Shown piece after piece: positions 1 to 64,000 of a stretch of DNA of 64,000 nt (positions within the stretch are counted from its first letter, which is position 1; every line of letters starts with the position of its first letter). The notes beneath the pieces were generated by a model. The model was not told where the DNA came from. It saw nothing but the letters and a program-made list of their open reading frames with translations, and searched no databases. Both the position numbers and the translations under genes were made by a program. The stretch is taken from positions 1 to 64,000 of IMG/VR virus record IMGVR_UViG_3300024514_000354; one strand, 5' to 3'. Source of the DNA: a virus.

Positions 1-43
1 CCCCCTATTATCCCCCAACCCACTATCCCTTTATCCCCCTCCC
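1..43. repeat. C-rich tract with six C-runs
   Basis: Runs of three to five C occur at 1-5, 12-16, 19-21, 27-29, 35-39 and 41-43, separated by short AT-rich spacers. On the minus strand this reads as six G-runs, a pattern compatible with a G-quadruplex. It is non-coding and contrasts with the AT-rich surroundings. Its function is unknown, and it may continue to the left of the window. Confidence 0.5.
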
Positions 44-54
44 TTTCGATATAT

Positions 55-73
55 AAAAAACCTTCGGTTTTTT
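55..73. terminator. AT-rich hairpin, possible bidirectional terminator
   Basis: Six A plus CC (55-62), a TTC loop, then GG plus six T (66-73) form a perfect 8-bp stem with a U-tract on either strand. The stem is weak in GC, so termination is only plausible. It lies upstream of the dUTPase gene. The rest of 74-141 holds a small GCGC inverted repeat near 75-86 and nothing else that I recognise. Confidence 0.4.
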
Positions 74-141
74 ATGCGCTCCGCGCAAAAATCTTTGGAA
101 AAACTATTGACGAGAACTACGATTGATGGCAGAGTTCATCC

Positions 142-609
142 ATGACCCAAAACCTATCGTTCAAAGTTCTCAAAAATGGTTTCGAAAACAACTTGCTTAC
201 CCCAGCGAAGGGCGATGTCGGTTGGGATCTGGTTGCAGCTTCGGAGCCTGAGATCGTGTTTGCAGACGATTTGAAGAAAACAGTTTTGTATGTCGAGTAC
301 GACACTGGTGTTGCGATTCAACCTCCAGAGAGTTTTTTCACTCTTGTGTTTCCTCGCTCAAGCATCAGTAAGTACGAGCTTTCGCTGGCCAATTCGGTTG
401 GGGTAATCGACTCCAGTTATCGTAATTCAATCAAGCTTAGATTTCGCTTCTTGGGCAAGAAGCTCACAAAGAAATCTTTGATTTATCAAAAAGGCGATAA
501 GATTGGGCAGCTTGTGTTTATGCCAAGCTTTAATCTTTCCGCTCATCAAACTGATTCTCTGGACGAAAGCCAGAGGGGCTTGGGCGGCTTCGGCAGCACT
601 GGAGTATGA
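142..609 (+). CDS. dut: dUTPase (trimeric dUTP diphosphatase)
   Basis: This enzyme hydrolyses dUTP to dUMP and pyrophosphate, keeping uracil out of phage DNA and supplying dUMP for thymidylate. All five motifs of the trimeric family are visible in 155 residues: GDVGWDL (24-30), PRSSISKY (71-78), GVIDSSYRN (87-95, with the sugar-binding Asp and Tyr), GDKIGQLV (118-125) and the glycine-rich C-terminal RGLGGFGSTG (145-154). The length is typical. There is no strong ribosome binding site before the ATG. The stop overlaps the next start by 4 nt, so it heads a coupled nucleotide-metabolism, sigma and SSB cluster. Confidence 0.93.
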   Translation: MTQNLSFKVLKNGFENNLLTPAKGDVGWDLVAASEPEIVFADDLKKTVLYVEYDTGVAIQPPESFFTLVFPRSSISKYELSLANSVGVIDSSYRNSIKLRFRFLGKKLTKKSLIYQKGDKIGQLVFMPSFNLSAHQTDSLDESQRGLGGFGSTGV

Positions 610-1193
610 GACTGGTCCCAGAAAAGATGGATGACCTATCCTTGATCGAAAAGGTCAAGGATCACGGAGACAGTTCCTGCTTTCAGGAAATCGTCAACCG
701 TCATTCTGGGATCTACCTTCAGATGGTTCACAGCTATGCTCCTCGCTCAATTGCCATCGATAATATCAATGATTTGCTAGACAGCAAAGAGTCCCATATT
801 TATGACGCTGTTCAAAACTTTGACGAGACACGCAACATTAAGTTCTCAACTTATCTCGGGAACCACACTCGCTGGCTTTGCTTAAACGCCGCAAACAAAA
901 AAGCGCACGCTCCTCTTGACGACAACTTTGATTGCGAGTTCGAAAGCTCAGAGAGTCTTGAAAAGACAGAAAGCGATACATTAAATAAAGTTTTTAAATT
1001 TATAGAAGAGAATGAAGATTCCAGAGTCGCAAAGATTTTCAAGATGCGTTATGTTTCAGTGGCTGGTAAAAGAAAGCTTGTTCCTTGGCGCAAGATAGCG
1101 AAGGAAATTAATTTATCGATTCAGGGATGTATTAATATTCATAATTCAACACTTAAAAAGTTAAAGAAAAAGTTTCACAAATCCAATGATTAA
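606..1193 (+). CDS. Sigma-70-like RNA polymerase sigma factor
   Basis: This is a 195-residue protein with a region-2-like segment at about 50-95: a run of helices followed by a FDETRNIKFSTYLGNHTRW stretch, which matches the core-binding and -10-recognition helix signature of sigma-70 proteins. A region-4-like helix-turn-helix lies at about 125-190 (KIFKMRY, then WRKIAKEINLS, then a Lys-rich end). Regions 1 and 3 are absent, as in small alternative sigma factors. It overlaps dUTPase by 4 nt and SSB by 8 nt, so the three are probably co-translated. It probably redirects host RNA polymerase to phage promoters. Which promoters is unknown; the recurrent TGTAAA motif in this window is one candidate. 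Confidence 0.8.
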   Translation: MRLVPEKMDDLSLIEKVKDHGDSSCFQEIVNRHSGIYLQMVHSYAPRSIAIDNINDLLDSKESHIYDAVQNFDETRNIKFSTYLGNHTRWLCLNAANKKAHAPLDDNFDCEFESSESLEKTESDTLNKVFKFIEENEDSRVAKIFKMRYVSVAGKRKLVPWRKIAKEINLSIQGCINIHNSTLKKLKKKFHKSND

Positions 1194-1635
1194 TTCAATC
1201 GTATTAGCAGGAAATGTAGTCGCGGACCCAGAGTCTCGCACCACTCAGACCGGAAAGACAGTTGCTGGTTTCCGTCTGGCGGTAAATAACCCAATCAATG
1301 ACAAGGATGTTCTTTATATCGATGTTGATGTATGGGAGAAGCAGGCAGAGTTCGTTATGAACTATGTCAAGAAGGGCAGTGGCGTATCTGTTGTTGGTCG
1401 CCTCAAGCAAGACACTTGGGAGAAGGACGGCAAGAAGCAGTCCAAGATCGTAGCCGTCGCTGAAAGAGTTGGCTTCCTTGGCGGCAAGAAGAAGGATGCT
1501 GATCAGGACACCGAAGAGGAGGCTCCTCAACAGCGCCCAGCAGCTAAGCAATTCGCAAAGCCCGCTCAAAAGGCTCAGGCATACTCCAAGGCCCAAAAGC
1601 CCGCTCCTCTTGAGGACGACGAAGTACCAATGTAA
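1186..1635 (+). CDS. ssb: Single-stranded DNA-binding protein
   Basis: This is a bacterial-type SSB of 149 residues with one OB fold at about 1-100 (MINSIVLAGNVVADPE at the start, then GKTVAGFRLAV, DVDVWEKQAEF and GSGVSVVGRLKQDTW). A Gln/Pro/Ala/Lys-rich linker follows, then an acidic tip EDDEVPM. The tip resembles the DDDIPF tail through which SSB recruits repair and replication partners, but ends in Met instead of Phe. It binds and protects single-stranded DNA during phage replication. The start overlaps the sigma-like gene by 8 nt, and the stop TAA shares one base with the next ATG. Confidence 0.92.
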   Translation: MINSIVLAGNVVADPESRTTQTGKTVAGFRLAVNNPINDKDVLYIDVDVWEKQAEFVMNYVKKGSGVSVVGRLKQDTWEKDGKKQSKIVAVAERVGFLGGKKKDADQDTEEEAPQQRPAAKQFAKPAQKAQAYSKAQKPAPLEDDEVPM

Positions 1636-2735
1636 TGAAGATCATCTTTGAAGCTCCACTAAGCCAGCTTTCCTTTGGAAACGTTGCCTATAACTTTCTG
1701 AAGGAATTGCACAAGCTTTCAGCTTTAGATCCAAATTTTAAAGTTTCTTTCTTTCCTGTCGGAGAAATAAATTTCTCTTCTTTTGACAAGATGGATCAAG
1801 ACTTAAAGAAGTGGATCTCTTCGATTGTCGCCAATCGCTATTCTGCTTTGCAGAAGGATGCTGTAAGCCTTAAGCTCTGGCACATTAATGGGGCTGAAAA
1901 GAGAATCTGTCCGAAACAAGTTCTTTATACGTTTTACGAGCTTGATCAGCCAACTGTTGCGGAAAACGCAATAGTTGGCGCTCAAGATGCGGCAATCTTC
2001 TCTAGCGCATACTCTGCTAGAACATTTGCTAATGCTAATCTTGGCAAGGTATATTCTATTCCTCTTGGTTTTGACGAAGACTTTTTTGAGACCAAGAAGA
2101 GCTATATGCCAGATAAGATTACATTCTTGCTGATGGGTAAGTTTGAAAAGCGCAAGCATACCGACAAGATTGTCAAAATGTGGGTTAAGCGTTTTGGAAA
2201 TAATCCAAAGTTCCAGCTTAATTGCTCTATTATTAACCCATTTTTTAATCACGAATTGATGAAGAAGATTGTTGTCGGTTATCGCAGTATGGCTTGGAAT
2301 GTAAATGTCCTTCCTTATGTAGCCACAAACTCAGAGGTTAATGATATTATTAATTCCTGCAATATTGATCTTAGCGGCTTGAGCGGCGCGGAGGGCTGGG
2401 GTCTACCAGCATTCAACGCTACCTGTCTTGGCAAGTGGAGTGTGGTACTTAACGCTACAAGCCATAAGGATTGGGCCACTGAGCAAAACTCAGTTCTGAT
2501 TAATCCTTCCGCAAAAATCGAAGCTTATGATGGAGCATTCTTTAATAAGGGCGGCGACTTCAATCAGGGATCGATCTACGACTTCAATGAAGACGAAGCT
2601 ATGGCTGCGATAGAGAAGGCCGTAGCTCTTGTTGAGGCTGGTAAGGTTAACGAGCAGGGCAAACTCCTGAGACAAACTTTCACTTACGAGAAATCCATAA
2701 GTCAAATGGTCTCAATTATTAAGGCAATTTCCTGA
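1635..2735 (+). CDS. Glycosyltransferase, GT-B fold (GT4-like)
   Basis: This 366-residue protein begins with a Rossmann-like strand (MKIIFEAP), has a middle IPLGFDEDFF segment, then KITFLLMGKFEKRKHTD, the usual opening of the C-terminal domain of GT4 enzymes. Around residue 250 it shows SGLSGAEGWGLPAFNA, the acidic nucleotide-sugar-binding motif (E-G-W-G-L-P). It should transfer a sugar from a nucleotide donor, but donor and acceptor are unknown. It is the only sugar-transfer gene in the left plus-strand cluster and overlaps ssb by one base, so it is likely co-transcribed with replication genes. DNA glucosylation is possible but not shown by the sequence. Confidence 0.82.
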   Translation: MKIIFEAPLSQLSFGNVAYNFLKELHKLSALDPNFKVSFFPVGEINFSSFDKMDQDLKKWISSIVANRYSALQKDAVSLKLWHINGAEKRICPKQVLYTFYELDQPTVAENAIVGAQDAAIFSSAYSARTFANANLGKVYSIPLGFDEDFFETKKSYMPDKITFLLMGKFEKRKHTDKIVKMWVKRFGNNPKFQLNCSIINPFFNHELMKKIVVGYRSMAWNVNVLPYVATNSEVNDIINSCNIDLSGLSGAEGWGLPAFNATCLGKWSVVLNATSHKDWATEQNSVLINPSAKIEAYDGAFFNKGGDFNQGSIYDFNEDEAMAAIEKAVALVEAGKVNEQGKLLRQTFTYEKSISQMVSIIKAIS

Positions 2736-2753
2736 TTCTTCCTAGGAAAGACC

Positions 2754-3113
2754 TTGGCACAAGCTTTGCTAAATAACAGCGTCACAACTATGTACTCAAA
2801 AACATACTACTATTCAGCAACAAGCGCAGCTAGCACTTATAATTACGTCTCCAATGTAGATGAAAATGGCGCCACAATCACCGTTAATCTACCAGGAGTT
2901 AATAAAGACAACGTGACTATCTCGTATAGCGACGTTGACTATACGGTTAAAATCGAAGCTCAAAAGAATAAGGCTAGCGTGTTTAGTCAAGTTTTTGATG
3001 TTTCCGAGAAACTTGATATGCACAATGCGACAGCAACTATGGAGCACGGACAGCTTCTATTTAGAATTCCAAACAAGAAGCCGCCACAGCTAAAAACAAT
3101 TAAAATTACCTAA
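2754..3113 (+). CDS. Hsp20/alpha-crystallin-like small heat shock protein
   Basis: This is a 119-residue protein whose segment 31-115 matches the alpha-crystallin domain: GATITVNLPGVNKDNVTISY, a VKIEA strand, then a late GQLLFRIPNKK strand resembling the G-V-L-x-I-x-x-P ending of the family. Small heat shock proteins hold unfolding proteins. Phage copies are usually thought to aid virion protein folding. The start used here is TTG at 2754, which sits just after an AGGAAAG ribosome binding sequence (2744-2750). An internal ATG at about 2790 is the alternative. A good intrinsic terminator follows. Confidence 0.82.
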   Translation: MAQALLNNSVTTMYSKTYYYSATSAASTYNYVSNVDENGATITVNLPGVNKDNVTISYSDVDYTVKIEAQKNKASVFSQVFDVSEKLDMHNATATMEHGQLLFRIPNKKPPQLKTIKIT

Positions 3114-3118
3114 AAACT

Positions 3119-3145
3119 AAGCCGCTTGAAAAAGCGGCTTTTTTA
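3119..3145 (+). terminator. Intrinsic terminator after the Hsp20-like gene
   Basis: The 9-bp stem AAGCCGCTT/AAGCGGCTT (3119-3127 and 3132-3140) has a GAAA loop and is followed by a T-rich tract. It lies 5 nt after the Hsp20-like stop codon and ends the left plus-strand transcription unit. Confidence 0.88.
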
Positions 3146-3158
3146 TTCATAATAAAAT

Positions 3159-3539
3159 ATGCCACTTTATACATACGAGAACCCCGAAACAGGAGAGGTC
3201 GTAGACATCCTTCAGACAATGAACGAGGAGCACTCATATACCGACCAAAACGGGCTGAAGTGGAAAAGGGTATACCAGATACCCAATGCCTCCATAGACT
3301 CGCAAATAGACCCGAATAGCAGTACCGCGTTTATCGATGCCACAAGAAACAAGAAAGGGACTTATGGCGACCTGATAGACAAGAGCAGGGAATTGAGCGA
3401 AAAACGCGCTAAAACATACGGTGGCTCTGACCCAATAAAAGAAAAGTTTTTTAAGGACTATTCCGCCAACCGCAAAGGCGCAGTCCACCCAGATCAAAAA
3501 AAGACCTACGAGTCTAAGCGGGTCAAAGTAGAGTATTGA
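3159..3539 (+). CDS. Small protein with FmdB-like start, function unknown
   Basis: This 126-residue hydrophilic protein opens MPLYTYENPETGEVVDILQTM, which resembles the first beta hairpin of FmdB-family zinc ribbons (MPxYxYxC...). The zinc-binding cysteines are absent, and there is no cysteine anywhere. The second half is Lys/Arg-rich and probably helical. It follows the terminator at 3119-3145, so it needs its own promoter; an AT-rich stretch lies just before the ATG. It converges on the minus-strand glycan cluster, with a 17-nt overlap of the two 3' ends. No function can be assigned. Confidence 0.7.
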   Translation: MPLYTYENPETGEVVDILQTMNEEHSYTDQNGLKWKRVYQIPNASIDSQIDPNSSTAFIDATRNKKGTYGDLIDKSRELSEKRAKTYGGSDPIKEKFFKDYSANRKGAVHPDQKKTYESKRVKVEY

Positions 3540-4689
3540 TCTTTTCGATAACCATTTCTGGGGTTATCTTGGACGAGCACTCAAAGTTCTTATTTCTGGG
3601 GCACCACATCCAGTTAGCCTTATCAAATTTAAGGCTAGGATCGTTCCAGCACCCATTGCACACAGAGTCGTTAATGATTCGGTAAGGGGTCTCAAACTCC
3701 GCAAAAGCTTTGCTGAATCCGCTAATTAATACGGTTGGCTTATTCAGCGCCCAAGCTAACCAAGATAGTCCCGATCCTAAACCAATAAAAAATTCAGAAT
3801 TATAGATTTGCGACATTCTGACCTCTAGTGGAATGTTTCCAGTCTTATCTATAGCCCCCTTGGGGATAAAGTTCATCTTTTGTTTTTCATTACCAAAAAC
3901 AGGGAAGCGGTCAATGCACCAAGCATCGTATCCCTTGCTATTTAAATAATTTATTAGTGTCTCCCAACCTTTCTCATTGTTCCAGTACTTGCACTGAGCA
4001 GTGCTTTGAGTAGCGATAGTAACGTATTTTTTATGCTTCTTGGTTGAATTTTGAAACGTTAAAATCGGCTTTTCTTCTTTAAAATCTAGCCCAAGAACTG
4101 AGCTAGCTACTTGTTGCAGAGGAATTGTGCGTGGATCGATTGGGTTTCTGCTCTGCCAGTTCTCCAATGGATAACCTATCTTATAAATTGCATAGTAGTC
4201 CTCTTTATAGCTAAAATCTGAAATAAAATTGATATTCTCGTATGATAGATTTAGGATTTCCGCCAACTCTTTATTCAGCGCCAAAACATCTAACTTGCAA
4301 CCGTGCTTTGTTTGAAAGCGGTCAATCTGGCCAACATAAGCCAAAATATCGCCAAGACTCTGCGAGTCTATAACTACCAATACTTTCTTATCCTTAAGAT
4401 TTAAAACTTGATCAAATATTGCTTGACCGCCAGACTCAACAAGAATTCGCCACTCAATGTAATACGGGATCGTTGATTTAGACCACATATTATTCTTAAT
4501 TTCAGAAGAGTAGGTAATTTCGCCAGTCTTATTATTAATAAACTTTACTGTATAGCTCTGATCAATTGGGCCGTTTATGGATACTTTGGCTGAATCAAGA
4601 AACGACACTTCAATTGTATTTTGTGCCCTCCTTGGTTCCTTAAATGATTTTTCTGTTTTTGAATAAATATTAAGCAGAGTATCTCTCAT
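3523..4689 (-). CDS. Autotransporter-heptosyltransferase-like glycosyltransferase (GT9-like)
   Basis: This 388-residue protein has an N-terminal beta-rich domain (about 25-90, including TVKFINNKTGEITYSSEI and an NNMWS motif). A GT-B core follows, with SQSLGDILAYVGQ, IATQSTAQCKYWNN and FIGLGSGLSWLAWALNKPTVLIS. The C-terminus holds four cysteines at 344, 347, 363 and 371 (CxxC-x15-C-x7-C). This architecture is that of bacterial autotransporter heptosyltransferases (TibC/Aah type), which O-glycosylate Ser of adhesins and bind iron through a Cys cluster. It is last in the minus-strand glycan operon, overlapping the gene before it by 4 nt. The likely acceptor is a phage fibre, which is inference. 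Confidence 0.8.
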   Translation of the reverse strand: MRDTLLNIYSKTEKSFKEPRRAQNTIEVSFLDSAKVSINGPIDQSYTVKFINNKTGEITYSSEIKNNMWSKSTIPYYIEWRILVESGGQAIFDQVLNLKDKKVLVVIDSQSLGDILAYVGQIDRFQTKHGCKLDVLALNKELAEILNLSYENINFISDFSYKEDYYAIYKIGYPLENWQSRNPIDPRTIPLQQVASSVLGLDFKEEKPILTFQNSTKKHKKYVTIATQSTAQCKYWNNEKGWETLINYLNSKGYDAWCIDRFPVFGNEKQKMNFIPKGAIDKTGNIPLEVRMSQIYNSEFFIGLGSGLSWLAWALNKPTVLISGFSKAFAEFETPYRIINDSVCNGCWNDPSLKFDKANWMWCPRNKNFECSSKITPEMVIEKINTLL

Positions 4690-5612
4690 ATAGCTTTGAT
4701 CTTCTTGAGATTTTCCTTAAAAGCGCCCTCTTTTAAATAGCTAACTCCAGCAAATTTATCATACATATTTTTATAGGCTGGAAGATTATAAATCAAACAC
4801 GGCAGTTTCCAAGACAAAGCCTCTCTGATAACAAGCGGCGACGTTTCTCTTTTAGAGGTAAAAACCATCAAGTCAGCAGCCTGATAGAACTTATCAACGT
4901 CATTTCTTTCACCCCAGATCAAACAGTTATTTGGGAGATTCTTTAAGATCGGCTCCCAATAATCCTTGAAGTTAACGGCCATATTACCTACAAAGTGAAA
5001 TTGGATCTTCTCGCCCTCAAGCGCGCGCGCGTACTCGATCAACTCTTTTTGGTTTTTACCCTGAGTAAAAAGTCCAATATTTAATACGTGCTTTACATCG
5101 TCTTTGAATCCCAGTTCTTTTTTAAATGCTTTATTAGGGTCTTTAAAATCTATTGGATATTCCAGTATCTCATATCCAACACCCATCTTGCCATACATTT
5201 CAGCCTGCATTTCAGAAACAAAAATAAACTTATCTGGCAGAAAGATTTTGCTTTGAGGCTTGTAATAAATTCCATGACTGGTTTCAAATATCAAATACCG
5301 CCTGTCTTTACCGTATATTTTATACAGCATTTCGTGAGATACAAAGGTTTCTGGAAACTCCTCAAAATGAATTGCATCTGGCCCGATTTGCGTTATTAAA
5401 TCTAATAGCCTTTCTTTTGGTTGACTACCTAAAGAAATAAACTTGTCTTTTAAAAGATCTAGAACCTGATTTCTCTGAACCGTGTATTTGTCTGATACAA
5501 AATTATATTCAATACACCAGATCTCATTTTCTTTTAAAGATTGAATCTTTTTTAAAAGATATTGAGGCAATCCCCCAGTTGACAAGTGTGGGGTTATGTA
5601 AAGTATTTTCAT
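4686..5612 (-). CDS. Glycosyltransferase, GT4-like
   Basis: This 308-residue GT-B enzyme starts MKILYITPHLSTGGLPQYLL, the typical GT4 opening with a Gly-Gly acceptor loop. The C-terminal half has VLNIGLFTQGKNQKELIEYA and GERNDVDKFYQAADLMVFTS. A short acidic motif, TSPLVIREALSWKLP, stands in place of the usual E-x7-E. Donor and acceptor are unknown. It overlaps both neighbours by 4 nt (ATGA), the pattern of the whole cluster, so translation is probably coupled. Confidence 0.85.
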   Translation of the reverse strand: MKILYITPHLSTGGLPQYLLKKIQSLKENEIWCIEYNFVSDKYTVQRNQVLDLLKDKFISLGSQPKERLLDLITQIGPDAIHFEEFPETFVSHEMLYKIYGKDRRYLIFETSHGIYYKPQSKIFLPDKFIFVSEMQAEMYGKMGVGYEILEYPIDFKDPNKAFKKELGFKDDVKHVLNIGLFTQGKNQKELIEYARALEGEKIQFHFVGNMAVNFKDYWEPILKNLPNNCLIWGERNDVDKFYQAADLMVFTSKRETSPLVIREALSWKLPCLIYNLPAYKNMYDKFAGVSYLKEGAFKENLKKIKAI

Positions 5613-6436
5613 TTTTTTATAACTTCTTTAACCAAATTTAAAAAAGCTTCTTTTGATATAGATTCTTTAAAATGTTCATAAACTGGATCTAATTGTATAT
5701 TTAGATCAGTAAATGCTATTATATAGTTCCTGATTTTGTTTGTTAAAGATATTGGATACGGAACTCCACTTGGCCTTCCAAAACGATGGACCCATCTTAA
5801 AAATGGAAGGCATAAAGTTTTTTTGCCATTCATCCTGTACTTTTCGTGAATGTAGCCCTCCTCTCCACCAAAGCCTCTGAACTGATCATTAAATCCTAAC
5901 CAAGAATCTTTAGCACAAGAAAATAACCCAAGACCCTGAGCTTGAATTTCAAACGGTTCAGAATCGGGGCTCAGTCCTCTTTTGTCAGTTTCCCAAGTTC
6001 CCCACATATGAGAGCGCCATTTAAGATCAAAATGAGTTGAAATATGTTTATAATCATCATACAGCAGCGGTCCCTGTAAAAGGTTTCCTTCATCTTTTTT
6101 TGAGTCGTAGAAATCTATTAATTTTTTAATAGCGCCAGACTCTATTAATACGTGACAGTCTACGCACAAAACATAAGGCGTCCTTGCAAATGAAAATATT
6201 TTATTTCTTATGGATGTGCTAGAATATTCTGGCTGCGATATATATTGAATTGGCTCACTAACTGCATTGCACAGCTTTTTTACTGAATCAGAATGCTTAC
6301 CCGATGGATTATTATCAACAATAATAAATTCTATGTGATCTAAAACTTCTTTGTGAAAAAGCCGGATTGACTGAATGGTAAAGTAAACACCATCAAAATC
6401 ATCATAAGTTGCCATCCCAACTGTTAAACTTCTCAT
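5609..6436 (-). CDS. Glycosyltransferase family 2 (GT-A fold)
   Basis: This 275-residue protein begins LTVGMATYDDFDGVYFTIQSI and continues to EFIIVDNNPSG, the nucleotide-binding first half of GT2 enzymes. PYVLCVDCHVLIESGAI (about 87-103) supplies the acidic metal-binding motif in DxD position (here D-C-H). FRGFGGEEGYIHEKYRMNG (about 187-205) looks like the acceptor-side GGE(E)/D motif seen in GalNAc-transferase-like GT2 proteins. It overlaps each neighbour by 4 nt. The sugar is not predictable. Confidence 0.85.
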   Translation of the reverse strand: MRSLTVGMATYDDFDGVYFTIQSIRLFHKEVLDHIEFIIVDNNPSGKHSDSVKKLCNAVSEPIQYISQPEYSSTSIRNKIFSFARTPYVLCVDCHVLIESGAIKKLIDFYDSKKDEGNLLQGPLLYDDYKHISTHFDLKWRSHMWGTWETDKRGLSPDSEPFEIQAQGLGLFSCAKDSWLGFNDQFRGFGGEEGYIHEKYRMNGKKTLCLPFLRWVHRFGRPSGVPYPISLTNKIRNYIIAFTDLNIQLDPVYEHFKESISKEAFLNLVKEVIKK

Positions 6437-7311
6437 AAGAAAAAGTTTTGATACTTAGAGGACTCTCCCCAATATTCATTTTTGTCAGCGTACTCTTTTC
6501 TGTAAGTCTGGAAATGTGATGTAAAATTTTTTCCATGATTCACATGCATAGATGGGTTTTTATTAAAAATCTTCTTTATATTACCAGCTGGCTCAAGCGT
6601 TTCAAACTGTCCATAAAGATATTTTATCAATAGCTTTTCAAAGTAAGTTTTTGCAAAATCAGCTTTCATTGTCATTTGATGAAGCGGCAAAGCGGCACTA
6701 TTGCTTTTCTGAAAACCCATTTTTGATATTCCTATATAGTTTTGATTGCACACATAACTCTCGTCAAAATCCTCAAATGCAAAATATTCCTCTGGATACA
6801 AAACATCATGCTCCAAAAAACTTATGTATTTAAAATTATTATAATTATTCAAAACAGATAGGCACTGCAAAATCTGAGAAACTATATTTGGATGATGATT
6901 ATTTTTAAATATTGAATCTATTTCAAAAAAATATTTTTGACAATTAGCTACTTGCGGACAAACTATAACTTCTGCATTATTCGATGTCTCTACTGATTTT
7001 TGTATAGAAGCTAGACTTGAATCTAGTATTTCTTCTTTTATTTTATTGTTTGTGTAAAAAATTCCCAATCTTGTCTTTTTTAGAATACTTTTATCTAAAA
7101 AATTTAAATGACATATACTGTTTTCGTTAAAAACAAAGACTTCACCACCTTCAGTTTCTATGCGTAATCTCTTTAAAACATTAACCGCAGGATCTTTTCC
7201 GAAGTATGCATTAGACACTTTAATACATTTTTTATGCTGTATATCTGATAGGATTCTATCTTTAACATCTATGTATTTTTCATCTATCCCATAATATGCC
7301 GATTTTATCAT
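6433..7311 (-). CDS. Two-domain putative glycosyltransferase with DUF3395-like N-terminus
   Basis: In this 292-residue protein, residues 1-75 (SAYYGIDEKYIDVKDRI, then AYFGKDPAVNVLKRLRIE) resemble the DUF3395-type domain, in which a protein repeats Y-G-x-x-x-x-x-D-V-T...D-P-x-x-G-x-x-K-x-L. Residues from about 90 include VIVCPQV and KYISFLEHDVLYPEEYF; EHD in this setting is used as a metal-binding motif in some GT-A-like enzymes. The call rests on these fragments and on the position between a GT2 and a GT8 gene with 4-nt overlaps on both sides. The DNA is very AT-rich. Confidence 0.55.
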   Translation of the reverse strand: MIKSAYYGIDEKYIDVKDRILSDIQHKKCIKVSNAYFGKDPAVNVLKRLRIETEGGEVFVFNENSICHLNFLDKSILKKTRLGIFYTNNKIKEEILDSSLASIQKSVETSNNAEVIVCPQVANCQKYFFEIDSIFKNNHHPNIVSQILQCLSVLNNYNNFKYISFLEHDVLYPEEYFAFEDFDESYVCNQNYIGISKMGFQKSNSAALPLHQMTMKADFAKTYFEKLLIKYLYGQFETLEPAGNIKKIFNKNPSMHVNHGKNFTSHFQTYRKEYADKNEYWGESSKYQNFFL

Positions 7312-8087
7312 CTTATGTATTTGGCAGCAGAATTACTTACTCTATCAAAACTAGACTTTAAATCAAAAAATCCATCTGGAGAACCAAGAATATAATTATT
7401 TTTTACCTCAAATTCTAAAGCCTCTTTGTAATAATCATGCCACAGGTTCTCAACTTGCTTATTGCCGTGCTCTTTATACTGCATTACTTCTGGAAACGGT
7501 CTCCAAGGCTGAGTGTTCATCTTTGTATAGTGTACTAGTCTTGTAGTTTCTTGATCAAAATCCTTGCCATCTAAACAGTTATATATTTTATCTAGCGTAC
7601 CTATTGATGAATTTTTTTGTATTAAGAGTCTGTAATGCTTTTGATTTTTGCCAGATGGCTTCATTTTTTGTATTTTTGGCCAAAAATCAGCTTTGAATTT
7701 TGAACAGTTTATCAGCATGACATCTGTTCTTTCTTCTTTTATTGCCAGTGCGGCATTATCTCTAACATCAAGATTCCACATCTGCTCTATATCCTTTAAG
7801 ACAATTTGATCAACGTCCAAATAAATCGCCTTGCCGCTATAGTCGCAAAGCTCTGGAATTGCCCATCTAAAAACTGAAAAATTAGTTTTCCAGCCTACTC
7901 CAGAGTTTTGAGTTCTATCATCTCTTCCTTTGTTCCAGTTATCCCATATCGAATCCTTGTATTTATCTGACATCCAATATATATCTACGCTTCCTTTGCA
8001 GTTTTTTATTATGCTGTAATGTAAAGCTTTTTCTGCTTTTTCATTACCGATTTCACTTCCCACAAATATGCGAATAGTGTCACTCAT
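7308..8087 (-). CDS. Glycosyltransferase family 8-like
   Basis: This 259-residue GT-A protein has an IRIFVGSEIGNEKAEKALHYS opening, VGWKTNFSVFRWAIPEL and then GKAIYLDVDQIVLKDIEQMW (about 86-105), where DVD is the metal/nucleotide-sugar-binding DxD motif. VHYTKMNTQPWRPF (about 191-204) matches the HYTxxxKPW end of GT8 enzymes. It likely transfers a hexose or related sugar. It overlaps both neighbours by 4 nt within the glycan cluster. Confidence 0.85.
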   Translation of the reverse strand: MSDTIRIFVGSEIGNEKAEKALHYSIIKNCKGSVDIYWMSDKYKDSIWDNWNKGRDDRTQNSGVGWKTNFSVFRWAIPELCDYSGKAIYLDVDQIVLKDIEQMWNLDVRDNAALAIKEERTDVMLINCSKFKADFWPKIQKMKPSGKNQKHYRLLIQKNSSIGTLDKIYNCLDGKDFDQETTRLVHYTKMNTQPWRPFPEVMQYKEHGNKQVENLWHDYYKEALEFEVKNNYILGSPDGFFDLKSSFDRVSNSAAKYIR

Positions 8088-8866
8088 AGAATTTTTATTA
8101 AAACCACCTTATTCCTTCTGCCTTGTGTTTGACCTATAATTTTAAAATCTACATTATGCTTGTCAACAAACTCTCTAAATGCAACTGATTCACAACCAGA
8201 GTAAATTATTGATTTTATATTTTTATTCACTCTTTGTTTGATCGGGATTCTTCTTGCGTGAACGAATTCGTCAAACATCAAATATGGCTTATTTTTCTTT
8301 ATTATGCCTGCAATATTTTCTAATACAAATGCGGTACTGCTATATATGTCGCAATCGATATGAATAAGGCTTATTTTAGAAGATTCAACTTCAGTTAAAT
8401 TTTTTTTAAAAGGCTCCACCGTCTCATCAAACCATCCATCTTTGATAATAACGTTATCATTAAAAAAAATTTTATCTCTTGTGCTGTAAGTATTAAATAT
8501 TCCAGCCCTTCCTTTCAACTTGCCATTTGGCAGTATCCAGTTTTCTGGAAGCCCTTTAAATTTATCAAACCCATAAAATAAACAGTCCTGCCTGAATTTT
8601 GACATGAAATTAATAGACATGCCTCTAAAAACACCAAATTCCAGAATTATTGATTCTTTTGGCAAAAGCTCTAACGCATGAAGCCAAACGTTCATCCTGC
8701 TTTTATTTTTTTTAACCATTGATAAAAGCGGGTATCCATTAATCGATTCCATTTCTTTTATATAGTCAAAATAAATTTTATATGGCGCAAAATTTTCTTC
8801 ATCTTGTCCAAGCATTCTAAAAACTCTGCTTTCTAAAACTTTTTGATTAATTTCTTGGTCAGTCAT
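8084..8866 (-). CDS. TylF-like SAM-dependent methyltransferase
   Basis: This is a 260-residue class I methyltransferase. ESIILEFGVFRGMSINFMS (about 72-90) is motif I, GFDKFKGLPENW (about 99-110) is the acidic loop of the TylF/macrocin O-methyltransferase family, and SLIHIDCDIYSSTAFVLENI followed by YLMFDEF supplies the metal-binding D-x-D and following Asp. These enzymes methylate sugar hydroxyls, so it probably caps or tailors a glycan made by its neighbours. It overlaps the GT8-like gene by 4 nt. Confidence 0.85.
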   Translation of the reverse strand: MTDQEINQKVLESRVFRMLGQDEENFAPYKIYFDYIKEMESINGYPLLSMVKKNKSRMNVWLHALELLPKESIILEFGVFRGMSINFMSKFRQDCLFYGFDKFKGLPENWILPNGKLKGRAGIFNTYSTRDKIFFNDNVIIKDGWFDETVEPFKKNLTEVESSKISLIHIDCDIYSSTAFVLENIAGIIKKNKPYLMFDEFVHARRIPIKQRVNKNIKSIIYSGCESVAFREFVDKHNVDFKIIGQTQGRRNKVVLIKIL

Positions 8867-8868
8867 AA

Positions 8869-9804
8869 TTATTTATATTTTTCTTCTAATATTGAATAAA
8901 AAATACCAATCGCCTCAAGCATTCCCTCTTCTACTGGCTTTTCGTGTTTTATAAATGGCTGCATATCTTTTATCTTATTTTTCCACATAATAATGTTATC
9001 AAATTTAAAAGAGCTTTCTGCCATATAAAATTGATTAGTCTTATTGCAGAGCAAAAGGTCATGACCATAAAAACCTAAACTAAAAAGCTTGCCTACATTA
9101 AAACAAAAATCTTTTAATTTATTTAGATTTGGAAGTATTTTTGTTTCGTAGTAAAAGTTTTGTAATTCGTAATCTTTCGGAGTGTCGCCAGCGTGGACAT
9201 TCGGATTAAGATCTTTAGCGTTTCTAAATCTTAAAAATATATCAGTTATTTCGCCCTCAATGCACATTGCTCTTGGACAAGCGTAATAAACATCTCCTTT
9301 ATAATCAAAACTTGTATCTATAAATTCTGTGTTATAGTCTGCGCTTTTTATGTTCTTGCCCCCATCTAATAAAAATGTTTTTGCATGAGATCCACATCTT
9401 GCATTTGAAAATACTTTACCATTATAATCAAAATTATCTATGAGCCTAGGGCACGCAATACCATTTTGAGTTAAAAATAAATTTGTTTTCATTTTATCCC
9501 CCAGAATTGACCCAAGACTTGACCCATGACACACAAAACAATTGCTATATTCCTTGCAGGCGTGCTCTACATCCACAGCCAGATCAATTTTAAAAGTTCT
9601 TTTTAAGTCGGCGTCCTCACAGTATATAGGAAAAATAAAAATCTTTGAAAATACGCAGGCATATTTTTTTATCAATACTTTAAATTCTTCGACAGTCTTT
9701 ACCTTCTTGGCCTCAAAGTTCTGCGATTTTGTAGAAGAAATTATATCAAGAAATTTTTTTGAAATCTTTCCAGATCCATGACCAACAAAGATGACTAAAT
9801 TCAT
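8869..9804 (-). CDS. ATP-grasp-like protein of the glycan cluster
   Basis: This 311-residue protein's first ~100 residues look like a Rossmann-type lead domain (LVIFVGHGSGKI). GSILGDKMKTNLFLTQNGIACPRLI (about 107-131) resembles the D-K-x-x-x...L-x-x-x-G-I-x-x-P linker that opens ATP-grasp domains. Later strands such as EITDIFLRFRNAKDLNPNVHAG and FSLGFYGHDLLLCNKTNQFYMAE fit the metal/ATP-binding half. If correct, it would ligate a carboxylate to an amine or thiol. The match is by pattern only. Two bases separate it from the methyltransferase gene. Confidence 0.45.
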   Translation of the reverse strand: MNLVIFVGHGSGKISKKFLDIISSTKSQNFEAKKVKTVEEFKVLIKKYACVFSKIFIFPIYCEDADLKRTFKIDLAVDVEHACKEYSNCFVCHGSSLGSILGDKMKTNLFLTQNGIACPRLIDNFDYNGKVFSNARCGSHAKTFLLDGGKNIKSADYNTEFIDTSFDYKGDVYYACPRAMCIEGEITDIFLRFRNAKDLNPNVHAGDTPKDYELQNFYYETKILPNLNKLKDFCFNVGKLFSLGFYGHDLLLCNKTNQFYMAESSFKFDNIIMWKNKIKDMQPFIKHEKPVEEGMLEAIGIFYSILEEKYK

Positions 9805-9805
9805 A

Positions 9806-10867
9806 CTAATAAATTGGATACCTCATATAAATTTCTTTAATTTTATCCCAAACATCATCTTTCTTCACTTGTCTTGTAAACCACCAGTTGCACCATTTGT
9901 TTCTGTTTTGTTCATTTACTGTAACGGCGTCATCAAGAATCGAATCCCAAGACTTTGGCTCTATAAATACCTCTAGTCCAGAAAACCAGCTTCTGCCAGT
10001 AGCTATAACTGGAGCATTTGCTAGAACAAGTTCATTGCTTACACTGCTGCAATTTATGATGTGATATTTTGCATGAGCGATCAATTTTATATTGATCTCT
10101 TTTTCAAATTTTGCATTTGGATTTTTTTTAAGCTGAGATTGCTTGTGTGCAAAAACTGGTGCAGTTTTTACCTGATTCACTGAAAATCTAGACCACGAAT
10201 CCATAGCTGGGCCACCTTTGACTACAGGCGTTAGTCCAGCTTTAATAACTGCATCGCACATTTTATTAACCCAGTCAGTTACTTCCGTTTTTCTGTCAAG
10301 CCCCTCCCTAAGCTCTGGTCTTATCAAATCCATAGAGTATTGTGGCCATATAACAACATACTCTCCAGATTTTAAGTCGTTAACTGGCTTAGAGTTCTTT
10401 TCGTTTTCTAGCTTTTTTAGAAAATCATCCCTGTACTCCTGTATATATTCTGGAGCTAATCCCCAGTCCATATTTCCAGAAATATTTGGCCAATCAAAGA
10501 AAATAGATCCGGTGTTGACTGATCCATATGTATCTACCATATAGCTTTCATAATGGTCAAAATATCCGAAATCATACATTAGCGTCTTTATTCCTATGCT
10601 ATTGCACTTATACACGAACTCTTTCCAATCCTTTTGACTTCCCCATAAAAATCCGTGCTCGTCTCTTTGAATTACTACGTTTATATCTATTTCTTTTTTT
10701 AATATCTTTTCAAATAAAAGCTCCAAATTCATATGCTCCCAAAAGGAGTCTAAAGTAGATACCATATGAGCCTTGATGTCTGGCTGTTTTCTAGCATCGA
10801 GAACTACCTGTCTAGTTTTTAATTCGTAAAGCTCTCTTGCATTCCAGAATAGTGCTTTTATTTTCAT
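9806..10867 (-). CDS. Putative GT-B glycosyltransferase, capsule-synthesis-like
   Basis: This 353-residue protein has GEYVVIWPQYSMDLIRPEL (about 187-205), then TPVVKGGPAMDSWSRFS. Near the C-terminus it has KYHIINCSSVSNELVLANAPVIATGRSWF, a layout seen in capsule polysaccharide (KpsC/KpsS-type) and related GT-B enzymes, where a Ser-Ser-rich loop precedes a conserved late strand. No short motif is decisive. It is the first enzyme gene after the mucin-like fibre (3 nt away) and is coupled to the rest of the glycan cluster, which favours a sugar-transfer role. Confidence 0.5.
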   Translation of the reverse strand: MKIKALFWNARELYELKTRQVVLDARKQPDIKAHMVSTLDSFWEHMNLELLFEKILKKEIDINVVIQRDEHGFLWGSQKDWKEFVYKCNSIGIKTLMYDFGYFDHYESYMVDTYGSVNTGSIFFDWPNISGNMDWGLAPEYIQEYRDDFLKKLENEKNSKPVNDLKSGEYVVIWPQYSMDLIRPELREGLDRKTEVTDWVNKMCDAVIKAGLTPVVKGGPAMDSWSRFSVNQVKTAPVFAHKQSQLKKNPNAKFEKEINIKLIAHAKYHIINCSSVSNELVLANAPVIATGRSWFSGLEVFIEPKSWDSILDDAVTVNEQNRNKWCNWWFTRQVKKDDVWDKIKEIYMRYPIY

Positions 10868-10870
10868 AAA

Positions 10871-13087
10871 TTAACCGCTAGCGCTTGGACTACCACTTCC
10901 GCTTTCGCTGGTACTGCTACTGCTGCTAGGACTACTACTTTCGCTAGAGCTAGAGCTAGAACTTGAGCTAGAACTTGAGCTTGAGCTTGAGCTACTACTA
11001 GAACTAGAGCTTGGACTGTCACTTGGGCTGCTACTCGGACTATTGCTTGCGCTTGGACTTGCGCTCGGGCTATTGCTATAGCTATAGCTCGGACTTGCGC
11101 TTGGGCTTGCGCTCAAGCTTGGGCTTGGACTTGGACTTGCGCTCGGGCTTGGGCTCGGGCTTGGACTTGGGCTTGGACTTGGGCTTGGACTTGGGCTCGG
11201 GCTTGGAGCAGCTGTTGTGGTAGTTGTAGTAGTTGTGGTGGTTGTAGTAGTTGGCTCCTCGGTAGTGGTAGTTGTAGTAGTTGTAGTGGTTGTCGTAGTA
11301 GTTGTGGTTGTAGTTGTGGTTGTAGTTACGGCTATAACATTTAAATAAACTTCTCTAGTTCCTTCTGTATTTGCCGTAATTCCAGCACCATTATCTACAT
11401 AGCACGCATAGTAAGTCTCATCGCTTTCAAGAATTGTATTAAATTGAAGCTGCGCTGTTGATTGACCACTTATATGAGCCCCACTGAACGTGACATAGGT
11501 AGATCCGTTCCATTTCTTCCAGAGATAATTAACCCCAGGTCTTCCAGAAGCAGTAATTATTAATTTTACTACGTCACCAACATCGACATCAAAAGACTGT
11601 TCGTTGTACGTCAGTGCAGTTTGGGCACCATCTTCATCGACGACAACCTCACTAATACTAACATAATTGACAGTAAGTGTTGAAAGTGAACTATTTACAG
11701 TTCCCAACGAGGTCTTTGTACTAGAAACAGCGCAAAAGAAATCGCTATCGTGTTCTGATAAAGCTACATTATGGGTATATGTGTTTGAGCTTGAGCTTTG
11801 AACCAAGACATCAGTGTAGGAGCTAGGTCTAGAAGTGTAGTCTCTTCTATAGAAATCATAATTAAGAGTTCCTGCACCAGCCGCTGTTACGACATAAGAT
11901 AGAGAAGCGCCCTCGTTTACCGTTGGATTAGCAACGCCATTGCCCAAGAAGCTGGAGATTGAGATGGCGGTCAGGTTTACGGTTAGAGTGCAAGTAACAG
12001 ATGTGTCTGGAGTTGTGCCAGAAGCAGAAGACGATACTACACAGTAATACTGCGAACCATTACTGTCTTCATCAACAGTATCTGCAAAAGATGGATTATT
12101 TGCCCCGATTGGAGAGCCGTCTTTGTACCATTGATAGCTGAGTGTTGCTGAACCTCCAGCAACAACTGTAAATACCGCCAATACAGTTTCCTGACCACTG
12201 AGAACCGTAACTGTCTTGGTAGAAGGTAGTTCTGTAGTAATCTTTGGGTTAATATACAGAATCGCGGCATTTGAGTTTACGCTGGCGGCACTATTGCTAA
12301 CTACGCAACGGTACTGGTAATCTGCTCTTGCTAATTGACAGTTAAATGTCAGCGTAGCCGATGTTATTCCGCTTATATTAGTCTCTTGTCCAGCGCTAAG
12401 ATCTGACCAAGAACTCCCGCCGTTTGTTGACCTCTGCCATTTGTAAGTTAATCCTGTTGGCTTGCCTTCTGTAGCGGTTACTGAATAAGTCACCGCATCT
12501 GCGTCGTTGTAAACCGTAGACGTTGGATGAACGGTGATTGTCGGCGGATAATTTACAGTCAGGGTTGCGGAATTACTCTCTATCGAACCAGAGTCGTCAG
12601 TGACTACACATCTGTAAGAGCCTTCATCAGTTGGGTAGTCTGCATTTAAAATTTGCAGCGTTGTGGATGTTGCGCCTGCTATTTCTCCAGACGAGTTTGA
12701 TAGATTATCCCAATTACTGGTGCCAGTATTATACTTTTGCCACTGATAAAGCAGAGTTCCACTACCTGTAGCTGCCACTGTGAATGTCGCTGTATTAGTT
12801 TCTAATACAGTTTGGTTAGTTGGTTGGGTTGTTATCTCTAGCGTAGTCCTTTTGCGAAAAATATTTTTTAAATCTGTGCCATTGACTTTAAATCCTGTAT
12901 TAAAGGATATTCTATCGCCTTCACTTGTTGATGCGTGGAATATTGTATTTAAATCTGATGATCCAACCTTAAAATTAGTCGTCGATGCCGCTGTTCCAGC
13001 CGTTCCAAGATCCTGAAAAAGTCCGCTTAAATCGTATGATTGCCCACTAGCAGAGATATAGACTCTAAACTTTGTTTCAATGGGCAT
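10871..13087 (-). CDS. Ig-domain fibre with mucin-like Thr/Ser/Pro tail
   Basis: This is a 738-residue presumed surface fibre. Residues 1-85 carry two copies of a short unit ending D-L-x-x-I-F. Five Ig-like domains follow (about 88-183, 184-280, 281-372, 373-478, 479-585), each with a Y-x-W/F core strand and a late Y-x-C strand followed by TLTVN-like linkers. From residue 588 the chain is 22 Thr, EEP, 13 Thr, AAP, a long Ser-Pro repeat and a Ser-rich end. Ig domains in phage virions usually bind cell-surface sugars. The tail looks like an O-glycosylation substrate. The glycan operon begins 3 nt downstream. Confidence 0.8.
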   Translation of the reverse strand: MPIETKFRVYISASGQSYDLSGLFQDLGTAGTAASTTNFKVGSSDLNTIFHASTSEGDRISFNTGFKVNGTDLKNIFRKRTTLEITTQPTNQTVLETNTATFTVAATGSGTLLYQWQKYNTGTSNWDNLSNSSGEIAGATSTTLQILNADYPTDEGSYRCVVTDDSGSIESNSATLTVNYPPTITVHPTSTVYNDADAVTYSVTATEGKPTGLTYKWQRSTNGGSSWSDLSAGQETNISGITSATLTFNCQLARADYQYRCVVSNSAASVNSNAAILYINPKITTELPSTKTVTVLSGQETVLAVFTVVAGGSATLSYQWYKDGSPIGANNPSFADTVDEDSNGSQYYCVVSSSASGTTPDTSVTCTLTVNLTAISISSFLGNGVANPTVNEGASLSYVVTAAGAGTLNYDFYRRDYTSRPSSYTDVLVQSSSSNTYTHNVALSEHDSDFFCAVSSTKTSLGTVNSSLSTLTVNYVSISEVVVDEDGAQTALTYNEQSFDVDVGDVVKLIITASGRPGVNYLWKKWNGSTYVTFSGAHISGQSTAQLQFNTILESDETYYACYVDNGAGITANTEGTREVYLNVIAVTTTTTTTTTTTTTTTTTTTTTTEEPTTTTTTTTTTTTTAAPSPSPSPSPSPSPSPSPSPSPSASPSPSPSLSASPSASPSYSYSNSPSASPSASNSPSSSPSDSPSSSSSSSSSSSSSSSSSSSSSSSESSSPSSSSSTSESGSGSPSASG
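10877..11326 (-). repeat. Low-complexity Thr, Ser-Pro and Ser coding repeats
   Basis: The 3' part of the Ig fibre gene is made of simple codon repeats. Threonine codons fill 11261-11326 and 11213-11251, Ser-Pro codons run to about 11050, and Ser codons with a few Gly/Glu/Pro make up the rest. Synonymous codons are mixed, so the amino-acid pattern rather than the DNA repeat seems to be maintained. Replication slippage could still alter its length. Confidence 0.85.
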
Positions 13088-13088
13088 G

Positions 13089-15908
13089 TCATTTTATTTT
13101 ATTTTTTAATCTATCAACTTCAATAGAAAGCTCTTTTACTGCCTGAATTAAAACAGCTGTTAGTCTTGAGTAGTCCAATCCAGAAATGTCGCCATTTTGG
13201 TCTTTTCCAGTCACTTGTGGCAAAATCTTTTCTACCTCTTCTGCGATTAGGCCAATATCATCCTTGCCACCCTTTCCTTTTCTTTTGAAGGACACAGGGT
13301 TAAGCTTTTGTACAGTATTTAATCCATTTTTTAATTTTTTAATCTTTGTCTTAAAACGCTTTGATGAAGAAGTCGTAAACTGTACAGCGGTAACGTCTCC
13401 AGAGCTTCCTGTTAAAATTATATTTTGAGTACCTCCATTATATACTGCTATTTCCGTAGCTACGTGCAGTTTTCCAGTATTTGAAGCGCCATTGGCGGCA
13501 TCTCTACCAACTCCAATATTAGAAGCCACCTCCAAGTTTCCAGCGCCAGGAGTAAATGTTCCACCGCCACCATCATAAGAAGCCTCTCTGATTATCGCAA
13601 CTGTACCATCGGTATCTATATCTAATCTTTTTACTCCGATATTAGCATTACTTACAGATCTATTTGTAAAAAATCTTATTGCGCTTATTGATCCGGTACC
13701 AGCCTGAAGTGTAACGAGTCCTTCGTTTCCAGTAGAAAGATTTCCATGCAATTCTAATTGCGCTCCATTACTGGCTCCGTTTGAGGTGCCAGCGGTTATT
13801 GTAATAATTCCAGCATTTGTGTCTCTTCGGATACCAAAGTTAGATTGGAGAATCAAACCGAACCCAGAATCTCCTGTATTTCCAAGAGTGGTTCCAGAGG
13901 TTAAATTGCCATTAATTTTTAATGATGCCCCGTTCCAAGTTAAGTTGTTACCAGATGGATTACCAATAAAAAATTGATATTGACCACCGGCGCTTCCTAA
14001 ATAAAATCCACTATTAGTAAAAACTCCGCCAGAGTAAGCTACTCCACTAGAGTTTATTGCGCCACCAGTACCAATTGTTAAACCTCCAGATCCAACTGAA
14101 ACAACGCTAGTCGATGTTCCAAAAAAGCCAGAAGTAGCTCTGATTACGCCAGTAATTGTTAAAGCTGAACCATCCCAATATAAAGAGTTGGCAGATCCAC
14201 CAAGACCATCTGTACCAGTATTTCCAATAAAAAATCTATATTGGTTAGATGCTCTTCCCAAATAAAAACCAGCCGTACTTGTTGGAGTAAAAGATCCTGC
14301 GCCAGATGCGCTCCAATCAATATTAGCTTTTATTCTTCCTACAGCATCAGCTGAACCTGTTCCTTTTATTTCTAATCCATTACTGTCGATAATTACTCCG
14401 TTGGTGGAAGAGGTTCCAAACCAGCCGCTAGAAGCTCTAAGCTCGCCTCTTATTTTTAGAGTTGCAGTCGCAGTGTTCCATTTTAAAAATGCATTAGTTT
14501 CGCTAAGATCGCCAATTCCTAAAATGCTAGATCCAGATACGCCTTCTAGGTAAAAACCATTGCCAGAGCTAGAGCTTGTTACTCCATCGCTTCTTATAAT
14601 CGCACTACCAGCTAGAGTAATTGTCTGGGCGGAAAGAGTCGCGGTTCTAATTTTATCCGCCGTCATTTCAAGAATCTTTGCATTAGTCACTGCAAGATTT
14701 TGAATGTAAGCACTGCCAATGACGGCGTTAGCAAGAGCATTCCAAGCAAGATCGTGCGCGCCACTTGTATTTGTGGCGATCATAAACTGACCATCAGCTA
14801 AAGCTGGATTGGTATTGCTTGTTTGGTAAGTTGTTCCTCCGGTCCAGTAAACGTATGTATTGCTTGTGCTTCCAGCAGAAATTGTATACGATGCACCGCC
14901 ATAAACAAGAGTATGAGAATTCCAAGCAATCGATCCTCCTGATGGCGAATTGTCTGTCCAGCTGTCCCCTGATAGAACAATTACATTTGTATATAATTTT
15001 GTAGCTGTAACTGCAAAACTAGAAATATCAGTTGCGGCAACAGTACCAGGAGTGCTGGAAACGACCGTTGATGTCGTCGTAGTTTCGTTGCCAGAGGTAT
15101 CTACAGATGTCAGCCAGTAGTAATATGTTGTTCCTTGAGTGAGATTCTCATCAACAAACGAAGAAGCAGCTATTGAAGCGTGTGGCGTTGTAGTTCCAAT
15201 TGTTGGCGGCGTATTGGATGTGTTCCTATAAATTCTTACAAAAGCCCAGTCGTCGTCTGTAGAGTTAGTCCAATTTAAAAATATCGATTTTATCGCACTT
15301 GTGATAGTGACAGATGTCGGGGCTGCTGGGGGAACTGTGTCCCTTGCTGTTTGAATAAATCCAGCAGAATTTTCTGCTGTATACGAAGAGGCATTTCCCT
15401 GCTTATCTATCGCGCAAACCCTGATTTGATACCAAGTATTTGGCTTTAGTCCAGTCCACTCTTTTGTCACCTTACCATCTGTACCAACGCTACCAGCAGC
15501 CTGAGACTCCTCTAATGATGCTTCGTAAATCTGACCAGCAGTATACCCAGTTAAAACGCCACCGCTAAATTGTGGAGTTCCTGTTACTCTTCTTATATAC
15601 CAGCCATATCGATCAAGATCAGTTTCAGTATTTGGACTTATTTTCGCTGTTATGAATATTTTTTCAGAGCCATCAGAATCTATTTCTGACCTAGTTGTCA
15701 GGGCGAGTCCAGTTGGAGTGGCTGGAGCAATATTATCTTGCTGCACTACTCCGGGTATCGATGTTCCAAACCCAGTACTTCCAGCAAGATTTTGGCGCGA
15801 GACTTTCTTTACTTTTTTGCTTGAATTTTGAAAAAAGATGAATTGATCCTGCGAATCTAATACGCCAACTTCCTCAAGGTCTTGAAATCTGTTGCTTCCT
15901 GTGGACAT
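13089..15908 (-). CDS. Tail fibre with FN3 domains and S74 intramolecular chaperone
   Basis: This is a 939-residue fibre. Two fibronectin type III-like domains lie at about 60-185 and 195-285 (TWYQIRVCAIDKQGN; TTYYYWLTSVDTSGN). A middle segment resembles the C-terminal part of lambda gpJ-type host-specificity proteins, and several repeated beta units contain FYLGxAxxQYxFFIGN. The last ~95 residues (SSKRFKTKIKKL, then IGLIAEEVEKILPQV and ALIQAVKEL) are the Peptidase_S74 chaperone, which trimerises the fibre and cuts itself off at the Ser of the first motif. A TGTAAA motif ends 8 nt before the ATG, with no Shine-Dalgarno. Confidence 0.88.
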   Translation of the reverse strand: MSTGSNRFQDLEEVGVLDSQDQFIFFQNSSKKVKKVSRQNLAGSTGFGTSIPGVVQQDNIAPATPTGLALTTRSEIDSDGSEKIFITAKISPNTETDLDRYGWYIRRVTGTPQFSGGVLTGYTAGQIYEASLEESQAAGSVGTDGKVTKEWTGLKPNTWYQIRVCAIDKQGNASSYTAENSAGFIQTARDTVPPAAPTSVTITSAIKSIFLNWTNSTDDDWAFVRIYRNTSNTPPTIGTTTPHASIAASSFVDENLTQGTTYYYWLTSVDTSGNETTTTSTVVSSTPGTVAATDISSFAVTATKLYTNVIVLSGDSWTDNSPSGGSIAWNSHTLVYGGASYTISAGSTSNTYVYWTGGTTYQTSNTNPALADGQFMIATNTSGAHDLAWNALANAVIGSAYIQNLAVTNAKILEMTADKIRTATLSAQTITLAGSAIIRSDGVTSSSSGNGFYLEGVSGSSILGIGDLSETNAFLKWNTATATLKIRGELRASSGWFGTSSTNGVIIDSNGLEIKGTGSADAVGRIKANIDWSASGAGSFTPTSTAGFYLGRASNQYRFFIGNTGTDGLGGSANSLYWDGSALTITGVIRATSGFFGTSTSVVSVGSGGLTIGTGGAINSSGVAYSGGVFTNSGFYLGSAGGQYQFFIGNPSGNNLTWNGASLKINGNLTSGTTLGNTGDSGFGLILQSNFGIRRDTNAGIITITAGTSNGASNGAQLELHGNLSTGNEGLVTLQAGTGSISAIRFFTNRSVSNANIGVKRLDIDTDGTVAIIREASYDGGGGTFTPGAGNLEVASNIGVGRDAANGASNTGKLHVATEIAVYNGGTQNIILTGSSGDVTAVQFTTSSSKRFKTKIKKLKNGLNTVQKLNPVSFKRKGKGGKDDIGLIAEEVEKILPQVTGKDQNGDISGLDYSRLTAVLIQAVKELSIEVDRLKNKIK

Positions 15909-15916
15909 ATAGATAG

Positions 15917-15922
15917 TTTACA
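15917..15922 (-). promoter_or_regulatory. TGTAAA motif before the S74 fibre gene
   Basis: TGTAAA ends 8 nt upstream of the ATG, and no purine-rich ribosome site is present. It is one of thirteen matching motifs upstream of starts in this window, a candidate phage promoter or initiation element. Confidence 0.45.
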
Positions 15923-15929
15923 TTAAATG

Positions 15930-18900
15930 TTACTTGTTATAGATCCTAGAGGGAGTTTTATAATTTGAATTATTTGTATATATCCCGATTTGCCCCCAGC
16001 CCCACAATCTATTTGATTTATCAATTGCATAACAGGCGCCATCAAATTCACTTGATATAACACCTATTTTATAAAAAGAATTGTTTCCACAAATTTGTCT
16101 TGGCGACAAAACAGGAGCGTTTGTATTTAACCCTAAAAGACCGCATACGTTATATCCCCACGCCCACGCTTTTCCATTGGTGTCTAAAAACATATATCCA
16201 CCATAGCTTCCTCCAAGAGCCACATCACAAAAATTATTATTTAAACTGCCAATTATTATTCTTTTAGGAGTCAAAATAGCTTCACTATTTGTAATGACAC
16301 TTTGGTCATATCCCCATCCCCATAATTTATTATCTTTATCTATTGCTATAGATAAAGCATTCATAGCAAATATTTTACAAAATGTTTTATTTCCATAAAC
16401 AGCAACTGGCGAGCTTCTACATACTGTAGAGCCATCTCCAACTGCTCCAAAGTAATTACCTCCCCAGCCCCAAGCTTTACCATTTTTGTCAATTGCGAGA
16501 ACGTGATCATATCCAGCACATATTTGACAAAATGTTTTGTTTCCGCAAACTGCGACAGGAGTACGCCTACTAGTTATAGAATTATTTCCAAGCTGCCCCC
16601 TAGTATTTATGCCCCACGCCCAAGCTTTATTATATTTATCTATAGCGAGTGCAAATGCATCGCCGCTGAATGTTGCATTGTTTCCTATAATTTTACAAAA
16701 AGTTTTACTGCCATATACCTGAACTGGAGTAGCCCGAGAAGTTATTGAATTATCTCCCAACTGCCCAAAGTCATTGGTCCCCCAAGCCCAAGCTTTACCA
16801 GCATTATCTATTATATAGTAACTTTCCAAAGAAAGACCAATTTCGCATACGGTTTTATTTCCATAAATATTAGTGAATCCAGAAAATTGAGCCAGACCAT
16901 TTTTATCTAATGTAAGAGAAGTGTATGCATTAGCCGCTATTTTACAGAATGTTCTAGCGCTATTAACTAAAATAGGAACACAATGGTAATGTTTATTACC
17001 GTTTCCTAAAGTTCCTGCTAAATTACTTCCCCAACTCCAAGCTGTATTGTTATTATCTATTCCAATAACAAAAGGACGGGGAATATCGTCCGCCGCAGTC
17101 CAACTCGCTGTAGTATATCCAATATAAATATTAGAAAATATTTTATTTCCACAAACTGCCACTGGCGTGCATCTATTTATTATCGAATTATCTCCTAACT
17201 GTCCATATCCATTCGCTCCCCATCCCCAAGCTTTGCCATTTTTATCAATTGCAAAAGAGGTTCCAATTCCGTTAAATTCATCTCTTGCAAATATTTTACA
17301 AAATGTTTTATTTCCATAAACAGCTATTGGACTATTAGAATTGACAAAATCTGGAATGCTACTTCCGCTTCCAATATTATTAGCACCGTTATATCCCCAG
17401 CCCCAAGCCTTTCCATATTTATCTATCGCAAGCGTATAATTACCAGCTGAGGATATTTCGGAGAATGTTTTATTACCGCCGACAGCAGTTGGATTTGGAT
17501 AACTCCACGCCCAAGCTTTACCATTTTTGTCGATAAAATCCGAAGCATTAGATATTTTACAGAATGTCTTGTCTTGATAAACTGCTACTGGAGTTGAAGA
17601 GCATACTGCCGGAGAATTACTTAATTGCCCCCAAGCCCAAAGCTTACCGTTTTTATCTAAGCCTACTTTTCTATCAAAAGTCCCAGATATTTCACAAAAT
17701 GTTTTATTGCCATATAAAGATGTTGGCAATGTGCGACTTGTTGTAGAGCCGTCTCCAATTTGACCATAATTGTTTGGCCCCCAACTCCAGACTTTACCTT
17801 TTTTGTCTATAGCGCTAAAGCCTCCTCCCGTAGATACTACTTTACAAAAAGTACGATTAGCGCCTATTATTTTTGTAGGAGTTGCCACTTGACCTTCTAA
17901 AGAATTAATTGTATTAACGCGGAAATTCTCTGACCAGTAAGTATTGACTCCCCAACCCCATAGTGTTCCATTTTTATCGATAGCAAAAGACTGTCCAGCG
18001 TCTGATGCAGCCGCTTGAAAAAATAACCTCTCAACTGCAAAAGACTCATTAACTTTTGTTACATCAAGAAGCGGCGGTCCATAAGACCCAACCATACCAA
18101 TATCTGCCCCTGCGCCGTTCTTAACCTCAACGCTCCAATTAGTTTCTACTAAAACCCTGTCTCCAATTCTTGCTCCAAGGTTATAAGACTCAAGCGTTAG
18201 GTTTTGTAACGACAACCCAAACTTTTTAACGTCTTCTAAATTAAAAAACTCAATCAACATTGATTTCTGAGTTCCACCTTCAGCGTGAAAAACCTTACTC
18301 AAATTTTCAGCTTGAAAATCATCAATCAGCGCCGACAAAGATAATGTGGCAACTGTTGGTCTTTGAATTTTTCTAATGTATGGATGATTATTGCCAAACC
18401 CATAAAGAGCCTTGCGTTCAAACTGAACAGAGAATTGCATACTCTGGAAGTTGTTGGCAATCGCGTCAAAGAAGCCAAAAGTAATTGGCGAAGTGCCGCC
18501 ACCTGACTGAAAGTCTGGGGTAATCTTACATTTACTGTAAGGACATCCGCCATTAAATACTTCCTTTGCTTTTGGCAAATACCTTTCAGTTCTTGAGTTA
18601 TTGACAAAGTTTAACGAGAAATTTTTATTTGCATCTTGAGCATTTTGGCCACTAACAAGGGTATTTACCGATGGTAAGTACTTCGAAGTCGCATAATCTT
18701 GCACATTAGCATTTGCGCCCACAAAAGAACACGAAACAGTCGCCAGCTGATTAACTGCCACACTGATTTCATAGTTAGTAATATAGGCGTTACCAATCGC
18801 GAGAATATTACTATTAACAATTCCTGTTTGTAAGTTCTGATCCATTCCATCATTCTGCGCGATACTGATATAGAAATTACGGTCGCCAGTAGACGAAAGA

Positions 18901-19205
18901 ATAGAATCGAATGGGTTACCAGTCGTACCTGTCGGTATATCCAGTCCAATATACTTATCATTCCAGCCATCATTCAAATAGTATTGAATATTTAAATTAA
19001 CATCCGGCGCAAGCTGAGTCTGCCTTGTAGCAAACGAATCGGAGCCGATTTGTTTCAGCGGAGTTCTTTCAATATTGAAAGAGAAGTCGTAGCCCTGAAT
19101 AAAATCAAGACGACTGATTCCGCTGCCCGTGTTCATCGCCTCCTCAAAAGCGCCAGAGGAACCAACAAACATCATTTGCATTTCATATGAGATTGGTCTG
19201 CCCAT
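15930..19205 (-). CDS. Tail-tube-fold protein fused to 14 RCC1 repeats
   Basis: This is a 1091-residue protein. The first ~395 residues resemble the window's main tail tube protein: both share a GNAYITNY segment followed by x-A-V and a T-V-S-x-x-x-x-G-x-N strand. From about 400 onward there are exactly 14 RCC1-type repeats, each with an I-D-K-x-G-K-x-W-x-W-G core and a following K-T-F-C-K-I strand. RCC1 repeats close into seven-bladed beta propellers, so 14 suggests two propellers. It probably sits in the tail tube or tip and displays propellers outward. It lies downstream of the gpM-like gene, sharing one base with it. Confidence 0.82.
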   Translation of the reverse strand: MGRPISYEMQMMFVGSSGAFEEAMNTGSGISRLDFIQGYDFSFNIERTPLKQIGSDSFATRQTQLAPDVNLNIQYYLNDGWNDKYIGLDIPTGTTGNPFDSILSSTGDRNFYISIAQNDGMDQNLQTGIVNSNILAIGNAYITNYEISVAVNQLATVSCSFVGANANVQDYATSKYLPSVNTLVSGQNAQDANKNFSLNFVNNSRTERYLPKAKEVFNGGCPYSKCKITPDFQSGGGTSPITFGFFDAIANNFQSMQFSVQFERKALYGFGNNHPYIRKIQRPTVATLSLSALIDDFQAENLSKVFHAEGGTQKSMLIEFFNLEDVKKFGLSLQNLTLESYNLGARIGDRVLVETNWSVEVKNGAGADIGMVGSYGPPLLDVTKVNESFAVERLFFQAAASDAGQSFAIDKNGTLWGWGVNTYWSENFRVNTINSLEGQVATPTKIIGANRTFCKVVSTGGGFSAIDKKGKVWSWGPNNYGQIGDGSTTSRTLPTSLYGNKTFCEISGTFDRKVGLDKNGKLWAWGQLSNSPAVCSSTPVAVYQDKTFCKISNASDFIDKNGKAWAWSYPNPTAVGGNKTFSEISSAGNYTLAIDKYGKAWGWGYNGANNIGSGSSIPDFVNSNSPIAVYGNKTFCKIFARDEFNGIGTSFAIDKNGKAWGWGANGYGQLGDNSIINRCTPVAVCGNKIFSNIYIGYTTASWTAADDIPRPFVIGIDNNNTAWSWGSNLAGTLGNGNKHYHCVPILVNSARTFCKIAANAYTSLTLDKNGLAQFSGFTNIYGNKTVCEIGLSLESYYIIDNAGKAWAWGTNDFGQLGDNSITSRATPVQVYGSKTFCKIIGNNATFSGDAFALAIDKYNKAWAWGINTRGQLGNNSITSRRTPVAVCGNKTFCQICAGYDHVLAIDKNGKAWGWGGNYFGAVGDGSTVCRSSPVAVYGNKTFCKIFAMNALSIAIDKDNKLWGWGYDQSVITNSEAILTPKRIIIGSLNNNFCDVALGGSYGGYMFLDTNGKAWAWGYNVCGLLGLNTNAPVLSPRQICGNNSFYKIGVISSEFDGACYAIDKSNRLWGWGQIGIYTNNSNYKTPSRIYNK

Positions 19206-20167
19206 TAGTAAACCCTCCTTATGCCGACAGGATCTTCCACCAGCGTTACTGAAATATCATTTACATTTTTATAAACAAAAGTGTGCTTCCACTCTGGTGC
19301 AAAAAAGTATTTGTTTTTATTATATATATTTGGTATTTTATACTGGAACTTTCTATAGCCCTGTCTTCCAGTTAGAAAGTGTAAAATCGATCTCGCCTCA
19401 AGATCAGTGATTCCCTTAAACTCCATCGTAAATTGTTTTAGAACATTTCCGTGCAGTCCAAAATCGCTTCTTTTTGTGAATGAATACGGCAACTCTGTCT
19501 TTAAAGTAGAAGTCTCTTTGCCCACCGTTGACGAGTAAGTTGGCTGAAAAAAGAACTCCTGCGTCCATTTTCCGTTGGTAATTTCTGAGCCATTGATGGA
19601 AGACTGGCTTGTGTGATCGCCAGTACAGTAATAAAAGCAATCATATAAGTTGCCGGTATTCTGCGGGAAAGATGCATTGCCAGTATGTCTGACAACATCG
19701 TATTTTGAATACGCAGTAGATGTGGCCCAACTTCCCTTTATGCCAGAGCCCGTAACAAACATTCCATTCCAATTTAAAAGAGACGAAACTTGATCCGTAG
19801 CCAATTCGACTTGTATTGTATAAAGATCATTGACTGTGAAATTAGTTTGAATTCCGCCGCAAAATAAATTAACTGGCTTGTATATCGAAGCTGGATCGGT
19901 AAAAGTGAAATATCCTGTGCCGCGAAGATTCTCAAAGAAACTGGCAATTCTTGTAGCTTCAGCCTCTTTTCTGTTTTCAAATGGCATTTGCACCGTCATC
20001 TGCAAATGATTCATTCCTCTTGGCATTGAATATAAATAATTATCGACAGTAACATAAGAGCTTAAATCCGCCGAAAAATTGACAGAGGTTCCATAAGACG
20101 GTTTAAAATCAAACGTTGTTTGAACCGTTCCTGTGACATTATAATCTCTGTCGTATAGAAATGACAT
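19205..20167 (-). CDS. Minor tail protein, duplicated lambda gpM-like fold with inserted sugar-binding-like module
   Basis: This is a 320-residue protein. Residues 210-320 (FTKRSDFGLHGNVLKQFTMEF, then EARSILHFLTGRQGYRKFQY and EWKHTFVYKNVNDISVTL) fit the minor tail protein M pattern of a tail-tip subunit. Residues 30-135 repeat the same layout (MTVQMPFENRKEAEATRIASFF, RGTGYFTFTDP, NDLYTIQVEL). Between them lies a Trp/Tyr/Cys-rich insert (about 143-180) with WATSTAYSKYDVVRHTGN and YDCFYYCTGDHTS, like carbohydrate-binding modules of the chitin-binding type. It is located after the tape measure and a tube-like gene, as expected for tail-tip genes. Confidence 0.65.
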   Translation of the reverse strand: MSFLYDRDYNVTGTVQTTFDFKPSYGTSVNFSADLSSYVTVDNYLYSMPRGMNHLQMTVQMPFENRKEAEATRIASFFENLRGTGYFTFTDPASIYKPVNLFCGGIQTNFTVNDLYTIQVELATDQVSSLLNWNGMFVTGSGIKGSWATSTAYSKYDVVRHTGNASFPQNTGNLYDCFYYCTGDHTSQSSINGSEITNGKWTQEFFFQPTYSSTVGKETSTLKTELPYSFTKRSDFGLHGNVLKQFTMEFKGITDLEARSILHFLTGRQGYRKFQYKIPNIYNKNKYFFAPEWKHTFVYKNVNDISVTLVEDPVGIRRVY

Positions 20168-20937
20168 TAGACAAATCCTTGATAAGTAAGCGTTAACGAA
20201 AGCTCGTCAGTTGCGGACGAATTGATCGTTTCACTTATTAACTCCATATTGTTCATTGAAAATGTCGCCAGAGACCCTATTGTTATATTAATATTCTGCT
20301 TGTTGGAATCAACAATATAATCTAAAACTCTTTTCGACTCATAATCATCAACGCCAAGCGTGAACTGGGCGGTTGCCCTAAATGGGCGCAATGTCACAAC
20401 ATCCATTGGAGTTGATCCAGTTGGATGATAAAAAGCCTGTCTTGGGCACTCAAGTGAGTATGTAAAAGCTTCGATTCTGTTTGTTCCAGTACCATCGCAT
20501 CGAATAGCTATATCTCTAGGACGGACGACTGATAGTGCGCCTGTTTGGCTAGCCCCCGAACTTGCGACACCAGTTCCTACATTACCAAAGATTGTGAAAT
20601 CGGCGCTTAGAGATGGAAAGTTTCCAACGGCGCAGGAAACAGAATAATTATTAAGATACGCGCGATTAAATGTAAAATTCTTATTATTGTAAAATAAACC
20701 GCCGCTGACCTGTCCAGCCCCCGTAAAATTTAAAAAGAAGTCTGCTGGCGAAAGGTACTTCTGAACACTCAGGTTTGACTGCGGCGCGTTATTGGTAAAA
20801 GTAGTAAATTTATTAGCGCCGATAACATTGATGTGCTCAATCGGCAAAGAATAGCCGAAATTAACATCGTTGACGCCAAATATTTTGACGCCGCTGATAT
20901 AAAGACTGTTTTCATAGCTTGATACTGATGATTTCAT
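20167..20937 (-). CDS. Tail tube-like protein, paralogue
   Basis: This is a 256-residue beta-rich protein with AYLNNYSVSCAVGNFPSLSADF (about 113-134), matching the AYITNYTVEAAVGGLPTVSV segment of the main tube protein at 34023. A RPRDIAIRCDG strand corresponds to its RPGDITVILPDG. It is probably another ring of the tail tube or the distal tail. It shares its first base with the last base of the tape measure gene, placing it where lambda-like phages carry tail-tip proteins. Confidence 0.65.
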   Translation of the reverse strand: MKSSVSSYENSLYISGVKIFGVNDVNFGYSLPIEHINVIGANKFTTFTNNAPQSNLSVQKYLSPADFFLNFTGAGQVSGGLFYNNKNFTFNRAYLNNYSVSCAVGNFPSLSADFTIFGNVGTGVASSGASQTGALSVVRPRDIAIRCDGTGTNRIEAFTYSLECPRQAFYHPTGSTPMDVVTLRPFRATAQFTLGVDDYESKRVLDYIVDSNKQNINITIGSLATFSMNNMELISETINSSATDELSLTLTYQGFV

Positions 20938-23900
20938 TATCTACTTCTTAATGATCCGCCTAGTCTCTTTTCCTCATTGATTGTTTGGATGACGACTTGT
21001 TTGATCTGCTCGCTCATCTTCTTGTAGTCAATGCCGCCCTGTTTGGTATCACCCTGAGTCTGGGTATCTGATGTTCCGCCAGTTACATTGATATTGATGC
21101 TAACATTTGTAGCTCCTGCGGCTTTAGAGTCAGAACTTGTCGCCGCTTTCTCAGCGAAGCTTGGCTCTGCGGTGGAAACTTGACCGCCATCAGCAAATCT
21201 TGGAGCGCGGCCTTGATTGATCGAATCAAAGAATTGTTTACCGTATTTCTTGGTTGCTTGGCGATTCATTACATACTCGCCACCCATAAGAAGTGCGGGA
21301 ATATCGTCTGTTGGACCGCCAGCGTTGTAACGCTTGATCATTCCACCATAAGCCTTTGTTGGGCCAAAGCTATAATTGAATGCTGGTGGAGATTGAAAAC
21401 TAAAAGGCTTCGCATTTGTCAAAAATTGAGTTTTGCCAGAAACTTGGTCCATTAAACCTAATCCAGTAGCGGAACCCTTTCCAGCCGCTGCCGCACCACT
21501 AAATAGACTTCCTAATTTTCCAACCCCAGCATTTATTCCATAACTTAAAGCAGCGGAGGCTACTGTTCCAACAAGCTGTTTCTGAAATGCTTTTCTTTCA
21601 GCAGTTCTGTAAGCTTCTCTTTCGGCCATTATATTCATAGCCTGCTCTTGAGCGCTGCGAATCTCCTGATTTATGGTGTCATCCTCTCTCATCAAAGCAT
21701 AAGCAGAAAGTCTTGAGCTTTGATCTTCAAGGTTGGCAAAAGCGGTTGTTGCGCCGCCAGCTAATACATCTGTTGCGCCGCTTGTTGTTGTTTGTTTAGC
21801 AAAAGCGGTTAAATCCTTATAGCCTGAAATTTCAGTTTGGCCACGAATACCGGGTAGGAAAATGCCACCAGCTGCAAACTTAGGAGCTTCTCCTGAATTT
21901 AGCTTTTGTAGATTAGATGCGCCATACTTTTTAACAGAAGACTTGCGAATTACATATTCACCCTCACTCAACATTGCTGGCACATCATCCTTATATCCGC
22001 TACCGCCAGTCACAAGACCACCAGTTGCGTAACCCTTTACATAGCCACCCTTTGCCGCGCCTGTTGGCAGAATAGAAGCTACAATCTGTCTTGAAGCACT
22101 TTGTAAAAATGCGCTCTGAAGGCTCTTTAGGAAGTTAAGGGCAACATTTCTTAATGCGCCACCAAGATCATCTGCCTGATTAAGAGCAGCCTGCATCGCT
22201 TCCGCCATTCCATCCGCAAACAGTTTTGGTGTCTGATTACCAATAATTTGCTGGAATGTTTCGGCCTGATCGAGAAGAACGCCTCGTTGAATTTGTAAAT
22301 TTTGCTGAATGGAGTTGTCTCTCCCACTAAGAATATTAGTACTCTCTCTTAGATCAACTTCTGTTCTTCCAGCCATTCTTCTTTCAAAAACCGAAGCTCT
22401 TGCCTGCTGCTCAAAACTAGACTGTACTCCAGTTTGTGTTAAAGCTCGGCCTTGCACTATTGTTTTTGTTATTTCCTGAATGTTTGCAGTTCCAGCGGAA
22501 GTAATTTGATTTTCAATCGCTTTTGTCAGATTGATTTCTGAAAGCGCTGCGGAGGCTTTTCTTCTAGCTTCAATTAACTGTTCAGCTTCAAGATTTAACT
22601 GCTCTTCTAATCGTATGGCTTGCTGAGTTACACTGATCTTTTTATTCTGCTCTCTTAAAAGCTCAGTCTTTCTTTGGATATCTCTGCTTTCACCTTTCCA
22701 ATTTTGCTGTATAAGAGCAATTTGAACTTGTAATTCATCATCTTTATCAGACTCGGATTTTGTCAATTTTGATTGAGCACTTCTTAATTTAGCTGCAACA
22801 GTTTCAGTTTGGATACTGCCTTTGTAGGCTTGATTATAGGCGTCGATCAAGTCTGTTTCTGCATTTAATAAATTATTATCTGTATTAAGCTTTAGTTCTG
22901 CATTTTTAGCGTCAGTTTTTAACTGAAATACTCTTTTATCAGTTTCTTCACTAAGATTTGAAGCTGCAATTGCCGCTGCCTGATCGATTCCAGTTAATTC
23001 ACGAATTGATTTTGCGTGACCGTTGGTAATTAGGACTCTTTGTAAATCAGCTTTTTTCTTTTCTGGAAGCAGGGCTATTTCTTCCGCATTAGCAATTTCC
23101 AAGTCTTGTATGGAAGTAATTAATTTTTCTCTTTGAATATTTAACTGTTCTTCAACTGCCGCAGCTTCATCAGATGTAATATCTTGAGTTTCGCTTCCGT
23201 CATTGCGGCTATTCAAGTACGCCAGTCTTGACCTATTCTGTTTGTATGCGCTTTGTAATTTTCTAAGTTCTGTATTAGCTTCTGAATTTGTTGCGGCGAA
23301 ATCAATCTGCGTATTTGTTAATATTCTAGTCTGATCGGCATTCGCTTTAGTTTCATAAGCTGATCTTACTAAAGCTAAAAACTGCTCTTTTGAACCCAGT
23401 ATTAAGTTATTTAATTCTGGAGGAACGCCAACAAGTCCTTCTGTAAATTTTGACCAAACTGAACCAAAAACGTCATCAATTTTTACTGTACCATCTTTTA
23501 AAGCTTGCTCGTTAGTTTTAAGCGCATTGGCATATCCATCAATTAAGCCTTGTAATTTACTGGTATCTAAATTGCCTAAAAAGTCTTGAACCTGTTGAGT
23601 TCCTCCAAGCACAGATTCTTTAGCCCCAGCGCCTAAATTTTTTCTTAAATCAAGCGCGATCTGCGCCACAGTTTTATTATATTCCGCTTCTGCTTTTTCT
23701 TTATCTAAGGCTGCTTTTTGGGATATTGTGTAAGATTCTGTTCTAAACTGTTTCTCTCTTTCTAGTGCAGCAGACAAGCCTTCAATTCTTAAAGACTCTT
23801 CATTATATTTTTCATTTATTTTTAACTGTGTTTGAAAAATAGACTCAAGCGCTTTTTGTCTAGACAAAAGTAGTTCATTATCCCTAGTCAAAAGCGCCTG

Positions 23901-26900
23901 TTGAACTTTATCTAAGACTTGACCTTCTTGTCTAATTGAAAGTCTTTGTTTCTCATTTTTAATTTGATCGTTTAAAAGATCAATGACATTTTCTTGCAAT
24001 AAATTTTCATTTACTGCTGTGCGCTCAACACCAGGTTGAACCCCTCCCATAAAATCTTGACTAGCTAATCCTTGTTCAGTTGTCTTTGTGATCACCCCTG
24101 CAAAAATTTTATTAATTGCGTCCGTATCAACTCCAGTGATTTTGCCCTCTTGATCTCTTGTTATATTTCCAGTAGCAGACAGAACAGCGCTTATTTGTTT
24201 TATCAAGTCCTTAGAAATATCTGGAAATCCAACAGATTGTGTACTAGTTATTGCTTTTTCTACAAGATCTGAAACTTTTACAGCCTCTTGTTTTTGTTTA
24301 CCTTCAGCACGACCTTCTGTTAATTTTGCTAAAATATTTTCTGGCGTGAGTTTTTGACCAGTTCTTTCGGCCTCTCTAGCCAGTTTTGTTAAAGCCTCGC
24401 TAGCTTTTTCGGCGGGAGTTTTTTGAGCTTCAAAAATTCTACTGATCAAAGGAGCGGCGGAAGCTAAAGCCGTCAACGAACCAAGAAATATTCTAAGAGG
24501 TATGTTTACGCTTCCCGCTAAAGATGCGAATGTTGCAAGTCCAGAAAGACCGGCGTTTACACCTTCTAAAGCATTTGCCGCGTTACTATTTTCTTCTGTG
24601 AACGCCTGAACTGCTGATGTAGCTCCAACTATTGCGGTCTGAAGAACAAGGAATTTGCCAATATCAATTTTTTTTGTTTCATCATTTGCTTCCTGTTTCT
24701 GATCTCCTTGTTTTTGAGTTTGAACCCCGTAATCAAAACCTTCACCACCTGTGTACCGTTCTGCACTTATTGGATTTGGAGACTTGCCTAAAATTTCTTT
24801 AATTTGTTTTGTACTAAGATCTGCAAAATTTGGTACAAACCCTCTACTTCCCATAGCCGCGCGCATTCCTCTTTCTCTAAAATCATTTGGAATCTTGCCA
24901 TTTGGCTCGTCTCTGGTGTTGATAACGGCGAGACCATTTGGGTTTTTTGAGTTCTTTAATCTTTCATCCTGCGTCACGCGCACGCGCGCGGGCGGCACGC
25001 CAGCACCAACTTCTCTATTAACAGCTTCTTTTAATGGGTCATTATCAGCAAAGTTCGGAACATATCCCAGCGAAGCCTTTGTTCCTTTTACTCGCTGTGG
25101 GGCCAAAAGCTTTGCCGCATACTGATCAGGAGTAAACGTATTTATTTTCGGCATCAGCGATTTTACTGCTTGCAAGTTCGCTGGATCATTATCTACAAAA
25201 TCAATATCGCCTGTAGCAATTTTCGGCGCACGCTCTTTAAAAAACAACGCTTTTTTCTGGGCAGCAGATGGATCGATTTTAGGTTTTACTCTAGTATTTC
25301 TTTCACCCTCTGGCTTTTTCATCTCTTCTGCAAACTTGGGGTTATCGACCTTGTACTGCTCTTCAGAGAACTCTCTGCCCAAAGCGAAAACACCATTAAC
25401 ATTAAAACCTAAACCCTTCAAAGAGGATTCAATACCAGGTTGATAATCATTCCATCTTGCCGTTGCAAGTTTGAAAGGCTTCTTCGATTGCAGAAGTTTT
25501 TGACCAAACGGAGTCAAAAGCTTCATTTGAGCATCGCGAGCTTGGCGCTCCTGCTCAGTCATTTGGTCTTCTGGAATATTTTTAATTAATGCTTTTTGAG
25601 CATTAAAATCAGTTGCCTTGCCAAGCTGTTGTCCAAAAATAGTATAATCGTAATCAACAAAAAGATCTGCAAAGTTTGGAATGTAGCCCGCTGCGGCATT
25701 CAAAGATCTTGGCCCAACCTTCTTAATCGAGCGAGTTTTGCCGCCAACCGCTCTTACTGCTGGCCAAGGAGTTGGATCAAAAGGCGTTGGATTATTAAAT
25801 TTTGCAAGAGCTTCTGGAGTGTTGGACTCTGGTCCAACGCCACCAGTTGTTGCTTTTTGCAAGGCAATGAAGTCATCAGCTAAAGCTGGATTTGCCAGTA
25901 CTGTTGAAGTGAAAGCCTCTCTCTTGCCCGGCAATCTTGAAATACCAATCTGTGCATTTGGTCCATAAACTCTTCTAGCTGAAGTTAGAATTCTCTTCTT
26001 TAATTCATCCCCTAAACCCTTTGGAGCAGATGGCTTGGCTTCAAGATTTACATTAGATGCAGCAAGAAATGCGTCAGCGGTATCAAGGTCATAGAACTGT
26101 CCAGATGGGGCCAAGATAGACTGCTGTTTCTTTTGTGCAAAATTTGGAATATAGCCTTCTGCTGCGGCAGTCTTGACAGTTTTGTATGGTTTATAAAGTT
26201 GAGCGGCAACAATTTGATCAGCTAGTTTTCTTCCTGTTGAACCGGGGCTTCCTGAAATCTTTGCATCTACAAATTGCTCGCCACCGCCAATACCAAATAA
26301 TTCTTTAAGAAATGGATTAACTGGGAAATCTAACCTGTTATTTGAATCTTCTTTTTGTGCTTTTTCTATTCTTTGTCCAACTTGAGTATCTAAAGCTGCC
26401 CTAATAGAAGACTCAAATATACCGCCTCCTAAAGTAGAGATTGCCGAGACGGCGCCTTCTGATTCTGTAAAGGATGTGCGGATAAAATTTTCATCATAAT
26501 TAGTTTTAACTGAACGGCCAGGCATCTTTTTCGCATACTCATCTGAATATTTTGTAGCCCATTTTTTCGCTATCTCTATGCCAGCTTTTTCAACATCAGC
26601 TTCAATCAAGGTTTGTGTTCCGCTTTTCTTCAAAGCCTGTCCTTCAAACGCCTGCTCATTCAAGCCGTAAGTATTGTACCTTACATTAGTTATAAGACTA
26701 TTTTCTGGAGGAAGGTATACGTCTTCTTTTGTTTGGAAGCCCCAAGGATTTTTCTTGAGATAATTAGTCATTGTTTCCTGATTAGCTTGGTCAGGAACAA
26801 TCATGCCTGCTATACCCTGAGCGCTAACAAGCGCTCTTGGTCCCGTATATGTTTTTCTATCAACCTTTCCGCCCTTTATTGTCGCTGGCTTTTTATCGGC

Positions 26901-29900
26901 AAAATTTGGAACATATCCCTTGGCGCCGCGAATCATCTCAAAGTTTTTAGCAGAGCCTTTTACTTTTGAAATAAAATCAAACTGATTAAGCGGAGCAAAC
27001 ATCGATCCTGCAATTTGCTTCTTGCTTCTGAGATCGCCTTGTTTTGGACCCTCTGCGATTCTTCCAGTTCTTCTGGACAGAATGTCCATATTGCCAGTGT
27101 ACAAATAAGAGATCTTTCCTCCAGATGCATTTACCGCATCAGAAATTTGCTGGAAGTTTTTAGAAACGCCGCCATCTTTTGTTCTTGCCGCGCCTGAAAG
27201 AATATCGATCTCACTGGCGTCTGTTAACTGGGCAATATTGGTTATAAATGAACCAAGAGACTCCCCGTAAGTTGACTTACCAGATCCCGCTGGTCCAACT
27301 ATTAAATTCTTCTTGACGCGAGAAGCTAAAATAGCCTTTAGTAGGTTATTTTTATCTGCATCAACTCTGTCAGCGTCATAAACGTAGCGCGCAAAATTTG
27401 GAATGTAGCCCCCCGATGCATTTTGACCCGTTGGAGAAATGATATGCTTTCCAATGAATGACGAAATACTACTTGTTGACGAACCTAATTTTATGTCTCC
27501 AAATTTAGATTTGAACCCAAATCTGCTTTTAAAAGCGCCAGATTGTTCTGCTGGCAAATCCCAAGTTTTGCTATTTCTTCCCTCTATCGTTCCAGTAATT
27601 TTTTTGAACAAAATATCCTCTAATATATTTCCAGACCTAAATGCTGCTGGCCCCTGAACTTGAAGTTCTGTTTTGACGGCAGCTTTAAGATTATTGTCAA
27701 CACTACCTTTTGTTTCTGGCAAAATAGACTGGATAATATCCTCAATATCCTTATCTATTTTAGCTTTTGGATTAGCTTGAATTTTGTTTTTAGTTTCACG
27801 AATTTTTTGAACTAAATCATCTCTTTGCAAGCTTTTATTAATTTGTACAAATTCAATTGATCCTTGGTCAGGAACAATTTTAGCATTTTCTGCGATTGGT
27901 CCTAGTTTTTCAGTTAATTTCTGCTGCGCTGAAGATTGTAATTTAGAAAATCTTCCTACCGGATCAATTGATGCATCCAAAGTTAAATATGCAGACCTGC
28001 GTATTCCATCAAGATCTACATAGTCTATAGGCTCTTGATCTTTTTTAACTTTAGCCTTTGCTTGATCAAAAACATTGAATTTTTTAGCCGCAAAATTTGG
28101 TACAAACCCATTAGCAGGCACAAATCCACCAGAAGCTGTAATCTTTTTAGCTCCGGGCGGTAGACCATACTCCTTCGCCATATCCTGATTAAAGATAGCC
28201 GTACCGCTACCACCAGCATAATTAGGCACAATATATTCGCTGGTATTTGCTACCATCGTGCCACGCTTACCGCCGCCAAACGAGAAGTTTGGAATCTCTA
28301 CGACTTTAGAAGAAGGGCTGGCCCCACCAACTCCACGACGCACATCTTTCGCCTCTTCTGCTGGCAGATAACCTCCCGCCGCTCTCTTTTTAATCGTTCC
28401 AGATGTAGCGCTAAGTCCAGCGGCTTGTAGTGCAGGGGCAACATTTGCCGCGATGCTTTGTACTTGCTGAAGCGCCGCTAACTGCCTATTGTAAACAGAA
28501 AGTAAATACTCTTCTTGCTTTCTGCGATCTCCGCTTAGAGACAGGATTGTCGCCATTACTTGCTGATCCTTGATCAGCGTATTAACAACAGCCTGTTCCA
28601 AAGCTTGGCGCTCCCTGACTTCCTTGTTGATTCCCAAGATAGTTTTTAGTGACTCAGTGCCGAATTGGGCAATGTCTTTTGTCAGCTTAACGAATATCGC
28701 AAGAAGAAGAGGAATGCCGATCTTGAAAAATACTCCACTAAGTCCAGAAATTAAACCTTTAGCAATAGTGCCGCCAATTCCTTCGGAATCGATAACGTCA
28801 TTAATCCCAGTAAGAATGTTGTCAAAAAAGTTTAAAAGCGACTTAAGGCTGTCAGTAACGCCAATTCTGCCAAGAGTATCAGCAAGCTGAGCGGCTGAAT
28901 TTGTAACTCTTGTGATAACTGCATCTAGAGTTTGATTGAGTTCAATCTGACGCTGGTATGCCTCGCTTTGCGCGCCCGCAGAAACATCTCTCGCCTCTCT
29001 AAACTTGCTCGCTGTTGAGCCCAAGTCGTCAACAAGCGCTGTCAAAACGTTGATGTTGTACTTGCTAGCAATCGCCTCAAGAACTTCGATTCTCTTGGTT
29101 TCGCTAAGGGTATTAATTTTCCCAGCCAATTCCTCAAGAAGACTTACAACCGGCCTCAGTCTACCTTCGGCATCAAATGAATAGATACCAATGCTTTGCA
29201 ATGCTTTGATAGTTTCATCTGATCTGATTCTGGTGAAAATTGTCTTGAATGCGTTACCAATTACCGCGCCACCACGCGCAGTTCTTTCTTGTGCAATTGT
29301 GACGATGGCATTTAATTCGTCAAAGCTAACGCCAACTTCTTGAGCAATCGAGCCAGCACGGGACAAGCCTTTAGCCAAGTCTTCAGCAGAGACTGCGAAT
29401 TTAGTATCTACGGCAACCAGCTTATTCAGAATCTCGCTAGTTGTAATTCCAGTTGCTCCGAAAGAGTTTGCCGCAGCCGTGAGTACATCCACGGCTTCAG
29501 CAGCGCTTAAAGTTGTGAAACGAGTAAGAGTAAGGGCGTCCTGAGTTCTTTTTAGCGTTTCTTCAAGACCCAAGCCCTGTCTAGAGAACTCTAGTGCCGC
29601 CTCGGAGGCTGTCTGGAAAGATTGCGAGGTAGTTTTGGCAATCTCAAAAAGCGCTCTGGAAAATGGTTCAAGTTCCTGAGTAGTTTTTCCGCTAATAATG
29701 GCAATATTAGCCAAGCTTTTTTCAACTTCAATTGTTGTTTTAACAAGCGTAGCAAAAGCATTTTGTACGCCATTGATGATACCTACAGAAGCGCCGAATG
29801 CGATAACACGCGCATTTGATGCGGCAATTGACTTTTCGAACTCTGTTGCCAGACCGCTTACTCTACCAAGAGGCTGGGCTAGTCTTTTAAAGGAACCAGG

Positions 29901-30005
29901 ATCAACAGACGCAGAAAGAGTCAGCGGTCCAGCTTTTTTGGCCGCCGCCTCGATAGAGGCTTCTAAACCCGACTGGACTACAGGTACTGTGATTCCTTTT
30001 GCCAT
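20937..30005 (-). CDS. Tape measure protein with inserted enzyme-like cassettes
   Basis: This is a 3022-residue protein. Residues ~60-300 match the TP901-type tape measure core (VEKSLANIAIISGKTTQEL, GNAFKTIFTRIRSDE), and a hydrophobic stretch lies at about 405-435. Seven copies of G-[YF]-[IV]-P-N-F-A start at residues 633, 866, 1030, 1284, 1440, 1647 and 1722. They delimit two PD-(D/E)XK-like segments, a P-loop segment (GPAGSGKST, 904-912), an unknown segment and an HAD-like segment (DYD 1451-1453, VDND 1604-1607). A long coiled-coil region follows, then two copies of a D-D-[VI]-P-A-x-L-x-x-G-E-Y-V unit near the C-terminus. It sets tail length and may travel with DNA into the cell. AAAGG lies just before the ATG. 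Confidence 0.92.
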   Translation of the reverse strand: MAKGITVPVVQSGLEASIEAAAKKAGPLTLSASVDPGSFKRLAQPLGRVSGLATEFEKSIAASNARVIAFGASVGIINGVQNAFATLVKTTIEVEKSLANIAIISGKTTQELEPFSRALFEIAKTTSQSFQTASEAALEFSRQGLGLEETLKRTQDALTLTRFTTLSAAEAVDVLTAAANSFGATGITTSEILNKLVAVDTKFAVSAEDLAKGLSRAGSIAQEVGVSFDELNAIVTIAQERTARGGAVIGNAFKTIFTRIRSDETIKALQSIGIYSFDAEGRLRPVVSLLEELAGKINTLSETKRIEVLEAIASKYNINVLTALVDDLGSTASKFREARDVSAGAQSEAYQRQIELNQTLDAVITRVTNSAAQLADTLGRIGVTDSLKSLLNFFDNILTGINDVIDSEGIGGTIAKGLISGLSGVFFKIGIPLLLAIFVKLTKDIAQFGTESLKTILGINKEVRERQALEQAVVNTLIKDQQVMATILSLSGDRRKQEEYLLSVYNRQLAALQQVQSIAANVAPALQAAGLSATSGTIKKRAAGGYLPAEEAKDVRRGVGGASPSSKVVEIPNFSFGGGKRGTMVANTSEYIVPNYAGGSGTAIFNQDMAKEYGLPPGAKKITASGGFVPANGFVPNFAAKKFNVFDQAKAKVKKDQEPIDYVDLDGIRRSAYLTLDASIDPVGRFSKLQSSAQQKLTEKLGPIAENAKIVPDQGSIEFVQINKSLQRDDLVQKIRETKNKIQANPKAKIDKDIEDIIQSILPETKGSVDNNLKAAVKTELQVQGPAAFRSGNILEDILFKKITGTIEGRNSKTWDLPAEQSGAFKSRFGFKSKFGDIKLGSSTSSISSFIGKHIISPTGQNASGGYIPNFARYVYDADRVDADKNNLLKAILASRVKKNLIVGPAGSGKSTYGESLGSFITNIAQLTDASEIDILSGAARTKDGGVSKNFQQISDAVNASGGKISYLYTGNMDILSRRTGRIAEGPKQGDLRSKKQIAGSMFAPLNQFDFISKVKGSAKNFEMIRGAKGYVPNFADKKPATIKGGKVDRKTYTGPRALVSAQGIAGMIVPDQANQETMTNYLKKNPWGFQTKEDVYLPPENSLITNVRYNTYGLNEQAFEGQALKKSGTQTLIEADVEKAGIEIAKKWATKYSDEYAKKMPGRSVKTNYDENFIRTSFTESEGAVSAISTLGGGIFESSIRAALDTQVGQRIEKAQKEDSNNRLDFPVNPFLKELFGIGGGEQFVDAKISGSPGSTGRKLADQIVAAQLYKPYKTVKTAAAEGYIPNFAQKKQQSILAPSGQFYDLDTADAFLAASNVNLEAKPSAPKGLGDELKKRILTSARRVYGPNAQIGISRLPGKREAFTSTVLANPALADDFIALQKATTGGVGPESNTPEALAKFNNPTPFDPTPWPAVRAVGGKTRSIKKVGPRSLNAAAGYIPNFADLFVDYDYTIFGQQLGKATDFNAQKALIKNIPEDQMTEQERQARDAQMKLLTPFGQKLLQSKKPFKLATARWNDYQPGIESSLKGLGFNVNGVFALGREFSEEQYKVDNPKFAEEMKKPEGERNTRVKPKIDPSAAQKKALFFKERAPKIATGDIDFVDNDPANLQAVKSLMPKINTFTPDQYAAKLLAPQRVKGTKASLGYVPNFADNDPLKEAVNREVGAGVPPARVRVTQDERLKNSKNPNGLAVINTRDEPNGKIPNDFRERGMRAAMGSRGFVPNFADLSTKQIKEILGKSPNPISAERYTGGEGFDYGVQTQKQGDQKQEANDETKKIDIGKFLVLQTAIVGATSAVQAFTEENSNAANALEGVNAGLSGLATFASLAGSVNIPLRIFLGSLTALASAAPLISRIFEAQKTPAEKASEALTKLAREAERTGQKLTPENILAKLTEGRAEGKQKQEAVKVSDLVEKAITSTQSVGFPDISKDLIKQISAVLSATGNITRDQEGKITGVDTDAINKIFAGVITKTTEQGLASQDFMGGVQPGVERTAVNENLLQENVIDLLNDQIKNEKQRLSIRQEGQVLDKVQQALLTRDNELLLSRQKALESIFQTQLKINEKYNEESLRIEGLSAALEREKQFRTESYTISQKAALDKEKAEAEYNKTVAQIALDLRKNLGAGAKESVLGGTQQVQDFLGNLDTSKLQGLIDGYANALKTNEQALKDGTVKIDDVFGSVWSKFTEGLVGVPPELNNLILGSKEQFLALVRSAYETKANADQTRILTNTQIDFAATNSEANTELRKLQSAYKQNRSRLAYLNSRNDGSETQDITSDEAAAVEEQLNIQREKLITSIQDLEIANAEEIALLPEKKKADLQRVLITNGHAKSIRELTGIDQAAAIAASNLSEETDKRVFQLKTDAKNAELKLNTDNNLLNAETDLIDAYNQAYKGSIQTETVAAKLRSAQSKLTKSESDKDDELQVQIALIQQNWKGESRDIQRKTELLREQNKKISVTQQAIRLEEQLNLEAEQLIEARRKASAALSEINLTKAIENQITSAGTANIQEITKTIVQGRALTQTGVQSSFEQQARASVFERRMAGRTEVDLRESTNILSGRDNSIQQNLQIQRGVLLDQAETFQQIIGNQTPKLFADGMAEAMQAALNQADDLGGALRNVALNFLKSLQSAFLQSASRQIVASILPTGAAKGGYVKGYATGGLVTGGSGYKDDVPAMLSEGEYVIRKSSVKKYGASNLQKLNSGEAPKFAAGGIFLPGIRGQTEISGYKDLTAFAKQTTTSGATDVLAGGATTAFANLEDQSSRLSAYALMREDDTINQEIRSAQEQAMNIMAEREAYRTAERKAFQKQLVGTVASAALSYGINAGVGKLGSLFSGAAAAGKGSATGLGLMDQVSGKTQFLTNAKPFSFQSPPAFNYSFGPTKAYGGMIKRYNAGGPTDDIPALLMGGEYVMNRQATKKYGKQFFDSINQGRAPRFADGGQVSTAEPSFAEKAATSSDSKAAGATNVSININVTGGTSDTQTQGDTKQGGIDYKKMSEQIKQVVIQTINEEKRLGGSLRSR

Positions 30006-30024
30006 CCTTTAACCTTTGAGGTTA

Positions 30025-30030
30025 TTTACA
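30025..30030 (-). promoter_or_regulatory. TGTAAA motif before the tape measure gene
   Basis: TGTAAA lies 19 nt upstream of the tape measure ATG, within GTGTAAATAA, in the short gap after the preceding gene. It belongs to the thirteen-member motif set. Confidence 0.45.
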
Positions 30031-30041
30031 CAGAATTTATA

Positions 30042-31031
30042 TTATTTATCGTGCAATTTCATCAAGTCTTCCATTGAAAGAGATGTTTTATCCTTCATAA
30101 CATCTTTCAAGGTCTTAGTGTCTTTTCCTATTTCTTCTTTTGTAGCTCCGAATACCATTTCTGCACCATCAACATTGCCTTTTTTCTTCGATTTTGTTTT
30201 GTTTTCGAACTCTTTTTGAGCCTGATTCTTGTCTTTATATTGCAATAACGCTTCTGGATCTTTTTTTATCTCCTCTGGAATATGCTCTACAGTCTCAAAT
30301 ATATTTTTAAATATTTTGGCATAAATTATCAACCTAATTTGATTTTCGGAAAGTTTTGTCATCGGCTTTCCAAAAAGCTCCATCGGATGATCTAAAACAA
30401 GATAGTTTGGATGGAAAAAGTCAGAAATGGCAATATGTTGAATATTTAAATCAGAAATATCGTTAAAATAACTATTGTAAACCAAAATACACTCCTCAAG
30501 TTCTTTGTTTGATATTTCGTCAAACTCTTGCTCGGAAAAAAACCGTTGATTTAATTCCTTGTCCTTATAAAAACAGCTATATATCAGATAGTCACTAGCT
30601 CTACTAGATGCATAATCCTCGGCAGTTTTTCCCAAGATTTGCTTTTTTTCTGCAAGTTTTTTGGCGACCTTTTCCTTTTCTTCCCTTATATTTTTTTCAA
30701 TTTCATCAATCTGAAGCTTTTTAAATACTTTTTTTCTGGTTATATTAAGTGTTTCAATATATTTTTCTGACACTTTAATCTCTTCGTCCTCTTTCTGCGA
30801 CCATAACTCGTCCTCTATTGCCTTTTTTAAGGCGTCGTCTTCTTTTGGAAGCCCCTTAGATATGGCGTGAGCTAGATAAGCTTTATATTTCTTATTAAAG
30901 AATTCACGCTCTTTAATAGTTATATGTTTAATAAAAACAGGGTTGCCCAAGAAAACCTTCTCAGAGCAACCCTCTACTATCTGGCAGAACGCCAAGAATA
31001 AATCAATTTCGTTAATACTTTCCTTCTTCAA
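30042..31031 (-). CDS. Probable tail assembly chaperone, downstream partner
   Basis: This 329-residue, strongly charged and helical protein is immediately upstream of the tape measure gene in transcription order, where lambda gpT-like assembly chaperones lie. There is a coiled-coil-like Glu/Lys stretch at about 95-140 and a Lys-rich C-terminal tail. The only start in this frame near the 5' end is TTG (31031), which overlaps the previous gene by 20 nt. An ATT after AAGGA at 31016, or a ribosomal frameshift from the upstream gene, are alternatives. The role rests on position, not on sequence similarity that I can name. Confidence 0.5.
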   Translation of the reverse strand: MKKESINEIDLFLAFCQIVEGCSEKVFLGNPVFIKHITIKEREFFNKKYKAYLAHAISKGLPKEDDALKKAIEDELWSQKEDEEIKVSEKYIETLNITRKKVFKKLQIDEIEKNIREEKEKVAKKLAEKKQILGKTAEDYASSRASDYLIYSCFYKDKELNQRFFSEQEFDEISNKELEECILVYNSYFNDISDLNIQHIAISDFFHPNYLVLDHPMELFGKPMTKLSENQIRLIIYAKIFKNIFETVEHIPEEIKKDPEALLQYKDKNQAQKEFENKTKSKKKGNVDGAEMVFGATKEEIGKDTKTLKDVMKDKTSLSMEDLMKLHDK

Positions 31032-31743
31032 GATCTTTCTCTAGCTTTTTGAAATCTTCCTTGGTCGCATTCTTGCTGTAATACCAGAAAGAAACAAATG
31101 TGGCTAACTTTCTGAAAGTAGCTTGATAAAGAGGGTCTTCTGCCTCGTCAAGGTCTCTCATATTGTCAAGCTTTTGCTCGTAAGTCGAACCGTTAAAAAG
31201 CGGCTCGATCTTGCCATTTTGCTCCTGCTTGTAAGCAAGGTTAACACAGAACCAACGAATTAGATTGTTCTGTGCAATTACATCTGCGGTATTGTTGAAA
31301 AGATTAAGATATGTAGACTCAAGATCTACCATCTCCTTTCTTGTTGCGGCAAGCTTTTCCAGAATTGTATTCGCACGCTCTTTCTCTTCTGCCGAACCAT
31401 TTTCAAGAGCAACGTACTCTCTCTGCATTTTTGCCATATCAATGTACATTGCTGTCAGACGCTTGTCATCATCTTCGGAGAAGATGCCTCCGGTATCAGA
31501 GTACTTCTTAACTAACATTCCTTTTGTCAAAATGCCCTTCTTAATGCAGTTTGACATCTCCACGCTAAATTGAATCTCCGCGTCTTCAGTATCACGGCGC
31601 GATGGTTGTTTGAAGATTATCCGCACAGGAACGTCTTCCTTTACTTTACTGGTGACCGTGATAGTCTTGCCATCTTCCTCACGGGTCTCGGTTTTTTCTA
31701 CTTCCTTATTAATTTTGACTGTGAAGTCGAATAGTTCTTTCAT
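31012..31743 (-). CDS. Probable tail assembly chaperone, upstream partner
   Basis: This is a 243-residue acidic protein. A beta-rich start (FDFTVKINKEVEKTETREED, PVRIIFKQPSRRDTEDAEI) is followed by long helices (about 95-165) and NNLIRWFCVNLAYK. It lies two genes upstream of the tape measure, the usual place of gpG-type tail assembly chaperones. Its 3' end overlaps the next gene by 20 nt in a different frame. The start shares 4 nt (ATGA) with the gene before it. Assignment is by gene order. Confidence 0.5.
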   Translation of the reverse strand: MKELFDFTVKINKEVEKTETREEDGKTITVTSKVKEDVPVRIIFKQPSRRDTEDAEIQFSVEMSNCIKKGILTKGMLVKKYSDTGGIFSEDDDKRLTAMYIDMAKMQREYVALENGSAEEKERANTILEKLAATRKEMVDLESTYLNLFNNTADVIAQNNLIRWFCVNLAYKQEQNGKIEPLFNGSTYEQKLDNMRDLDEAEDPLYQATFRKLATFVSFWYYSKNATKEDFKKLEKDLEEGKY

Positions 31744-32036
31744 TGTTTAAATGTGTGATGAAATTCAATATGGATCAAATCCATTTCGGTAGTCATTTTT
31801 CGAATGGATTCATTGCCCATATCGAGAACTTTTTTTCTTAACCAAGCCATTTGATTTTCATCAAGATAATTGGCTTGTTTGACTACAGGCTTGAAGGAAT
31901 CGGGAGCCGAAGAATACAATATTGCAAATTGACGGTCGTGTTCGTGCTTAATATCTTCTAGGATTCCAAGCATACGCTTGAAAAGATCAGAAGTATTAAC
32001 CTTTACCCTGTCATTTAAATAGTCCTTGCCCGTCAT
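31740..32036 (-). CDS. Small helical protein before the tail chaperone pair, unknown
   Basis: This 98-residue, mainly helical protein (DLFKRMLGILEDIKHEHDRQF; a C-terminal His-rich HIEFHHTFKQ) is first in the minus-strand tail operon and overlaps the next gene by 4 nt. A TGTAAT element lies 19 nt upstream. No family is recognised. Its position suggests a tail assembly role. Confidence 0.65.
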   Translation of the reverse strand: MTGKDYLNDRVKVNTSDLFKRMLGILEDIKHEHDRQFAILYSSAPDSFKPVVKQANYLDENQMAWLRKKVLDMGNESIRKMTTEMDLIHIEFHHTFKQ

Positions 32037-32055
32037 ACCTTTTACCTTACTATAT

Positions 32056-32061
32056 ATTACA
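32056..32061 (-). promoter_or_regulatory. TGTAAT motif, start of tail operon (minus)
   Basis: TGTAAT lies 19 nt before the ATG of the first tail-operon gene, in the 52-nt divergent gap. It is a one-base variant of the TGTAAA element. A plus-strand copy lies 15 nt away, so the gap appears to drive both directions. Confidence 0.4.
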
Positions 32062-32075
32062 TCTGATATAAAAAG

Positions 32076-32081
32076 TGTAAA
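32076..32081 (+). promoter_or_regulatory. TGTAAA motif, start of neck genes (plus)
   Basis: GTGTAAAGTAA ends with a 7-nt gap before the ATG at 32089, with no Shine-Dalgarno between. It is divergent from the minus-strand motif at 32056. Confidence 0.45.
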
Positions 32082-32088
32082 GTAAAAT

Positions 32089-32538
32089 ATGGCATCTTAC
32101 CTCTCAGACGCGCAGAAAAACTTTATCAATGAAGTGATTGATGATGTGTTTGATACCTTCTCTAGGCAGATAACCGTATACTCTAACCCCAGAGAGACTG
32201 TGATCTCCACTTCAGCTAGTTATAATTATTTTTACGATAGAGACGTTCCAGCTGTAGAAAACAAGGAGTTCACAACTGTTTCCAATACATTTCAGGCTAA
32301 GATTAAGTACTTAGATCAGGCCAAAGCCCCAGTACCCGGAGCCGATACTCAGCAAAAAATAGACTATCCTGCTGGCAGCGTTAAAATCAAAGTGCCAGCT
32401 TCTGCCTACACTGTTCTAAAAGAAGCTCGTCGTGTCGAATTTGATGGTCGTAGATATGCAATCTCTTCTGATTCAAAGCCTTATGGAATGTTTGGGCCAA
32501 GATATTATTCATTCATCCTATCCCCAATTAACGAGTAA
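32089..32538 (+). CDS. Head-tail connector/stopper candidate
   Basis: This 149-residue protein has a helical start (LSDAQKNFINEVIDDVFDTF), then RQITVYSNPRETVISTS and a beta-rich body ending GPRYYSFILSP. The layout of a short helix followed by a small barrel-like beta domain with TVYSNPRE is common in head-closure or stopper proteins. It precedes two more neck-region genes and the tail tube gene. The function comes from gene order and general fold appearance. Confidence 0.5.
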   Translation: MASYLSDAQKNFINEVIDDVFDTFSRQITVYSNPRETVISTSASYNYFYDRDVPAVENKEFTTVSNTFQAKIKYLDQAKAPVPGADTQQKIDYPAGSVKIKVPASAYTVLKEARRVEFDGRRYAISSDSKPYGMFGPRYYSFILSPINE

Positions 32539-32540
32539 TT

Positions 32541-33149
32541 ATGGCGAAGATCCCAGCAAATGTTGCAAAAAAAATCAATAAAGATGTCGCGCCAATATTA
32601 AAAAATAGCGTAGAAAGGCGTGTTTTCTTAGCTTTCGAAAGGATAAAAAGAGAAACGATCAATGAATTTCTTAGACACCCTGTTACAAAAGAAATCGAAG
32701 CTGGTCCAACGGCTCAAAACATTAGCGGAACTCTCGATGGCTATGGTAATCTTTTTTCTTATATTGGTTTTTATAACGGAGACGATCCGATATCGCCAAT
32801 AACAGAGGCGTTTCAGAAAAGCACCATTACCTTTTCTAGATTGATTGATGGCGGGGTAATTTGGAACGTATTTATTCCAGCAAAAGAAGACATATGGGAT
32901 GTCTCGCCAATGCCTTGGGCTCCGGGGCGCAGTTGGGCGAAAGGCATCGAAACAGGAATTTCCGGTATTGGCCAGTACTTTTACACCCTGCGAGAAGATC
33001 TTCCGACATCCAGATCTGACACCGCTATCCAAACAAGTAAAAATATTAGAAGAAAAACTAGATTTAAAAATGTAAAATACATTAGCGCTATATTGGCTAA
33101 CTTCGAAAAAAAGATAAACCTATTAGATGAAACCGCAATATCAACATAA
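32541..33149 (+). CDS. Neck/tail-completion candidate protein
   Basis: This 202-residue protein has a basic helical N-terminus (NKDVAPILKNSVERRVFLAFERIKRETINEFL, about 13-44), then a mixed region with GYGNLFSYIGFYNGDDP and WDVSPMPWAPGRSWAKGIE. Helix-rich N-termini followed by a small beta domain typify HK97 gp10-like neck proteins, which join connector and tail. The gene starts 2 nt after the connector candidate, and its end overlaps the next gene by 23 nt. Confidence 0.45.
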   Translation: MAKIPANVAKKINKDVAPILKNSVERRVFLAFERIKRETINEFLRHPVTKEIEAGPTAQNISGTLDGYGNLFSYIGFYNGDDPISPITEAFQKSTITFSRLIDGGVIWNVFIPAKEDIWDVSPMPWAPGRSWAKGIETGISGIGQYFYTLREDLPTSRSDTAIQTSKNIRRKTRFKNVKYISAILANFEKKINLLDETAIST

Positions 33150-33963
33150 CGTAACGACATCTTTTGCTCTATGGCTTGATCACTATCTTTTAGAGAAGGG
33201 TGAGGCTTATAGCAATCAGACTGGCACTTTCACTTATTATGCAGACCCAAGAATATCAACCACTTACAAAGCTTTCGGTACTCCTTACAAACAGTTTGTA
33301 TACGACTCCACAATTACTGGAGCAAGTATTCCTAGCGGCGTTCATGTTTCGGGAGTTTTTAAGGGTCGCAACGATGGGGTTATTATAGACTATATCAATG
33401 GTAGAGCGCTAATTAGCGGCGTTTCTACAGGAGTTGCGGTCACAGGATCTTTTGCGGTTAAGGATTTCAATATCTATCTTACTAACGAAAACGAGGACGA
33501 CCTGATTCTAGATAACAACCTCGACGCGAATAAAAAATTTCCTTGGACTGGCAAATATATACCGCCATATGATCAAGTTGCTCCAGCTATCTTTATTGCA
33601 AATGACTCTACTTATAATTCTCCGTTTTCGTTTGGTGGAGAAGATGAAAGCCGCTCATTTGTGAAGTGCGTCGTTTTTACCGATAACCCCTATCAACTTG
33701 ACGGCGTTCTGTCTATTTTTGCCGACGCTAAATCTAGTAGCTTTAAATACAAGGACTTTACTGGATACCCGCTCACAGAATATGGAGATGTCAAAAACGG
33801 AACATACTCTTATGATTCTTCTGTTATAAATCAGAATGACTTTTTTATTGATGAAGTAGTTTGCTCTAAGCTCAAAGACTCTCGCGCTAGAGGAGGCAAC
33901 GCTAAGCCTTATATCGGCTTTATTGATTTTGAAGTCGTCAAGTACCGCCATCCAAGAGCTTAA
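33127..33963 (+). CDS. Virion structural protein, tail terminator position
   Basis: This 278-residue, beta-rich, Tyr/Asp-rich protein (FALWLDHYLLEKG at the start; GVHVSGVFKGRNDGVIIDYINGRALISG in the middle; PYIGFIDFEVVKYRHPRA at the end) lies between the neck candidates and the main tail tube gene, where tail terminator proteins are usually encoded. The family is not recognised. The ATG lies inside the end of the previous gene. Confidence 0.5.
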   Translation: MKPQYQHNVTTSFALWLDHYLLEKGEAYSNQTGTFTYYADPRISTTYKAFGTPYKQFVYDSTITGASIPSGVHVSGVFKGRNDGVIIDYINGRALISGVSTGVAVTGSFAVKDFNIYLTNENEDDLILDNNLDANKKFPWTGKYIPPYDQVAPAIFIANDSTYNSPFSFGGEDESRSFVKCVVFTDNPYQLDGVLSIFADAKSSSFKYKDFTGYPLTEYGDVKNGTYSYDSSVINQNDFFIDEVVCSKLKDSRARGGNAKPYIGFIDFEVVKYRHPRA

Positions 33964-33987
33964 TTATTCCATTTTTAGATAAAAAAA

Positions 33988-33993
33988 TGTAAA
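33988..33993 (+). promoter_or_regulatory. TGTAAA motif before the tail tube gene
   Basis: AAATGTAAAGTATT lies 29 nt upstream of the tail tube ATG in a 59-nt non-coding gap. This is the longest spacing in the motif set. Confidence 0.42.
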
Positions 33994-34022
33994 GTATTTC
34001 AAACCTTCTTAACTAACAACTT

Positions 34023-35177
34023 ATGGCACGCAACAGAGTAATTTATCAATCAGAAGCTCTTTATGTCGCAGACGGTACAGCTGTTCCGACAGCCACCCAC
34101 GCATCCAGCATCATTAGACAGCTTCACCGCGTTCAGTCAGCCAACTATGGCTTTACTATCAATCGCCAAGACGTTAACCAATTTGGTAACCTTGCTCGTA
34201 TTGACCAAATCTCAATCGAGGCTCCTACTGTAAACCTTGACTTCTCTTACTACCTTACTACTGGTAATAACGAAACTGCCCTTGGATTTAACGTAGGAAC
34301 AAGCTCTGCTGCTGGATCATTCATCAGTGGACTCGTCGATTCCAGCAACGCAACCAATAACATTGGTATCGTATCTGGCCGTAACTTCCATATCCTCACC
34401 GTAGCAGAGGGTAACGACGCCAACGGTTCCGCTACCGGAATTTATCAAAATTCTGGAGTTGCCAGAACAATCGGTATCGGCAACGCTTATATCACAAACT
34501 ACACTGTAGAAGCCGCAGTAGGTGGTCTTCCCACTGTTTCGGTAACCTGTGAAGGTCTTAACGTTAACGTTATCAGCGGCTCTTCTGGCGTTGTCCCCGG
34601 TATCTTCGTTGAGGCTGGAACTGGATCTGCAAGCCTTTTCCAACTTCCTGCCCCAGTTACTGGCAGCGTAGGCGTTTCCGCGCTTCGCCCCGGCGACATC
34701 ACAGTAATCCTGCCTGATGGCGTAGTCGCTGAACTGCCCACTGGTGTTGAAGGTTCTCCATTCAACAATACTGCTGCTCACATCCAGAACCTCTCAATTG
34801 AGATTCCAATTGGTCGTACCACCCTTGAGCGTCTTGGTAGCCGCTTCGGCTTCACCAAGGTTATTGACTTCCCTGTAGAGGTAACTGTCAATATGAGCGC
34901 AATTGTTGCTGACCTCAAGTCCAGCGGTGCAATCGAGACCCTGCTTAACGCCGATACCACAAAGAACCTTGCCTTCGCGTTCAAGCTGCCCGGTGCTAAT
35001 GATCGCGTTATCTATGAGATCAGAGGCGCCAAGCTGGTAAGCGAGAACTTCTCAAGCGCAATTGGCGACAATAAGAGCGTTGACCTGAGCTTCACTACTC
35101 AGATCGGTAGCCCACAGGACACCACAAACGGCGTCTTCGTATGGGTACAGAACACTGCTTATACTCCCAGTATCTAA
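34023..35177 (+). CDS. Major tail tube protein
   Basis: This 384-residue beta-rich protein with balanced codon use is typical of abundant virion subunits. IRQLHRVQSANYGFTINRQDVNQFGNLARI (about 30-59) and AYITNYTVEAAVGGLPTVSVTCEGLNVNV (about 157-185) recur in altered form in the N-terminal part of the gene at 15930 and in the gene at 20167. Its solo position after neck genes, its own motif and its strong terminator suggest high-level expression. The call is by fold appearance and gene order. Confidence 0.7.
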   Translation: MARNRVIYQSEALYVADGTAVPTATHASSIIRQLHRVQSANYGFTINRQDVNQFGNLARIDQISIEAPTVNLDFSYYLTTGNNETALGFNVGTSSAAGSFISGLVDSSNATNNIGIVSGRNFHILTVAEGNDANGSATGIYQNSGVARTIGIGNAYITNYTVEAAVGGLPTVSVTCEGLNVNVISGSSGVVPGIFVEAGTGSASLFQLPAPVTGSVGVSALRPGDITVILPDGVVAELPTGVEGSPFNNTAAHIQNLSIEIPIGRTTLERLGSRFGFTKVIDFPVEVTVNMSAIVADLKSSGAIETLLNADTTKNLAFAFKLPGANDRVIYEIRGAKLVSENFSSAIGDNKSVDLSFTTQIGSPQDTTNGVFVWVQNTAYTPSI

Positions 35178-35195
35178 CCTGAACTGACCTAAAAC

Positions 35196-35226
35196 AAAAA
35201 CCCCCGAAGAAATTCGGGGGTTTTTT
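35196..35226. terminator. Bidirectional terminator between convergent genes
   Basis: The stem CCCCCGAA/TTCGGGGG (35201-35208 and 35213-35220) has a GAAA loop. It is preceded by an A-tract and followed by six T, so it terminates on both strands. It separates the plus-strand tail tube gene from the convergent methyltransferase gene. Confidence 0.9.
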
Positions 35227-35227
35227 A

Positions 35228-35767
35228 TTAGTAGTAAAAGTCTTCTTTTACCACTTCTGGCTTTTTTCTTAAAGCCGCAATTCCTTGACCTTCTGTCAGC
35301 ATCTCAACCAGATCGTAATACTTCAGAGCCATCTGATAATCAGAGCGATTGAAGTCATGGATGAATACCAGCACATCCTGATCAATAATATCCCAAAGAT
35401 ACTTGGCGCAATACTTACGCGCGCGACCATCAATCAGCGCCTTGGTGAACTTTAGCTTCTTGGTTGCAGGCAAATGAATGTAGTCCTTGAACTGTTCGTA
35501 TCTGCAAGGCTTTGGATCTGGAGAGTGAGCGGCTTGATAGATCAGTTCGATATTCTGGATATCGTAAGCATTAACGATCTTTTGGATATTTTTAATCCAG
35601 TCGATGTCGTGCTCGATGGAAATTACCTTCTTCACCAATCCAGAAAAATAAACAGTGCTATTGCCACTACCAAACTCAAGCAACGTGTCATTTTTATTTA
35701 GATACTTTTCAATAAACTTGTACTCATGTTCGTGCATGAGCGGGCGGAAGGAACTAAATTTATTCAT
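35228..35767 (-). CDS. SAM-dependent methyltransferase
   Basis: This is a 179-residue class I methyltransferase. DTLLEFGSGNSTVYFSGLV (about 29-47) is the SAM-binding motif I, VISIEHDIDWI the acidic motif II and VLVFIHDFNRSDY a motif IV-like strand. The substrate is unknown. It is the last gene of the second fibre/modification block, overlapping the glycosyltransferase fusion by 4 nt, so a sugar or protein of that block is the likely target. Confidence 0.8.
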   Translation of the reverse strand: MNKFSSFRPLMHEHEYKFIEKYLNKNDTLLEFGSGNSTVYFSGLVKKVISIEHDIDWIKNIQKIVNAYDIQNIELIYQAAHSPDPKPCRYEQFKDYIHLPATKKLKFTKALIDGRARKYCAKYLWDIIDQDVLVFIHDFNRSDYQMALKYYDLVEMLTEGQGIAALRKKPEVVKEDFYY

Positions 35768-37362
35768 CGCTTGTTATCGTAAATGTCCATAACTTCCTTA
35801 ACTACGGTATCGGCATCTGGGAGATAATCCCAGAGAGTCTTACCCTTGGGGATAAGATCGATAGTATCGTGCTTGAACTCAGTGTGACGGATTTCTAGAC
35901 CATCGAGCAACAGATCTTTACGGAGAGCCTTGGTTTTGTAAGACTGAGTACCGTTTCTATATGGAAGGATGTGATCTTCATGCTTACAGGTTGGGAATGT
36001 CACAATCCAATTATCAAAAGCACCAGCAATATGAAGCGGTGATGAATCATTCGTTACAAGGCATCTAGACAGTGAAATTAAGGCAAATAATTGCCCAAGA
36101 GTGGTCAGATCGCGGAGATCGTAGCCGTCCTGTGGAACTTTGATTGGTAGATAGCCCTGTTTCTCGTCAATGCTCTTGCCAATCAGCACAACTGTAAGCT
36201 TTTCCGACAGTTTATCCACAATAGACTGCCACCACTCAACTGGCAAAGTCTTTGAGGGCCACCAGCGACCAGCGTGAACCACAACAGTAGGCTTTTCAGG
36301 CTTCTTGTCTTTAAATAAGTCGATAACATAACTGACATCCTCTGCATCTAGCTTGAGTTGAATCGTCTTGTCAGTGTGTGGGATAGTACGCTTGATCATT
36401 GACATCGAGGCAAAGTCTGTTGGGTGGAACAGAACGTGTGACATCTTGTGTTCTGACTGCTCATCGTCAGGGCAAGTATGCATTGTCAAGATAGCGTCAT
36501 TAATTCCCTTCCATTGATCATAATTAACCACGGGGCAGCTAAGGTGCTCAAAGAGACGAGGGAAGTGCGATACAACAGTGATATTAGCGTCAGGATAAAG
36601 CTTCTGAGTATAGCGGATAGCAGGCTCTGAACATAGCTGGTCGCCCATTCCTGCTGTTACGCTAATAAGGATGTTTCGCTTATACTTGTAGCCCTCCTCC
36701 TTGTCTTTTTCCCATTGAAGGATATCCTTGTAGATAACGCCCATTTGCATATCTTTTGGCGCACCAGCGTAGTGAACGATATACGAGTTTAGGCGCGAGA
36801 TGCCGCAGAACTTATCCAAGATATCCATACGATTAAAGTCGTAGTGGAGGTCAAACATATCAACCTTATCATTTAAAATTCGCAGATTGATGAATGGCTG
36901 ATCAGTTTCTACGAAATCAATGCCTCGCGGAAGTCTGAAGATCTGCTTGTGGATTCGGGAGATAACCATTACGCCCGAATTGTAGAACTTGCCGTTCCAC
37001 TTCTTCAATGGCTCCTTGTAGTACTCCGAGGCTTGTTCCAGATACTCAAACCTTGGCGCATAACGGCCCTCATTGAACATTCCCAGCTTAGTCTCTGGGA
37101 CAACTTCAAACAAGTTGGGGCAATCATCTCTGATTAAAATATCAATATCAAGATAAATGATTCGCTTGTACTGATTTAAGAGTTCGCCAATCAGGAACTT
37201 ATTCCACTTTTGGGTAATGTAGTATTTGTTGAACTCTGTGACGTTTAGAAAATCGGCGCCGATTTTCTCCGCATACTTTTGGATAGAAGGTAGCGTGAGC
37301 TTTGCTACTTCGTTGTAATAATCGCCAATCGAGATGGTTAAAACTAAGTTATCCTTTTTCAT
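35764..37362 (-). CDS. Fused GT8-like and GT9-like (heptosyltransferase-type) glycosyltransferase
   Basis: This fused enzyme has 532 residues from the ATG chosen here. A TTG 39 nt upstream would add 13 residues and deepen the overlap with the preceding gene, so it is less likely. Residues ~1-230 form a GT-A domain with RIIYLDIDILIRDDCPNLFE (DID as DxD) and a later YIVHYAGAPKDM. Residues ~235-530 form a GT9-like GT-B domain: VTAGMGDQLCSEPAIRYTQ, VVVHAGRWWPSKTLPVEWW and RCLVTNDSSPLHIAGAFDNWIV. The two domains could add consecutive sugars to one acceptor. It lies between a sulfotransferase and a methyltransferase gene. Confidence 0.87.
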   Translation of the reverse strand: MKKDNLVLTISIGDYYNEVAKLTLPSIQKYAEKIGADFLNVTEFNKYYITQKWNKFLIGELLNQYKRIIYLDIDILIRDDCPNLFEVVPETKLGMFNEGRYAPRFEYLEQASEYYKEPLKKWNGKFYNSGVMVISRIHKQIFRLPRGIDFVETDQPFINLRILNDKVDMFDLHYDFNRMDILDKFCGISRLNSYIVHYAGAPKDMQMGVIYKDILQWEKDKEEGYKYKRNILISVTAGMGDQLCSEPAIRYTQKLYPDANITVVSHFPRLFEHLSCPVVNYDQWKGINDAILTMHTCPDDEQSEHKMSHVLFHPTDFASMSMIKRTIPHTDKTIQLKLDAEDVSYVIDLFKDKKPEKPTVVVHAGRWWPSKTLPVEWWQSIVDKLSEKLTVVLIGKSIDEKQGYLPIKVPQDGYDLRDLTTLGQLFALISLSRCLVTNDSSPLHIAGAFDNWIVTFPTCKHEDHILPYRNGTQSYKTKALRKDLLLDGLEIRHTEFKHDTIDLIPKGKTLWDYLPDADTVVKEVMDIYDNKR

Positions 37363-38092
37363 TCGTCTCTTTAATATTATAAAGAGACAGCAAATCTTCA
37401 ATCTTCGCGGCTAATTTTTCTGACATAACTTCCTTATGTCCGCCGATCTTTCCTTTGACGGGGCCGAAGTTTGGTAAAGACTTGTCGTGAACATCTGGGA
37501 TCTTATCCGCAATCTTTTTTTCAATCCAGCTTTCAATTCTTTGTTTTTGATGCTGGTAATCTGTAAGCATATCCTCATAATTAACTACAAGCATTTTATC
37601 TTTGTGCTTGAGCCAGCCGCTGGTATGCAAGAACCATCGATGAATATAATTTTCTGGTTCAATAATTATATGTGGATCAGGTGCATAAGGCTGTAGAAAC
37701 TTTCTGCCAATATCATCAGGCTTGGAAAACACCCATTCTTCAAACACTGGAAAATCTTTTTGTTCTGGCTTTGGGATAAATTTATAATAGCTATTTAATA
37801 CATCCTTGATATCGCGCTTAACGTAAATAACCCTATACTTGCTAAATAAAAAATCTAAATAATCCTTCATAAACTCTACTTGGTGATGAGATTTATTAAC
37901 CGAGTCCAAGAAACAGGCATTGCACATAATATCCTTATAAGTTATATGCTTATAGCCTTTTAAATTAAAATCTATATTATTTGGCGTATAACCAACGGTC
38001 AAAAATTCACCTTTTTTTTCGTAGTTTATCGAATTGATAACAAGATGTGTGCCAGAGCGTTCGTGAGTTATAACAAGAACTGGTTTAGTCAT
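37349..38092 (-). CDS. Sulfotransferase (PAPS-dependent)
   Basis: This is a 247-residue protein. The 5'-phosphosulfate loop ITHERSGTHLVINSI (8-22) and the 3'-phosphate segment YVKRDIKDVLNSYYKF (90-105) are both present, with a late GKIGGHKEVMSEKLAAKIE tail typical of the family. It would move sulfate from PAPS to a hydroxyl or amine, most simply on a glycan built by its neighbours. This is unusual for a phage. It lies 3 nt before the RCC1 protein gene's stop region in the same operon. Confidence 0.85.
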   Translation of the reverse strand: MTKPVLVITHERSGTHLVINSINYEKKGEFLTVGYTPNNIDFNLKGYKHITYKDIMCNACFLDSVNKSHHQVEFMKDYLDFLFSKYRVIYVKRDIKDVLNSYYKFIPKPEQKDFPVFEEWVFSKPDDIGRKFLQPYAPDPHIIIEPENYIHRWFLHTSGWLKHKDKMLVVNYEDMLTDYQHQKQRIESWIEKKIADKIPDVHDKSLPNFGPVKGKIGGHKEVMSEKLAAKIEDLLSLYNIKETNEKG

Positions 38093-38094
38093 AA

Positions 38095-40299
38095 TTAAAT
38101 ACTACAAATTTGCACAGGAGTTTCTGATAAAGCTGAAGTGTTATCCCCGTTGCTTCCAAATGGATTATCTCCCCAAGCCCAGACTTTTCCATTTTTATCA
38201 ATAGCTATTGAATTATTAGATCCAGAGTTTATTTTGCAGAATGTTTTAATTGCTCCAGCAACACTAACAGGAGTTCTTCGGCTAGTTCTGCTGTTGTCGC
38301 CTAATTGACCGCGATGATTGAAGCCCCATGCCCATGCTCTTCCATTTTTATCAATAGCAAGTGTATGATTAGGTCCAGCACTTATATGGCAAAAAGTTTT
38401 TACCGCACCGGCGACACTTACTGGCGATGTTCTAAAGGTTACAGTATTATCTCCAATTTTTCCATATCCATTATCGCCCCATCCCCAAGCTCGGCCATTT
38501 TTATCAATAGCCATAGAATGAATTCTTGCAGCTTCTACTTTGCAAAATGTTTTTGCAAGACCGATAATCTTTGTTGGAGTTGCTATATTTACACCACCAC
38601 CTGTTCCAGTTTGATTATTTGCATTTCTTCCCCAAGCCCAAACTTGACCATTCTTTTCAATTGCGAGGGTCCAATTTTCACCTGTAGATATTTTACAAAA
38701 TGTTTTAACTAAACCTCCAATTTTAACCGGCGTAGCAGAATTTGAAAAAGTTCCATTGCCAAGCTGATTAGTGTTATTAAGTCCCCACATCCATACTTGA
38801 CCATTTTTATCTATGGCTGAACCTTGACCTCTGCCCGCACCAATTTCACAAAATGTTTTAACTGCTCCAGCAACGCTTACTGGAGTGCAGCGATTGGAGC
38901 TAGTTCCGTCTCCAAGTTGCAAATATCCATTCCATCCCCATCCCCAAGCTCGGCCATTTTTATCAATAGCGAGTGTATGGACGCCTCCAGCAGAAGTTAT
39001 TATTTTACAAAATGTTTTAACAGCTCCCGCTAAACTTACTGGAGTTTTTCTCATTATTACGGTAGTGCCATCTCCAAGAGTTCCATATTGAGCATTTATA
39101 CCCCATCCCCAAATCCTGCCATTTTTATCTATTGCCGCCACATGAGAATCAGAGTATATTTCACAAAAAGTTTTTATAGATCCTGCTATAGCTGCTGGAG
39201 TGCATTTAAACGGAAATGAGCCGATTCCTAATGGACCAATATCATTTTGCCCCCACCCCCAAGATCTACCATTTTTATCAACAGCAATAGCATGAGCTAT
39301 CCCTCCTGATATTTGACAAAATGTTTTAATAGTTCCCGCGACACTAACTGGAGTAAATCTATCTATTAGGCTTCCATCTCCAAGGACGCCTCCAGAGTTA
39401 TTTCCCCATGCCCACGCTCTACCGTTCTTATCAAGTGCATAAGAAACATCATATCCATTATTTATATGACAAAAAGTTTTTACTGCACCCAGAATACTAA
39501 CAGGAGTTCTTTGGCTCCCAGTTCCATTATTTCCCAACTGTCCATACCTGTTATAGCCCCATCCCCAAAGTCTTCCATTTTTATCTATTGCAATAGTGTG
39601 CGCATTTCCCATAGCAATTTTACAAAAAGTTTTGAGCACTCCAGCTATAGCAACTGGAGTATTTTGCTGGGAAACTGAATTACTGCCTAGCTGTCCTCGT
39701 CCATTATATCCCCAACCCCAAACCCGACCATTTTTATCTATAGCTAAAGATGAGCCCAAAACCGCAGTTGCGGCTAAAGAACAAAAAGTTTTAACTGCTC
39801 CAAGTACACTTATCGGCGTTCGTTTGCTGACTGTAGTATTATCTCCCAATTGTCCATATTGATTTATTCCCCATGCCCACGCTCTTCCGTACTGATCTAT
39901 TGCAATTACATGGTTTTGCCCTACAGCAACTTTGCAAAATGTCTTACGTACTCCAGTAACACTGACGGGAGTTAACATTGCACCTGTAGTAGTTCCATTT
40001 CCTAATTGTCCATAATTTCCATAACCCCATCCCCAAACTAAACCATTTTTATCAATAGCAGAACAGAAGGTCGATCCATTGTCTATTTGACAAAATGTTT
40101 TAACACTTCCCGCAATACTTGTTGGTGTAGTGCGCTCTGTTGTCGTATTATTTCCTAATTTTCCATTAGTATTGTCTCCCCATCCCCATGTTTTACCGTT
40201 TTTATCAATAGCGAAAGAAGAGGAGCTTCCAGCAGAAATAATAAAAGCATTTCTTCTAGGTTTATTTCTTCTTAATGGCGTCGAGAACGATAAGCTCAT
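38095..40299 (-). CDS. RCC1-repeat protein, 14 repeats (two predicted propellers)
   Basis: This 734-residue protein is almost entirely repeats. I count 14 units of about 50 residues, each with A-I-D-K-N-G-x-x-W-x-W-G, then G-Q-L-G-D/N, T-P-V-x-x-x-G and K-T-F-C-x-I. Fourteen units fit two seven-bladed beta propellers. A short basic start (TPLRRNKPRRNAF) may anchor it. A conserved Cys recurs in nearly every blade. RCC1 propellers bind proteins or chromatin in eukaryotes. Here an adhesin or fibre-tip role is likely from the surrounding fibre genes. Confidence 0.88.
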   Translation of the reverse strand: MSLSFSTPLRRNKPRRNAFIISAGSSSSFAIDKNGKTWGWGDNTNGKLGNNTTTERTTPTSIAGSVKTFCQIDNGSTFCSAIDKNGLVWGWGYGNYGQLGNGTTTGAMLTPVSVTGVRKTFCKVAVGQNHVIAIDQYGRAWAWGINQYGQLGDNTTVSKRTPISVLGAVKTFCSLAATAVLGSSLAIDKNGRVWGWGYNGRGQLGSNSVSQQNTPVAIAGVLKTFCKIAMGNAHTIAIDKNGRLWGWGYNRYGQLGNNGTGSQRTPVSILGAVKTFCHINNGYDVSYALDKNGRAWAWGNNSGGVLGDGSLIDRFTPVSVAGTIKTFCQISGGIAHAIAVDKNGRSWGWGQNDIGPLGIGSFPFKCTPAAIAGSIKTFCEIYSDSHVAAIDKNGRIWGWGINAQYGTLGDGTTVIMRKTPVSLAGAVKTFCKIITSAGGVHTLAIDKNGRAWGWGWNGYLQLGDGTSSNRCTPVSVAGAVKTFCEIGAGRGQGSAIDKNGQVWMWGLNNTNQLGNGTFSNSATPVKIGGLVKTFCKISTGENWTLAIEKNGQVWAWGRNANNQTGTGGGVNIATPTKIIGLAKTFCKVEAARIHSMAIDKNGRAWGWGDNGYGKIGDNTVTFRTSPVSVAGAVKTFCHISAGPNHTLAIDKNGRAWAWGFNHRGQLGDNSRTSRRTPVSVAGAIKTFCKINSGSNNSIAIDKNGKVWAWGDNPFGSNGDNTSALSETPVQICSI

Positions 40300-40307
40300 A
40301 CTTCACT

Positions 40308-40817
40308 TTATAATGTCACAGCTAATGCAAATATATCACTAACTTGCTGCTCGTTTAAATTTAAAGTTGAAGCGATCATTCCGACGAGAGGGTGTTGTTT
40401 TTTTATTTCTAACGCATATTCCCATTCCGCACGGGCAATTTCTCTTTGAACTGGATCTGAAATTCCATCGATTTGTGCTTCTATTGTAGAAAGAGATATT
40501 CCTGTTTGTATTAATGCTATTCTTAGCTGCCTCGGAGTGCAAGTATCTGGAGGCTTGGGTAACCTTTCGTTAATCTCATCTTGAGTTAAATTTCTAACAT
40601 AAGTTTCTTCAACCCATTTAAAATTAAGTAAATCTGCAAAAGATCGCCCTTCAAGGACTTGAGTAGCAGGATCAAAAAATGGATCTGGACGCTTTTCAAT
40701 CTCAAGCTCTATAAGAAAGTCTGGCAATATCCCAGGTTGGCCATCAACTAAATATCGCCCCTCTCGGATCTCCCCTTCCCTTTTTTGGGTATTTAAATTG
40801 TAAAGGAAAGTTTGCAT
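40308..40817 (-). CDS. Tail fibre-associated protein, possible fibre chaperone
   Basis: This is a 169-residue protein. The C-terminal half (CTPRQLRIALIQTGISLSTIE, REIARAEWEYALEIKKQHPLVGMIASTLNLNEQQVSDIF) matches a helical domain that recurs next to phage fibre genes, with W-E-Y-A and a late L-N-L-x-x-x-Q-x-x-x-I-F pattern. It lies between the RCC1 gene and fibre genes. It may assist fibre folding or form a fibre base; the sequence does not decide. Confidence 0.6.
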   Translation of the reverse strand: MQTFLYNLNTQKREGEIREGRYLVDGQPGILPDFLIELEIEKRPDPFFDPATQVLEGRSFADLLNFKWVEETYVRNLTQDEINERLPKPPDTCTPRQLRIALIQTGISLSTIEAQIDGISDPVQREIARAEWEYALEIKKQHPLVGMIASTLNLNEQQVSDIFALAVTL

Positions 40818-40832
40818 ATTTTATATATTATA

Positions 40833-41747
40833 TTAAACGAGTTCTCTTTCTCCAAACAATGTCCAGACATCTCCAGAGACATTTTTTAATGCTACTACCG
40901 AGTACTGTTTCTGTGTTTTGAGAGTCTCGCTAGTGTTAATCACGACCCCTGTTCCTGTGGCAAAAGTAACCTGACCAGCGCCAGCTTGCTCCAGCATAAT
41001 TTCGCAGTCAGTTGGCCAAGCGACGACTGATGTTGGCGGCACAGTAACGGTTACTGCTGTTGCGGCAGTGGTTCTGATATAATCGCCCGCATGCCCGCGC
41101 TCTAGCGTAAGACCAGTGCCAGTAAAACCAGAAACTAAAAAGAATTGTGGTCCCAGCGGCCCTACTGTTGAGCCGCTAACCCTTACGTACATTCCAGAAG
41201 TTGTCGTCCAAATGTCGCCATCAACTGGAGAGGTTGGTGCAATGCCGTGCGGAATATTAAATGTAGCCCTGCCCGTTGTACCTGAAGAAAGTGAGAATTT
41301 ACCACTGGCTGAAATCGAATCGCCTGAAATTACTAATCCAGTTGTGTTAAATCTGCTGACGCCAGAAACATTAAGAGAAATGCCGCTGATTGGCAGCGCC
41401 TTTACAGCAGCCCAGTCACCCGAAACGTGCAAGGTATTTGAGGCGTATTGTCCCATCACAACCCTATCATCACTAAATACTTCCAAAATTGGCAGGCCCG
41501 CAATGTCGTTAACGCTCATAAGTGAGCCAGTCATTACATCGTCAACACCAAATAAGCGTCCGTTTATGCCCTCAACGAAAAACTTATCAACTGTTCCAGT
41601 AGAAAAACTTTGAACTCCAAGCGTGCCGCTATTAGAAAAGGCAAGTCTTACTGCGCCACTTAGAGAAGCGTCTAAAGACGAAGAACCTGTAGTTCCAGTA
41701 TTGAACTCTAGGATGCCAGAATTAGGGTTGATTAAAATATTAGGCAT
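40833..41747 (-). CDS. Fibre/structural protein, beta-rich
   Basis: This 304-residue protein is rich in Gly, Ser, Thr and Val. The N-terminal half (SGAVRLAFSNSGTLGVQSFSTG; DKFFVEGINGRLFGVDDVMTG) resembles repeating shaft units of phage fibres. The C-terminal 80 residues (ERGHAGDYIRTTAATAVTVTV, CEIMLEQAGAGQVTFATGTGV) are a small beta domain often found on such fibres. A TGTAAA motif sits 8 nt before the ATG, with no Shine-Dalgarno. Confidence 0.65.
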   Translation of the reverse strand: MPNILINPNSGILEFNTGTTGSSSLDASLSGAVRLAFSNSGTLGVQSFSTGTVDKFFVEGINGRLFGVDDVMTGSLMSVNDIAGLPILEVFSDDRVVMGQYASNTLHVSGDWAAVKALPISGISLNVSGVSRFNTTGLVISGDSISASGKFSLSSGTTGRATFNIPHGIAPTSPVDGDIWTTTSGMYVRVSGSTVGPLGPQFFLVSGFTGTGLTLERGHAGDYIRTTAATAVTVTVPPTSVVAWPTDCEIMLEQAGAGQVTFATGTGVVINTSETLKTQKQYSVVALKNVSGDVWTLFGERELV

Positions 41748-41755
41748 TTTTATAA

Positions 41756-41761
41756 TTTACA
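41756..41761 (-). promoter_or_regulatory. TGTAAA motif before a fibre gene
   Basis: AGTGTAAATTATA ends with an 8-nt gap before the ATG at 41747, at the position where a ribosome site would normally be. It belongs to the thirteen-member motif set. Confidence 0.45.
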
Positions 41762-41767
41762 CTGGAA

Positions 41768-42463
41768 TTAGAGTCGAAAGCGACCTTTTGTGGCGTTGTA
41801 GTTTTGACGGATTTCGCTGCTAGATAATCCACGATTATACAGTTTCGCATAATATATATTACAAGCGCAATTTCTGCTTGTTCTTAATAAATCATTTGCA
41901 AGCACTAATCTTGTAAAATTTATTGTCGGACTAAATGAAGCTGTTCCTTGTAAGACGCCGTCAAAATAAGAAGTTGCAGTAGAAGAAGTAACTGATAATC
42001 CCAAAACATGTATTTTCCCATCCGCCGGAAATTGAGAAGCTGAAGCTAATGCATCGCTTGCTGCTCCATTAATAGCACTTCCATAATATCTTAAATGGCC
42101 GTTTGTATTTGGTACTCCGTTAAATCCTCCATACTCTAACAAAAGGTTATTTGTTCCATCGTCTAAAACTGCAAAATCAACCCAGCTTTGACCCCCGCTA
42201 TTTTGCCTAAATGCCATTTCTATAGTCATATTAGAACTAGATAAACTTATTGCGCATGAGCCATAATCATTGCTTCCGTCAAATGCAATAATACCCCCAT
42301 TTGCACTGCTAAATGTTGGTCCATTTATTAGAGTGACATTATTTCCATTCCTACTCAAATCAGTCCAAACTGTCCCAGAACCGGGGTAACTCTTTGTGTT
42401 CCCCGCATCCAAACATAAAACTAAACCATTTTCAACTATATCTGGACCCCCGGAGACACTCAT
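41768..42463 (-). CDS. LamG/concanavalin-like lectin-type protein 1
   Basis: This 231-residue protein has a common start (GLVLCLDAGNTKSYPGSGTVW), a beta-sandwich body with FDGSNDYGSCAISLS and AFRQNSGGQSW, and a fixed end, SSSEIRQNYNATKGRF. This is the LamG/laminin-G-3-type concanavalin-like fold used by many phage fibres to bind sugars. It is the most downstream of three paralogues and overlaps the second by 4 nt. Confidence 0.82.
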   Translation of the reverse strand: MSVSGGPDIVENGLVLCLDAGNTKSYPGSGTVWTDLSRNGNNVTLINGPTFSSANGGIIAFDGSNDYGSCAISLSSSNMTIEMAFRQNSGGQSWVDFAVLDDGTNNLLLEYGGFNGVPNTNGHLRYYGSAINGAASDALASASQFPADGKIHVLGLSVTSSTATSYFDGVLQGTASFSPTINFTRLVLANDLLRTSRNCACNIYYAKLYNRGLSSSEIRQNYNATKGRFRL

Positions 42464-43131
42464 AGCTTGAACCTTCCTTTGGTGGCGTTGTAGTTTTGAA
42501 TTATTTCAGCGCGGGACAATGCTCTGTTATATATTTGAGCAACTGCTATGTTTCCCGCAAAAAATCTGTTACCAAAACCACTATCTCGCCCCATTTGTAT
42601 ATTGTTTAAAGTGGTTGATGCGTGACTCACATTGTTAACGGCGGAAGTTATTCCAGTTTGCTGACATAGATATGCGGTTGCTGAAGTTGCTCCCACAGAA
42701 ACCGCACAAAGAGACCATTGCAAATTCGGCACGATCAAACCGCTGGCCCAATTATAAGTATTTGCGTTATCATTCCAATGATAGCCAATCTGGTTGCTGC
42801 TAAAAAAGTTTAACCCAGTCACGTTTGTTCCTCTGGAAAGAAACACGCCATCATATTGTGCTTGATCTCCATTTCTATATATCCAAATCAAAAAAGTGGC
42901 GGTGGATGTCACGATTGTACCACTAAATATAACATAGTCATCAACACCATCAAATATGATGCTTCCATTATTGGCACTGCTATATGTTGGACCGTTTGTT
43001 AGCGTTCCATTTATACCATTTCTGCTAATATCTGTCCAAGCTGTTCCACTGCCCGAATAGCTTTTCGGGTTTCCAGCATCCAAACATAGCACAAGGCCAT
43101 CTGTAACTATTTTTGGACCGTTGCTGTACAT
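42460..43131 (-). CDS. LamG/concanavalin-like lectin-type protein 2
   Basis: This protein has 223 residues from the ATG chosen here, which is one base after the preceding stop; a GTG 36 nt earlier is possible. It shares GLVLCLDAGNPKSYSGSGTAW, an FDGVDDYVIFSG strand and the C-terminal RAEIIQNYNATKGRF with its two paralogues. The body differs most in the loop region (about 70-140), as expected if the binding surface diversifies. It is a likely sugar-binding virion protein. Confidence 0.82.
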   Translation of the reverse strand: MYSNGPKIVTDGLVLCLDAGNPKSYSGSGTAWTDISRNGINGTLTNGPTYSSANNGSIIFDGVDDYVIFSGTIVTSTATFLIWIYRNGDQAQYDGVFLSRGTNVTGLNFFSSNQIGYHWNDNANTYNWASGLIVPNLQWSLCAVSVGATSATAYLCQQTGITSAVNNVSHASTTLNNIQMGRDSGFGNRFFAGNIAVAQIYNRALSRAEIIQNYNATKGRFKL

Positions 43132-43132
43132 T

Positions 43133-43393
43133 TTAAATAGGCATTCCAGTCTGGGTCCAACCGACACCTGTCAGGATATCTAAAATTTCCTCGTAAGTAT
43201 ATGGACCTTCTGCCCCAGAGATTGTGGCGGCGAACGCTGGCGCTTCGCCGTCCCACTTCACAAATGTTTTAGCTTGATCGATTGATTTGCGCACAGTTTC
43301 GGCAGAAGTTTCAAGAACTTCATCAAAATTAACCTTCGTTAATTCGGAGACTGGAATGATTAAGTATTCGCGATGTTCGAATTGGTGACTCAT
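43133..43393 (-). CDS. Small acidic protein between LamG genes, unknown
   Basis: This 86-residue acidic protein (REYLIIPVSELTKVNFDEVLETSAETVR; YTYEEILDILTGVGW) has no metal or nucleotide motif. It sits 1-3 nt from the LamG genes on both sides, so it is co-translated with them. It could be a chaperone or accessory subunit of the fibres. No family is recognised. Confidence 0.6.
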   Translation of the reverse strand: MSHQFEHREYLIIPVSELTKVNFDEVLETSAETVRKSIDQAKTFVKWDGEAPAFAATISGAEGPYTYEEILDILTGVGWTQTGMPI

Positions 43394-43396
43394 AGT

Positions 43397-44029
43397 TTAA
43401 AGTTTAAATCGGCCTTTGATGGCATTGTAGTTTTGAAGGATTTCTGATGGCGACAATGCTCTACCATACACTTGAGCAACTGCTACGCTAAAAGCCCCAT
43501 ACTCTCCAGCCAAATTGTCACCTCCAACAAAAAATAAAGCGGAATTTTTTGTGGTGGAACTTGTGGTGCTTGCAATCAAAACTCCATTTCTGTAATAAGA
43601 CAAACTTGTGCCATTTTTAACGACGCATACGTTTATCCAAGACCCGATGGGCATTGCTCCACCAAAAATTGTTGGAAAATATTCCATATTACTTGTAGTA
43701 AGTTTTGTAAAATCCCCTTGTCTACAACCCATTATGATGTCGGCGCTGCTATTTCTTGTTGGTTTTACCCAAGTGTTCCAAGTAAATGACGAAGCTGTAG
43801 TATATGCGGGTTGAGTATAATTAGTTGAAACATAATCATTAGTGCCATCAAACACAATACTTCCCCTATCTGCGCTATTAAACGTTGGTCCATTCAAAGT
43901 TCCATTGTTTCCATTTCGACTTAAATCATTCCAAGCTGTCCCGCTACCCGGATAGCTTTTTGAGTTCCCCGCATCCAAGCACAGCACTAACCCATCTGTA
44001 ACTATCCTTGGCCCATAATTATTCGGCAT
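43397..44029 (-). CDS. LamG/concanavalin-like lectin-type protein 3
   Basis: This 210-residue protein has a GLVLCLDAGNSKSYPGSGTAW start, FDGTNDYVSTNYTQP and FTWNTWVKPTRNSS in the sandwich body, and the C-terminal PSEILQNYNAIKGRF shared with paralogues 1 and 2. It lies one base after the collagen-like fibre gene in transcription order. It is probably mounted on the same fibre system. Confidence 0.82.
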   Translation of the reverse strand: MPNNYGPRIVTDGLVLCLDAGNSKSYPGSGTAWNDLSRNGNNGTLNGPTFNSADRGSIVFDGTNDYVSTNYTQPAYTTASSFTWNTWVKPTRNSSADIIMGCRQGDFTKLTTSNMEYFPTIFGGAMPIGSWINVCVVKNGTSLSYYRNGVLIASTTSSTTKNSALFFVGGDNLAGEYGAFSVAVAQVYGRALSPSEILQNYNAIKGRFKL

Positions 44030-44030
44030 A

Positions 44031-47000
44031 TTAAAACTCCACTTTAAGTTTCTCTACATCAACACGCTCGGCGTAGACTATATAAAAATAATCCAGATCG
44101 GGCGAGTCTGACGATATATAAATAAAGTTGCCTTCAATTTTTTCAACATAAAGGTTTTGCTGATAGCCAAACGGAGTGAGTTGAACAGTGATAGACTGAG
44201 GATCAACCAGCGCGACCCAGTAATCGGGCAGTGAGATCACGCCCCCGCGCCCGCGCCCGCGCACGTACACGCCGTTTTCTGGGCCTTCCAAGCAGGCGTA
44301 CTGCAACTTCATTCCGCTCTTTGTGGGGTGGTCAATAAGGAACGCCTTGGTCTGCGCGGCCATATGGCCGTTGATTGTGGTATTAACGCCGATTGTTACA
44401 AGCGATCCAGTGTCAGTAATAGAAGAATTGCCAACGGCAGTTGAAGAAGTAAATTTAGCAATTGTATTGGTAGTGCCAGAAATAGTTCCAGCGCCACTTG
44501 TGCCACTTGTGCCTGCCGCACCGTTAGCACCACTTGTACCGCTAGTGCCAGTTGTGCCACTGGTACCCGCTGCACCCGCTGCGCCATTAGCGCCGCTTGT
44601 ACCACTTGTTCCTGTAGTTCCGCTAGTTCCGTTAGCACCAGCTGCACCATTAGCTCCACTTGTGCCGCTAGTGCCAGTGGTGCCAGAAGTACCATTTATA
44701 CCGCTAGTGCCATTAGCACCGTTCGCGCCGCTAGTACCACTCGTTCCATTAACACCGCTGGTTCCAGCAGCGCCATTAGCACCGCTTGTACCAGAAGTTC
44801 CATTGACGCCGCTCGTTCCGTTTACACCGCTTGTGCCATTTGCGCCACTGGTACCACTTGTTCCATTTACACCGCTGGTACCGTTAACGCCACTAGTACC
44901 GCTAGCACCACTGCTTCCGCTTGTGCCATTTGTGCCGCTTGTTCCACTTACGCCACTTGTGCCATTTGCGCCACTGGTACCACTAGTGCCCTGTGTTCCG
45001 CCAAGTTCAGCGATAAAGTCTACTTTCCAGCCGATTGTAGCATCGATATAAGTAAATCCTAGAAGAGCAGAGAAATTACAAGTTAAGTCTTCTAACAAGC
45101 TTTCGATTCTCGATCCATTTCTAGCTACAGTTAAATTATTAGTTGGCCAAGTTTCTTTAAAATCATTAATTTCAACATAGTTACCAGCAGATGGAGTAGC
45201 TGGTAGGGTAATCGTAAAAGCGCCAGCAGAAGTGTCTGCAAGAATACGATCACCATTAACTGCGGTGTAATTTGAGGTTTTTACCGTCCAGCCAACAAGT
45301 GGGCTAGTTCCGCTTGTACCGCTAGTACCTGTTGTCCCACTAGTGCCAGCAGCACCATTTGCACCGCTAGTACCAGCTGTACCACTTGTCCCAGCTGCGC
45401 CATTAACGCCACTAGTTCCGTTAACTCCACTTGTACCATTAGCGCCATTTGCGCCGCTAGTACCTGTCGTGCCACTGGTGCCATTTGCACCGCTAGTGCC
45501 ACTTGTACCCGTTGTACCGCTAGTGCCATTGACGCCGCTAGTGCCGTTAGCGCCATTTGCGCCGCTAGTGCCTGCTGTACCGCTAGTGCCAGTAGTACCA
45601 CTGGTTCCGTTAATGCCGCTAGTACCAGTTGTGCCACTTGTTCCATTGACTCCGCTCGTACCATTAACACCACTTGTGCCATTAATTCCACTAGTTCCGG
45701 TAGTACCACTAGTACCAGTAGTTCCGCTAGTCCCATTTGTACCGCTAGTGCCATTGATACCACTGGTACCATTAATGCCACTGCTACCACTAGTTCCTTG
45801 AGTGCCACCGATTTCAGAAATAACATCGATTTTCCAACCAATTGTCGCATCAATATAAGTTAAGCCGATTGTAGCTGAAATATTACATACAAGATCTTCA
45901 AGCAAGCTATCGATTCTAGAACCATTTCTTGCAATTGTCAGATTATTTATCGGCCAAGTTTCTTCTGGATCATTAAATTCTACATAATGACCAGCAGATG
46001 GAGAAGCTGGCAAAGTAATAGTAAATGCTCCAGCTGAAGTGTCAGCGAGAAGGCGATCACCGTTTACCGCTGTATAGCTAGATGTTTTTACCGACCATCC
46101 AACTAGTGGGCTGGTGCCACTAGTGCCACTTGTGCCTGTTGTACCGCTAGTGCCAACAGCGCCGTTTGCTCCGCTGGTACCAGCTGTGCCGCTTGTGCCA
46201 TTAATCCCGCTTGTACCGTTTACACCACTAGTACCGTTGGCGCCATTTGCTCCGCTGGTGCCGCTAGTGCCGGTCGTACCGCTAGTACCATTGACACCGC
46301 TTGTGCCATTAGCACCGTTCGCGCCGCTGGTGCCTGCTGTACCGCTAGTGCCAGTTGTACCGCTGGTGCCGTTAGCGCCATTTGCACCACTAGTACCTGA
46401 TGAGCCGCTAGTACCAGTTGTTCCGCTCGTACCATTAACACCGCTAGTACCATTGGAGCCATTCGTGCCTGAAGAACCAGAAGTGCCAGTTGTACCAGAA
46501 GTACCACTTGATCCAGACGAGCCAGCAGTACCGCTTGTACCAGATGAGCCAGAAGTTCCACCAACAGCCACGTTCCAAGTTGATCCGTCGCTAATTACAG
46601 TAACTGCTTCGTACTGATCTAAAACGTAAGTATTGGCGCCATCAATTTGACCAAGAGAAGTGGCGTCGATTGTTAGAGTTCCAGTGCCTTTATTTTTTAT
46701 CGTATACTGTCTGCCGCTATTAGCCGAGGCGGAAATCAGTGTGACAGTAATTGGCGAAGAGGAATTACCAACGATAACGTCATCAAGAGTTGTGACAACA
46801 TAACCTGTAGTTTTTACATCAACGTTGCGCTCGATAGATTCGGCGTAGAATGTCCTGAAAATGTCCAAGCTGCCAGAAATAAAATGCTGACCAGTGCCAT
46901 TAAGCTCAAGAGTGTTTGTATTAAACCAAACACCAGAAGCCGAATGATAGGACAGCATATCGTTGTCCTGAACACCAATCAGGCGAACGTTGTGCAACTC

Positions 47001-49808
47001 TTGCAATTCATAACCATTTTGAACTTTAACAAGGATCTCGCCCGCGCTCTGATGCGCGCGCACGACGTAGCCAAGAAAGACGCCGTGATCTGGCGCGATT
47101 GGAATTCCAGTTTGATAAGCGCCGGAAATTGTTGGCGACAGCCAGAGAGAAGCGCCCTCTGGAATACCAGTTGTGTTTATTCCCTTGAGAAGTCCGTTGA
47201 TGATAACGTAGCCATCGGCACCAACAGCAACATCTTCAGCCATAAGGCCGAATGTTTTTGTGGAGCCCATTTCGCTACCAGCGTAAGATTTTTGAACAAT
47301 GATTTTATTTCCTTGGGCGCCGGAAACATAAACAACAGTGCCCTTGGAAAGAGTACCAGTTGTTTGATTGGTGACTCGCTCAAACATTTGCTGACCAAGA
47401 TCGAGATCAACATTACCACCAAGAAGGCCAAGGCTAACTGTGCCACGACCATCATTCCAGTTCATTTCGCCAACACCAACGGGGTCGGCGTAACCAGTAT
47501 TGAATATTAATTCATTTGTTTTTACTGAACCAGAAACAGTGATTAAACTGCCAGATTCATAAGCAATGCTGTCGCCAATTGTTCCTGTTGTAGTAAATTT
47601 AGCTAGATAGGTTGGAGTACCGGAAACCGCAAGGCTGTTACCGCTTGTGCCGCTTGTGCCAGTTTGGCCACTAGTTCCGCTAGAACCATTAGCGCCGTTG
47701 GCTCCGCTAGTGCCACTGGTTCCGCTCGCGCCAGAAGATCCAGTCGCGCCACTTGTTCCGCTAGAGCCACTGGTTCCACTAGCGCCTGCGACACCATCAG
47801 TACCGCTGCTACCACTTGTTCCGGCTGTACCGCTTGTACCGCTACTACCACTTGCGCCAGAAGAACCTGTAGCACCACTAGTACCACTGCTGCCGCTTGT
47901 GCCCGCTGCACCACTTGTGCCATTAGAGCCATTTACACCACTTGTGCCAGATGAACCATTGGCTCCATTAACGCCACTAGTTCCATCTGCACCGCTGCTG
48001 CCGCTGCTCCCACTAGTTCCATTAGTCCCGCTAGTTCCAGTTATGCCACTTGATCCACTAGTACCGTTAACGCCACTAGATCCACTTGTTCCGTTTATGC
48101 CAGATGTTCCACTAGAGCCACTAGTTCCATCTGTTCCGGCTGTGCCACTGCTACCGCTTGTTCCCGTAGTGCCGCTAGTTCCATTGATGCCGCTGCTGCC
48201 ACTAGAACCGCTACTACCACTAGATCCACTAGTTCCATCAACGCCGCTAGTACCATCGGTACCGCTAGAGCCACTAGTTCCAGTTGTTCCACTTGAACCA
48301 CTTGAGCCGCTAGTTCCGTTTATTCCGCTAGTGCCATCAGTGCCACTAGTGCCGTTAACTCCACTTGTACCGCTGCTGCCACTGCTGCCGCTGCTGCCAC
48401 TTGTGCCATTTGATCCATTATCTCCTTTGTCACCAGTTCTGGCAAATGTAAGAATGCAATCATCACCATCACTAAAAGGATTGGCGCTTGAACTATCTAC
48501 AGGAGAAACAGTAATCTTAAAAAATCCAGAAGCCTCTTCTGTTGCGCTGATAGTAAACAGAATAAAAGTTCCAGTATCAAATAGCTTGCTTACTTTTACG
48601 TGACCTTTGATTGTCGATGTTGAATCATCAATCGTCCTGAGATAATTCTGAATATCGGAGTTATTCAGATCCACATCGTCAAGATTAATTCTTGTGGATG
48701 TGTCTTGAGTCGATTGGTTAAAGGCGAAATTACCCGCTCCTGGATCAATATCAGTTGTTACTGAACTAAAATTATATTTAAAAGAAGCGCCGCCAAAGTT
48801 ACCGTTTTGACCTGATGTGCCTGCGGTACCAGAAGAACCACTAGAGCCACTGCTGCCACTTGTGCCATCAGTGCCGCTGGTGCCATTTACACCGCTAGTA
48901 CCGTTAACGCCGCTAGTACCTGCTGTACCGCTAGTGCCGGTGGTTCCACTAGATCCGCTAGAACCACTTGTACCGCTAGAACCACTTGTTCCATCGGTGC
49001 CGCTGGTTCCATTTACGCCACTCGTAGCACTTGTTCCACTGGTACCATCTGTGCCGCTACTTCCACTGGAACCTGAAGTTCCACTTGAACCGGAAGTTCC
49101 ACTGGTTCCGCTAGATCCACTAGTGCCATTGATGCCACTTGTGCCATCTGTGCCACTCGTTCCGCTAGAGCCACTGCTGCCACTGGTTCCATTAATACCG
49201 CTGGTGCCCGCTGTGCCACTAGTTCCTGAAGAACCACTAGTACCACTAACTCCGCTGCTTCCACTTGAACCGCTGGTGCCCGTAGTGCCACTTGTTCCAT
49301 TAATACCGCTACTTCCTGAAGTTCCACTTGTTCCAGCTGTACCACTTGTACCGCTAACGCCACTGCTACCACTACTGCCACTTGTTCCATTCGTTCCTGA
49401 AGAACCGCTAGTTCCTGTAGTGCCACTGGTCCCATTTACGCCACTAGTACCACTACTGCCGCTTGTTCCAGTCGTGCCGCTTGTTCCATTGATTCCGCTT
49501 GAACCACTTGTCCCCGCTGTGCCGCTTGAACCGCTTGTGCCATTGATTCCGCTTGTGCCAGAAGAGCCACTTGTTCCGGCGGTGCCGCTTGTACCAGAAG
49601 AGCCGCTGCTACCACTTATGCCACTTGATCCACTGGTGCCGCTTGTACCGTTTGTCCCACTGGTTCCATTTATACCACTAGTACCATTACCAATAATCTG
49701 ATCAACCTCAACTATCTCAGTTGGAGGGCAAACGCCAGTTGAAGTCTCTACGATTTCGACTGGTCCGCATATACCGGAAACGATGACCTCTACAACTGTA
49801 TGAGACAT
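44031..49808 (-). CDS. Giant collagen-like tail fibre
   Basis: This 1925-residue protein has five long G-x-y blocks dominated by [18 protein letters not shown] and GTD triplets, almost without proline, separated by globular beta segments. Two of these spacers (about 45000-45300 and 45800-46100) are near copies of each other. The C-terminal 110 residues ([37 protein letters not shown]) match the fibre tip found on other environmental phage fibres. The G-x-y blocks should form triple-helical rods. Thr and Ser in them could be glycosylated by nearby enzymes. Confidence 0.88.
44490..49705 (-). repeat. Collagen-like G-x-y coding repeats (five blocks)
   Basis: Blocks of Gly-Thr-Ser-type triplets cover about 48790-49705, 47640-48425, 46105-46575, 45300-45795 and 44490-44995, interrupted by globular spacers. 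The complementary strand therefore shows long open frames of Pro-Leu-Val-Pro that are artefacts of the repeat. Such repeats invite recombination between blocks. Confidence 0.88.
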
Positions 49809-49809
49809 G

Positions 49810-50151
49810 TTATGATAATGTTGAGATGTTAGTGTCTACGTTTACTGTTCCTTTTAATATTTTTTGAATTGTATTATCTGCGTATTTGACTAACACATCG
49901 TACTTTAAAGGACCAGGGTGAAGAGCGGCAGTTTGTGCCGCAGTCAGGGTTAGCTTAATTAAGCCTGAAGCCGGGGTGATTTTAGTGACCGTGAAAGTTT
50001 GAAGATTTGGAAAGTAATAATCTTGTTTGATTTCTGCATCAATTGTGGCATTAGTTACATCAATGGTTGTTCCAGTATCATTCTTCAAAGTTAGCACTAA
50101 ACAGAAATCTACATTCCTTTCGATTGAAATATTGTAGGTGGAGGCTGGCAT
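49810..50151 (-). CDS. Small beta-rich virion protein before the collagen-like fibre
   Basis: This is a 113-residue protein. [34 protein letters not shown] and [17 protein letters not shown], then [24 protein letters not shown], form an Ig-like/BppU-like beta domain seen in baseplate or fibre adaptor proteins. It lies 1 nt upstream of the giant fibre gene, so it may anchor that fibre. A TGTAAA motif lies 14 nt before the ATG, followed by a terminator for the upstream gene. Confidence 0.6.
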
Positions 50152-50165
50152 GGCGCTTAATACAA

Positions 50166-50171
50166 TTTACA
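50166..50171 (-). promoter_or_regulatory. TGTAAA motif before the fibre adaptor gene
   Basis: GTGTAAATTGTA lies 14 nt upstream of the ATG at 50151, between a terminator hairpin and the gene. This fits transcription restarting here. Confidence 0.45.
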
Positions 50172-50173
50172 CA

Positions 50174-50201
50174 AAAAGCGCACCATAAAAGATGCGCTTT
50201 T
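50174..50201 (-). terminator. Terminator-like hairpin between 50223 and 50151 genes
   Basis: AAAAGCGCA/TGCGCTTTT (50174-50182 and 50193-50201) forms a 9-bp stem. On the minus strand it is followed by a T-run, directly before the TGTAAA motif of the next gene. Confidence 0.6.
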
Positions 50202-50222
50202 GATTTTTAATTTTAATTAAAT

Positions 50223-50705
50223 TTAAGTTAAAGATCCAGTCGCTAAACTATTTAAAACTTCACCGACCATATTCTTAGCTACAACTTGCACAGGCTTGCT
50301 CTGATAAGAATTGTAAGCGTGAACTAACCTATTTAATTCGGCGCCGTGATCTTTTGACAAAATTACAAACTGTTTGCTAACTTCGTTGCCATTCAAGAAA
50401 GTAACAGAAGAATCTTCATCACGAATTGAAACAACATTATTTGTCGGCGTTGCGCTTCCAATTGTTTTGATTGCATTGCGCGACTTCTTTTTGTAATAAT
50501 GCATCAAATAAAGGTGCTTGAGGATGTTCTGCTCCTCTAACCCTAAATCACTAGAAGCGCCGCTATAATCTGTGTATATGAGACTGTTAAGCTCGCCAAG
50601 GTTGGCTGACAGCCAGCCAGAAATCATACTGATATTTGTCTCACCAGTATCGCCGTCGAATTCGTAATAAAAAATTCCACTCGCTATCTCTTGGATGTTA
50701 GCCAT
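50223..50705 (-). CDS. Head-tail connector candidate after the capsid genes
   Basis: This 160-residue protein has helical stretches (SMISGWLSANLGELNSLIY; EEQNILKHLYLMHYYKKKSRNAI) and a beta tail (VSKQFVILSKDHGAELNRLVHAYNSYQSKPVQVVAKN). Small helical proteins coded just after the capsid gene often connect portal and neck. The start overlaps the SAP-like gene by 8 nt. No motif settles the function. Confidence 0.5.
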   Translation of the reverse strand: MANIQEIASGIFYYEFDGDTGETNISMISGWLSANLGELNSLIYTDYSGASSDLGLEEQNILKHLYLMHYYKKKSRNAIKTIGSATPTNNVVSIRDEDSSVTFLNGNEVSKQFVILSKDHGAELNRLVHAYNSYQSKPVQVVAKNMVGEVLNSLATGSLT

Positions 50706-51093
50706 TTAAAACCTTGTTTAATTGTTCTCTCTGATCATCAGAGAAAATTTGTTTAGCTTGCGGCTGGGGTACAAAATATCCCCTGCTCGCAACATTTTGA
50801 GTGTCAAATTGACGAAGTAGTCGCTGCTTTAAATTTGGCCTGCTTCCAGCAGGATCAATTTTTAGCTTGCTAGCGAGAGCTTGAATTTGACGATCAGACA
50901 TAACGTCTAGATTCTCTTCAAAAATCTTGCGGTTAGCTGTTCCAAAAATATTAATTTCTGTGATTCCGAGAGTCTTTTCTAGCTGTCTGATTTTATCCCT
51001 GTATTCGGGCGAGTTCTTATCTTGTATAGAATTAATTTCGTCAATAAGATTTGTCTTTTTAGGAGCCTTGCTTTGTCCAGTAGAGATTTCCAT
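50698..51093 (-). CDS. SAP-like domain protein near capsid genes
   Basis: This is a 131-residue protein. MSDRQIQALASKLKIDPAGSRPNLKQRLLRQF (about 64-95) has the helix-loop-helix layout and L-x-x-x-L-x-x-x-x-x-x-x-G-x-x-x-x-L pattern of SAP/Rho-N-like nucleic-acid-binding domains. The N-terminal half is charged and helical. It follows a terminator and a TGTAAA motif, so it opens a small unit. It may bind DNA at the capsid vertex or in packaging; this is inference. Confidence 0.55.
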   Translation of the reverse strand: MEISTGQSKAPKKTNLIDEINSIQDKNSPEYRDKIRQLEKTLGITEINIFGTANRKIFEENLDVMSDRQIQALASKLKIDPAGSRPNLKQRLLRQFDTQNVASRGYFVPQPQAKQIFSDDQREQLNKVLNG

Positions 51094-51112
51094 ATAAGAT
51101 AATACTCTATAT

Positions 51113-51118
51113 TTTACA
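51113..51118 (-). promoter_or_regulatory. TGTAAA motif before the SAP-like gene
   Basis: AAAAGTGTAAAATATAG lies 19 nt upstream of the ATG at 51093 and just after the capsid terminator, as expected for a promoter of a new transcription unit. Confidence 0.47.
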
Positions 51119-51140
51119 CTTTTCTATGTTATAGAGAATA

Positions 51141-51171
51141 AAAAAACCCGCCCCTTTCGAGGCGGGTTTTT
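51141..51171. terminator. Strong terminator after the major capsid gene
   Basis: AAAAACCCGCC/GGCGGGTTTTT (51142-51152 and 51161-51171) forms an 11-bp stem with an 8-nt loop and works on either strand. It lies 15 nt after the major capsid stop codon. Confidence 0.9.
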
Positions 51172-51185
51172 GCTAAACATTAACC

Positions 51186-52331
51186 TTAGACGATCTTGCC
51201 TACGAGGGCGCGGGTGTCGAGGATGATACGACCCTCTTCCATCGAACCGAAGTAGCCGATCTTGTTCTGACGGATGCTGTACTGGTCGTCAGCAACGAGG
51301 GTGAACTCGGCGCTGGAGTCTGGATCAGTAGCAACAACACGGAGCAGGGACTCACGGGAGCGGTCGATACCAACGAGGATCTCTTCAGTTGCACCATCGA
51401 ACTGGGCAGCGCCAGTGGAACCGTCAGCCTTAGCGAAGGTGTCGGAACCAGCAGCGGTGTCGAAGATGGTGTTGAACTTCTGACCTTTACCCATTTCACC
51501 GAACTCAAGGATGGATACGCCATAGAAGCTGGGGATACCAGCGCTGTTGTAAACAGCCATACGCATCTCATCAGGAGCGGCGATACCGTTCTCGCTGCCG
51601 TTGCCAGCAGAAGCGACGGAGGGCGAGCCCTTGACATTGATGGGGTTGTAGGCCATAGCGCGGATCTGCTCGACGATCTCTGGGGAAACCAGAAGATCGC
51701 TCAGGCCACCACGGGCGCCACCAGCAGGAGTACCCTTAGCCCAAGAGGTGTTGATACGCTTGCCGAGGGTGAGCAGTTCGTTCAGGTCAGCCAGCAGGAA
51801 ACGACCAGCGGCATTGGCACGTTGAACGTGATCTTTACCATTGGTGGTAGCGGTAGCGAGAACGGACATTACGAGGTTAGCAGAGGTGCGCTCCTGTTTC
51901 AGGAGGATTTCCTGAGCCATACGGGTGAAGGTCTTGGCGACAACATCCATACGGTGCTTGGCGGCGTACTTGCGGTCGAACGAAAGTGCGCTGTCAAGGC
52001 TGTAGGTGGTGATCTTCATCTCCGATACGGTGGGAAGAACCTGATTGGTGGGGAGACCGCCAGCTACTGACTGCGAGTATACAGTGATGTAGTCCTCGTC
52101 ATTGATGTCGAAGTAGAGGTCGAGTGGGATGCTGGGATTATCGTCAGCGTTAAAAGGCAGAGTGGTGAACAGATTGCTCAGTGTGGGAGCATTGTTTACA
52201 ACTTCCGCGAGAACGGGGCCGATAAATTCAGCAAGGGCGACTTGAGCGTCATAAGCAACGGTGCGATTACGGCTAGCCATTGCTTTGATAAGCTCAACTT
52301 GTTCTGGAGTGCGCTTTAAGGTGATTTTCAT
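51186..52331 (-). CDS. Major capsid protein (HK97-fold type)
   Basis: This is a 381-residue protein. An N-terminal helical region (TVAYDAQVALAEFIGPVLAEVV) is followed by PTLSNLFTTLPFNADDNPSIPLDLYFD, a long helix (MDVVAKTFTRMAQEILLKQERTSANLVMSVL), the loop with SDLLVSPEIVEQIRAM and a late KIGYFGSMEEGRIILDTRAL. This order (N-arm, E-loop, spine helix, A-domain) fits HK97-fold capsid proteins. Codons are GC-richer than in neighbours, as in highly expressed genes. An AAGGA site (52341-52345) lies 9 nt before the ATG, and a strong terminator follows. Confidence 0.87.
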   Translation of the reverse strand: MKITLKRTPEQVELIKAMASRNRTVAYDAQVALAEFIGPVLAEVVNNAPTLSNLFTTLPFNADDNPSIPLDLYFDINDEDYITVYSQSVAGGLPTNQVLPTVSEMKITTYSLDSALSFDRKYAAKHRMDVVAKTFTRMAQEILLKQERTSANLVMSVLATATTNGKDHVQRANAAGRFLLADLNELLTLGKRINTSWAKGTPAGGARGGLSDLLVSPEIVEQIRAMAYNPINVKGSPSVASAGNGSENGIAAPDEMRMAVYNSAGIPSFYGVSILEFGEMGKGQKFNTIFDTAAGSDTFAKADGSTGAAQFDGATEEILVGIDRSRESLLRVVATDPDSSAEFTLVADDQYSIRQNKIGYFGSMEEGRIILDTRALVGKIV

Positions 52332-52350
52332 TTAGATAGTTCCTTTCTTA

Positions 52351-52980
52351 TTACATGCGCAGACCAACTACGGCGAAGACGCCAGAGAACTGGTCATTGA
52401 GGTTTGCAGTTGAGGTGAGGGGTGAGCGTGAGCCGGTGCCGAGAACGATACCGAGTTTGCCACCGTCACTGTGCAGACAGCCGGTGATCTTGCCGCCATT
52501 AGCGGAAAGTTTGAAACCGGAACCAACGGTCAGGGTGCCGTCGATAGCGTTTGCGCCGAGGGTGAAGATGCCACGGGTAGCGACTGGAACGGCTTGGCCG
52601 GGCAGTACGCACATAAGCTCTTCAGCCTTCTGGCGGTAATAGAGAAGTTTCTCACCGTTCTCATCAAACTTTGCAGTCTGACGGAGGGTAAGACCAAGGC
52701 AGTTAGTCAGGTCGCCAGAGGCGGCAGGAGTAACCTTCAGATTAACCTTGGGATAGGAGTTAGCCCCCATAAAGGGGTAGTCAGTTTTGCCGAGGTAAGA
52801 GTCGGTAGCGTAAGAGACTGGGTCGAGGTCAAAGTTACCAGCGGAAACTTTAACGAAGACACCAGCATCACCAGTACCAACACCAGTTACGTTCTCGTTG
52901 ACAGCTGCGTCAACAAGGGCGTACATGTTTACCACATCATGTTCGTCATATTGACGGAACGGTAGAAGACGATTTGCCAT
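52351..52980 (-). CDS. Capsid decoration/stabilisation protein candidate
   Basis: This 209-residue Gly/Val/Thr-rich beta protein is coded directly before the major capsid gene. DEHDVVNMYALVDAAVNENVTGVGTGDAGVFVKVSAGNFD and a C-terminal GLRM characterise it. Its composition matches the GC-rich capsid gene, suggesting equally high expression. An AAGGAT site and a TGTAAA motif precede the ATG. The role is inferred from position and composition. Confidence 0.6.
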   Translation of the reverse strand: MANRLLPFRQYDEHDVVNMYALVDAAVNENVTGVGTGDAGVFVKVSAGNFDLDPVSYATDSYLGKTDYPFMGANSYPKVNLKVTPAASGDLTNCLGLTLRQTAKFDENGEKLLYYRQKAEELMCVLPGQAVPVATRGIFTLGANAIDGTLTVGSGFKLSANGGKITGCLHSDGGKLGIVLGTGSRSPLTSTANLNDQFSGVFAVVGLRM

Positions 52981-53000
52981 ATAGTTATCCTTTAATTTGC

Positions 53001-53006
53001 TTTACA
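53001..53006 (-). promoter_or_regulatory. TGTAAA motif before the decoration and capsid genes
   Basis: TTAACTGTAAAGCAAAT lies 20 nt upstream of the ATG at 52980. It would drive both the decoration and the major capsid gene, since none lies directly before the capsid gene. Confidence 0.47.
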
Positions 53007-53017
53007 GTTAATTTTTA

Positions 53018-54640
53018 TTATTTGGAATAGCTTACGCTAATATTTTCGCGAGAGAAAGCTTTTGCAAACTTCTCACGGAGACTGGGTTCGCCAGAAATCT
53101 TGCTATCTGGCGCGGTGTTTGTCGCTTTAGCGCTTTCGAGGGCGGCATCGACATCGGGCTTCTTCTCTTCGACTTTAACCTCTGCGGTTACAGTGGAAGC
53201 TTTGCTAACTTCCTTGAGACGAGCCTCGACTTGCTCGGAAATCTTCTTTTCGATCTCGGCCTGCTGGGCTTTGACGAACTCTTTGTTTTTGTGCTTCCAA
53301 ATAGCATTGAACTTCTCTTTGTAAGAAGCGAAAGCCTCTTCGGAAGCGTCAAGAGCTTGGACTTCACCGATAACCAGCTTGCGATCATCATCAGAAAGAT
53401 CGAAAGCGGCATCAAGTTCAGCTACGCGAGCATTCTGACGAGCGAGAGCTTGCTCTTCGGCTTGAACTTTCTTAATTTGATTAAGCTCCTCTTGAGTCTT
53501 GGAAAGCTCTGACTTCATCTGCTCTACGGAAGCGACAGTCTCTTTATAAAGCTTCTCAGCTTGCTCTTTAGCGTTTTTCTCTGCGGACAGAGACTCGCGA
53601 TACTCTGCATCCTTTTGCTTGATAGCTTCTACGAATTGGCTGGTCATTGAAGCGACGGCCTCTTCACCAAACTTTTTCTCCAAAAGGGCAGACTTAAGTT
53701 CTGAAATAAGTTTTTCTAAGTCCATATGGTTTATATTTTTTACATTTTTTATCACTGAAATGGAATTTGATTTTTTATTCGTCAAGAAGGCGGCGACCTC
53801 TTCACGAAAATCCGCAGAAGATTCTTCTGTCTCGATATCTTGATTTTCTTCCTCTTTGTCGTCTTCTTTTTCGTCCTCCGAGTCTTTTAGAGAAATACTG
53901 GCATCGTTATCAAAAGCGACGACGCCATTAACTTGTGCCGCCGGATTAGTGGTAAAACCGCCGCCAAGAGGATAAATCTCTCCAACAATCAAACGATAAA
54001 TTGGAGTGCCATCTTTCATCTTGCCGCTGCCGCCCTTTGCTTTTAAAAACTGAGAAAGTTCTTGAACTTGCGCTGCATCAGTGACAATCTCTGCTTCTTT
54101 GAGTGACTGGCTTCCAATAGCTAAGTAATAGCTGCTAAAACCAATTTCCCAGCTTGCTGAAATTGCATTATTGAACTTATCATTCTTATCAGAGTTGCGC
54201 AACATTAAGGAAGTGAACGACTTGTCTACAGTTCTGTAGATGACGCCTGCGACAGAAAGATAAACTGGATCAAGAGTGCGAGCGGCGTCATCGTCGCTCA
54301 TAAACTCGTTTGTCTGAAAATTATTAAACGAATAATTGGTGATGTGCCCGACAACTCGCTTCTTGTTGTGCTCAATATTCAGATATTTATGCAGGAATCT
54401 TTTTGCAATCTTAGAAGCAGTGGCGCCAGAAATGCCATCGCCGTTATTGTTAATCATATTTGGAACAGCAAGATTGAATGAAACGCCCAGCAAATCTGGG
54501 TTGTTTTCTATATCAATATTTGGCGAAAGTTTTTTTAATTCGTCGAGCGAAGCTTTTGAAATAAGCGGAAAATCTGTGTCCCCAAGTTTATGACAGGCGA
54601 ATGAGATGCCGTCTAATCTTGTTTTGTATTTGAAAGACAT
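53018..54640 (-). CDS. Prohead protease fused to scaffold
   Basis: This is a 540-residue protein. Residues 1-240 look like a herpesvirus-type prohead serine protease: RFLHKYLNIEHNKKRVVGHI (81-100, candidate catalytic His) and SASWEIGFSSYYLAIG (161-176, candidate Ser). An acidic Glu/Asp/Lys linker (about 253-280) leads to a long coiled coil from residue 306 (MDLEKLISELKSALLEKKF) to about 480 that resembles an internal scaffold. Met306 is preceded by its own TGTAAA motif, so a separate 235-residue scaffold could also be made in frame. The TGTAAA motif of the full gene overlaps the portal stop region. Confidence 0.78.
   Translation of the reverse strand: MSFKYKTRLDGISFACHKLGDTDFPLISKASLDELKKLSPNIDIENNPDLLGVSFNLAVPNMINNNGDGISGATASKIAKRFLHKYLNIEHNKKRVVGHITNYSFNNFQTNEFMSDDDAARTLDPVYLSVAGVIYRTVDKSFTSLMLRNSDKNDKFNNAISASWEIGFSSYYLAIGSQSLKEAEIVTDAAQVQELSQFLKAKGGSGKMKDGTPIYRLIVGEIYPLGGGFTTNPAAQVNGVVAFDNDASISLKDSEDEKEDDKEEENQDIETEESSADFREEVAAFLTNKKSNSISVIKNVKNINHMDLEKLISELKSALLEKKFGEEAVASMTSQFVEAIKQKDAEYRESLSAEKNAKEQAEKLYKETVASVEQMKSELSKTQEELNQIKKVQAEEQALARQNARVAELDAAFDLSDDDRKLVIGEVQALDASEEAFASYKEKFNAIWKHKNKEFVKAQQAEIEKKISEQVEARLKEVSKASTVTAEVKVEEKKPDVDAALESAKATNTAPDSKISGEPSLREKFAKAFSRENISVSYSK
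53739..53744 (-). promoter_or_regulatory. TGTAAA motif inside protease gene, before internal Met306
   Basis: AAAAATGTAAAAAATATAAACC lies 13 nt upstream of the in-frame ATG at 53725 in an otherwise coding stretch. It fits separate expression of the scaffold part. Confidence 0.35.
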
Positions 54641-54643
54641 ATA

Positions 54644-56563
54644 TTACTTTACAGCAGAATGATAAAAAATTGCCGCAGAATATTCTTCTAATAAAAATTC
54701 ATCGGCAGTCTGCGAAACTTGTGGCAGCGGCTTCAGCTTCTCAATTTCATCAAGATTAGCCATACATTTTTGCAAAGTAGATACCCAATTCTCCCTGTCA
54801 GATGATACCACGACCTTCTTGCATAACTCTACAACATTCTGCTTCTGCTGCTTTGAAAGCTTCTTGACTTTAAACTTGTCAGCAACAAAGTCTTCGGAAG
54901 CTTTCATAAAAGCATCGACTTCATAAACAACAGCCTGAATATCTTTGCGCGAAGCTTGGTTAGGAGTGCCAAGAGGTCTACCAGAAGTGCTATTGGTTGG
55001 GGCTCCGGTTGGAGCAGAGGGAACAGCGGGTGGTACTACAGGAACACCGCCAACAATTGGGTTATAATAACCCTTTTCTCTCTCAGAGATGTACTGCTCC
55101 TGCGCGGGCGCGAGCGCGCGCGCGTCTGGGAGTTTGCCAGTTTGAATAGCCTCGATACCTTGCTCTGGAGTAAGAATAGAAAGCTCCATCAAACGAGAGA
55201 TCGTTCTCATGTACTGGGTCTCGTCCTTCAAATCAATCTCGGTGAATTTGGCTGTAGGATAAGCTCTGAACCCAAGATCTTTCGAGATACGGATAATCTC
55301 TGGCTGGATAATGTCGTTAAGGAAAGAGTTTCTAGCCTCTTTCAAACGCTCCATAAAGAAACTAATCTTTGCGTTTTGCCCGTTATACTTTTCCTCTCCA
55401 AGCAATACATTCATCAAACCTTCTTTAATATCTTGATTTAAGATCTTATACTTTTCTTCGCCAACGACTTTCTTTAGGTCGGGAATTACGAAGTCTGCCT
55501 TGGTGGTGTAGTCAGAAACTAAAACGCGACCAACGCTTTCGTTCATAAAAAGGTTTTGCATTGCGGTCATATTGGCGGGATTAACACCGCCCTTGTCCGG
55601 CTCTGCGCCCATTGTAATCAAAAGAATAACGTTCTCGACTGTGCGCGAGATAGCCTGATCAATGTGCTTGAGTTCAATCTTGGCGTTTACATCCTCTAAA
55701 ACAGGATAAGCGAAAGGAATTGCGAATGGCTCGTAATCCTGCTTCTTGTAAAATGAATAGAGCAAATATTGGGGATCGAGCTTCATCTTTAGACCGTCTC
55801 TAAAGTATTGCTTACTCTTGATCTGCTCTTGAACCTCTGGAGGAAAACCTTTAAGAAGTTCTACATCGGCATCATCTTTTGGATTCTTCAGTCTCTCAAG
55901 TTCATACTCGGAAAGCACCTTCTCGTAAACAGCCTCTGCAAACGAACTGGAAATCTTCGCAACGATTTCATAAGGATTGATCAAGATATAGCGAAGGGGA
56001 ACACGATTGTTAACGATACCGTTCTCACTAAGGCCAGAAAGAAGTTTAAAATCTTCAGCGTTAAACTTGCCGTCTATACGGTAATAGAAAATATTTCCGC
56101 TGCGATAATACTCGCGGAAGTACTGATCTTTCATCTTCCACAGCTTGATCTTCTTAAACCATTTGCTGAAAAATTCTCTGCTTCTTTCGGTGCCACCCTC
56201 TAAATAGATGTCTGTATTAGCAAACTCGGTCGCAATATCGATTGTGTTTCTGACAATTGCGACATTTGCGTAAGCTTTTTGACAAAGAAGAATAGCGTCT
56301 CTTACATCTACGCCGTCTTTAGAAAAATCAAAAGGAAGCAAGCCTTGGCTTAACAGCGCATATCTGCGAATGTTAGAATCTGTACCATTCGCAGGCATTC
56401 TGCTCTTAGTGGAAGAGGAATTAGAAACTGTTCTGGAAGCCTGAGAGACCTCGTTAAAGTAAGAGCCGCCTACTAACTTTGGCTCTACAGGAGGCTGGGC
56501 CAGAACCTCTGGCTTTTTGTTCCTATTCCAATATTCAGATTTTTTGATATAAGAGCGGGCCAT
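54644..56563 (-). CDS. Portal protein
   Basis: This 639-residue protein starts basic (ARSYIKKSEYWNRNKKPEV). Its body has the portal stem and clip layout (IVRNTIDIATEFANTDIYLEGG, FREYYRSGNIFYYRIDG, then IKLKHIDQAISRTVENVILLITMG-like helix), KYNGQNAKISFFMERLKEARNS and a helical C-terminus with Pro-rich linker GGVPVVPPAVPSAPTG. Portal proteins form the dodecameric DNA gate. It lies between terminase and protease genes, the standard head-module order, and a TGTAAC element precedes it. Confidence 0.88.
   Translation of the reverse strand: MARSYIKKSEYWNRNKKPEVLAQPPVEPKLVGGSYFNEVSQASRTVSNSSSTKSRMPANGTDSNIRRYALLSQGLLPFDFSKDGVDVRDAILLCQKAYANVAIVRNTIDIATEFANTDIYLEGGTERSREFFSKWFKKIKLWKMKDQYFREYYRSGNIFYYRIDGKFNAEDFKLLSGLSENGIVNNRVPLRYILINPYEIVAKISSSFAEAVYEKVLSEYELERLKNPKDDADVELLKGFPPEVQEQIKSKQYFRDGLKMKLDPQYLLYSFYKKQDYEPFAIPFAYPVLEDVNAKIELKHIDQAISRTVENVILLITMGAEPDKGGVNPANMTAMQNLFMNESVGRVLVSDYTTKADFVIPDLKKVVGEEKYKILNQDIKEGLMNVLLGEEKYNGQNAKISFFMERLKEARNSFLNDIIQPEIIRISKDLGFRAYPTAKFTEIDLKDETQYMRTISRLMELSILTPEQGIEAIQTGKLPDARALAPAQEQYISEREKGYYNPIVGGVPVVPPAVPSAPTGAPTNSTSGRPLGTPNQASRKDIQAVVYEVDAFMKASEDFVADKFKVKKLSKQQKQNVVELCKKVVVSSDRENWVSTLQKCMANLDEIEKLKPLPQVSQTADEFLLEEYSAAIFYHSAVK
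54648..54653 (-). promoter_or_regulatory. TGTAAA motif before the protease/scaffold gene
   Basis: GCTGTAAAGTAATAT ends 7 nt before the ATG at 54640 and overlaps the portal 3' end. No ribosome site is visible. Confidence 0.45.
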
Positions 56564-56586
56564 TTTGGTAGTTCTTTATATTAAAA

Positions 56587-56592
56587 GTTACA
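56587..56592 (-). promoter_or_regulatory. TGTAAC motif before the portal gene
   Basis: GCGTGTAACTTTTAATATA lies 23 nt upstream of the portal ATG. It is a one-base variant of TGTAAA in the 64-nt gap after terminase. Confidence 0.4.
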
Positions 56593-56627
56593 CGCAAAAG
56601 TCCAAAAGTACTTTGTTTTGCTTTTAT

Positions 56628-58496
56628 TTATCGAGCGAAAAACGGCGTAAAAGTAGAAGATACTGATTGCATCTGACATTCCATCATATCAAAGTAGACT
56701 TTTGTCATCCAGTTGCCCAAGACAAGACAGGAATAAGAGTCTTTTCTCGTTTTCTCTGCGCCACTTTGACGCTTTAGTTCTGGCGGCAAGTCAAAGCTTT
56801 GATGGCCGTTTGCAGTTGTTGTCGGAATAATTAACGAACATTGAGCTTTCACCAATTCGATCATGTCTGCTTGATGGTCTACAAAATCTACCATCTTTGC
56901 CTCGATGCTTTGAGTATCTTCTTGATCTCTTACAAACTTTAAGTTCTTGATAGGAATTGTTTTACCCTTTTGAGTAGTAAAATCATCATTGACCGCTTCA
57001 GCAGCGAATAAAATTTTTCTATGATCAAAGTTAGACTGTAATAGTTCGTTACCATATCTTATCCAAGTGCTAGTCGGAACTCGTAAATAACAAATACGCC
57101 TCTGTTCTAAGCTATACGCTGATCTTGCCTTCCTGAGTTCTGTTTGATAGCTCTCTGGGGAATCAAAATCTGCCTCAAACATCTTTACTTCGATTTTTGC
57201 GTTTTTGAATAACTCACTTTCATTTGCAGCATTAATGAATTGGACACCGCCATTGTAGTCGCCGCACATCGCTACGATATTAAAGCTGGTCATTAAATAA
57301 TGGAGATATTCGATATGCTTTTTCAGATTTGCGCCAGAAACTGCGTAGTTATGAACAAGAACGCCCCTCTTATTTGCTTTATCCAACTTTATGACATTCA
57401 TCGCAAAATCGTCAGAAGACTCATTTTCTGCCCAAGAAGGGTCAAAACTAAGAATGTATTCAGCGGTTTTTTCTCCAGCCACCTCTATGCTTTGACCTTC
57501 GCCAGCTTTTATGGTGCATTCGTGCATCTTGCTGAGTTTAAAGTAACCAGAAGAATCATCCATAAATCTAGAGCCGAACTCTCTCATAAACTGTGATTCA
57601 GACATCGTAGATTTTGCCTGCGTCAAAAGACTCTCGTCATACAAACCCTGCGGAGCAACATCATAAGAAAAATGCAAAATGGCTCTTGTCGATCCACCCT
57701 TACCGTCTTTTTCTGGGTAATTGATCAGTGACTCGTACTGCTTGTAAAGCTTGTACATATACTCAAACTGATAAGAGGCTGACGAAAGCACAATAATTTT
57801 ATTATTAGGCCAACGAAAGCGATCCTCCTCTTTCATATCGCCGCGTTTAATTAACTCAGTTTCCAAATCGTATACCTGTTTTCTTTCAGTTGGATTTTGC
57901 ACAACAGAAAGGAACGGAATAATAACTTCGTTGAAGATTCTTTCTGGCATCAACAAGAACTCGTCGATCATCATTCTATGAAAGCGGAAGCCACGAAGCT
58001 TTTCGCCATCACCAAGCGGCAGACAAGTAATTTTACTACGCCCTATTTCCATCGTCCACTCGTCCGAGCTTTTAGAGACCTTTGTGATGCACTGTTTTAA
58101 AAATGCTGCATTTGGCTTTTCAGAGATCTCTTCAATCTTACGGAAAATCATTTTTGCCTGACGAAATGTTTTGCTGACAATGCCAATATGAACGCCCTGA
58201 TTCAAGATGGCGTCCAAGGATGCAAAAACTGCACAAGTAAAACTCTTGGAAAGACCACGGCTCCAAACCATCATCGAGTAGTCGGTCTCAAACATCGTCT
58301 TGATTGCGAGATGCTGGAACGGGAAAAGCTTAACACCGCATATCATTTCAGAAGAAAACGATATATTACTACGCAAAAATTTATAGAGCAGGATTTTAGC
58401 GTCCCGCTCTTCCAGAAATCCCTTGTGTTTAAGGATCTCTTCGTTTACCTTGCTGAAGGTGCTTTTTCTTTTTTGGTTTCCTTCGATCCAAGCCAT
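56628..58496 (-). CDS. Terminase large subunit
   Basis: This 622-residue packaging motor protein has an ATPase domain with SRGLSKSF (79-86, Walker A with Ser where Gly is usual), FHRMMIDEFLLM (Walker B, Asp/Glu at 178-179) and a following IIVLSSASYQ coupling strand. Its nuclease half has ILSFDPSWAENESSDDF (about 345-360) and MCGDYNGGVQF, with VDFVDHQADM as a late acidic site of the RNase H-like fold. It translocates and cuts genomic DNA. The ATG lies 52 nt inside the end of the ERCC4-type nuclease gene. Confidence 0.93.
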   Translation of the reverse strand: MAWIEGNQKRKSTFSKVNEEILKHKGFLEERDAKILLYKFLRSNISFSSEMICGVKLFPFQHLAIKTMFETDYSMMVWSRGLSKSFTCAVFASLDAILNQGVHIGIVSKTFRQAKMIFRKIEEISEKPNAAFLKQCITKVSKSSDEWTMEIGRSKITCLPLGDGEKLRGFRFHRMMIDEFLLMPERIFNEVIIPFLSVVQNPTERKQVYDLETELIKRGDMKEEDRFRWPNNKIIVLSSASYQFEYMYKLYKQYESLINYPEKDGKGGSTRAILHFSYDVAPQGLYDESLLTQAKSTMSESQFMREFGSRFMDDSSGYFKLSKMHECTIKAGEGQSIEVAGEKTAEYILSFDPSWAENESSDDFAMNVIKLDKANKRGVLVHNYAVSGANLKKHIEYLHYLMTSFNIVAMCGDYNGGVQFINAANESELFKNAKIEVKMFEADFDSPESYQTELRKARSAYSLEQRRICYLRVPTSTWIRYGNELLQSNFDHRKILFAAEAVNDDFTTQKGKTIPIKNLKFVRDQEDTQSIEAKMVDFVDHQADMIELVKAQCSLIIPTTTANGHQSFDLPPELKRQSGAEKTRKDSYSCLVLGNWMTKVYFDMMECQMQSVSSTFTPFFAR

Positions 58497-59407
58497 AAAG
58501 AATCCTTATCTAAAAAATATTGAACATCCACATCCCAAAGAGGACTGCCAATAGCCAAAAGCTTTGGAATAAGAACCTCGCTGTTCTTTCTATTGCCCGA
58601 GAATATAAATTGACAATACCCCGCAAATTCGTGTTGCAGCAATCTCATATTATGGTAAATAAATTTAAGATTCGCCTTATGAGGAGTAAAGTCATTATTA
58701 CTACTTATACGTTCTAAAGTAGATTCCACGACAATAAACAGATAACACTCCATCTCCTTCGCTCTCTGAAGCTCGCGCTTGAACCTGTCTAGGTTATCTC
58801 CCACTAAAGTTCCTTTAAAATCAGACTCTGACTTGCGGTCCACAAATGTTTTTGTATAATTGGCCCCGCTGGCAGTGTAATCGCCAAAATCTAGCTTAAC
58901 TTGCTTCTCGTTTTTAAAACTCAACGGTTGTTGCTCTCTTGTATCCACAAAGATTTCAACTTCAGAAAAGTCTTCATAAAACTTTTTTGGCAAACTCCTT
59001 CTAAACATTGGCTCTGCCCCAATTTCGTCGCAGGCTTTAGAGTAACTGCCAAAATGCTTTTTATACAAATCAATTGTTGGCATCTCACTAGTTTCCAACT
59101 CCAAGTGAAACGGTGCGTATTTTAAATCTTTACTTTCGACCCTGTACGCAAGCATCTTTTTGATCTGCGCTTTGACATTTTCTGCTGACTCTATCTCGCA
59201 CCACCTCAAAAGCTGCTCTCTATTTTCAAAGTCCTTCTCAAAATACGACTCTTTGTCTTTAAACGGAAGCAAGGTTCCAGTCAAAAGATTTTTGCGGGGA
59301 TAGTAAGTAGTGTAGTATTCACCCAAAGAAGCCTTATGCTTCTTTAAGTGAGCGTGCAAGCTTCTCTCAGAAGGAAAAGAAACGTCGCATATTTTACACT
59401 GCATCAT
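58445..59407 (-). CDS. C2H2 zinc finger plus ERCC4-type nuclease
   Basis: This 320-residue protein has CKICDVSFPSERSLHAHLKKH (4-24), a single C2H2 finger. From about 145, EIFVDTREQQPLSF, QVKLDFGDYTASG and KTFVDRKSESDFKGT carry the ERCC4/XPF nuclease signature (D...G-D...D-R-K). These nucleases cut branched or flap DNA. Coded next to terminase, it may resolve recombination intermediates before packaging. The family is usually cellular or archaeal and not typical of packaging clusters. Confidence 0.83.
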   Translation of the reverse strand: MMQCKICDVSFPSERSLHAHLKKHKASLGEYYTTYYPRKNLLTGTLLPFKDKESYFEKDFENREQLLRWCEIESAENVKAQIKKMLAYRVESKDLKYAPFHLELETSEMPTIDLYKKHFGSYSKACDEIGAEPMFRRSLPKKFYEDFSEVEIFVDTREQQPLSFKNEKQVKLDFGDYTASGANYTKTFVDRKSESDFKGTLVGDNLDRFKRELQRAKEMECYLFIVVESTLERISSNNDFTPHKANLKFIYHNMRLLQHEFAGYCQFIFSGNRKNSEVLIPKLLAIGSPLWDVDVQYFLDKDSLWLGSKETKKEKAPSAR

Positions 59408-60455
59408 CTAATGATATGCCAAGAATACGAGCTTTCCATTCCGACATACTCTCCAGTCTTTGCGCTTCATCCTTAACCAGAGACCTTTGCATCTCAGCGA
59501 TCTTCACCATATTAGCTCGCTCTTCTTCGTCTTGAAACATTTGCACAATTGACAAAACAGACGCATTTTCCTTTTGTTTTGCATTAATTCTGCCTGCTCT
59601 ATCACCTTGCAGCTTTTTAATTAAGCTTTCAACGCGACCTTCGCATTGGTGATACTCCCCGCTTTTGGCTTTGATAATCTCGGCCAAACGAATACTCATT
59701 TCATTTTGTTCCTGCGTCTCTTCAAACATTTTATTCAGCTTGTCCAAGTGACGCGAAGTAGTTTCGAGGTTAATGATTTCTTTGCAAACATTCATATACA
59801 AATTAACCTCGTCCGCAGTGAGATCAGGCTTGTCCCAAGTCATACGTATAAACTCCTCCTCAAAAATATTCCTATCCTCTTGGGATGTATAGCAATTGAT
59901 GATCTTTTGGAAGCGGGAATTGGATAAGTTTATGGCGAGTTTATCTATGCAATACTTGTGGTGACGGCTGATCTTTTCTTTATTCAGATTTTCGCCTGTT
60001 GCCGCATTGATTTTATTTATAACGCGCTCTACTGAGCGCGGAACTTGATATTTGACGCCTAGCGCCGTTTCATTTTCTGGCATTGACCCATCCCCAATTG
60101 AGCGTAAATACTCCATCACTGTTCTGTGCTCAGTGCTCAACTGCACTACTTGCTTATCTGGGTAAACCAACTCCGCTATCTGAAGACTCGCCACCCCCAT
60201 TTTGGCCTGACCTTCTATAAAATCTTTTTGCTCATCAGTTAGCGGTAAACTTCCAACCTTCTGGTACTTAGAAGTCTTGTAATTAATTTTGTTTGCGGCT
60301 AAGAAAGCCCTGATTGCGATGCCCTGTTTACTTCTACCATCCAACTCTTCGTCGTTAAAAAACTTTCTTGTGATTAGATTTAAATCAGGAAATTCAGCCG
60401 CAAGCTTTTTAATCTTTTCTCCATCTTCTGGGGTAAATTTAATTTCTAGATTCAT
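59394..60455 (-). CDS. Helical protein next to terminase, possible small terminase
   Basis: This 353-residue, almost wholly helical protein has two helix-turn-helix-like stretches in the first third (GIAIRAFLAANKINYKTSKY and DEQKDFIEGQAKMGVASLQI, then EHRTVMEYLRSIG) and a charged coiled-coil C-terminal half. It lies one gene upstream of the large terminase, where the DNA-recognising small subunit is often found. No signature proves it. It overlaps the sigma-like gene by 17 nt and the nuclease gene by 14 nt. Confidence 0.45.
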   Translation of the reverse strand: MNLEIKFTPEDGEKIKKLAAEFPDLNLITRKFFNDEELDGRSKQGIAIRAFLAANKINYKTSKYQKVGSLPLTDEQKDFIEGQAKMGVASLQIAELVYPDKQVVQLSTEHRTVMEYLRSIGDGSMPENETALGVKYQVPRSVERVINKINAATGENLNKEKISRHHKYCIDKLAINLSNSRFQKIINCYTSQEDRNIFEEEFIRMTWDKPDLTADEVNLYMNVCKEIINLETTSRHLDKLNKMFEETQEQNEMSIRLAEIIKAKSGEYHQCEGRVESLIKKLQGDRAGRINAKQKENASVLSIVQMFQDEEERANMVKIAEMQRSLVKDEAQRLESMSEWKARILGISLDDAV

Positions 60456-61146
60456 AACCAGTGATGATGTCCTCGTTTTGTAGAATTTTTAAAGCGATCT
60501 GCTTAAAAAGCTTCTTTAAATTCTTGATTTGCTTGTATCCCGCCTTCTTGCCCTTTTCATTTGTCTTGTACCCCATTTCTGCGGCAACCTTTTCTTCATC
60601 TGCTCCATCGATATAGAGTCTGGCATAAACCTTGTACTGTTTCGGTGCAAGATAAAGCCTCATCTCTTCGTGTAGCTTATTTGCGCTGGACAATATGTCC
60701 AAACTGCTGTCTTTCATTGCATAGACATTGTCTATATGGCCTTCTATGGAAACAGAAAGCTTAACATCATAAGCACTCTTCTTGGTCTTTTCCCATTTAC
60801 GATAAAGCGGGCATTCTGAGCATTGCAGTCCGCTTGGAGTAACAGAGCAGGCAGGCGGCTCATTCCCCTGATTGTATTTGCAACTTAAACAAGGACGAAC
60901 GTAATTGGAGTAATTATTTCTTAAAAGATTCTTGATTTGATTGGATGCGATTCTAGCCAACCAAGGCTCAAGAGGCCGATCCTGTTTCCACATATGCCAC
61001 TTTTTGGAGATGTGAAATCTAATTATTTGCGCCACATCTTCGAAATCCATCCACGCAACAGCCTTTAGCTGCCACATATATCTGTGCTTTTCGATTATCC
61101 GATCTACTACGTCTTGCTTTTCCTCGTACTTAATCTTGCGCCTCAT
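60439..61146 (-). CDS. Sigma-like factor with cysteine-rich insert
   Basis: This protein has 235 residues from the ATG chosen here; a GTG 48 nt earlier would add 16 but overlaps the previous gene further. WMDFEDVAQIIRFHISKKWHMW and PLEPWLARIASNQIKNLLRNNY resemble sigma region 2. A Cys cluster (CLSC, then AC, then CSEC) separates it from a region-4-like helix-turn-helix (LAPKQYKVYARLYIDGADEEKVAAEMGY). GGAAG lies 8 nt before the ATG. It is the second sigma-like protein in the window. Confidence 0.68.
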   Translation of the reverse strand: MRRKIKYEEKQDVVDRIIEKHRYMWQLKAVAWMDFEDVAQIIRFHISKKWHMWKQDRPLEPWLARIASNQIKNLLRNNYSNYVRPCLSCKYNQGNEPPACSVTPSGLQCSECPLYRKWEKTKKSAYDVKLSVSIEGHIDNVYAMKDSSLDILSSANKLHEEMRLYLAPKQYKVYARLYIDGADEEKVAAEMGYKTNEKGKKAGYKQIKNLKKLFKQIALKILQNEDIITGYESRN

Positions 61147-61513
61147 TCTTTGAGCTTCCGTATTTCTGAGGAGACAAGTCTGATATGCCGTCACGACGAA
61201 TTGGCTTGAACTTTTGTGTTCTTGCTGTCGTTGGCGAAGTAGAAAGCTCTTCTAAACTAAAGGCTCTGAAGCCTCCTTCGATAGAGATTTCTACATCTAA
61301 CTTGTCTAAATGAGGAAGCTCATTAATGTCGCTCTGATCCTCTGAAATTTCTTCGTTGTCAGCAGGCTCTACTGTTTTTTGTGGCTGCACTCTTGCGGAA
61401 CTCTGCTGAACAGCCTTTGCTGTCATTGGTGAGCCGCATTTTGAACAGAAGTTGGGCGGAAAACCAGCATATTGATGCTTTGCTCCGCAACTAGAGCAGA
61501 AAACAGTGGACAT
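61130..61513 (-). CDS. Zinc-ribbon protein with acidic tail
   Basis: This is a 127-residue protein. CSSCGAKHQYAGFPPNFCSKCG (6-27) is a four-cysteine zinc ribbon. The rest is acidic and probably disordered, ending in a Ser/Lys/Gln-rich tail. Its 3' end overlaps the sigma-like gene. Zinc ribbons with acidic tails often interact with transcription proteins, which would suit the neighbour. This is inference. Confidence 0.65.
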   Translation of the reverse strand: MSTVFCSSCGAKHQYAGFPPNFCSKCGSPMTAKAVQQSSARVQPQKTVEPADNEEISEDQSDINELPHLDKLDVEISIEGGFRAFSLEELSTSPTTARTQKFKPIRRDGISDLSPQKYGSSKNEAQD

Positions 61514-61515
61514 TT

Positions 61516-61863
61516 TTATTTGTTTTTATCCAAACGGTCCACCTTTTCGTTAAGGTTTTCCATTCTCATTAATATTTTAGCAATATCCTTCTGAATTTCA
61601 ACCATCTTATCAGTATTTACTGGATCTCCTTCATCATCCACTATCTTAGACAAACGCCGAGATATGTTTTTTACCTCGGCGTTTACATACGAAATCTGCT
61701 GCGCTTGAATCTTTATCTCTTGGGCTACTGGGGTGAAATCACTCTTTGTCACGTAGGTAGCATTTAAATAAAAAAGAGCAGAGGCGATGACGATACCACC
61801 AAACACCTTTATGATATTTGCCCAATTACTTAAGATTGCTATTTTTATTTCGCCTCTGCTCAT
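61516..61863 (-). CDS. Single-pass membrane protein with coiled coil
   Basis: This 115-residue protein has one hydrophobic stretch (IIKVFGGIVIASALFYLNATYV, about 17-38), then a charged coiled coil (VNAEVKNISRRLSKIV; MRMENLNEKVDRLDKNK). One membrane span plus coiled coil is seen in holin-associated or spanin-like proteins, but no lysis gene is recognised beside it. It overlaps the PhoH gene by 38 nt. Confidence 0.6.
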   Translation of the reverse strand: MSRGEIKIAILSNWANIIKVFGGIVIASALFYLNATYVTKSDFTPVAQEIKIQAQQISYVNAEVKNISRRLSKIVDDEGDPVNTDKMVEIQKDIAKILMRMENLNEKVDRLDKNK

Positions 61864-62587
61864 TAGTAGCCCTATCTATCTTCTTTACAATAAATTTTAG
61901 GATTTGGCTTCTTTTTATATCATCTTCTGTAAATTTAAATGTTAGTATGCCATTTTGACTCGATTCCTCGTCGGCAAACAGCTCAAAGAAATCCTCAAAA
62001 CCGTTTTGGCCACGCATATCAGACTGCATAAAATCACCACAAAGGAAGATCTTTGACCCTTCACCGATTCTAGTGATAAGTGTTGTAATCTCTTTATGGG
62101 TAAAGTTTTGCACTTCATCCGCAATTACAATTTTATCAGAAAGGGTACTGCCTCTAAGAAAGTTGACTGGAATAGCCGCAATGCGACCGTCCTCTTTCAG
62201 TTTGTTGGCGTCAGTAGCCTCGATAATTTCGTGTATTTTATCTTCTAATGGCTGGAGGAAGGGCTGGAACTTCTCGTTAATTGTTCCGGGCAGAGAGCCA
62301 AGGGATCTTTCGCCGCTCTCAATGATTGTCCTGACATAAACTACCTCCTTTTCCGATTCTTTGATTAGGTTTAAGGCAGCATAAACTGCCATAAAAGTTT
62401 TTGATGTTCCTGCTGGCCCAGCAATAAATACTATTTTAGTATTTTCATCCATTAGCATTTTCAGCAACTCTTGCTGCTTCTCGCTGAATTTAAATTTCCG
62501 CTCCTTAAATTTTAACTCATAATTTAGTTGAGGGATTACGATATCTGCGGGTTTATTCTTCTTGTTTTTCGAGGCTTTTTTGGCCAT
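61826..62587 (-). CDS. phoH: PhoH-like ATPase
   Basis: This is a 253-residue P-loop ATPase. GPAGTSKTFMAVYAALNLI (Walker A region, Ser in the usual Gly position), VVYVRTIIESGERSLGSLPG, KIVIADEVQNFTHKEITTLITR (Walker B with Asp-Glu) and KIFLCGDFMQSDMRGQNGFEDF follow the PhoH family order exactly. The length is typical for phage copies. PhoH is common in marine and freshwater phages, and its role is uncertain (RNA or phosphate stress). It begins 4 nt after the tube-like gene. Confidence 0.9.
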   Translation of the reverse strand: MAKKASKNKKNKPADIVIPQLNYELKFKERKFKFSEKQQELLKMLMDENTKIVFIAGPAGTSKTFMAVYAALNLIKESEKEVVYVRTIIESGERSLGSLPGTINEKFQPFLQPLEDKIHEIIEATDANKLKEDGRIAAIPVNFLRGSTLSDKIVIADEVQNFTHKEITTLITRIGEGSKIFLCGDFMQSDMRGQNGFEDFFELFADEESSQNGILTFKFTEDDIKRSQILKFIVKKIDRATNEQRRNKNSNLK

Positions 62588-62590
62588 AAA

Positions 62591-63403
62591 TTAAACCATT
62601 TCCTCAACAACTGTGAGGTTGGTTTTTGCAACTCCGTTTGCATCTACTGAGAAAGATTGATTTGTGAGCACTCCAGTAATACCAATCACGTTACTGTCAG
62701 CCATTGTTATCTGACAATTCATCGTCTGATTCGGCTGATAATCAGAGATCCAATTTAGGTTTGAAATACCGTTAATCTGCAACGTTTTGGTGATTCTGGC
62801 TACACTAACTTTTGTCGGGTACTCTTGACCAATTTCATAATTAGCTGCGCGATCAACAGAGACTTCAAAAGAAATATTTTCGTATTCGGTAATTGGTCCA
62901 GAAAAATATCCAGCGTTTGTGATTGCAATCGAAGTTCCGCGTAACGGAGAAATTAAACTTGCAGATGATTCTGATGGAGTTTGAGAGGTGATGCCTGCTC
63001 CCGTTGCCATTCCGTAAGAATCAAACTGTAAAGAAACCTGACAAACTCTCCAAGGTTCAAAAACAGCGCCAAAACTTTTTAGAAAACACTTGTCGAAACG
63101 ATAGCTTGGAATCTGGATGTATGATCCGCTCGTAAAATCGCCAGTCAATGCCAGCAGCCCAGTGATCTGATTTCCTCCCGCGCCCGTAACAGGAACGATT
63201 GTAGCTGAAACAGTTGCAGATTTTGGACCAGTCTGATTGTAGTAGTCCTCTTCGCCACCAATTCTTTTGATTCTCTGAATGTTCGCAGAGTTGCTGGCGT
63301 TAATATTTAATGCGTAAAGTCTGTTATATGTTCCCGTATTCAGGGATTGCTCGTCTCCCGTGGAGACATATCCAAGAATATTGTTGTAACTTATATATGA
63401 CAT
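62591..63403 (-). CDS. Tail tube-like beta protein, distant paralogue
   Basis: This 270-residue beta-rich protein has GSYIQIPSYRFDKCFLKSFGAVFEPWRVCQVSLQFDSYGMATG (about 93-135), which aligns loosely with the AYITNYTVEAAVGGLPTVSV region of the tube protein at 34023, and a late FEVSVDRAANYEIGQEYPTKVSV. It may be a distal tail or adaptor ring. The similarity is faint. A TGTAAA motif lies 9 nt before the ATG, with no Shine-Dalgarno. Confidence 0.5.
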   Translation of the reverse strand: MSYISYNNILGYVSTGDEQSLNTGTYNRLYALNINASNSANIQRIKRIGGEEDYYNQTGPKSATVSATIVPVTGAGGNQITGLLALTGDFTSGSYIQIPSYRFDKCFLKSFGAVFEPWRVCQVSLQFDSYGMATGAGITSQTPSESSASLISPLRGTSIAITNAGYFSGPITEYENISFEVSVDRAANYEIGQEYPTKVSVARITKTLQINGISNLNWISDYQPNQTMNCQITMADSNVIGITGVLTNQSFSVDANGVAKTNLTVVEEMV

Positions 63404-63412
63404 TACTAGTAT

Positions 63413-63418
63413 TTTACA
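63413..63418 (-). promoter_or_regulatory. TGTAAA motif before the distant tube-like gene
   Basis: CTAGTGTAAAATACTAGTA ends 9 nt before the ATG at 63403. The element is flanked by CTAGT and ACTAG, an added inverted repeat not seen at the other copies. Confidence 0.47.
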
Positions 63419-63488
63419 CTAGTTCTGCGTTTATTCCAATCCGTAAAATTTATAGAAAAAGATCAGCACAACTTACTATACCATTAGC

Positions 63489-63725
63489 ATGAACGGCAAA
63501 GGATCTAAACCGCGTCCATTTTCAGTAAAGTATGACCAGTACTCCGAAAACTGGGACAACATTTTTAACCAGAAAAATATCATTGTTCCCCTAAAAACAC
63601 TTGACAACGGCGACCAATATATTGAGATTCCTGAAAAGATGCTGAAAAGCTTAGGTTGGAAAGAGGGCGATGATATCGAGTGGGCGGAATTAGAAGACGG
63701 TAAATTTAAACTTAAAAAAAAATAA
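63489..63725 (+). CDS. AbrB/SpoVT-like small DNA-binding protein
   Basis: This is a 78-residue protein. Residues 41-78 (NGDQYIEIPEKMLKSLGWKEGD, then IEWAELEDGKFKLKKK) match the swapped-hairpin AbrB/SpoVT domain, in which a beta hairpin and I-P-x-x-x-L-x-x-L-G-W-x-x-G-D form the fold of transition regulators and antitoxins. The N-terminal part (PRPFSVKYDQYSENWDNIF) is an extra segment. It may be a regulator. No toxin gene is next to it. The ATG follows an AT-rich gap of 85 nt from the divergent gene. Confidence 0.75.
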   Translation: MNGKGSKPRPFSVKYDQYSENWDNIFNQKNIIVPLKTLDNGDQYIEIPEKMLKSLGWKEGDDIEWAELEDGKFKLKKK

Positions 63726-63726
63726 T

Positions 63727-64000
63727 ATGGGCATGTTTGACACTATCGCGGTAGCTGAAAAGCTTCCCATCACCCAAGAGATGATTGATCTTGGCTTGGA
63801 GAAAAAGCTTCAAGAGTTCCAAAGCAAAGACCTAAACTGTTGCCTCGATCTGTATTTTATGCAGAACGGCAGACTCTTTGTGGAAAAGTACAAGGAGACA
63901 AAATGGATTGAGGGCGATAAAAAAGCCAAAAGCATTTTTTCGCGGCTTGGCCATATGGAAAGAAATGACCCTTACCAAGAGGACACTCATTTTCACGGCA
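63727..64000 (+). CDS. Hypothetical protein, cut by the window end
   Basis: An open frame starts at ATG 63727, one base after the AbrB-like stop, and runs off the right edge without a stop. The visible 91 residues begin MGMFDTIAVAEKLPITQEMI and include CCLDLYFMQNGRLFVEKYKE and FSRLGHMERNDPYQEDTHFHG. The sequence is charged, with several His near the end. No family is recognised. It is probably co-translated with the preceding gene. Confidence 0.7.
   Translation, partial: MGMFDTIAVAEKLPITQEMIDLGLEKKLQEFQSKDLNCCLDLYFMQNGRLFVEKYKETKWIEGDKKAKSIFSRLGHMERNDPYQEDTHFHG

Follow-up and report, generated by a model that had tools for sequence, protein, structure and literature searches.

Phage fibre tails and adjacent glycosyltransferase genes that point to interchangeable fibre sugar coats

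The fibre gene and the genes behind it

The window, by which we mean the whole stretch analysed, covers the first 64,000 bases of a virus contig that is 69,737 bases long. It encodes an Ig-domain fibre, which matched PF13927 at 71 bits over four stretches in a profile search, and eight genes that follow it downstream on the same (-) strand (Table 1). The fibre ends in a tail of 151 aa, including 70 Ser, 36 Thr and 24 Pro, which from residue 588 runs as T22-EEP-T13, 10 and then 3 Ser-Pro repeats, S23 and S5. Indeed, the features that a sequence-only reading of this DNA had described in the fibre, namely Ig domains, 35 Thr, Ser-Pro repeats and poly-Ser, are all present, with the 35 Thr split over two runs. 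Since synonymous codons are mixed within the homopolymer runs (ACT, ACA, ACC and ACG for Thr; AGC, TCT, AGT and TCA for Ser), the runs are not the result of triplet expansion. The Ser/Thr density of the tail, 0.875 in 40 aa, was higher than in all 5000 protein shuffles (maximum 0.725). Furthermore, contigs L003 and L302, both from other samples, are identical in sequence over the tail and operon, and L302, an independent contig, extends 11.9 kb into the operon. The tail appears to be of the sugar-attachment type, and we infer that it is glycosylated.

The eight downstream genes are tightly packed. As the same reading had noted, five junctions share a 4-nt ATGA overlap, confirmed in the sequence at 4686, 5609, 6433, 7308 and 8084, and the remaining three are gaps of 1-3 nt. 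Linkage of glycosyltransferase genes to structural genes, a criterion for virion glycosylation, is thus seen here as junctions of 1-4 nt behind the fibre gene. The set is co-directional and reaches the proposed nine genes only if the fibre itself is counted. Pfam matches agreed with the labels methyltransferase (of the TylF type), GT8, GT2 and GT4. Two other labels, GT-B for the 353-aa protein and ATP-grasp-like for the 311-aa protein, are unsupported, as neither protein gave a Pfam, NCBIfam or PDB match and both AlphaFold2 models were poor (pLDDT 38 and 36, respectively); the low-confidence model of the 353-aa protein alternates helices and strands. The 292-aa orphan was absent from the earlier list of genes.

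Table 1. Features of the fibre locus and of the more distant glycan and collagen-like loci in the window
Feature	Position	Strand	Evidence
Ig-domain fibre, 738 aa; body 1-587, tail 588-738	10871..13087	-	PF13927/PF07679 and tail/Hoc-like PHROGs
Low-complexity tail, exchanged segment	10874..11326	-	Codon and composition analysis; DNA homology to L005 ends at 11337
353-aa protein	9806..10867	-	No Pfam/NCBIfam/PDB match; weak PHROG only; 51% homologue in L006
311-aa orphan	8869..9804	-	No credible match; AlphaFold2 pLDDT 36
SAM methyltransferase, TylF/Methyltransf_24 type	8084..8866	-	PF05711 25 bits (cut-off 23); phrog_6608 E 3e-27
GT8 glycosyltransferase	7308..8087	-	PF01501 39.9 bits (cut-off 24.3)
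292-aa orphan	6433..7311	-	No credible match in profile searches
GT2 glycosyltransferase	5609..6436	-	PF00535 38 bits (cut-off 23.3); 50% homologue in L006
GT4 glycosyltransferase, conserved BAHT partner	4686..5612	-	PF00534 56.8 bits
TibC-type protein O-heptosyltransferase (BAHT), 388 aa	3523..4689	-	TIGR04414 348 bits; PDB 4rap
GT8-GT9 fusion, second glycan locus	35764..37401	-	PF01501 and PF01075 above cut-off; 90% homologue in G048
Sulfotransferase, second glycan locus	37349..38092	-	PF00685 46.9 bits; homologue in G048, none in G002
Collagen-like (Gly-Thr-Ser) tail fibre, 1925 aa, candidate second target	44031..49808	-	Collagen-like and tail-fibre matches

A TibC-type O-heptosyltransferase family in phages

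By its sequence, the last gene encodes a member of the BAHT family. Its product scored far above the curated equivalog cut-off of 200 bits for TIGR04414 (autotransporter strand-loop-strand O-heptosyltransferase; Table 1) and aligned with the structure of TibC over residues 29-385 (E 1.5e-70), whereas LPS heptosyltransferases gave 24 bits or less. The earlier label of a heptosyltransferase-like gene was therefore right as to the GT9 fold, and is narrowed from a generic enzyme to the TibC/AAH family. Catalysis by TibC requires D110, K230, R286 and W305, its iron finger requires C339, C342, C358 and C370, and the residue that it modifies is Ser, not Thr (PMC4358343). When the residues were mapped from that paper, D114, T230, K234, R291 and W310 of the window enzyme corresponded to TibC D110, T226, K230, R286 and W305, and C344, C347, C363 and C371 to the four cysteines of the iron finger. 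Among 75 dereplicated phage BAHTs, the four cysteines, D110 and W305 are kept in all 75 and K230 in 74. R286, which contacts the adenine, is kept in only 55 of the 75, the window enzyme among them, and the sugar donor of some phage BAHTs may thus differ. Because TibC modifies Ser, the poly-Thr part of the tail would not be explained by this enzyme.

The phage enzymes share with TibC of ETEC and AAH of DAEC (TIGR04414; PDB 4rap/4rb4) full-length homology, the catalytic Asp, the donor-binding residues, the four iron-binding cysteines and an aligned N-terminal domain region, but they are encoded by phages, have a dedicated GT4 as their partner and fall mostly outside the main bacterial clade. In addition, the strand-loop-strand target repeat of the bacterial system (TIGR04415) was found in none of the 15 phage records tested, whereas 20 repeats were detected beside the BAHT of bacterial L126/G056 as a control. 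What is shared is therefore the enzyme and not the autotransporter system as a whole, and the substrate class of the phage BAHTs is, to judge from these profiles, different from the bacterial target repeat.

The locus was also described as self-contained, which was not borne out: neither a GmhA nor an HldE-N gene was found in the 69.7-kb contig, suggesting that an ADP-heptose donor would be derived from the host. Across 16 records, GmhA gave no match, and HldE-N-like matches were obtained in three phages, the window's record not being one of them.

Until now, BAHTs have been associated with the modification of bacterial adhesins; within the collections covered here, the family is no less frequent in phages than in bacteria. 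When viral contigs were scanned, at least 579 relatives were confirmed, and a genome collection of 84,980 species gave 92 matches. A BAHT is also present in an isolate, Microcystis phage Mel-JY01. In the family tree, most of the bacterial BAHTs fall into a single supported clade of 30 rows, and the phage BAHTs occupy a distinct part, lying mostly outside that clade alongside 15 bacterial or archaeal rows, some of which are possibly viral sequence in metagenome bins. The GT4 homologue accompanies BAHT at 70 of 92 viral loci, as compared with 3 of 79 genome loci, and all three of the latter fall in the phage-rich part of the tree. A literature search on phage BAHTs found no paper.

Exchange of tails and enzymes among related phages

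We compared the locus with those of related phages. The window and contig L005 are alike in the fibre body (92% identity; 76% for L023), the FnIII fibre (78%), GT4 (79%) and BAHT (88%), whereas neither the tails nor the middle genes are related; DNA homology ends at 11337, the body/tail junction, and restarts at 5381, within GT4. The tail of L005 is instead of the (TP)n/(PEPV)n type and is accompanied by genes for an O-fucosyltransferase-family protein (PF10250) and for a 2OG-Fe(II) oxygenase (PF13640), and both enzymes are common to all three of L005, L023 and L025, which have Thr-Pro/Pro-Glu tails. Between L005 and L025, the fibre bodies are only 37% and the BAHTs 51% identical, yet the tails reach 90%, the O-fucosyltransferase-family proteins 96% and the oxygenases 98%. 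The similarity forms a single 3.4-kb block of 89.7% DNA identity, which begins at the body/tail junction and spans the tail, both enzymes and part of GT4. L006, with poly-Ser/Thr stretches, has homologues of the window's 353-aa gene, GT2 and methyltransferase.

The co-occurrence check in related phages suggested by the sequence-only reading thus gave a divided answer: the middle genes change with the tail type, but GT4-BAHT persists beside tail-less fibres. Three tail-less Ig fibres (L182, L187 and L198) are separated from GT4-BAHT by 2-39 nt with no middle genes, and the GTSG fibre of L196 likewise lacks them. That reading would have been contradicted by the operon in relatives lacking Ser/Thr-rich fibres, and this is the situation of the GT4-BAHT part in the three tail-less cases, as judged from the adjacent fibre on incomplete contigs, with the middle genes gone; a more distant target, such as the collagen-like protein, may still exist in these phages. 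The proposal of a virion O-glycosylation unit is accordingly upheld in that one of its genes belongs to a family of which the characterised members modify protein Ser (TIGR04414) and in that tail and middle genes covary, and is not upheld as one operon serving one tail. The match between tail type and middle enzymes gave a Fisher p of 0.018, or 0.10 with the Thr-Pro cassette counted once, the independent cases being few. The tail and the middle enzymes look coupled on these comparisons, and their joint transfer could also be plain linkage, as the tail lies between the fibre body and the enzymes.

We consider it probable that these phages encode a two-layer virion glycosylation, consisting of a conserved GT4-BAHT core and an exchangeable cassette of tail and enzymes. 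In the core, BAHT would attach heptose, or a similar ADP-activated sugar supplied by the host, to Ser residues in a fibre protein of the virion; this sugar would then be extended or capped by GT4. The cassette would comprise the low-complexity, hydroxyl-rich tail of the Ig fibre and the enzymes encoded between tail and core; in the window, the 353-aa and 311-aa proteins, the methyltransferase, GT8, the orphan and GT2 may together build a methylated oligosaccharide on the tail. By exchanging tail and enzymes as a block, phages of the lineage would alter the sugar coat of the fibre, with a putative benefit for adsorption, shielding or solubility. Two orphans without assigned chemistry among the middle genes of the window count against the two-layer explanation, as does the lack of middle genes at the L196 GTSG fibre. 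For the broader view, that phages hold a large undescribed TibC-type clade with a dedicated GT4 and that "mucin cassettes" of a tail with its own enzymes are swapped as a unit in the evolution of the virion coat, we regard the case for and against as evenly balanced.

Candidate targets and competing explanations

Since BAHT-GT4 persists beside the tail-less Ig fibres and, in L197, beside a collagen without Ser/Thr, the tail is not a necessary substrate of this pair. The tail is thus unlikely to be the substrate of GT4-BAHT, or at least its sole substrate, and the target is probably another virion protein, for example the collagen-like fibre. It is possible, though unlikely, that the whole gene set acts on this collagen-like Gly-Thr-Ser fibre and not on the Ig fibre. 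The second glycan locus, with the GT8-GT9 fusion and the sulfotransferase, is some 6 kb away from this fibre, and collagen-like ORFs co-occur with BAHT both in T4-like phages and in the comparison of two relatives from the window's own lineage: G048 has BAHT, GT4, GT8-GT9, sulfotransferase and collagen fibre, and the BAHT-negative G002 (127 kb) has no match to any of the five. In T4-like phages, the region upstream of the sheath gene holds a collagen-like or Ser/Thr-rich ORF at 10 of 11 BAHT-positive loci and at none of 11 BAHT-negative ones; in 50 whole contigs, PF01391 was found in 15 of 25 with BAHT and 1 of 25 without. These co-occurrences also count in favour of the two-layer explanation. 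After correction for phylogeny, the association in T4-like phages comes down to between 3 (well supported) and 6 independent contrasts, none opposite and too few for significance, and is thus suggestive only. Some BAHT-positive relatives show no collagen, their contigs stopping short of that region; for the same reason an automatic reading of G011 as BAHT without a Ser/Thr-rich fibre does not extend to its whole genome. Moreover, action on the collagen-like fibre leaves the covariation of the middle genes with the Ig-fibre tail unexplained. A literature search on phage collagen glycosylation found no paper under the terms used. When Ser/Thr-rich ORFs were sorted by their distance from BAHT, their density rose only weakly, at 2-6 kb, and we do not take this rise as proof.

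Slightly less likely again is that the tail is an unglycosylated disordered spacer, moving with the middle genes as neighbours in a hypervariable host-recognition island while the enzymes act elsewhere. Host-recognition islands of phages are swapped wholesale and frequently hold Fe(II)-dependent oxygenases (PMC3909814), the TP/PEPV tails lack Ser, and BAHT also accompanies tail-less fibres. A spacer, however, predicts neither the loss of all middle genes in tail-less fibres nor tail-type-specific enzymes, nor an O-fucosyltransferase-family gene beside Thr-rich tails. The metaviromic islands of marine phages described in the same paper share with our loci a hypervariable host-recognition region, swapped fibre C-termini and Fe(II)-oxygenase genes, but the words "glycosyl" and "collagen" are absent from it and a coupling of tail and enzyme is not proposed.

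It is improbable that the glycosyltransferases remodel the host surface (LPS or capsule) during infection, for instance in serotype conversion or superinfection exclusion, with the tail unrelated. Such a role is known for glycosyltransferases of temperate phages, according to work cited in PMC12619734, and the GT4, GT2, GT8 and GT9 folds also make surface glycans; against it stand the match of BAHT to a protein-modifying family rather than to LPS heptosyltransferases, the position of the genes directly behind the fibre, and a gene content that varies with the fibre tail. Glycosylation of phage DNA, for which phage enzymes exist (cited in PMC12619734), is very improbable, because BAHT belongs to a protein-modifying family and the genes adjoin a fibre gene.

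Phage protein glycosylation as such is already known, as in the virions of mycobacteriophages Che8 and Rita (Freeman et al. 2023, cited in PMC11256854 and PMC12619734). As cited there, phage-encoded glycosyltransferases likewise act on virion proteins, with the glycans at the C-termini of capsid and tail-tube subunits; the targets differ from those proposed here, and those accounts, as far as they are cited, name no BAHT and describe no exchange of target tail and enzyme. The new elements are the core of BAHT and GT4 in phages and the joint exchange of a tail with its enzymes, and no paper on either was found in the literature searched. The proposal of a fibre-glycosylation unit has good grounds in the precise enzyme family and the natural cassette swaps, and the swapping of tail and neighbouring enzymes as a block points to interchangeable fibre sugar coats. 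If fibres are the substrates of phage BAHTs, glycosylated virions would be common among aquatic phages and not peculiar to mycobacteriophages, which would bear on adsorption, shielding and the engineering of phages, and the natural swaps of tail and enzymes offer ready-made enzyme-substrate pairs for testing.

Arrangement and occurrence of BAHT domains

BAHT domains of the TibC-type O-heptosyltransferase family occurred as tandem pairs at two of the compared loci (L012:5595-8440 and L219:4945-8135). Phage-type BAHT and GT4 were also detected on two metagenome-bin contigs, L104 and L146 (Flavobacteriales and Winogradskyella), which are possibly viral sequence within the bins. At a further locus (L005:5683-7934), phage genes for an O-fucosyltransferase-family protein and a 2OG-Fe(II) oxygenase were placed between a Thr-Pro-tailed fibre and GT4-BAHT, an arrangement that could point to hydroxyproline or Thr-linked glycans.

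Donor sugar

A protein of Microcystis phage Mel-JY01, annotated as 'methyltransferase FkbM', carries GT4 and BAHT domains (L015:4747-8430); cyanobacterial LPS is not known to contain heptose, which bears on the donor sugar of this BAHT. An HldE-N-like kinase was also found in the BAHT-bearing 735-kb phage L016 (LR756501.1:209213-210175), scoring 306 bits, under the cut-off of 345.

Other genes of the window

The second glycan locus, adjoined by an RCC1-repeat protein gene, had no match in the BAHT-negative relative G002 and was kept in the BAHT-positive relative G048. The further GT4-like gene was common to BAHT-positive and BAHT-negative relatives alike.

Further features of the window
Feature	Positions	Remark
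Further GT4-like glycosyltransferase	1635-2735	opposite strand
RCC1-repeat protein	15930-19205	among structural genes
Second glycan locus	35228-38092	179-aa gene, GT8-GT9 fusion, sulfotransferase
RCC1-repeat protein	38095-40299	among structural genes
Collagen-like Gly-Thr-Ser tail fibre, 1925 aa	44031-49808	tail-fibre PHROG matches

Follow-up and report, generated by a model that had tools for sequence, protein, structure and literature searches.

Polyvalent proteins, which occur in phages and conjugative elements, are very large, contain several enzyme domains and are predicted to be delivered together with the DNA (Iyer et al. 2017, PMC5512222). The tape measure protein gp17 of mycobacteriophage TM4 carries a catalytic segment, the deletion of which shortens the tail by about the amount predicted from its length (PMC1796659). 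Sle1 and Tme are tape-measure-related effectors of contractile injection systems (PMC13277306). In the MuF polymorphic toxins of temperate phages, a structural protein bears variable toxin domains that are exchanged between phages (PMC5576092).

The window analysed here is a stretch of 64,000 nucleotides, positions 1 to 64,000 of virus record IMGVR_UViG_3300024514_000354. It encodes a 3022-residue tape measure protein that is very probably a carrier of exchangeable enzyme cassettes bounded by a short motif, G[YF][IV]PNFA; this confidence does not extend to cleavage at the motif. The protein and its relatives resemble polyvalent proteins in their very large size and in having multiple different predicted enzyme domains, the types of which overlap (GNAT, kinases, nucleases), but polyvalent proteins have not been described as tape measures, a term absent from PMC5512222. 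Like TM4 gp17, this is a tape measure with a catalytic segment inside it. The gp17 segment is, however, a single peptidoglycan hydrolase motif for wall entry, whereas the enzymes here are of intracellular type, form an exchangeable array and share a boundary motif. Sle1 and Tme are similar in being tape-measure-like carriers with a reconfigurable functional domain, but they are bacterial and have a coiled-coil N-terminus with a single C-terminal functional domain, and the accessible part of PMC13277306 reports neither an array nor a junction motif. The MuF toxins likewise are phage structural proteins with exchanged variable domains. They differ in that MuF is a head and packaging protein with a C-terminal toxin, while the present protein belongs to the tail and its multi-cassette insert is internal. 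Arrays embedded in a tape measure and sharing a junction motif are not described in the open-access literature, including the accessible parts of the reports on these four systems.

On the evidence of profile matches and of the surrounding tail genes, the 3022-residue protein is a tape measure of the PhageMin_Tail type. It matches PF10145 (PhageMin_Tail) with an E-value of 1.1e-27, above the curated cut-off, and nothing else in Pfam rises above cut-off when the whole protein is searched. Many PHROG tape-measure families also match, with E-values down to 4.9e-48. A minor tail protein gene (phrog_14) lies directly downstream. Among the matches listed, homologues of two tape-measure neighbours, 256 and 329 residues long, are kept at 94 and 82 of 163 loci, respectively. 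The gene, its two arms and the seven copies of the motif are arranged as follows.

20937..30005, minus strand: tape measure protein gene, an ORF of 3022 residues with PF10145 at residues 123-312 and matches to PHROG tape-measure families
28131..30005, minus strand: N-terminal arm, residues 1-625, with PhageMin_Tail and, ahead of the motif, a Gly-rich stretch containing degenerate PN[FY] copies
28089..28109, minus strand: motif 1, GFVPNFA, residues 633-639, exact match
27390..27410, minus strand: motif 2, GYIPNFA, residues 866-872, exact match
26898..26918, minus strand: motif 3, GYVPNFA, residues 1030-1036, exact match
26136..26156, minus strand: motif 4, GYIPNFA, residues 1284-1290, exact match
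25668..25688, minus strand: motif 5, GYIPNFA, residues 1440-1446, exact match
25047..25067, minus strand: motif 6, GYVPNFA, residues 1647-1653, exact match
24822..24842, minus strand: motif 7, GFVPNFA, residues 1722-1728, exact match
20940..24821, minus strand: C-terminal arm, residues 1729-3022, kept in relatives past about residue 1780

The N-terminal arm aligns over its full length with relatives at 28-90% identity, and the alignment halts at motif 1. The C-terminal arm starts with a short variable stretch, is conserved with relatives from about residue 1780 onwards, and finishes in the Gly-rich repeats usual for tape measures. In 70 reasonably long relatives among the matches listed, the N-terminal arm measures 609 ± 37 residues ahead of the first motif, and the insert ranges from 90 to 3249 residues. 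Two degenerate copies of the motif upstream of motif 1, EIPNFS at residue 571 and YIVPNYA at residue 592, had been missed in the first-pass annotation.

That annotation had placed the motif at residues 633, 866, 1030, 1284, 1440, 1647 and 1722 and nowhere else in the window. All seven positions are correct, and a six-frame scan of the window finds no further match; a DNA-level scan finds none elsewhere in the 69.7-kb parent record. The number of copies expected from composition is 1.4e-5. The residue following the motif, said to be mostly Asp or otherwise polar, is A, R, D, Q, D, D and D in the seven copies, so that "mostly Asp" is only loosely true. Across relatives it is D in 29%, E in 11% and K in 10% of the matches listed.

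The consensus derived from about 580 copies among the matches listed is A-[AS]-x-G-[FY]-[IV]-P-N-F-A. Its edges are sharp, and the flanking positions -3 and -2 (A and A/S) are part of the motif. G, P and N are near-invariant over these copies, which were picked with a loose pattern, and the remainder of the predicted linker is not; the invariance of the three residues is partly by construction, because the pattern used for collection already specified them, which it did not do for the A/S at -2, the F or the final A. In both structure models all motifs are situated in stretches with a pLDDT below 50, flanked by domains with a pLDDT of 70-90. We infer that each junction is marked by a short disordered recognition element, namely the ten-residue motif. 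A recognised element is favoured over a passive linker because of the difference in conservation between G, P and N and the rest of the predicted linker.

The segments between the motifs are the following.

27411..28088, minus strand: cassette 1, residues 640-865, PD-(D/E)XK-like by eye (GNILED..WDLP..FGDIKLG)
26919..27389, minus strand: cassette 2, residues 873-1029, P-loop kinase-like, Walker A GPAGSGKST
26157..26897, minus strand: cassette 3, residues 1037-1283, PD-(D/E)XK nuclease-like
25689..26135, minus strand: cassette 4, residues 1291-1439, no fold assigned
25068..25667, minus strand: cassette 5, residues 1447-1646, HAD phosphatase-like, with DxDxT, T, K and D motifs
24843..25046, minus strand: terminal module, residues 1654-1721, a small alpha/beta module of cluster 0

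Cassettes 2, 3 and 5 look like a P-loop kinase, a PD-(D/E)XK nuclease and a HAD phosphatase, respectively, so that domains of differing predicted catalytic type are joined in one polypeptide. The structure models are of moderate quality (mean pLDDT about 60) and no Foldseek match passes an E-value of 1e-3. The Walker A residues G42, G44 and K45 of cassette 2, the cluster of which has at least 20 other members, are invariant among relatives, and its best Foldseek matches are adenylate kinases (E=0.011, probability 0.99). Cassette 3 belongs to a cluster with at least 64 other members. It retains G-x-[FY]E, D and [DE]-x-K, and E169, D197 and K220 are invariant in 35 relatives at 16-44% identity. 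A profile search of PDB sequences gives no relevant match for this cassette, and the Foldseek matches listed for its moderate model include no PD-(D/E)XK structure. In cassette 5 an alignment with seven relatives shows D12-x-D14-x-T16, T76, K146 and D166 conserved in the order of HAD proteins, which are also its top Foldseek matches, at non-significant E-values of 0.13-0.4. Cassette 1 is a candidate nuclease, recognised by eye, and has a single relative (L113) among the matches listed. The terminal module is last in most arrays, and cluster 0 contains at least 73 copies of it.

The cassettes of relatives include further enzyme domains recognised by Pfam, namely SNase (E=2.3e-9), GNAT (7.1e-8) and a cytidylyltransferase-related domain (6.2e-8). 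By eye, HExxH segments and protein-kinase-like ones can also be made out. Pfam finds no hallmark polyvalent domain and no resident peptidase, either in this protein or in the families tallied for 118 cassettes.

Segments of the form GGxxPxFAxGG are frequent in tape measures. The repeats might therefore be nothing more than ordinary glycine-rich linkers between rods, with no special function, and the C-terminus of this same protein indeed contains the related segments GEAPKFAAGG and GRAPRFADGG. The inter-motif segments are, however, diverse predicted alpha/beta domains with catalytic motifs and not rods, and the near-invariance of G, P and N over so many loosely chosen copies is not what such linkers would show. 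This explanation is improbable. Both the structure models and the alignments bear out the earlier impression of different enzymes in place of coiled coil, in that several segments look like different alpha/beta enzymes with conserved catalytic residues.

Relatives were collected from IMG/VR with a degenerate 23-base pattern for G[YF]IPNFA[DE], to which a second scan was added later. The first scan gave at least 119 stretches. All 130 viral matches among those listed are in frame, inside ORFs of at least 348 residues. For 125 of these 130 there is tape-measure evidence independent of the motif, from profiles of the arms or from the terminal module with the motif masked, showing that the motif is not scattered at random in unrelated proteins. 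The two scans together yield at least 164 non-redundant tape measures with at least 427 motif-to-motif segments in at least 104 clusters, 58 of them singletons; these counts describe motif-bearing tape measures and not their share among all tape measures, as the relatives were gathered by the motif pattern.

In 257 Gb of cellular genomes the same pattern is found in 28 stretches; its degeneracy alone would lead one to expect roughly 22, so the matches are at about chance level. Six of the 29 cellular matches lie in ORFs like those of the viral matches, in metagenome-assembled genomes labelled Flavobacteriales, Flavobacteriaceae, Verrucomicrobiales and Woesebacteria. A profile of cassette 3, searched against 250 genomes of the family of one Flavobacteriaceae metagenome-assembled genome, finds that genome alone and no cellular source there. 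No INPHARED record matches the region of the cassettes, the terminal module or a tail gene from the neighbourhood, and the N-terminal arm and the terminase match isolates at only about 23-28% identity. The motif marks a large uncultured family of phages and is shown by no INPHARED isolate.

The segments behave as independent, exchangeable cassettes, in agreement with the earlier proposal that the motif divides the protein. Alignments of cassettes with relatives span from motif to motif, and BLAST homology blocks begin just before motifs and finish just after them. Because the motif itself could lengthen alignments, the comparison was repeated with the motif masked. With this masking, 49.3% of the block ends lie no more than 20 residues from a motif; 200 circular shifts give 24.5% on average (sd 1.5, maximum 29.4). 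The breaks are also evident in DNA. Upon comparison of the P-loop cassette with relative L084, nucleotide identity rises from 0.22 to 0.77 at the left motif and falls from 0.82 to 0.33 at the right one; for the terminal module and relative L012 it rises from 0.36 to 0.81 on entry and falls from 0.90 to 0.23 at the last motif. At motif 1 a short additional stretch, GGFVPAN, in this protein makes the ungapped nucleotide comparison uninformative.

The order of cassettes changes as well. Cassette 4 stands before the HAD cassette in this protein and after it in L094, and copies about 80% identical to cassette 4 occur in other contexts in L094, L194 and L203 among the matches listed. Cluster pairs 1/3, 1/7 and 3/7 are found in both orders in the matches listed. 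The nucleotide breaks at motifs and the changed orders therefore represent real shuffling in close relatives. Some positions are constrained: among the matches listed, clusters 2 and 10 are small modules confined to the first position of the array, and clusters 0 and 4 are alternative modules that mostly close it. Cluster 0 is related to cluster 4, and cluster 2 to cluster 10, by hhalign, with scores to which the common motif ends contribute.

As the breaks of exchange fall at the motif, it could be supposed that the motif is kept solely as a common stretch of DNA that seeds recombination between cassettes. The 402 strict copies among the matches listed, however, comprise 272 distinct DNA 21-mers with free third positions, so that the motif is kept as protein and not as DNA. 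Such a role is very improbable, and an origin as a DNA repeat or through recombination alone was rejected on account of this codon diversity.

Among roles for the motif as protein, site-specific processing is ranked first, although at somewhat less than an even chance. A protease of the phage or of the host would then cut the tape measure, as a polyprotein, at each GYIPNFA, either in the virion or during entry, and so release separate enzymes. The junction site is short, sharply bounded, disordered and near-invariant, with variable flanks, as a cleavage site might be. Tape measures are commonly proteolysed, in some cases losing an internal segment (PMC1796659); for polyvalent proteins, separation is believed to follow delivery (PMC5512222). 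That separation is assigned to resident metallopeptidases (PMC5512222), whereas here the HExxH motif is found in four of 164 relatives among the matches listed, is absent from this protein, and the junctions are uniformly GYIPNFA. Processing by a resident metallopeptidase was accordingly rejected for most members. An external protease acting at a common site would fill the role, and it is this near absence of resident metallopeptidases, together with the frequency of proteolysis in tape measures, that places an external cut first. Against it, no protease with matching specificity was found, nor does any of the conserved genes next to the tape measure look like one. The one protease-like gene, at 53018-54640, is a candidate prohead protease recognised by eye with no Pfam match; the major capsid protein and the scaffold, the usual substrates of such an enzyme, lack the motif here. 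The variability of the residue after the motif also argues against cleavage.

Docking is ranked second, as a plausible but lesser candidate. A tail assembly chaperone, the tube protein or a host translocation factor would bind the motifs and keep the cassettes competent for loading or threading. Many copies of a short aromatic, Pro/Asn-containing motif along a disordered path would suit such a partner, as would the conserved tail genes flanking the tape measure and the degenerate copies in the N-terminal arm. No docking partner was identified, and no chaperone binding a motif of this kind was found in the open-access literature. A merely flexible linker, kept for compatibility between modules, comes third and is rather unlikely.

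The reading of the tape measure as an enzyme carrier would assign building and measuring of the tail to the conserved N- and C-terminal arms. Between them lies the variable array of cassettes of about 70-400 residues, usually closed by the conserved small terminal module, with the motif most likely serving, at each junction, for processing or docking. At the time of injection, tape measures reach the inner membrane of the host, which they enter or contact (PMC13190303). Because they act there, we infer that the payload would enter the host with the DNA: the enzymes would travel with the tail, enter at infection, and may then counter defence or start takeover. The arrangement suggests that the tail has a second use, as a reloadable vehicle bringing enzymes to the host cell. 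A more specific version, in which the tape measure of a widespread uncultured siphophage-like group is a cleavable effector polyprotein and a dedicated protease cuts GYIPNFA, so that a shuffled set of nucleases, kinases and phosphatases is set free in the host together with the first DNA, is tentative and on balance doubtful.

If the carrier reading is true, the ruler protein of the tail would be a general delivery vehicle that is rapidly re-armed. The sequence tag would expose about a hundred clusters of cassettes, most of them without Pfam recognition, and many are plausibly early anti-defence or takeover enzymes. The motif would also offer a natural rule by which cargo could be built into a phage tail. 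An old question becomes testable, namely whether domains inserted into a tape measure are counted in the length of the tail, threaded unfolded, or removed.

The structural genes of the window lie on one strand, except for four that resemble tail and neck genes and are situated on the opposite strand. The following features were noted:

32089-35177, plus strand: four tail/neck-like genes
20167-20937, minus strand: tail tube-like protein, by eye
34023-35177, plus strand: tail tube-like protein, by eye
62591-63403, minus strand: tail tube-like protein, by eye
53018-54640, minus strand: candidate prohead protease fused to a coiled-coil scaffold, by eye
44031-49808, minus strand: collagen-like tail fibre, 1925 residues
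35228-38092, minus strand: methyltransferase-like protein (weak match), GT8+GT9 glycosyltransferase fusion and sulfotransferase
15930-19205, minus strand: large RCC1-like protein
38095-40299, minus strand: second large RCC1-like protein

By eye, the three tail tube-like products resemble each other as well as tail tube proteins. Pfam and PHROG searches gave no match for the candidate protease-scaffold protein. The stretch containing the tail fibre has a GC content of 0.47-0.49, against about 0.40, and numerous long antisense ORFs. The glycosyltransferase and sulfotransferase cluster is set among structural genes.

Both RCC1-like proteins have matches in PHROG families annotated as "regulator of chromosome condensation". 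Downstream of the tape measure, the gene at 15930-19205 lies two genes away; homologues of its product were found in 79 of 163 tape-measure loci. Homologues of the four plus-strand tail/neck-like genes occur in the vicinity of the tape measure in 35-82 relatives.
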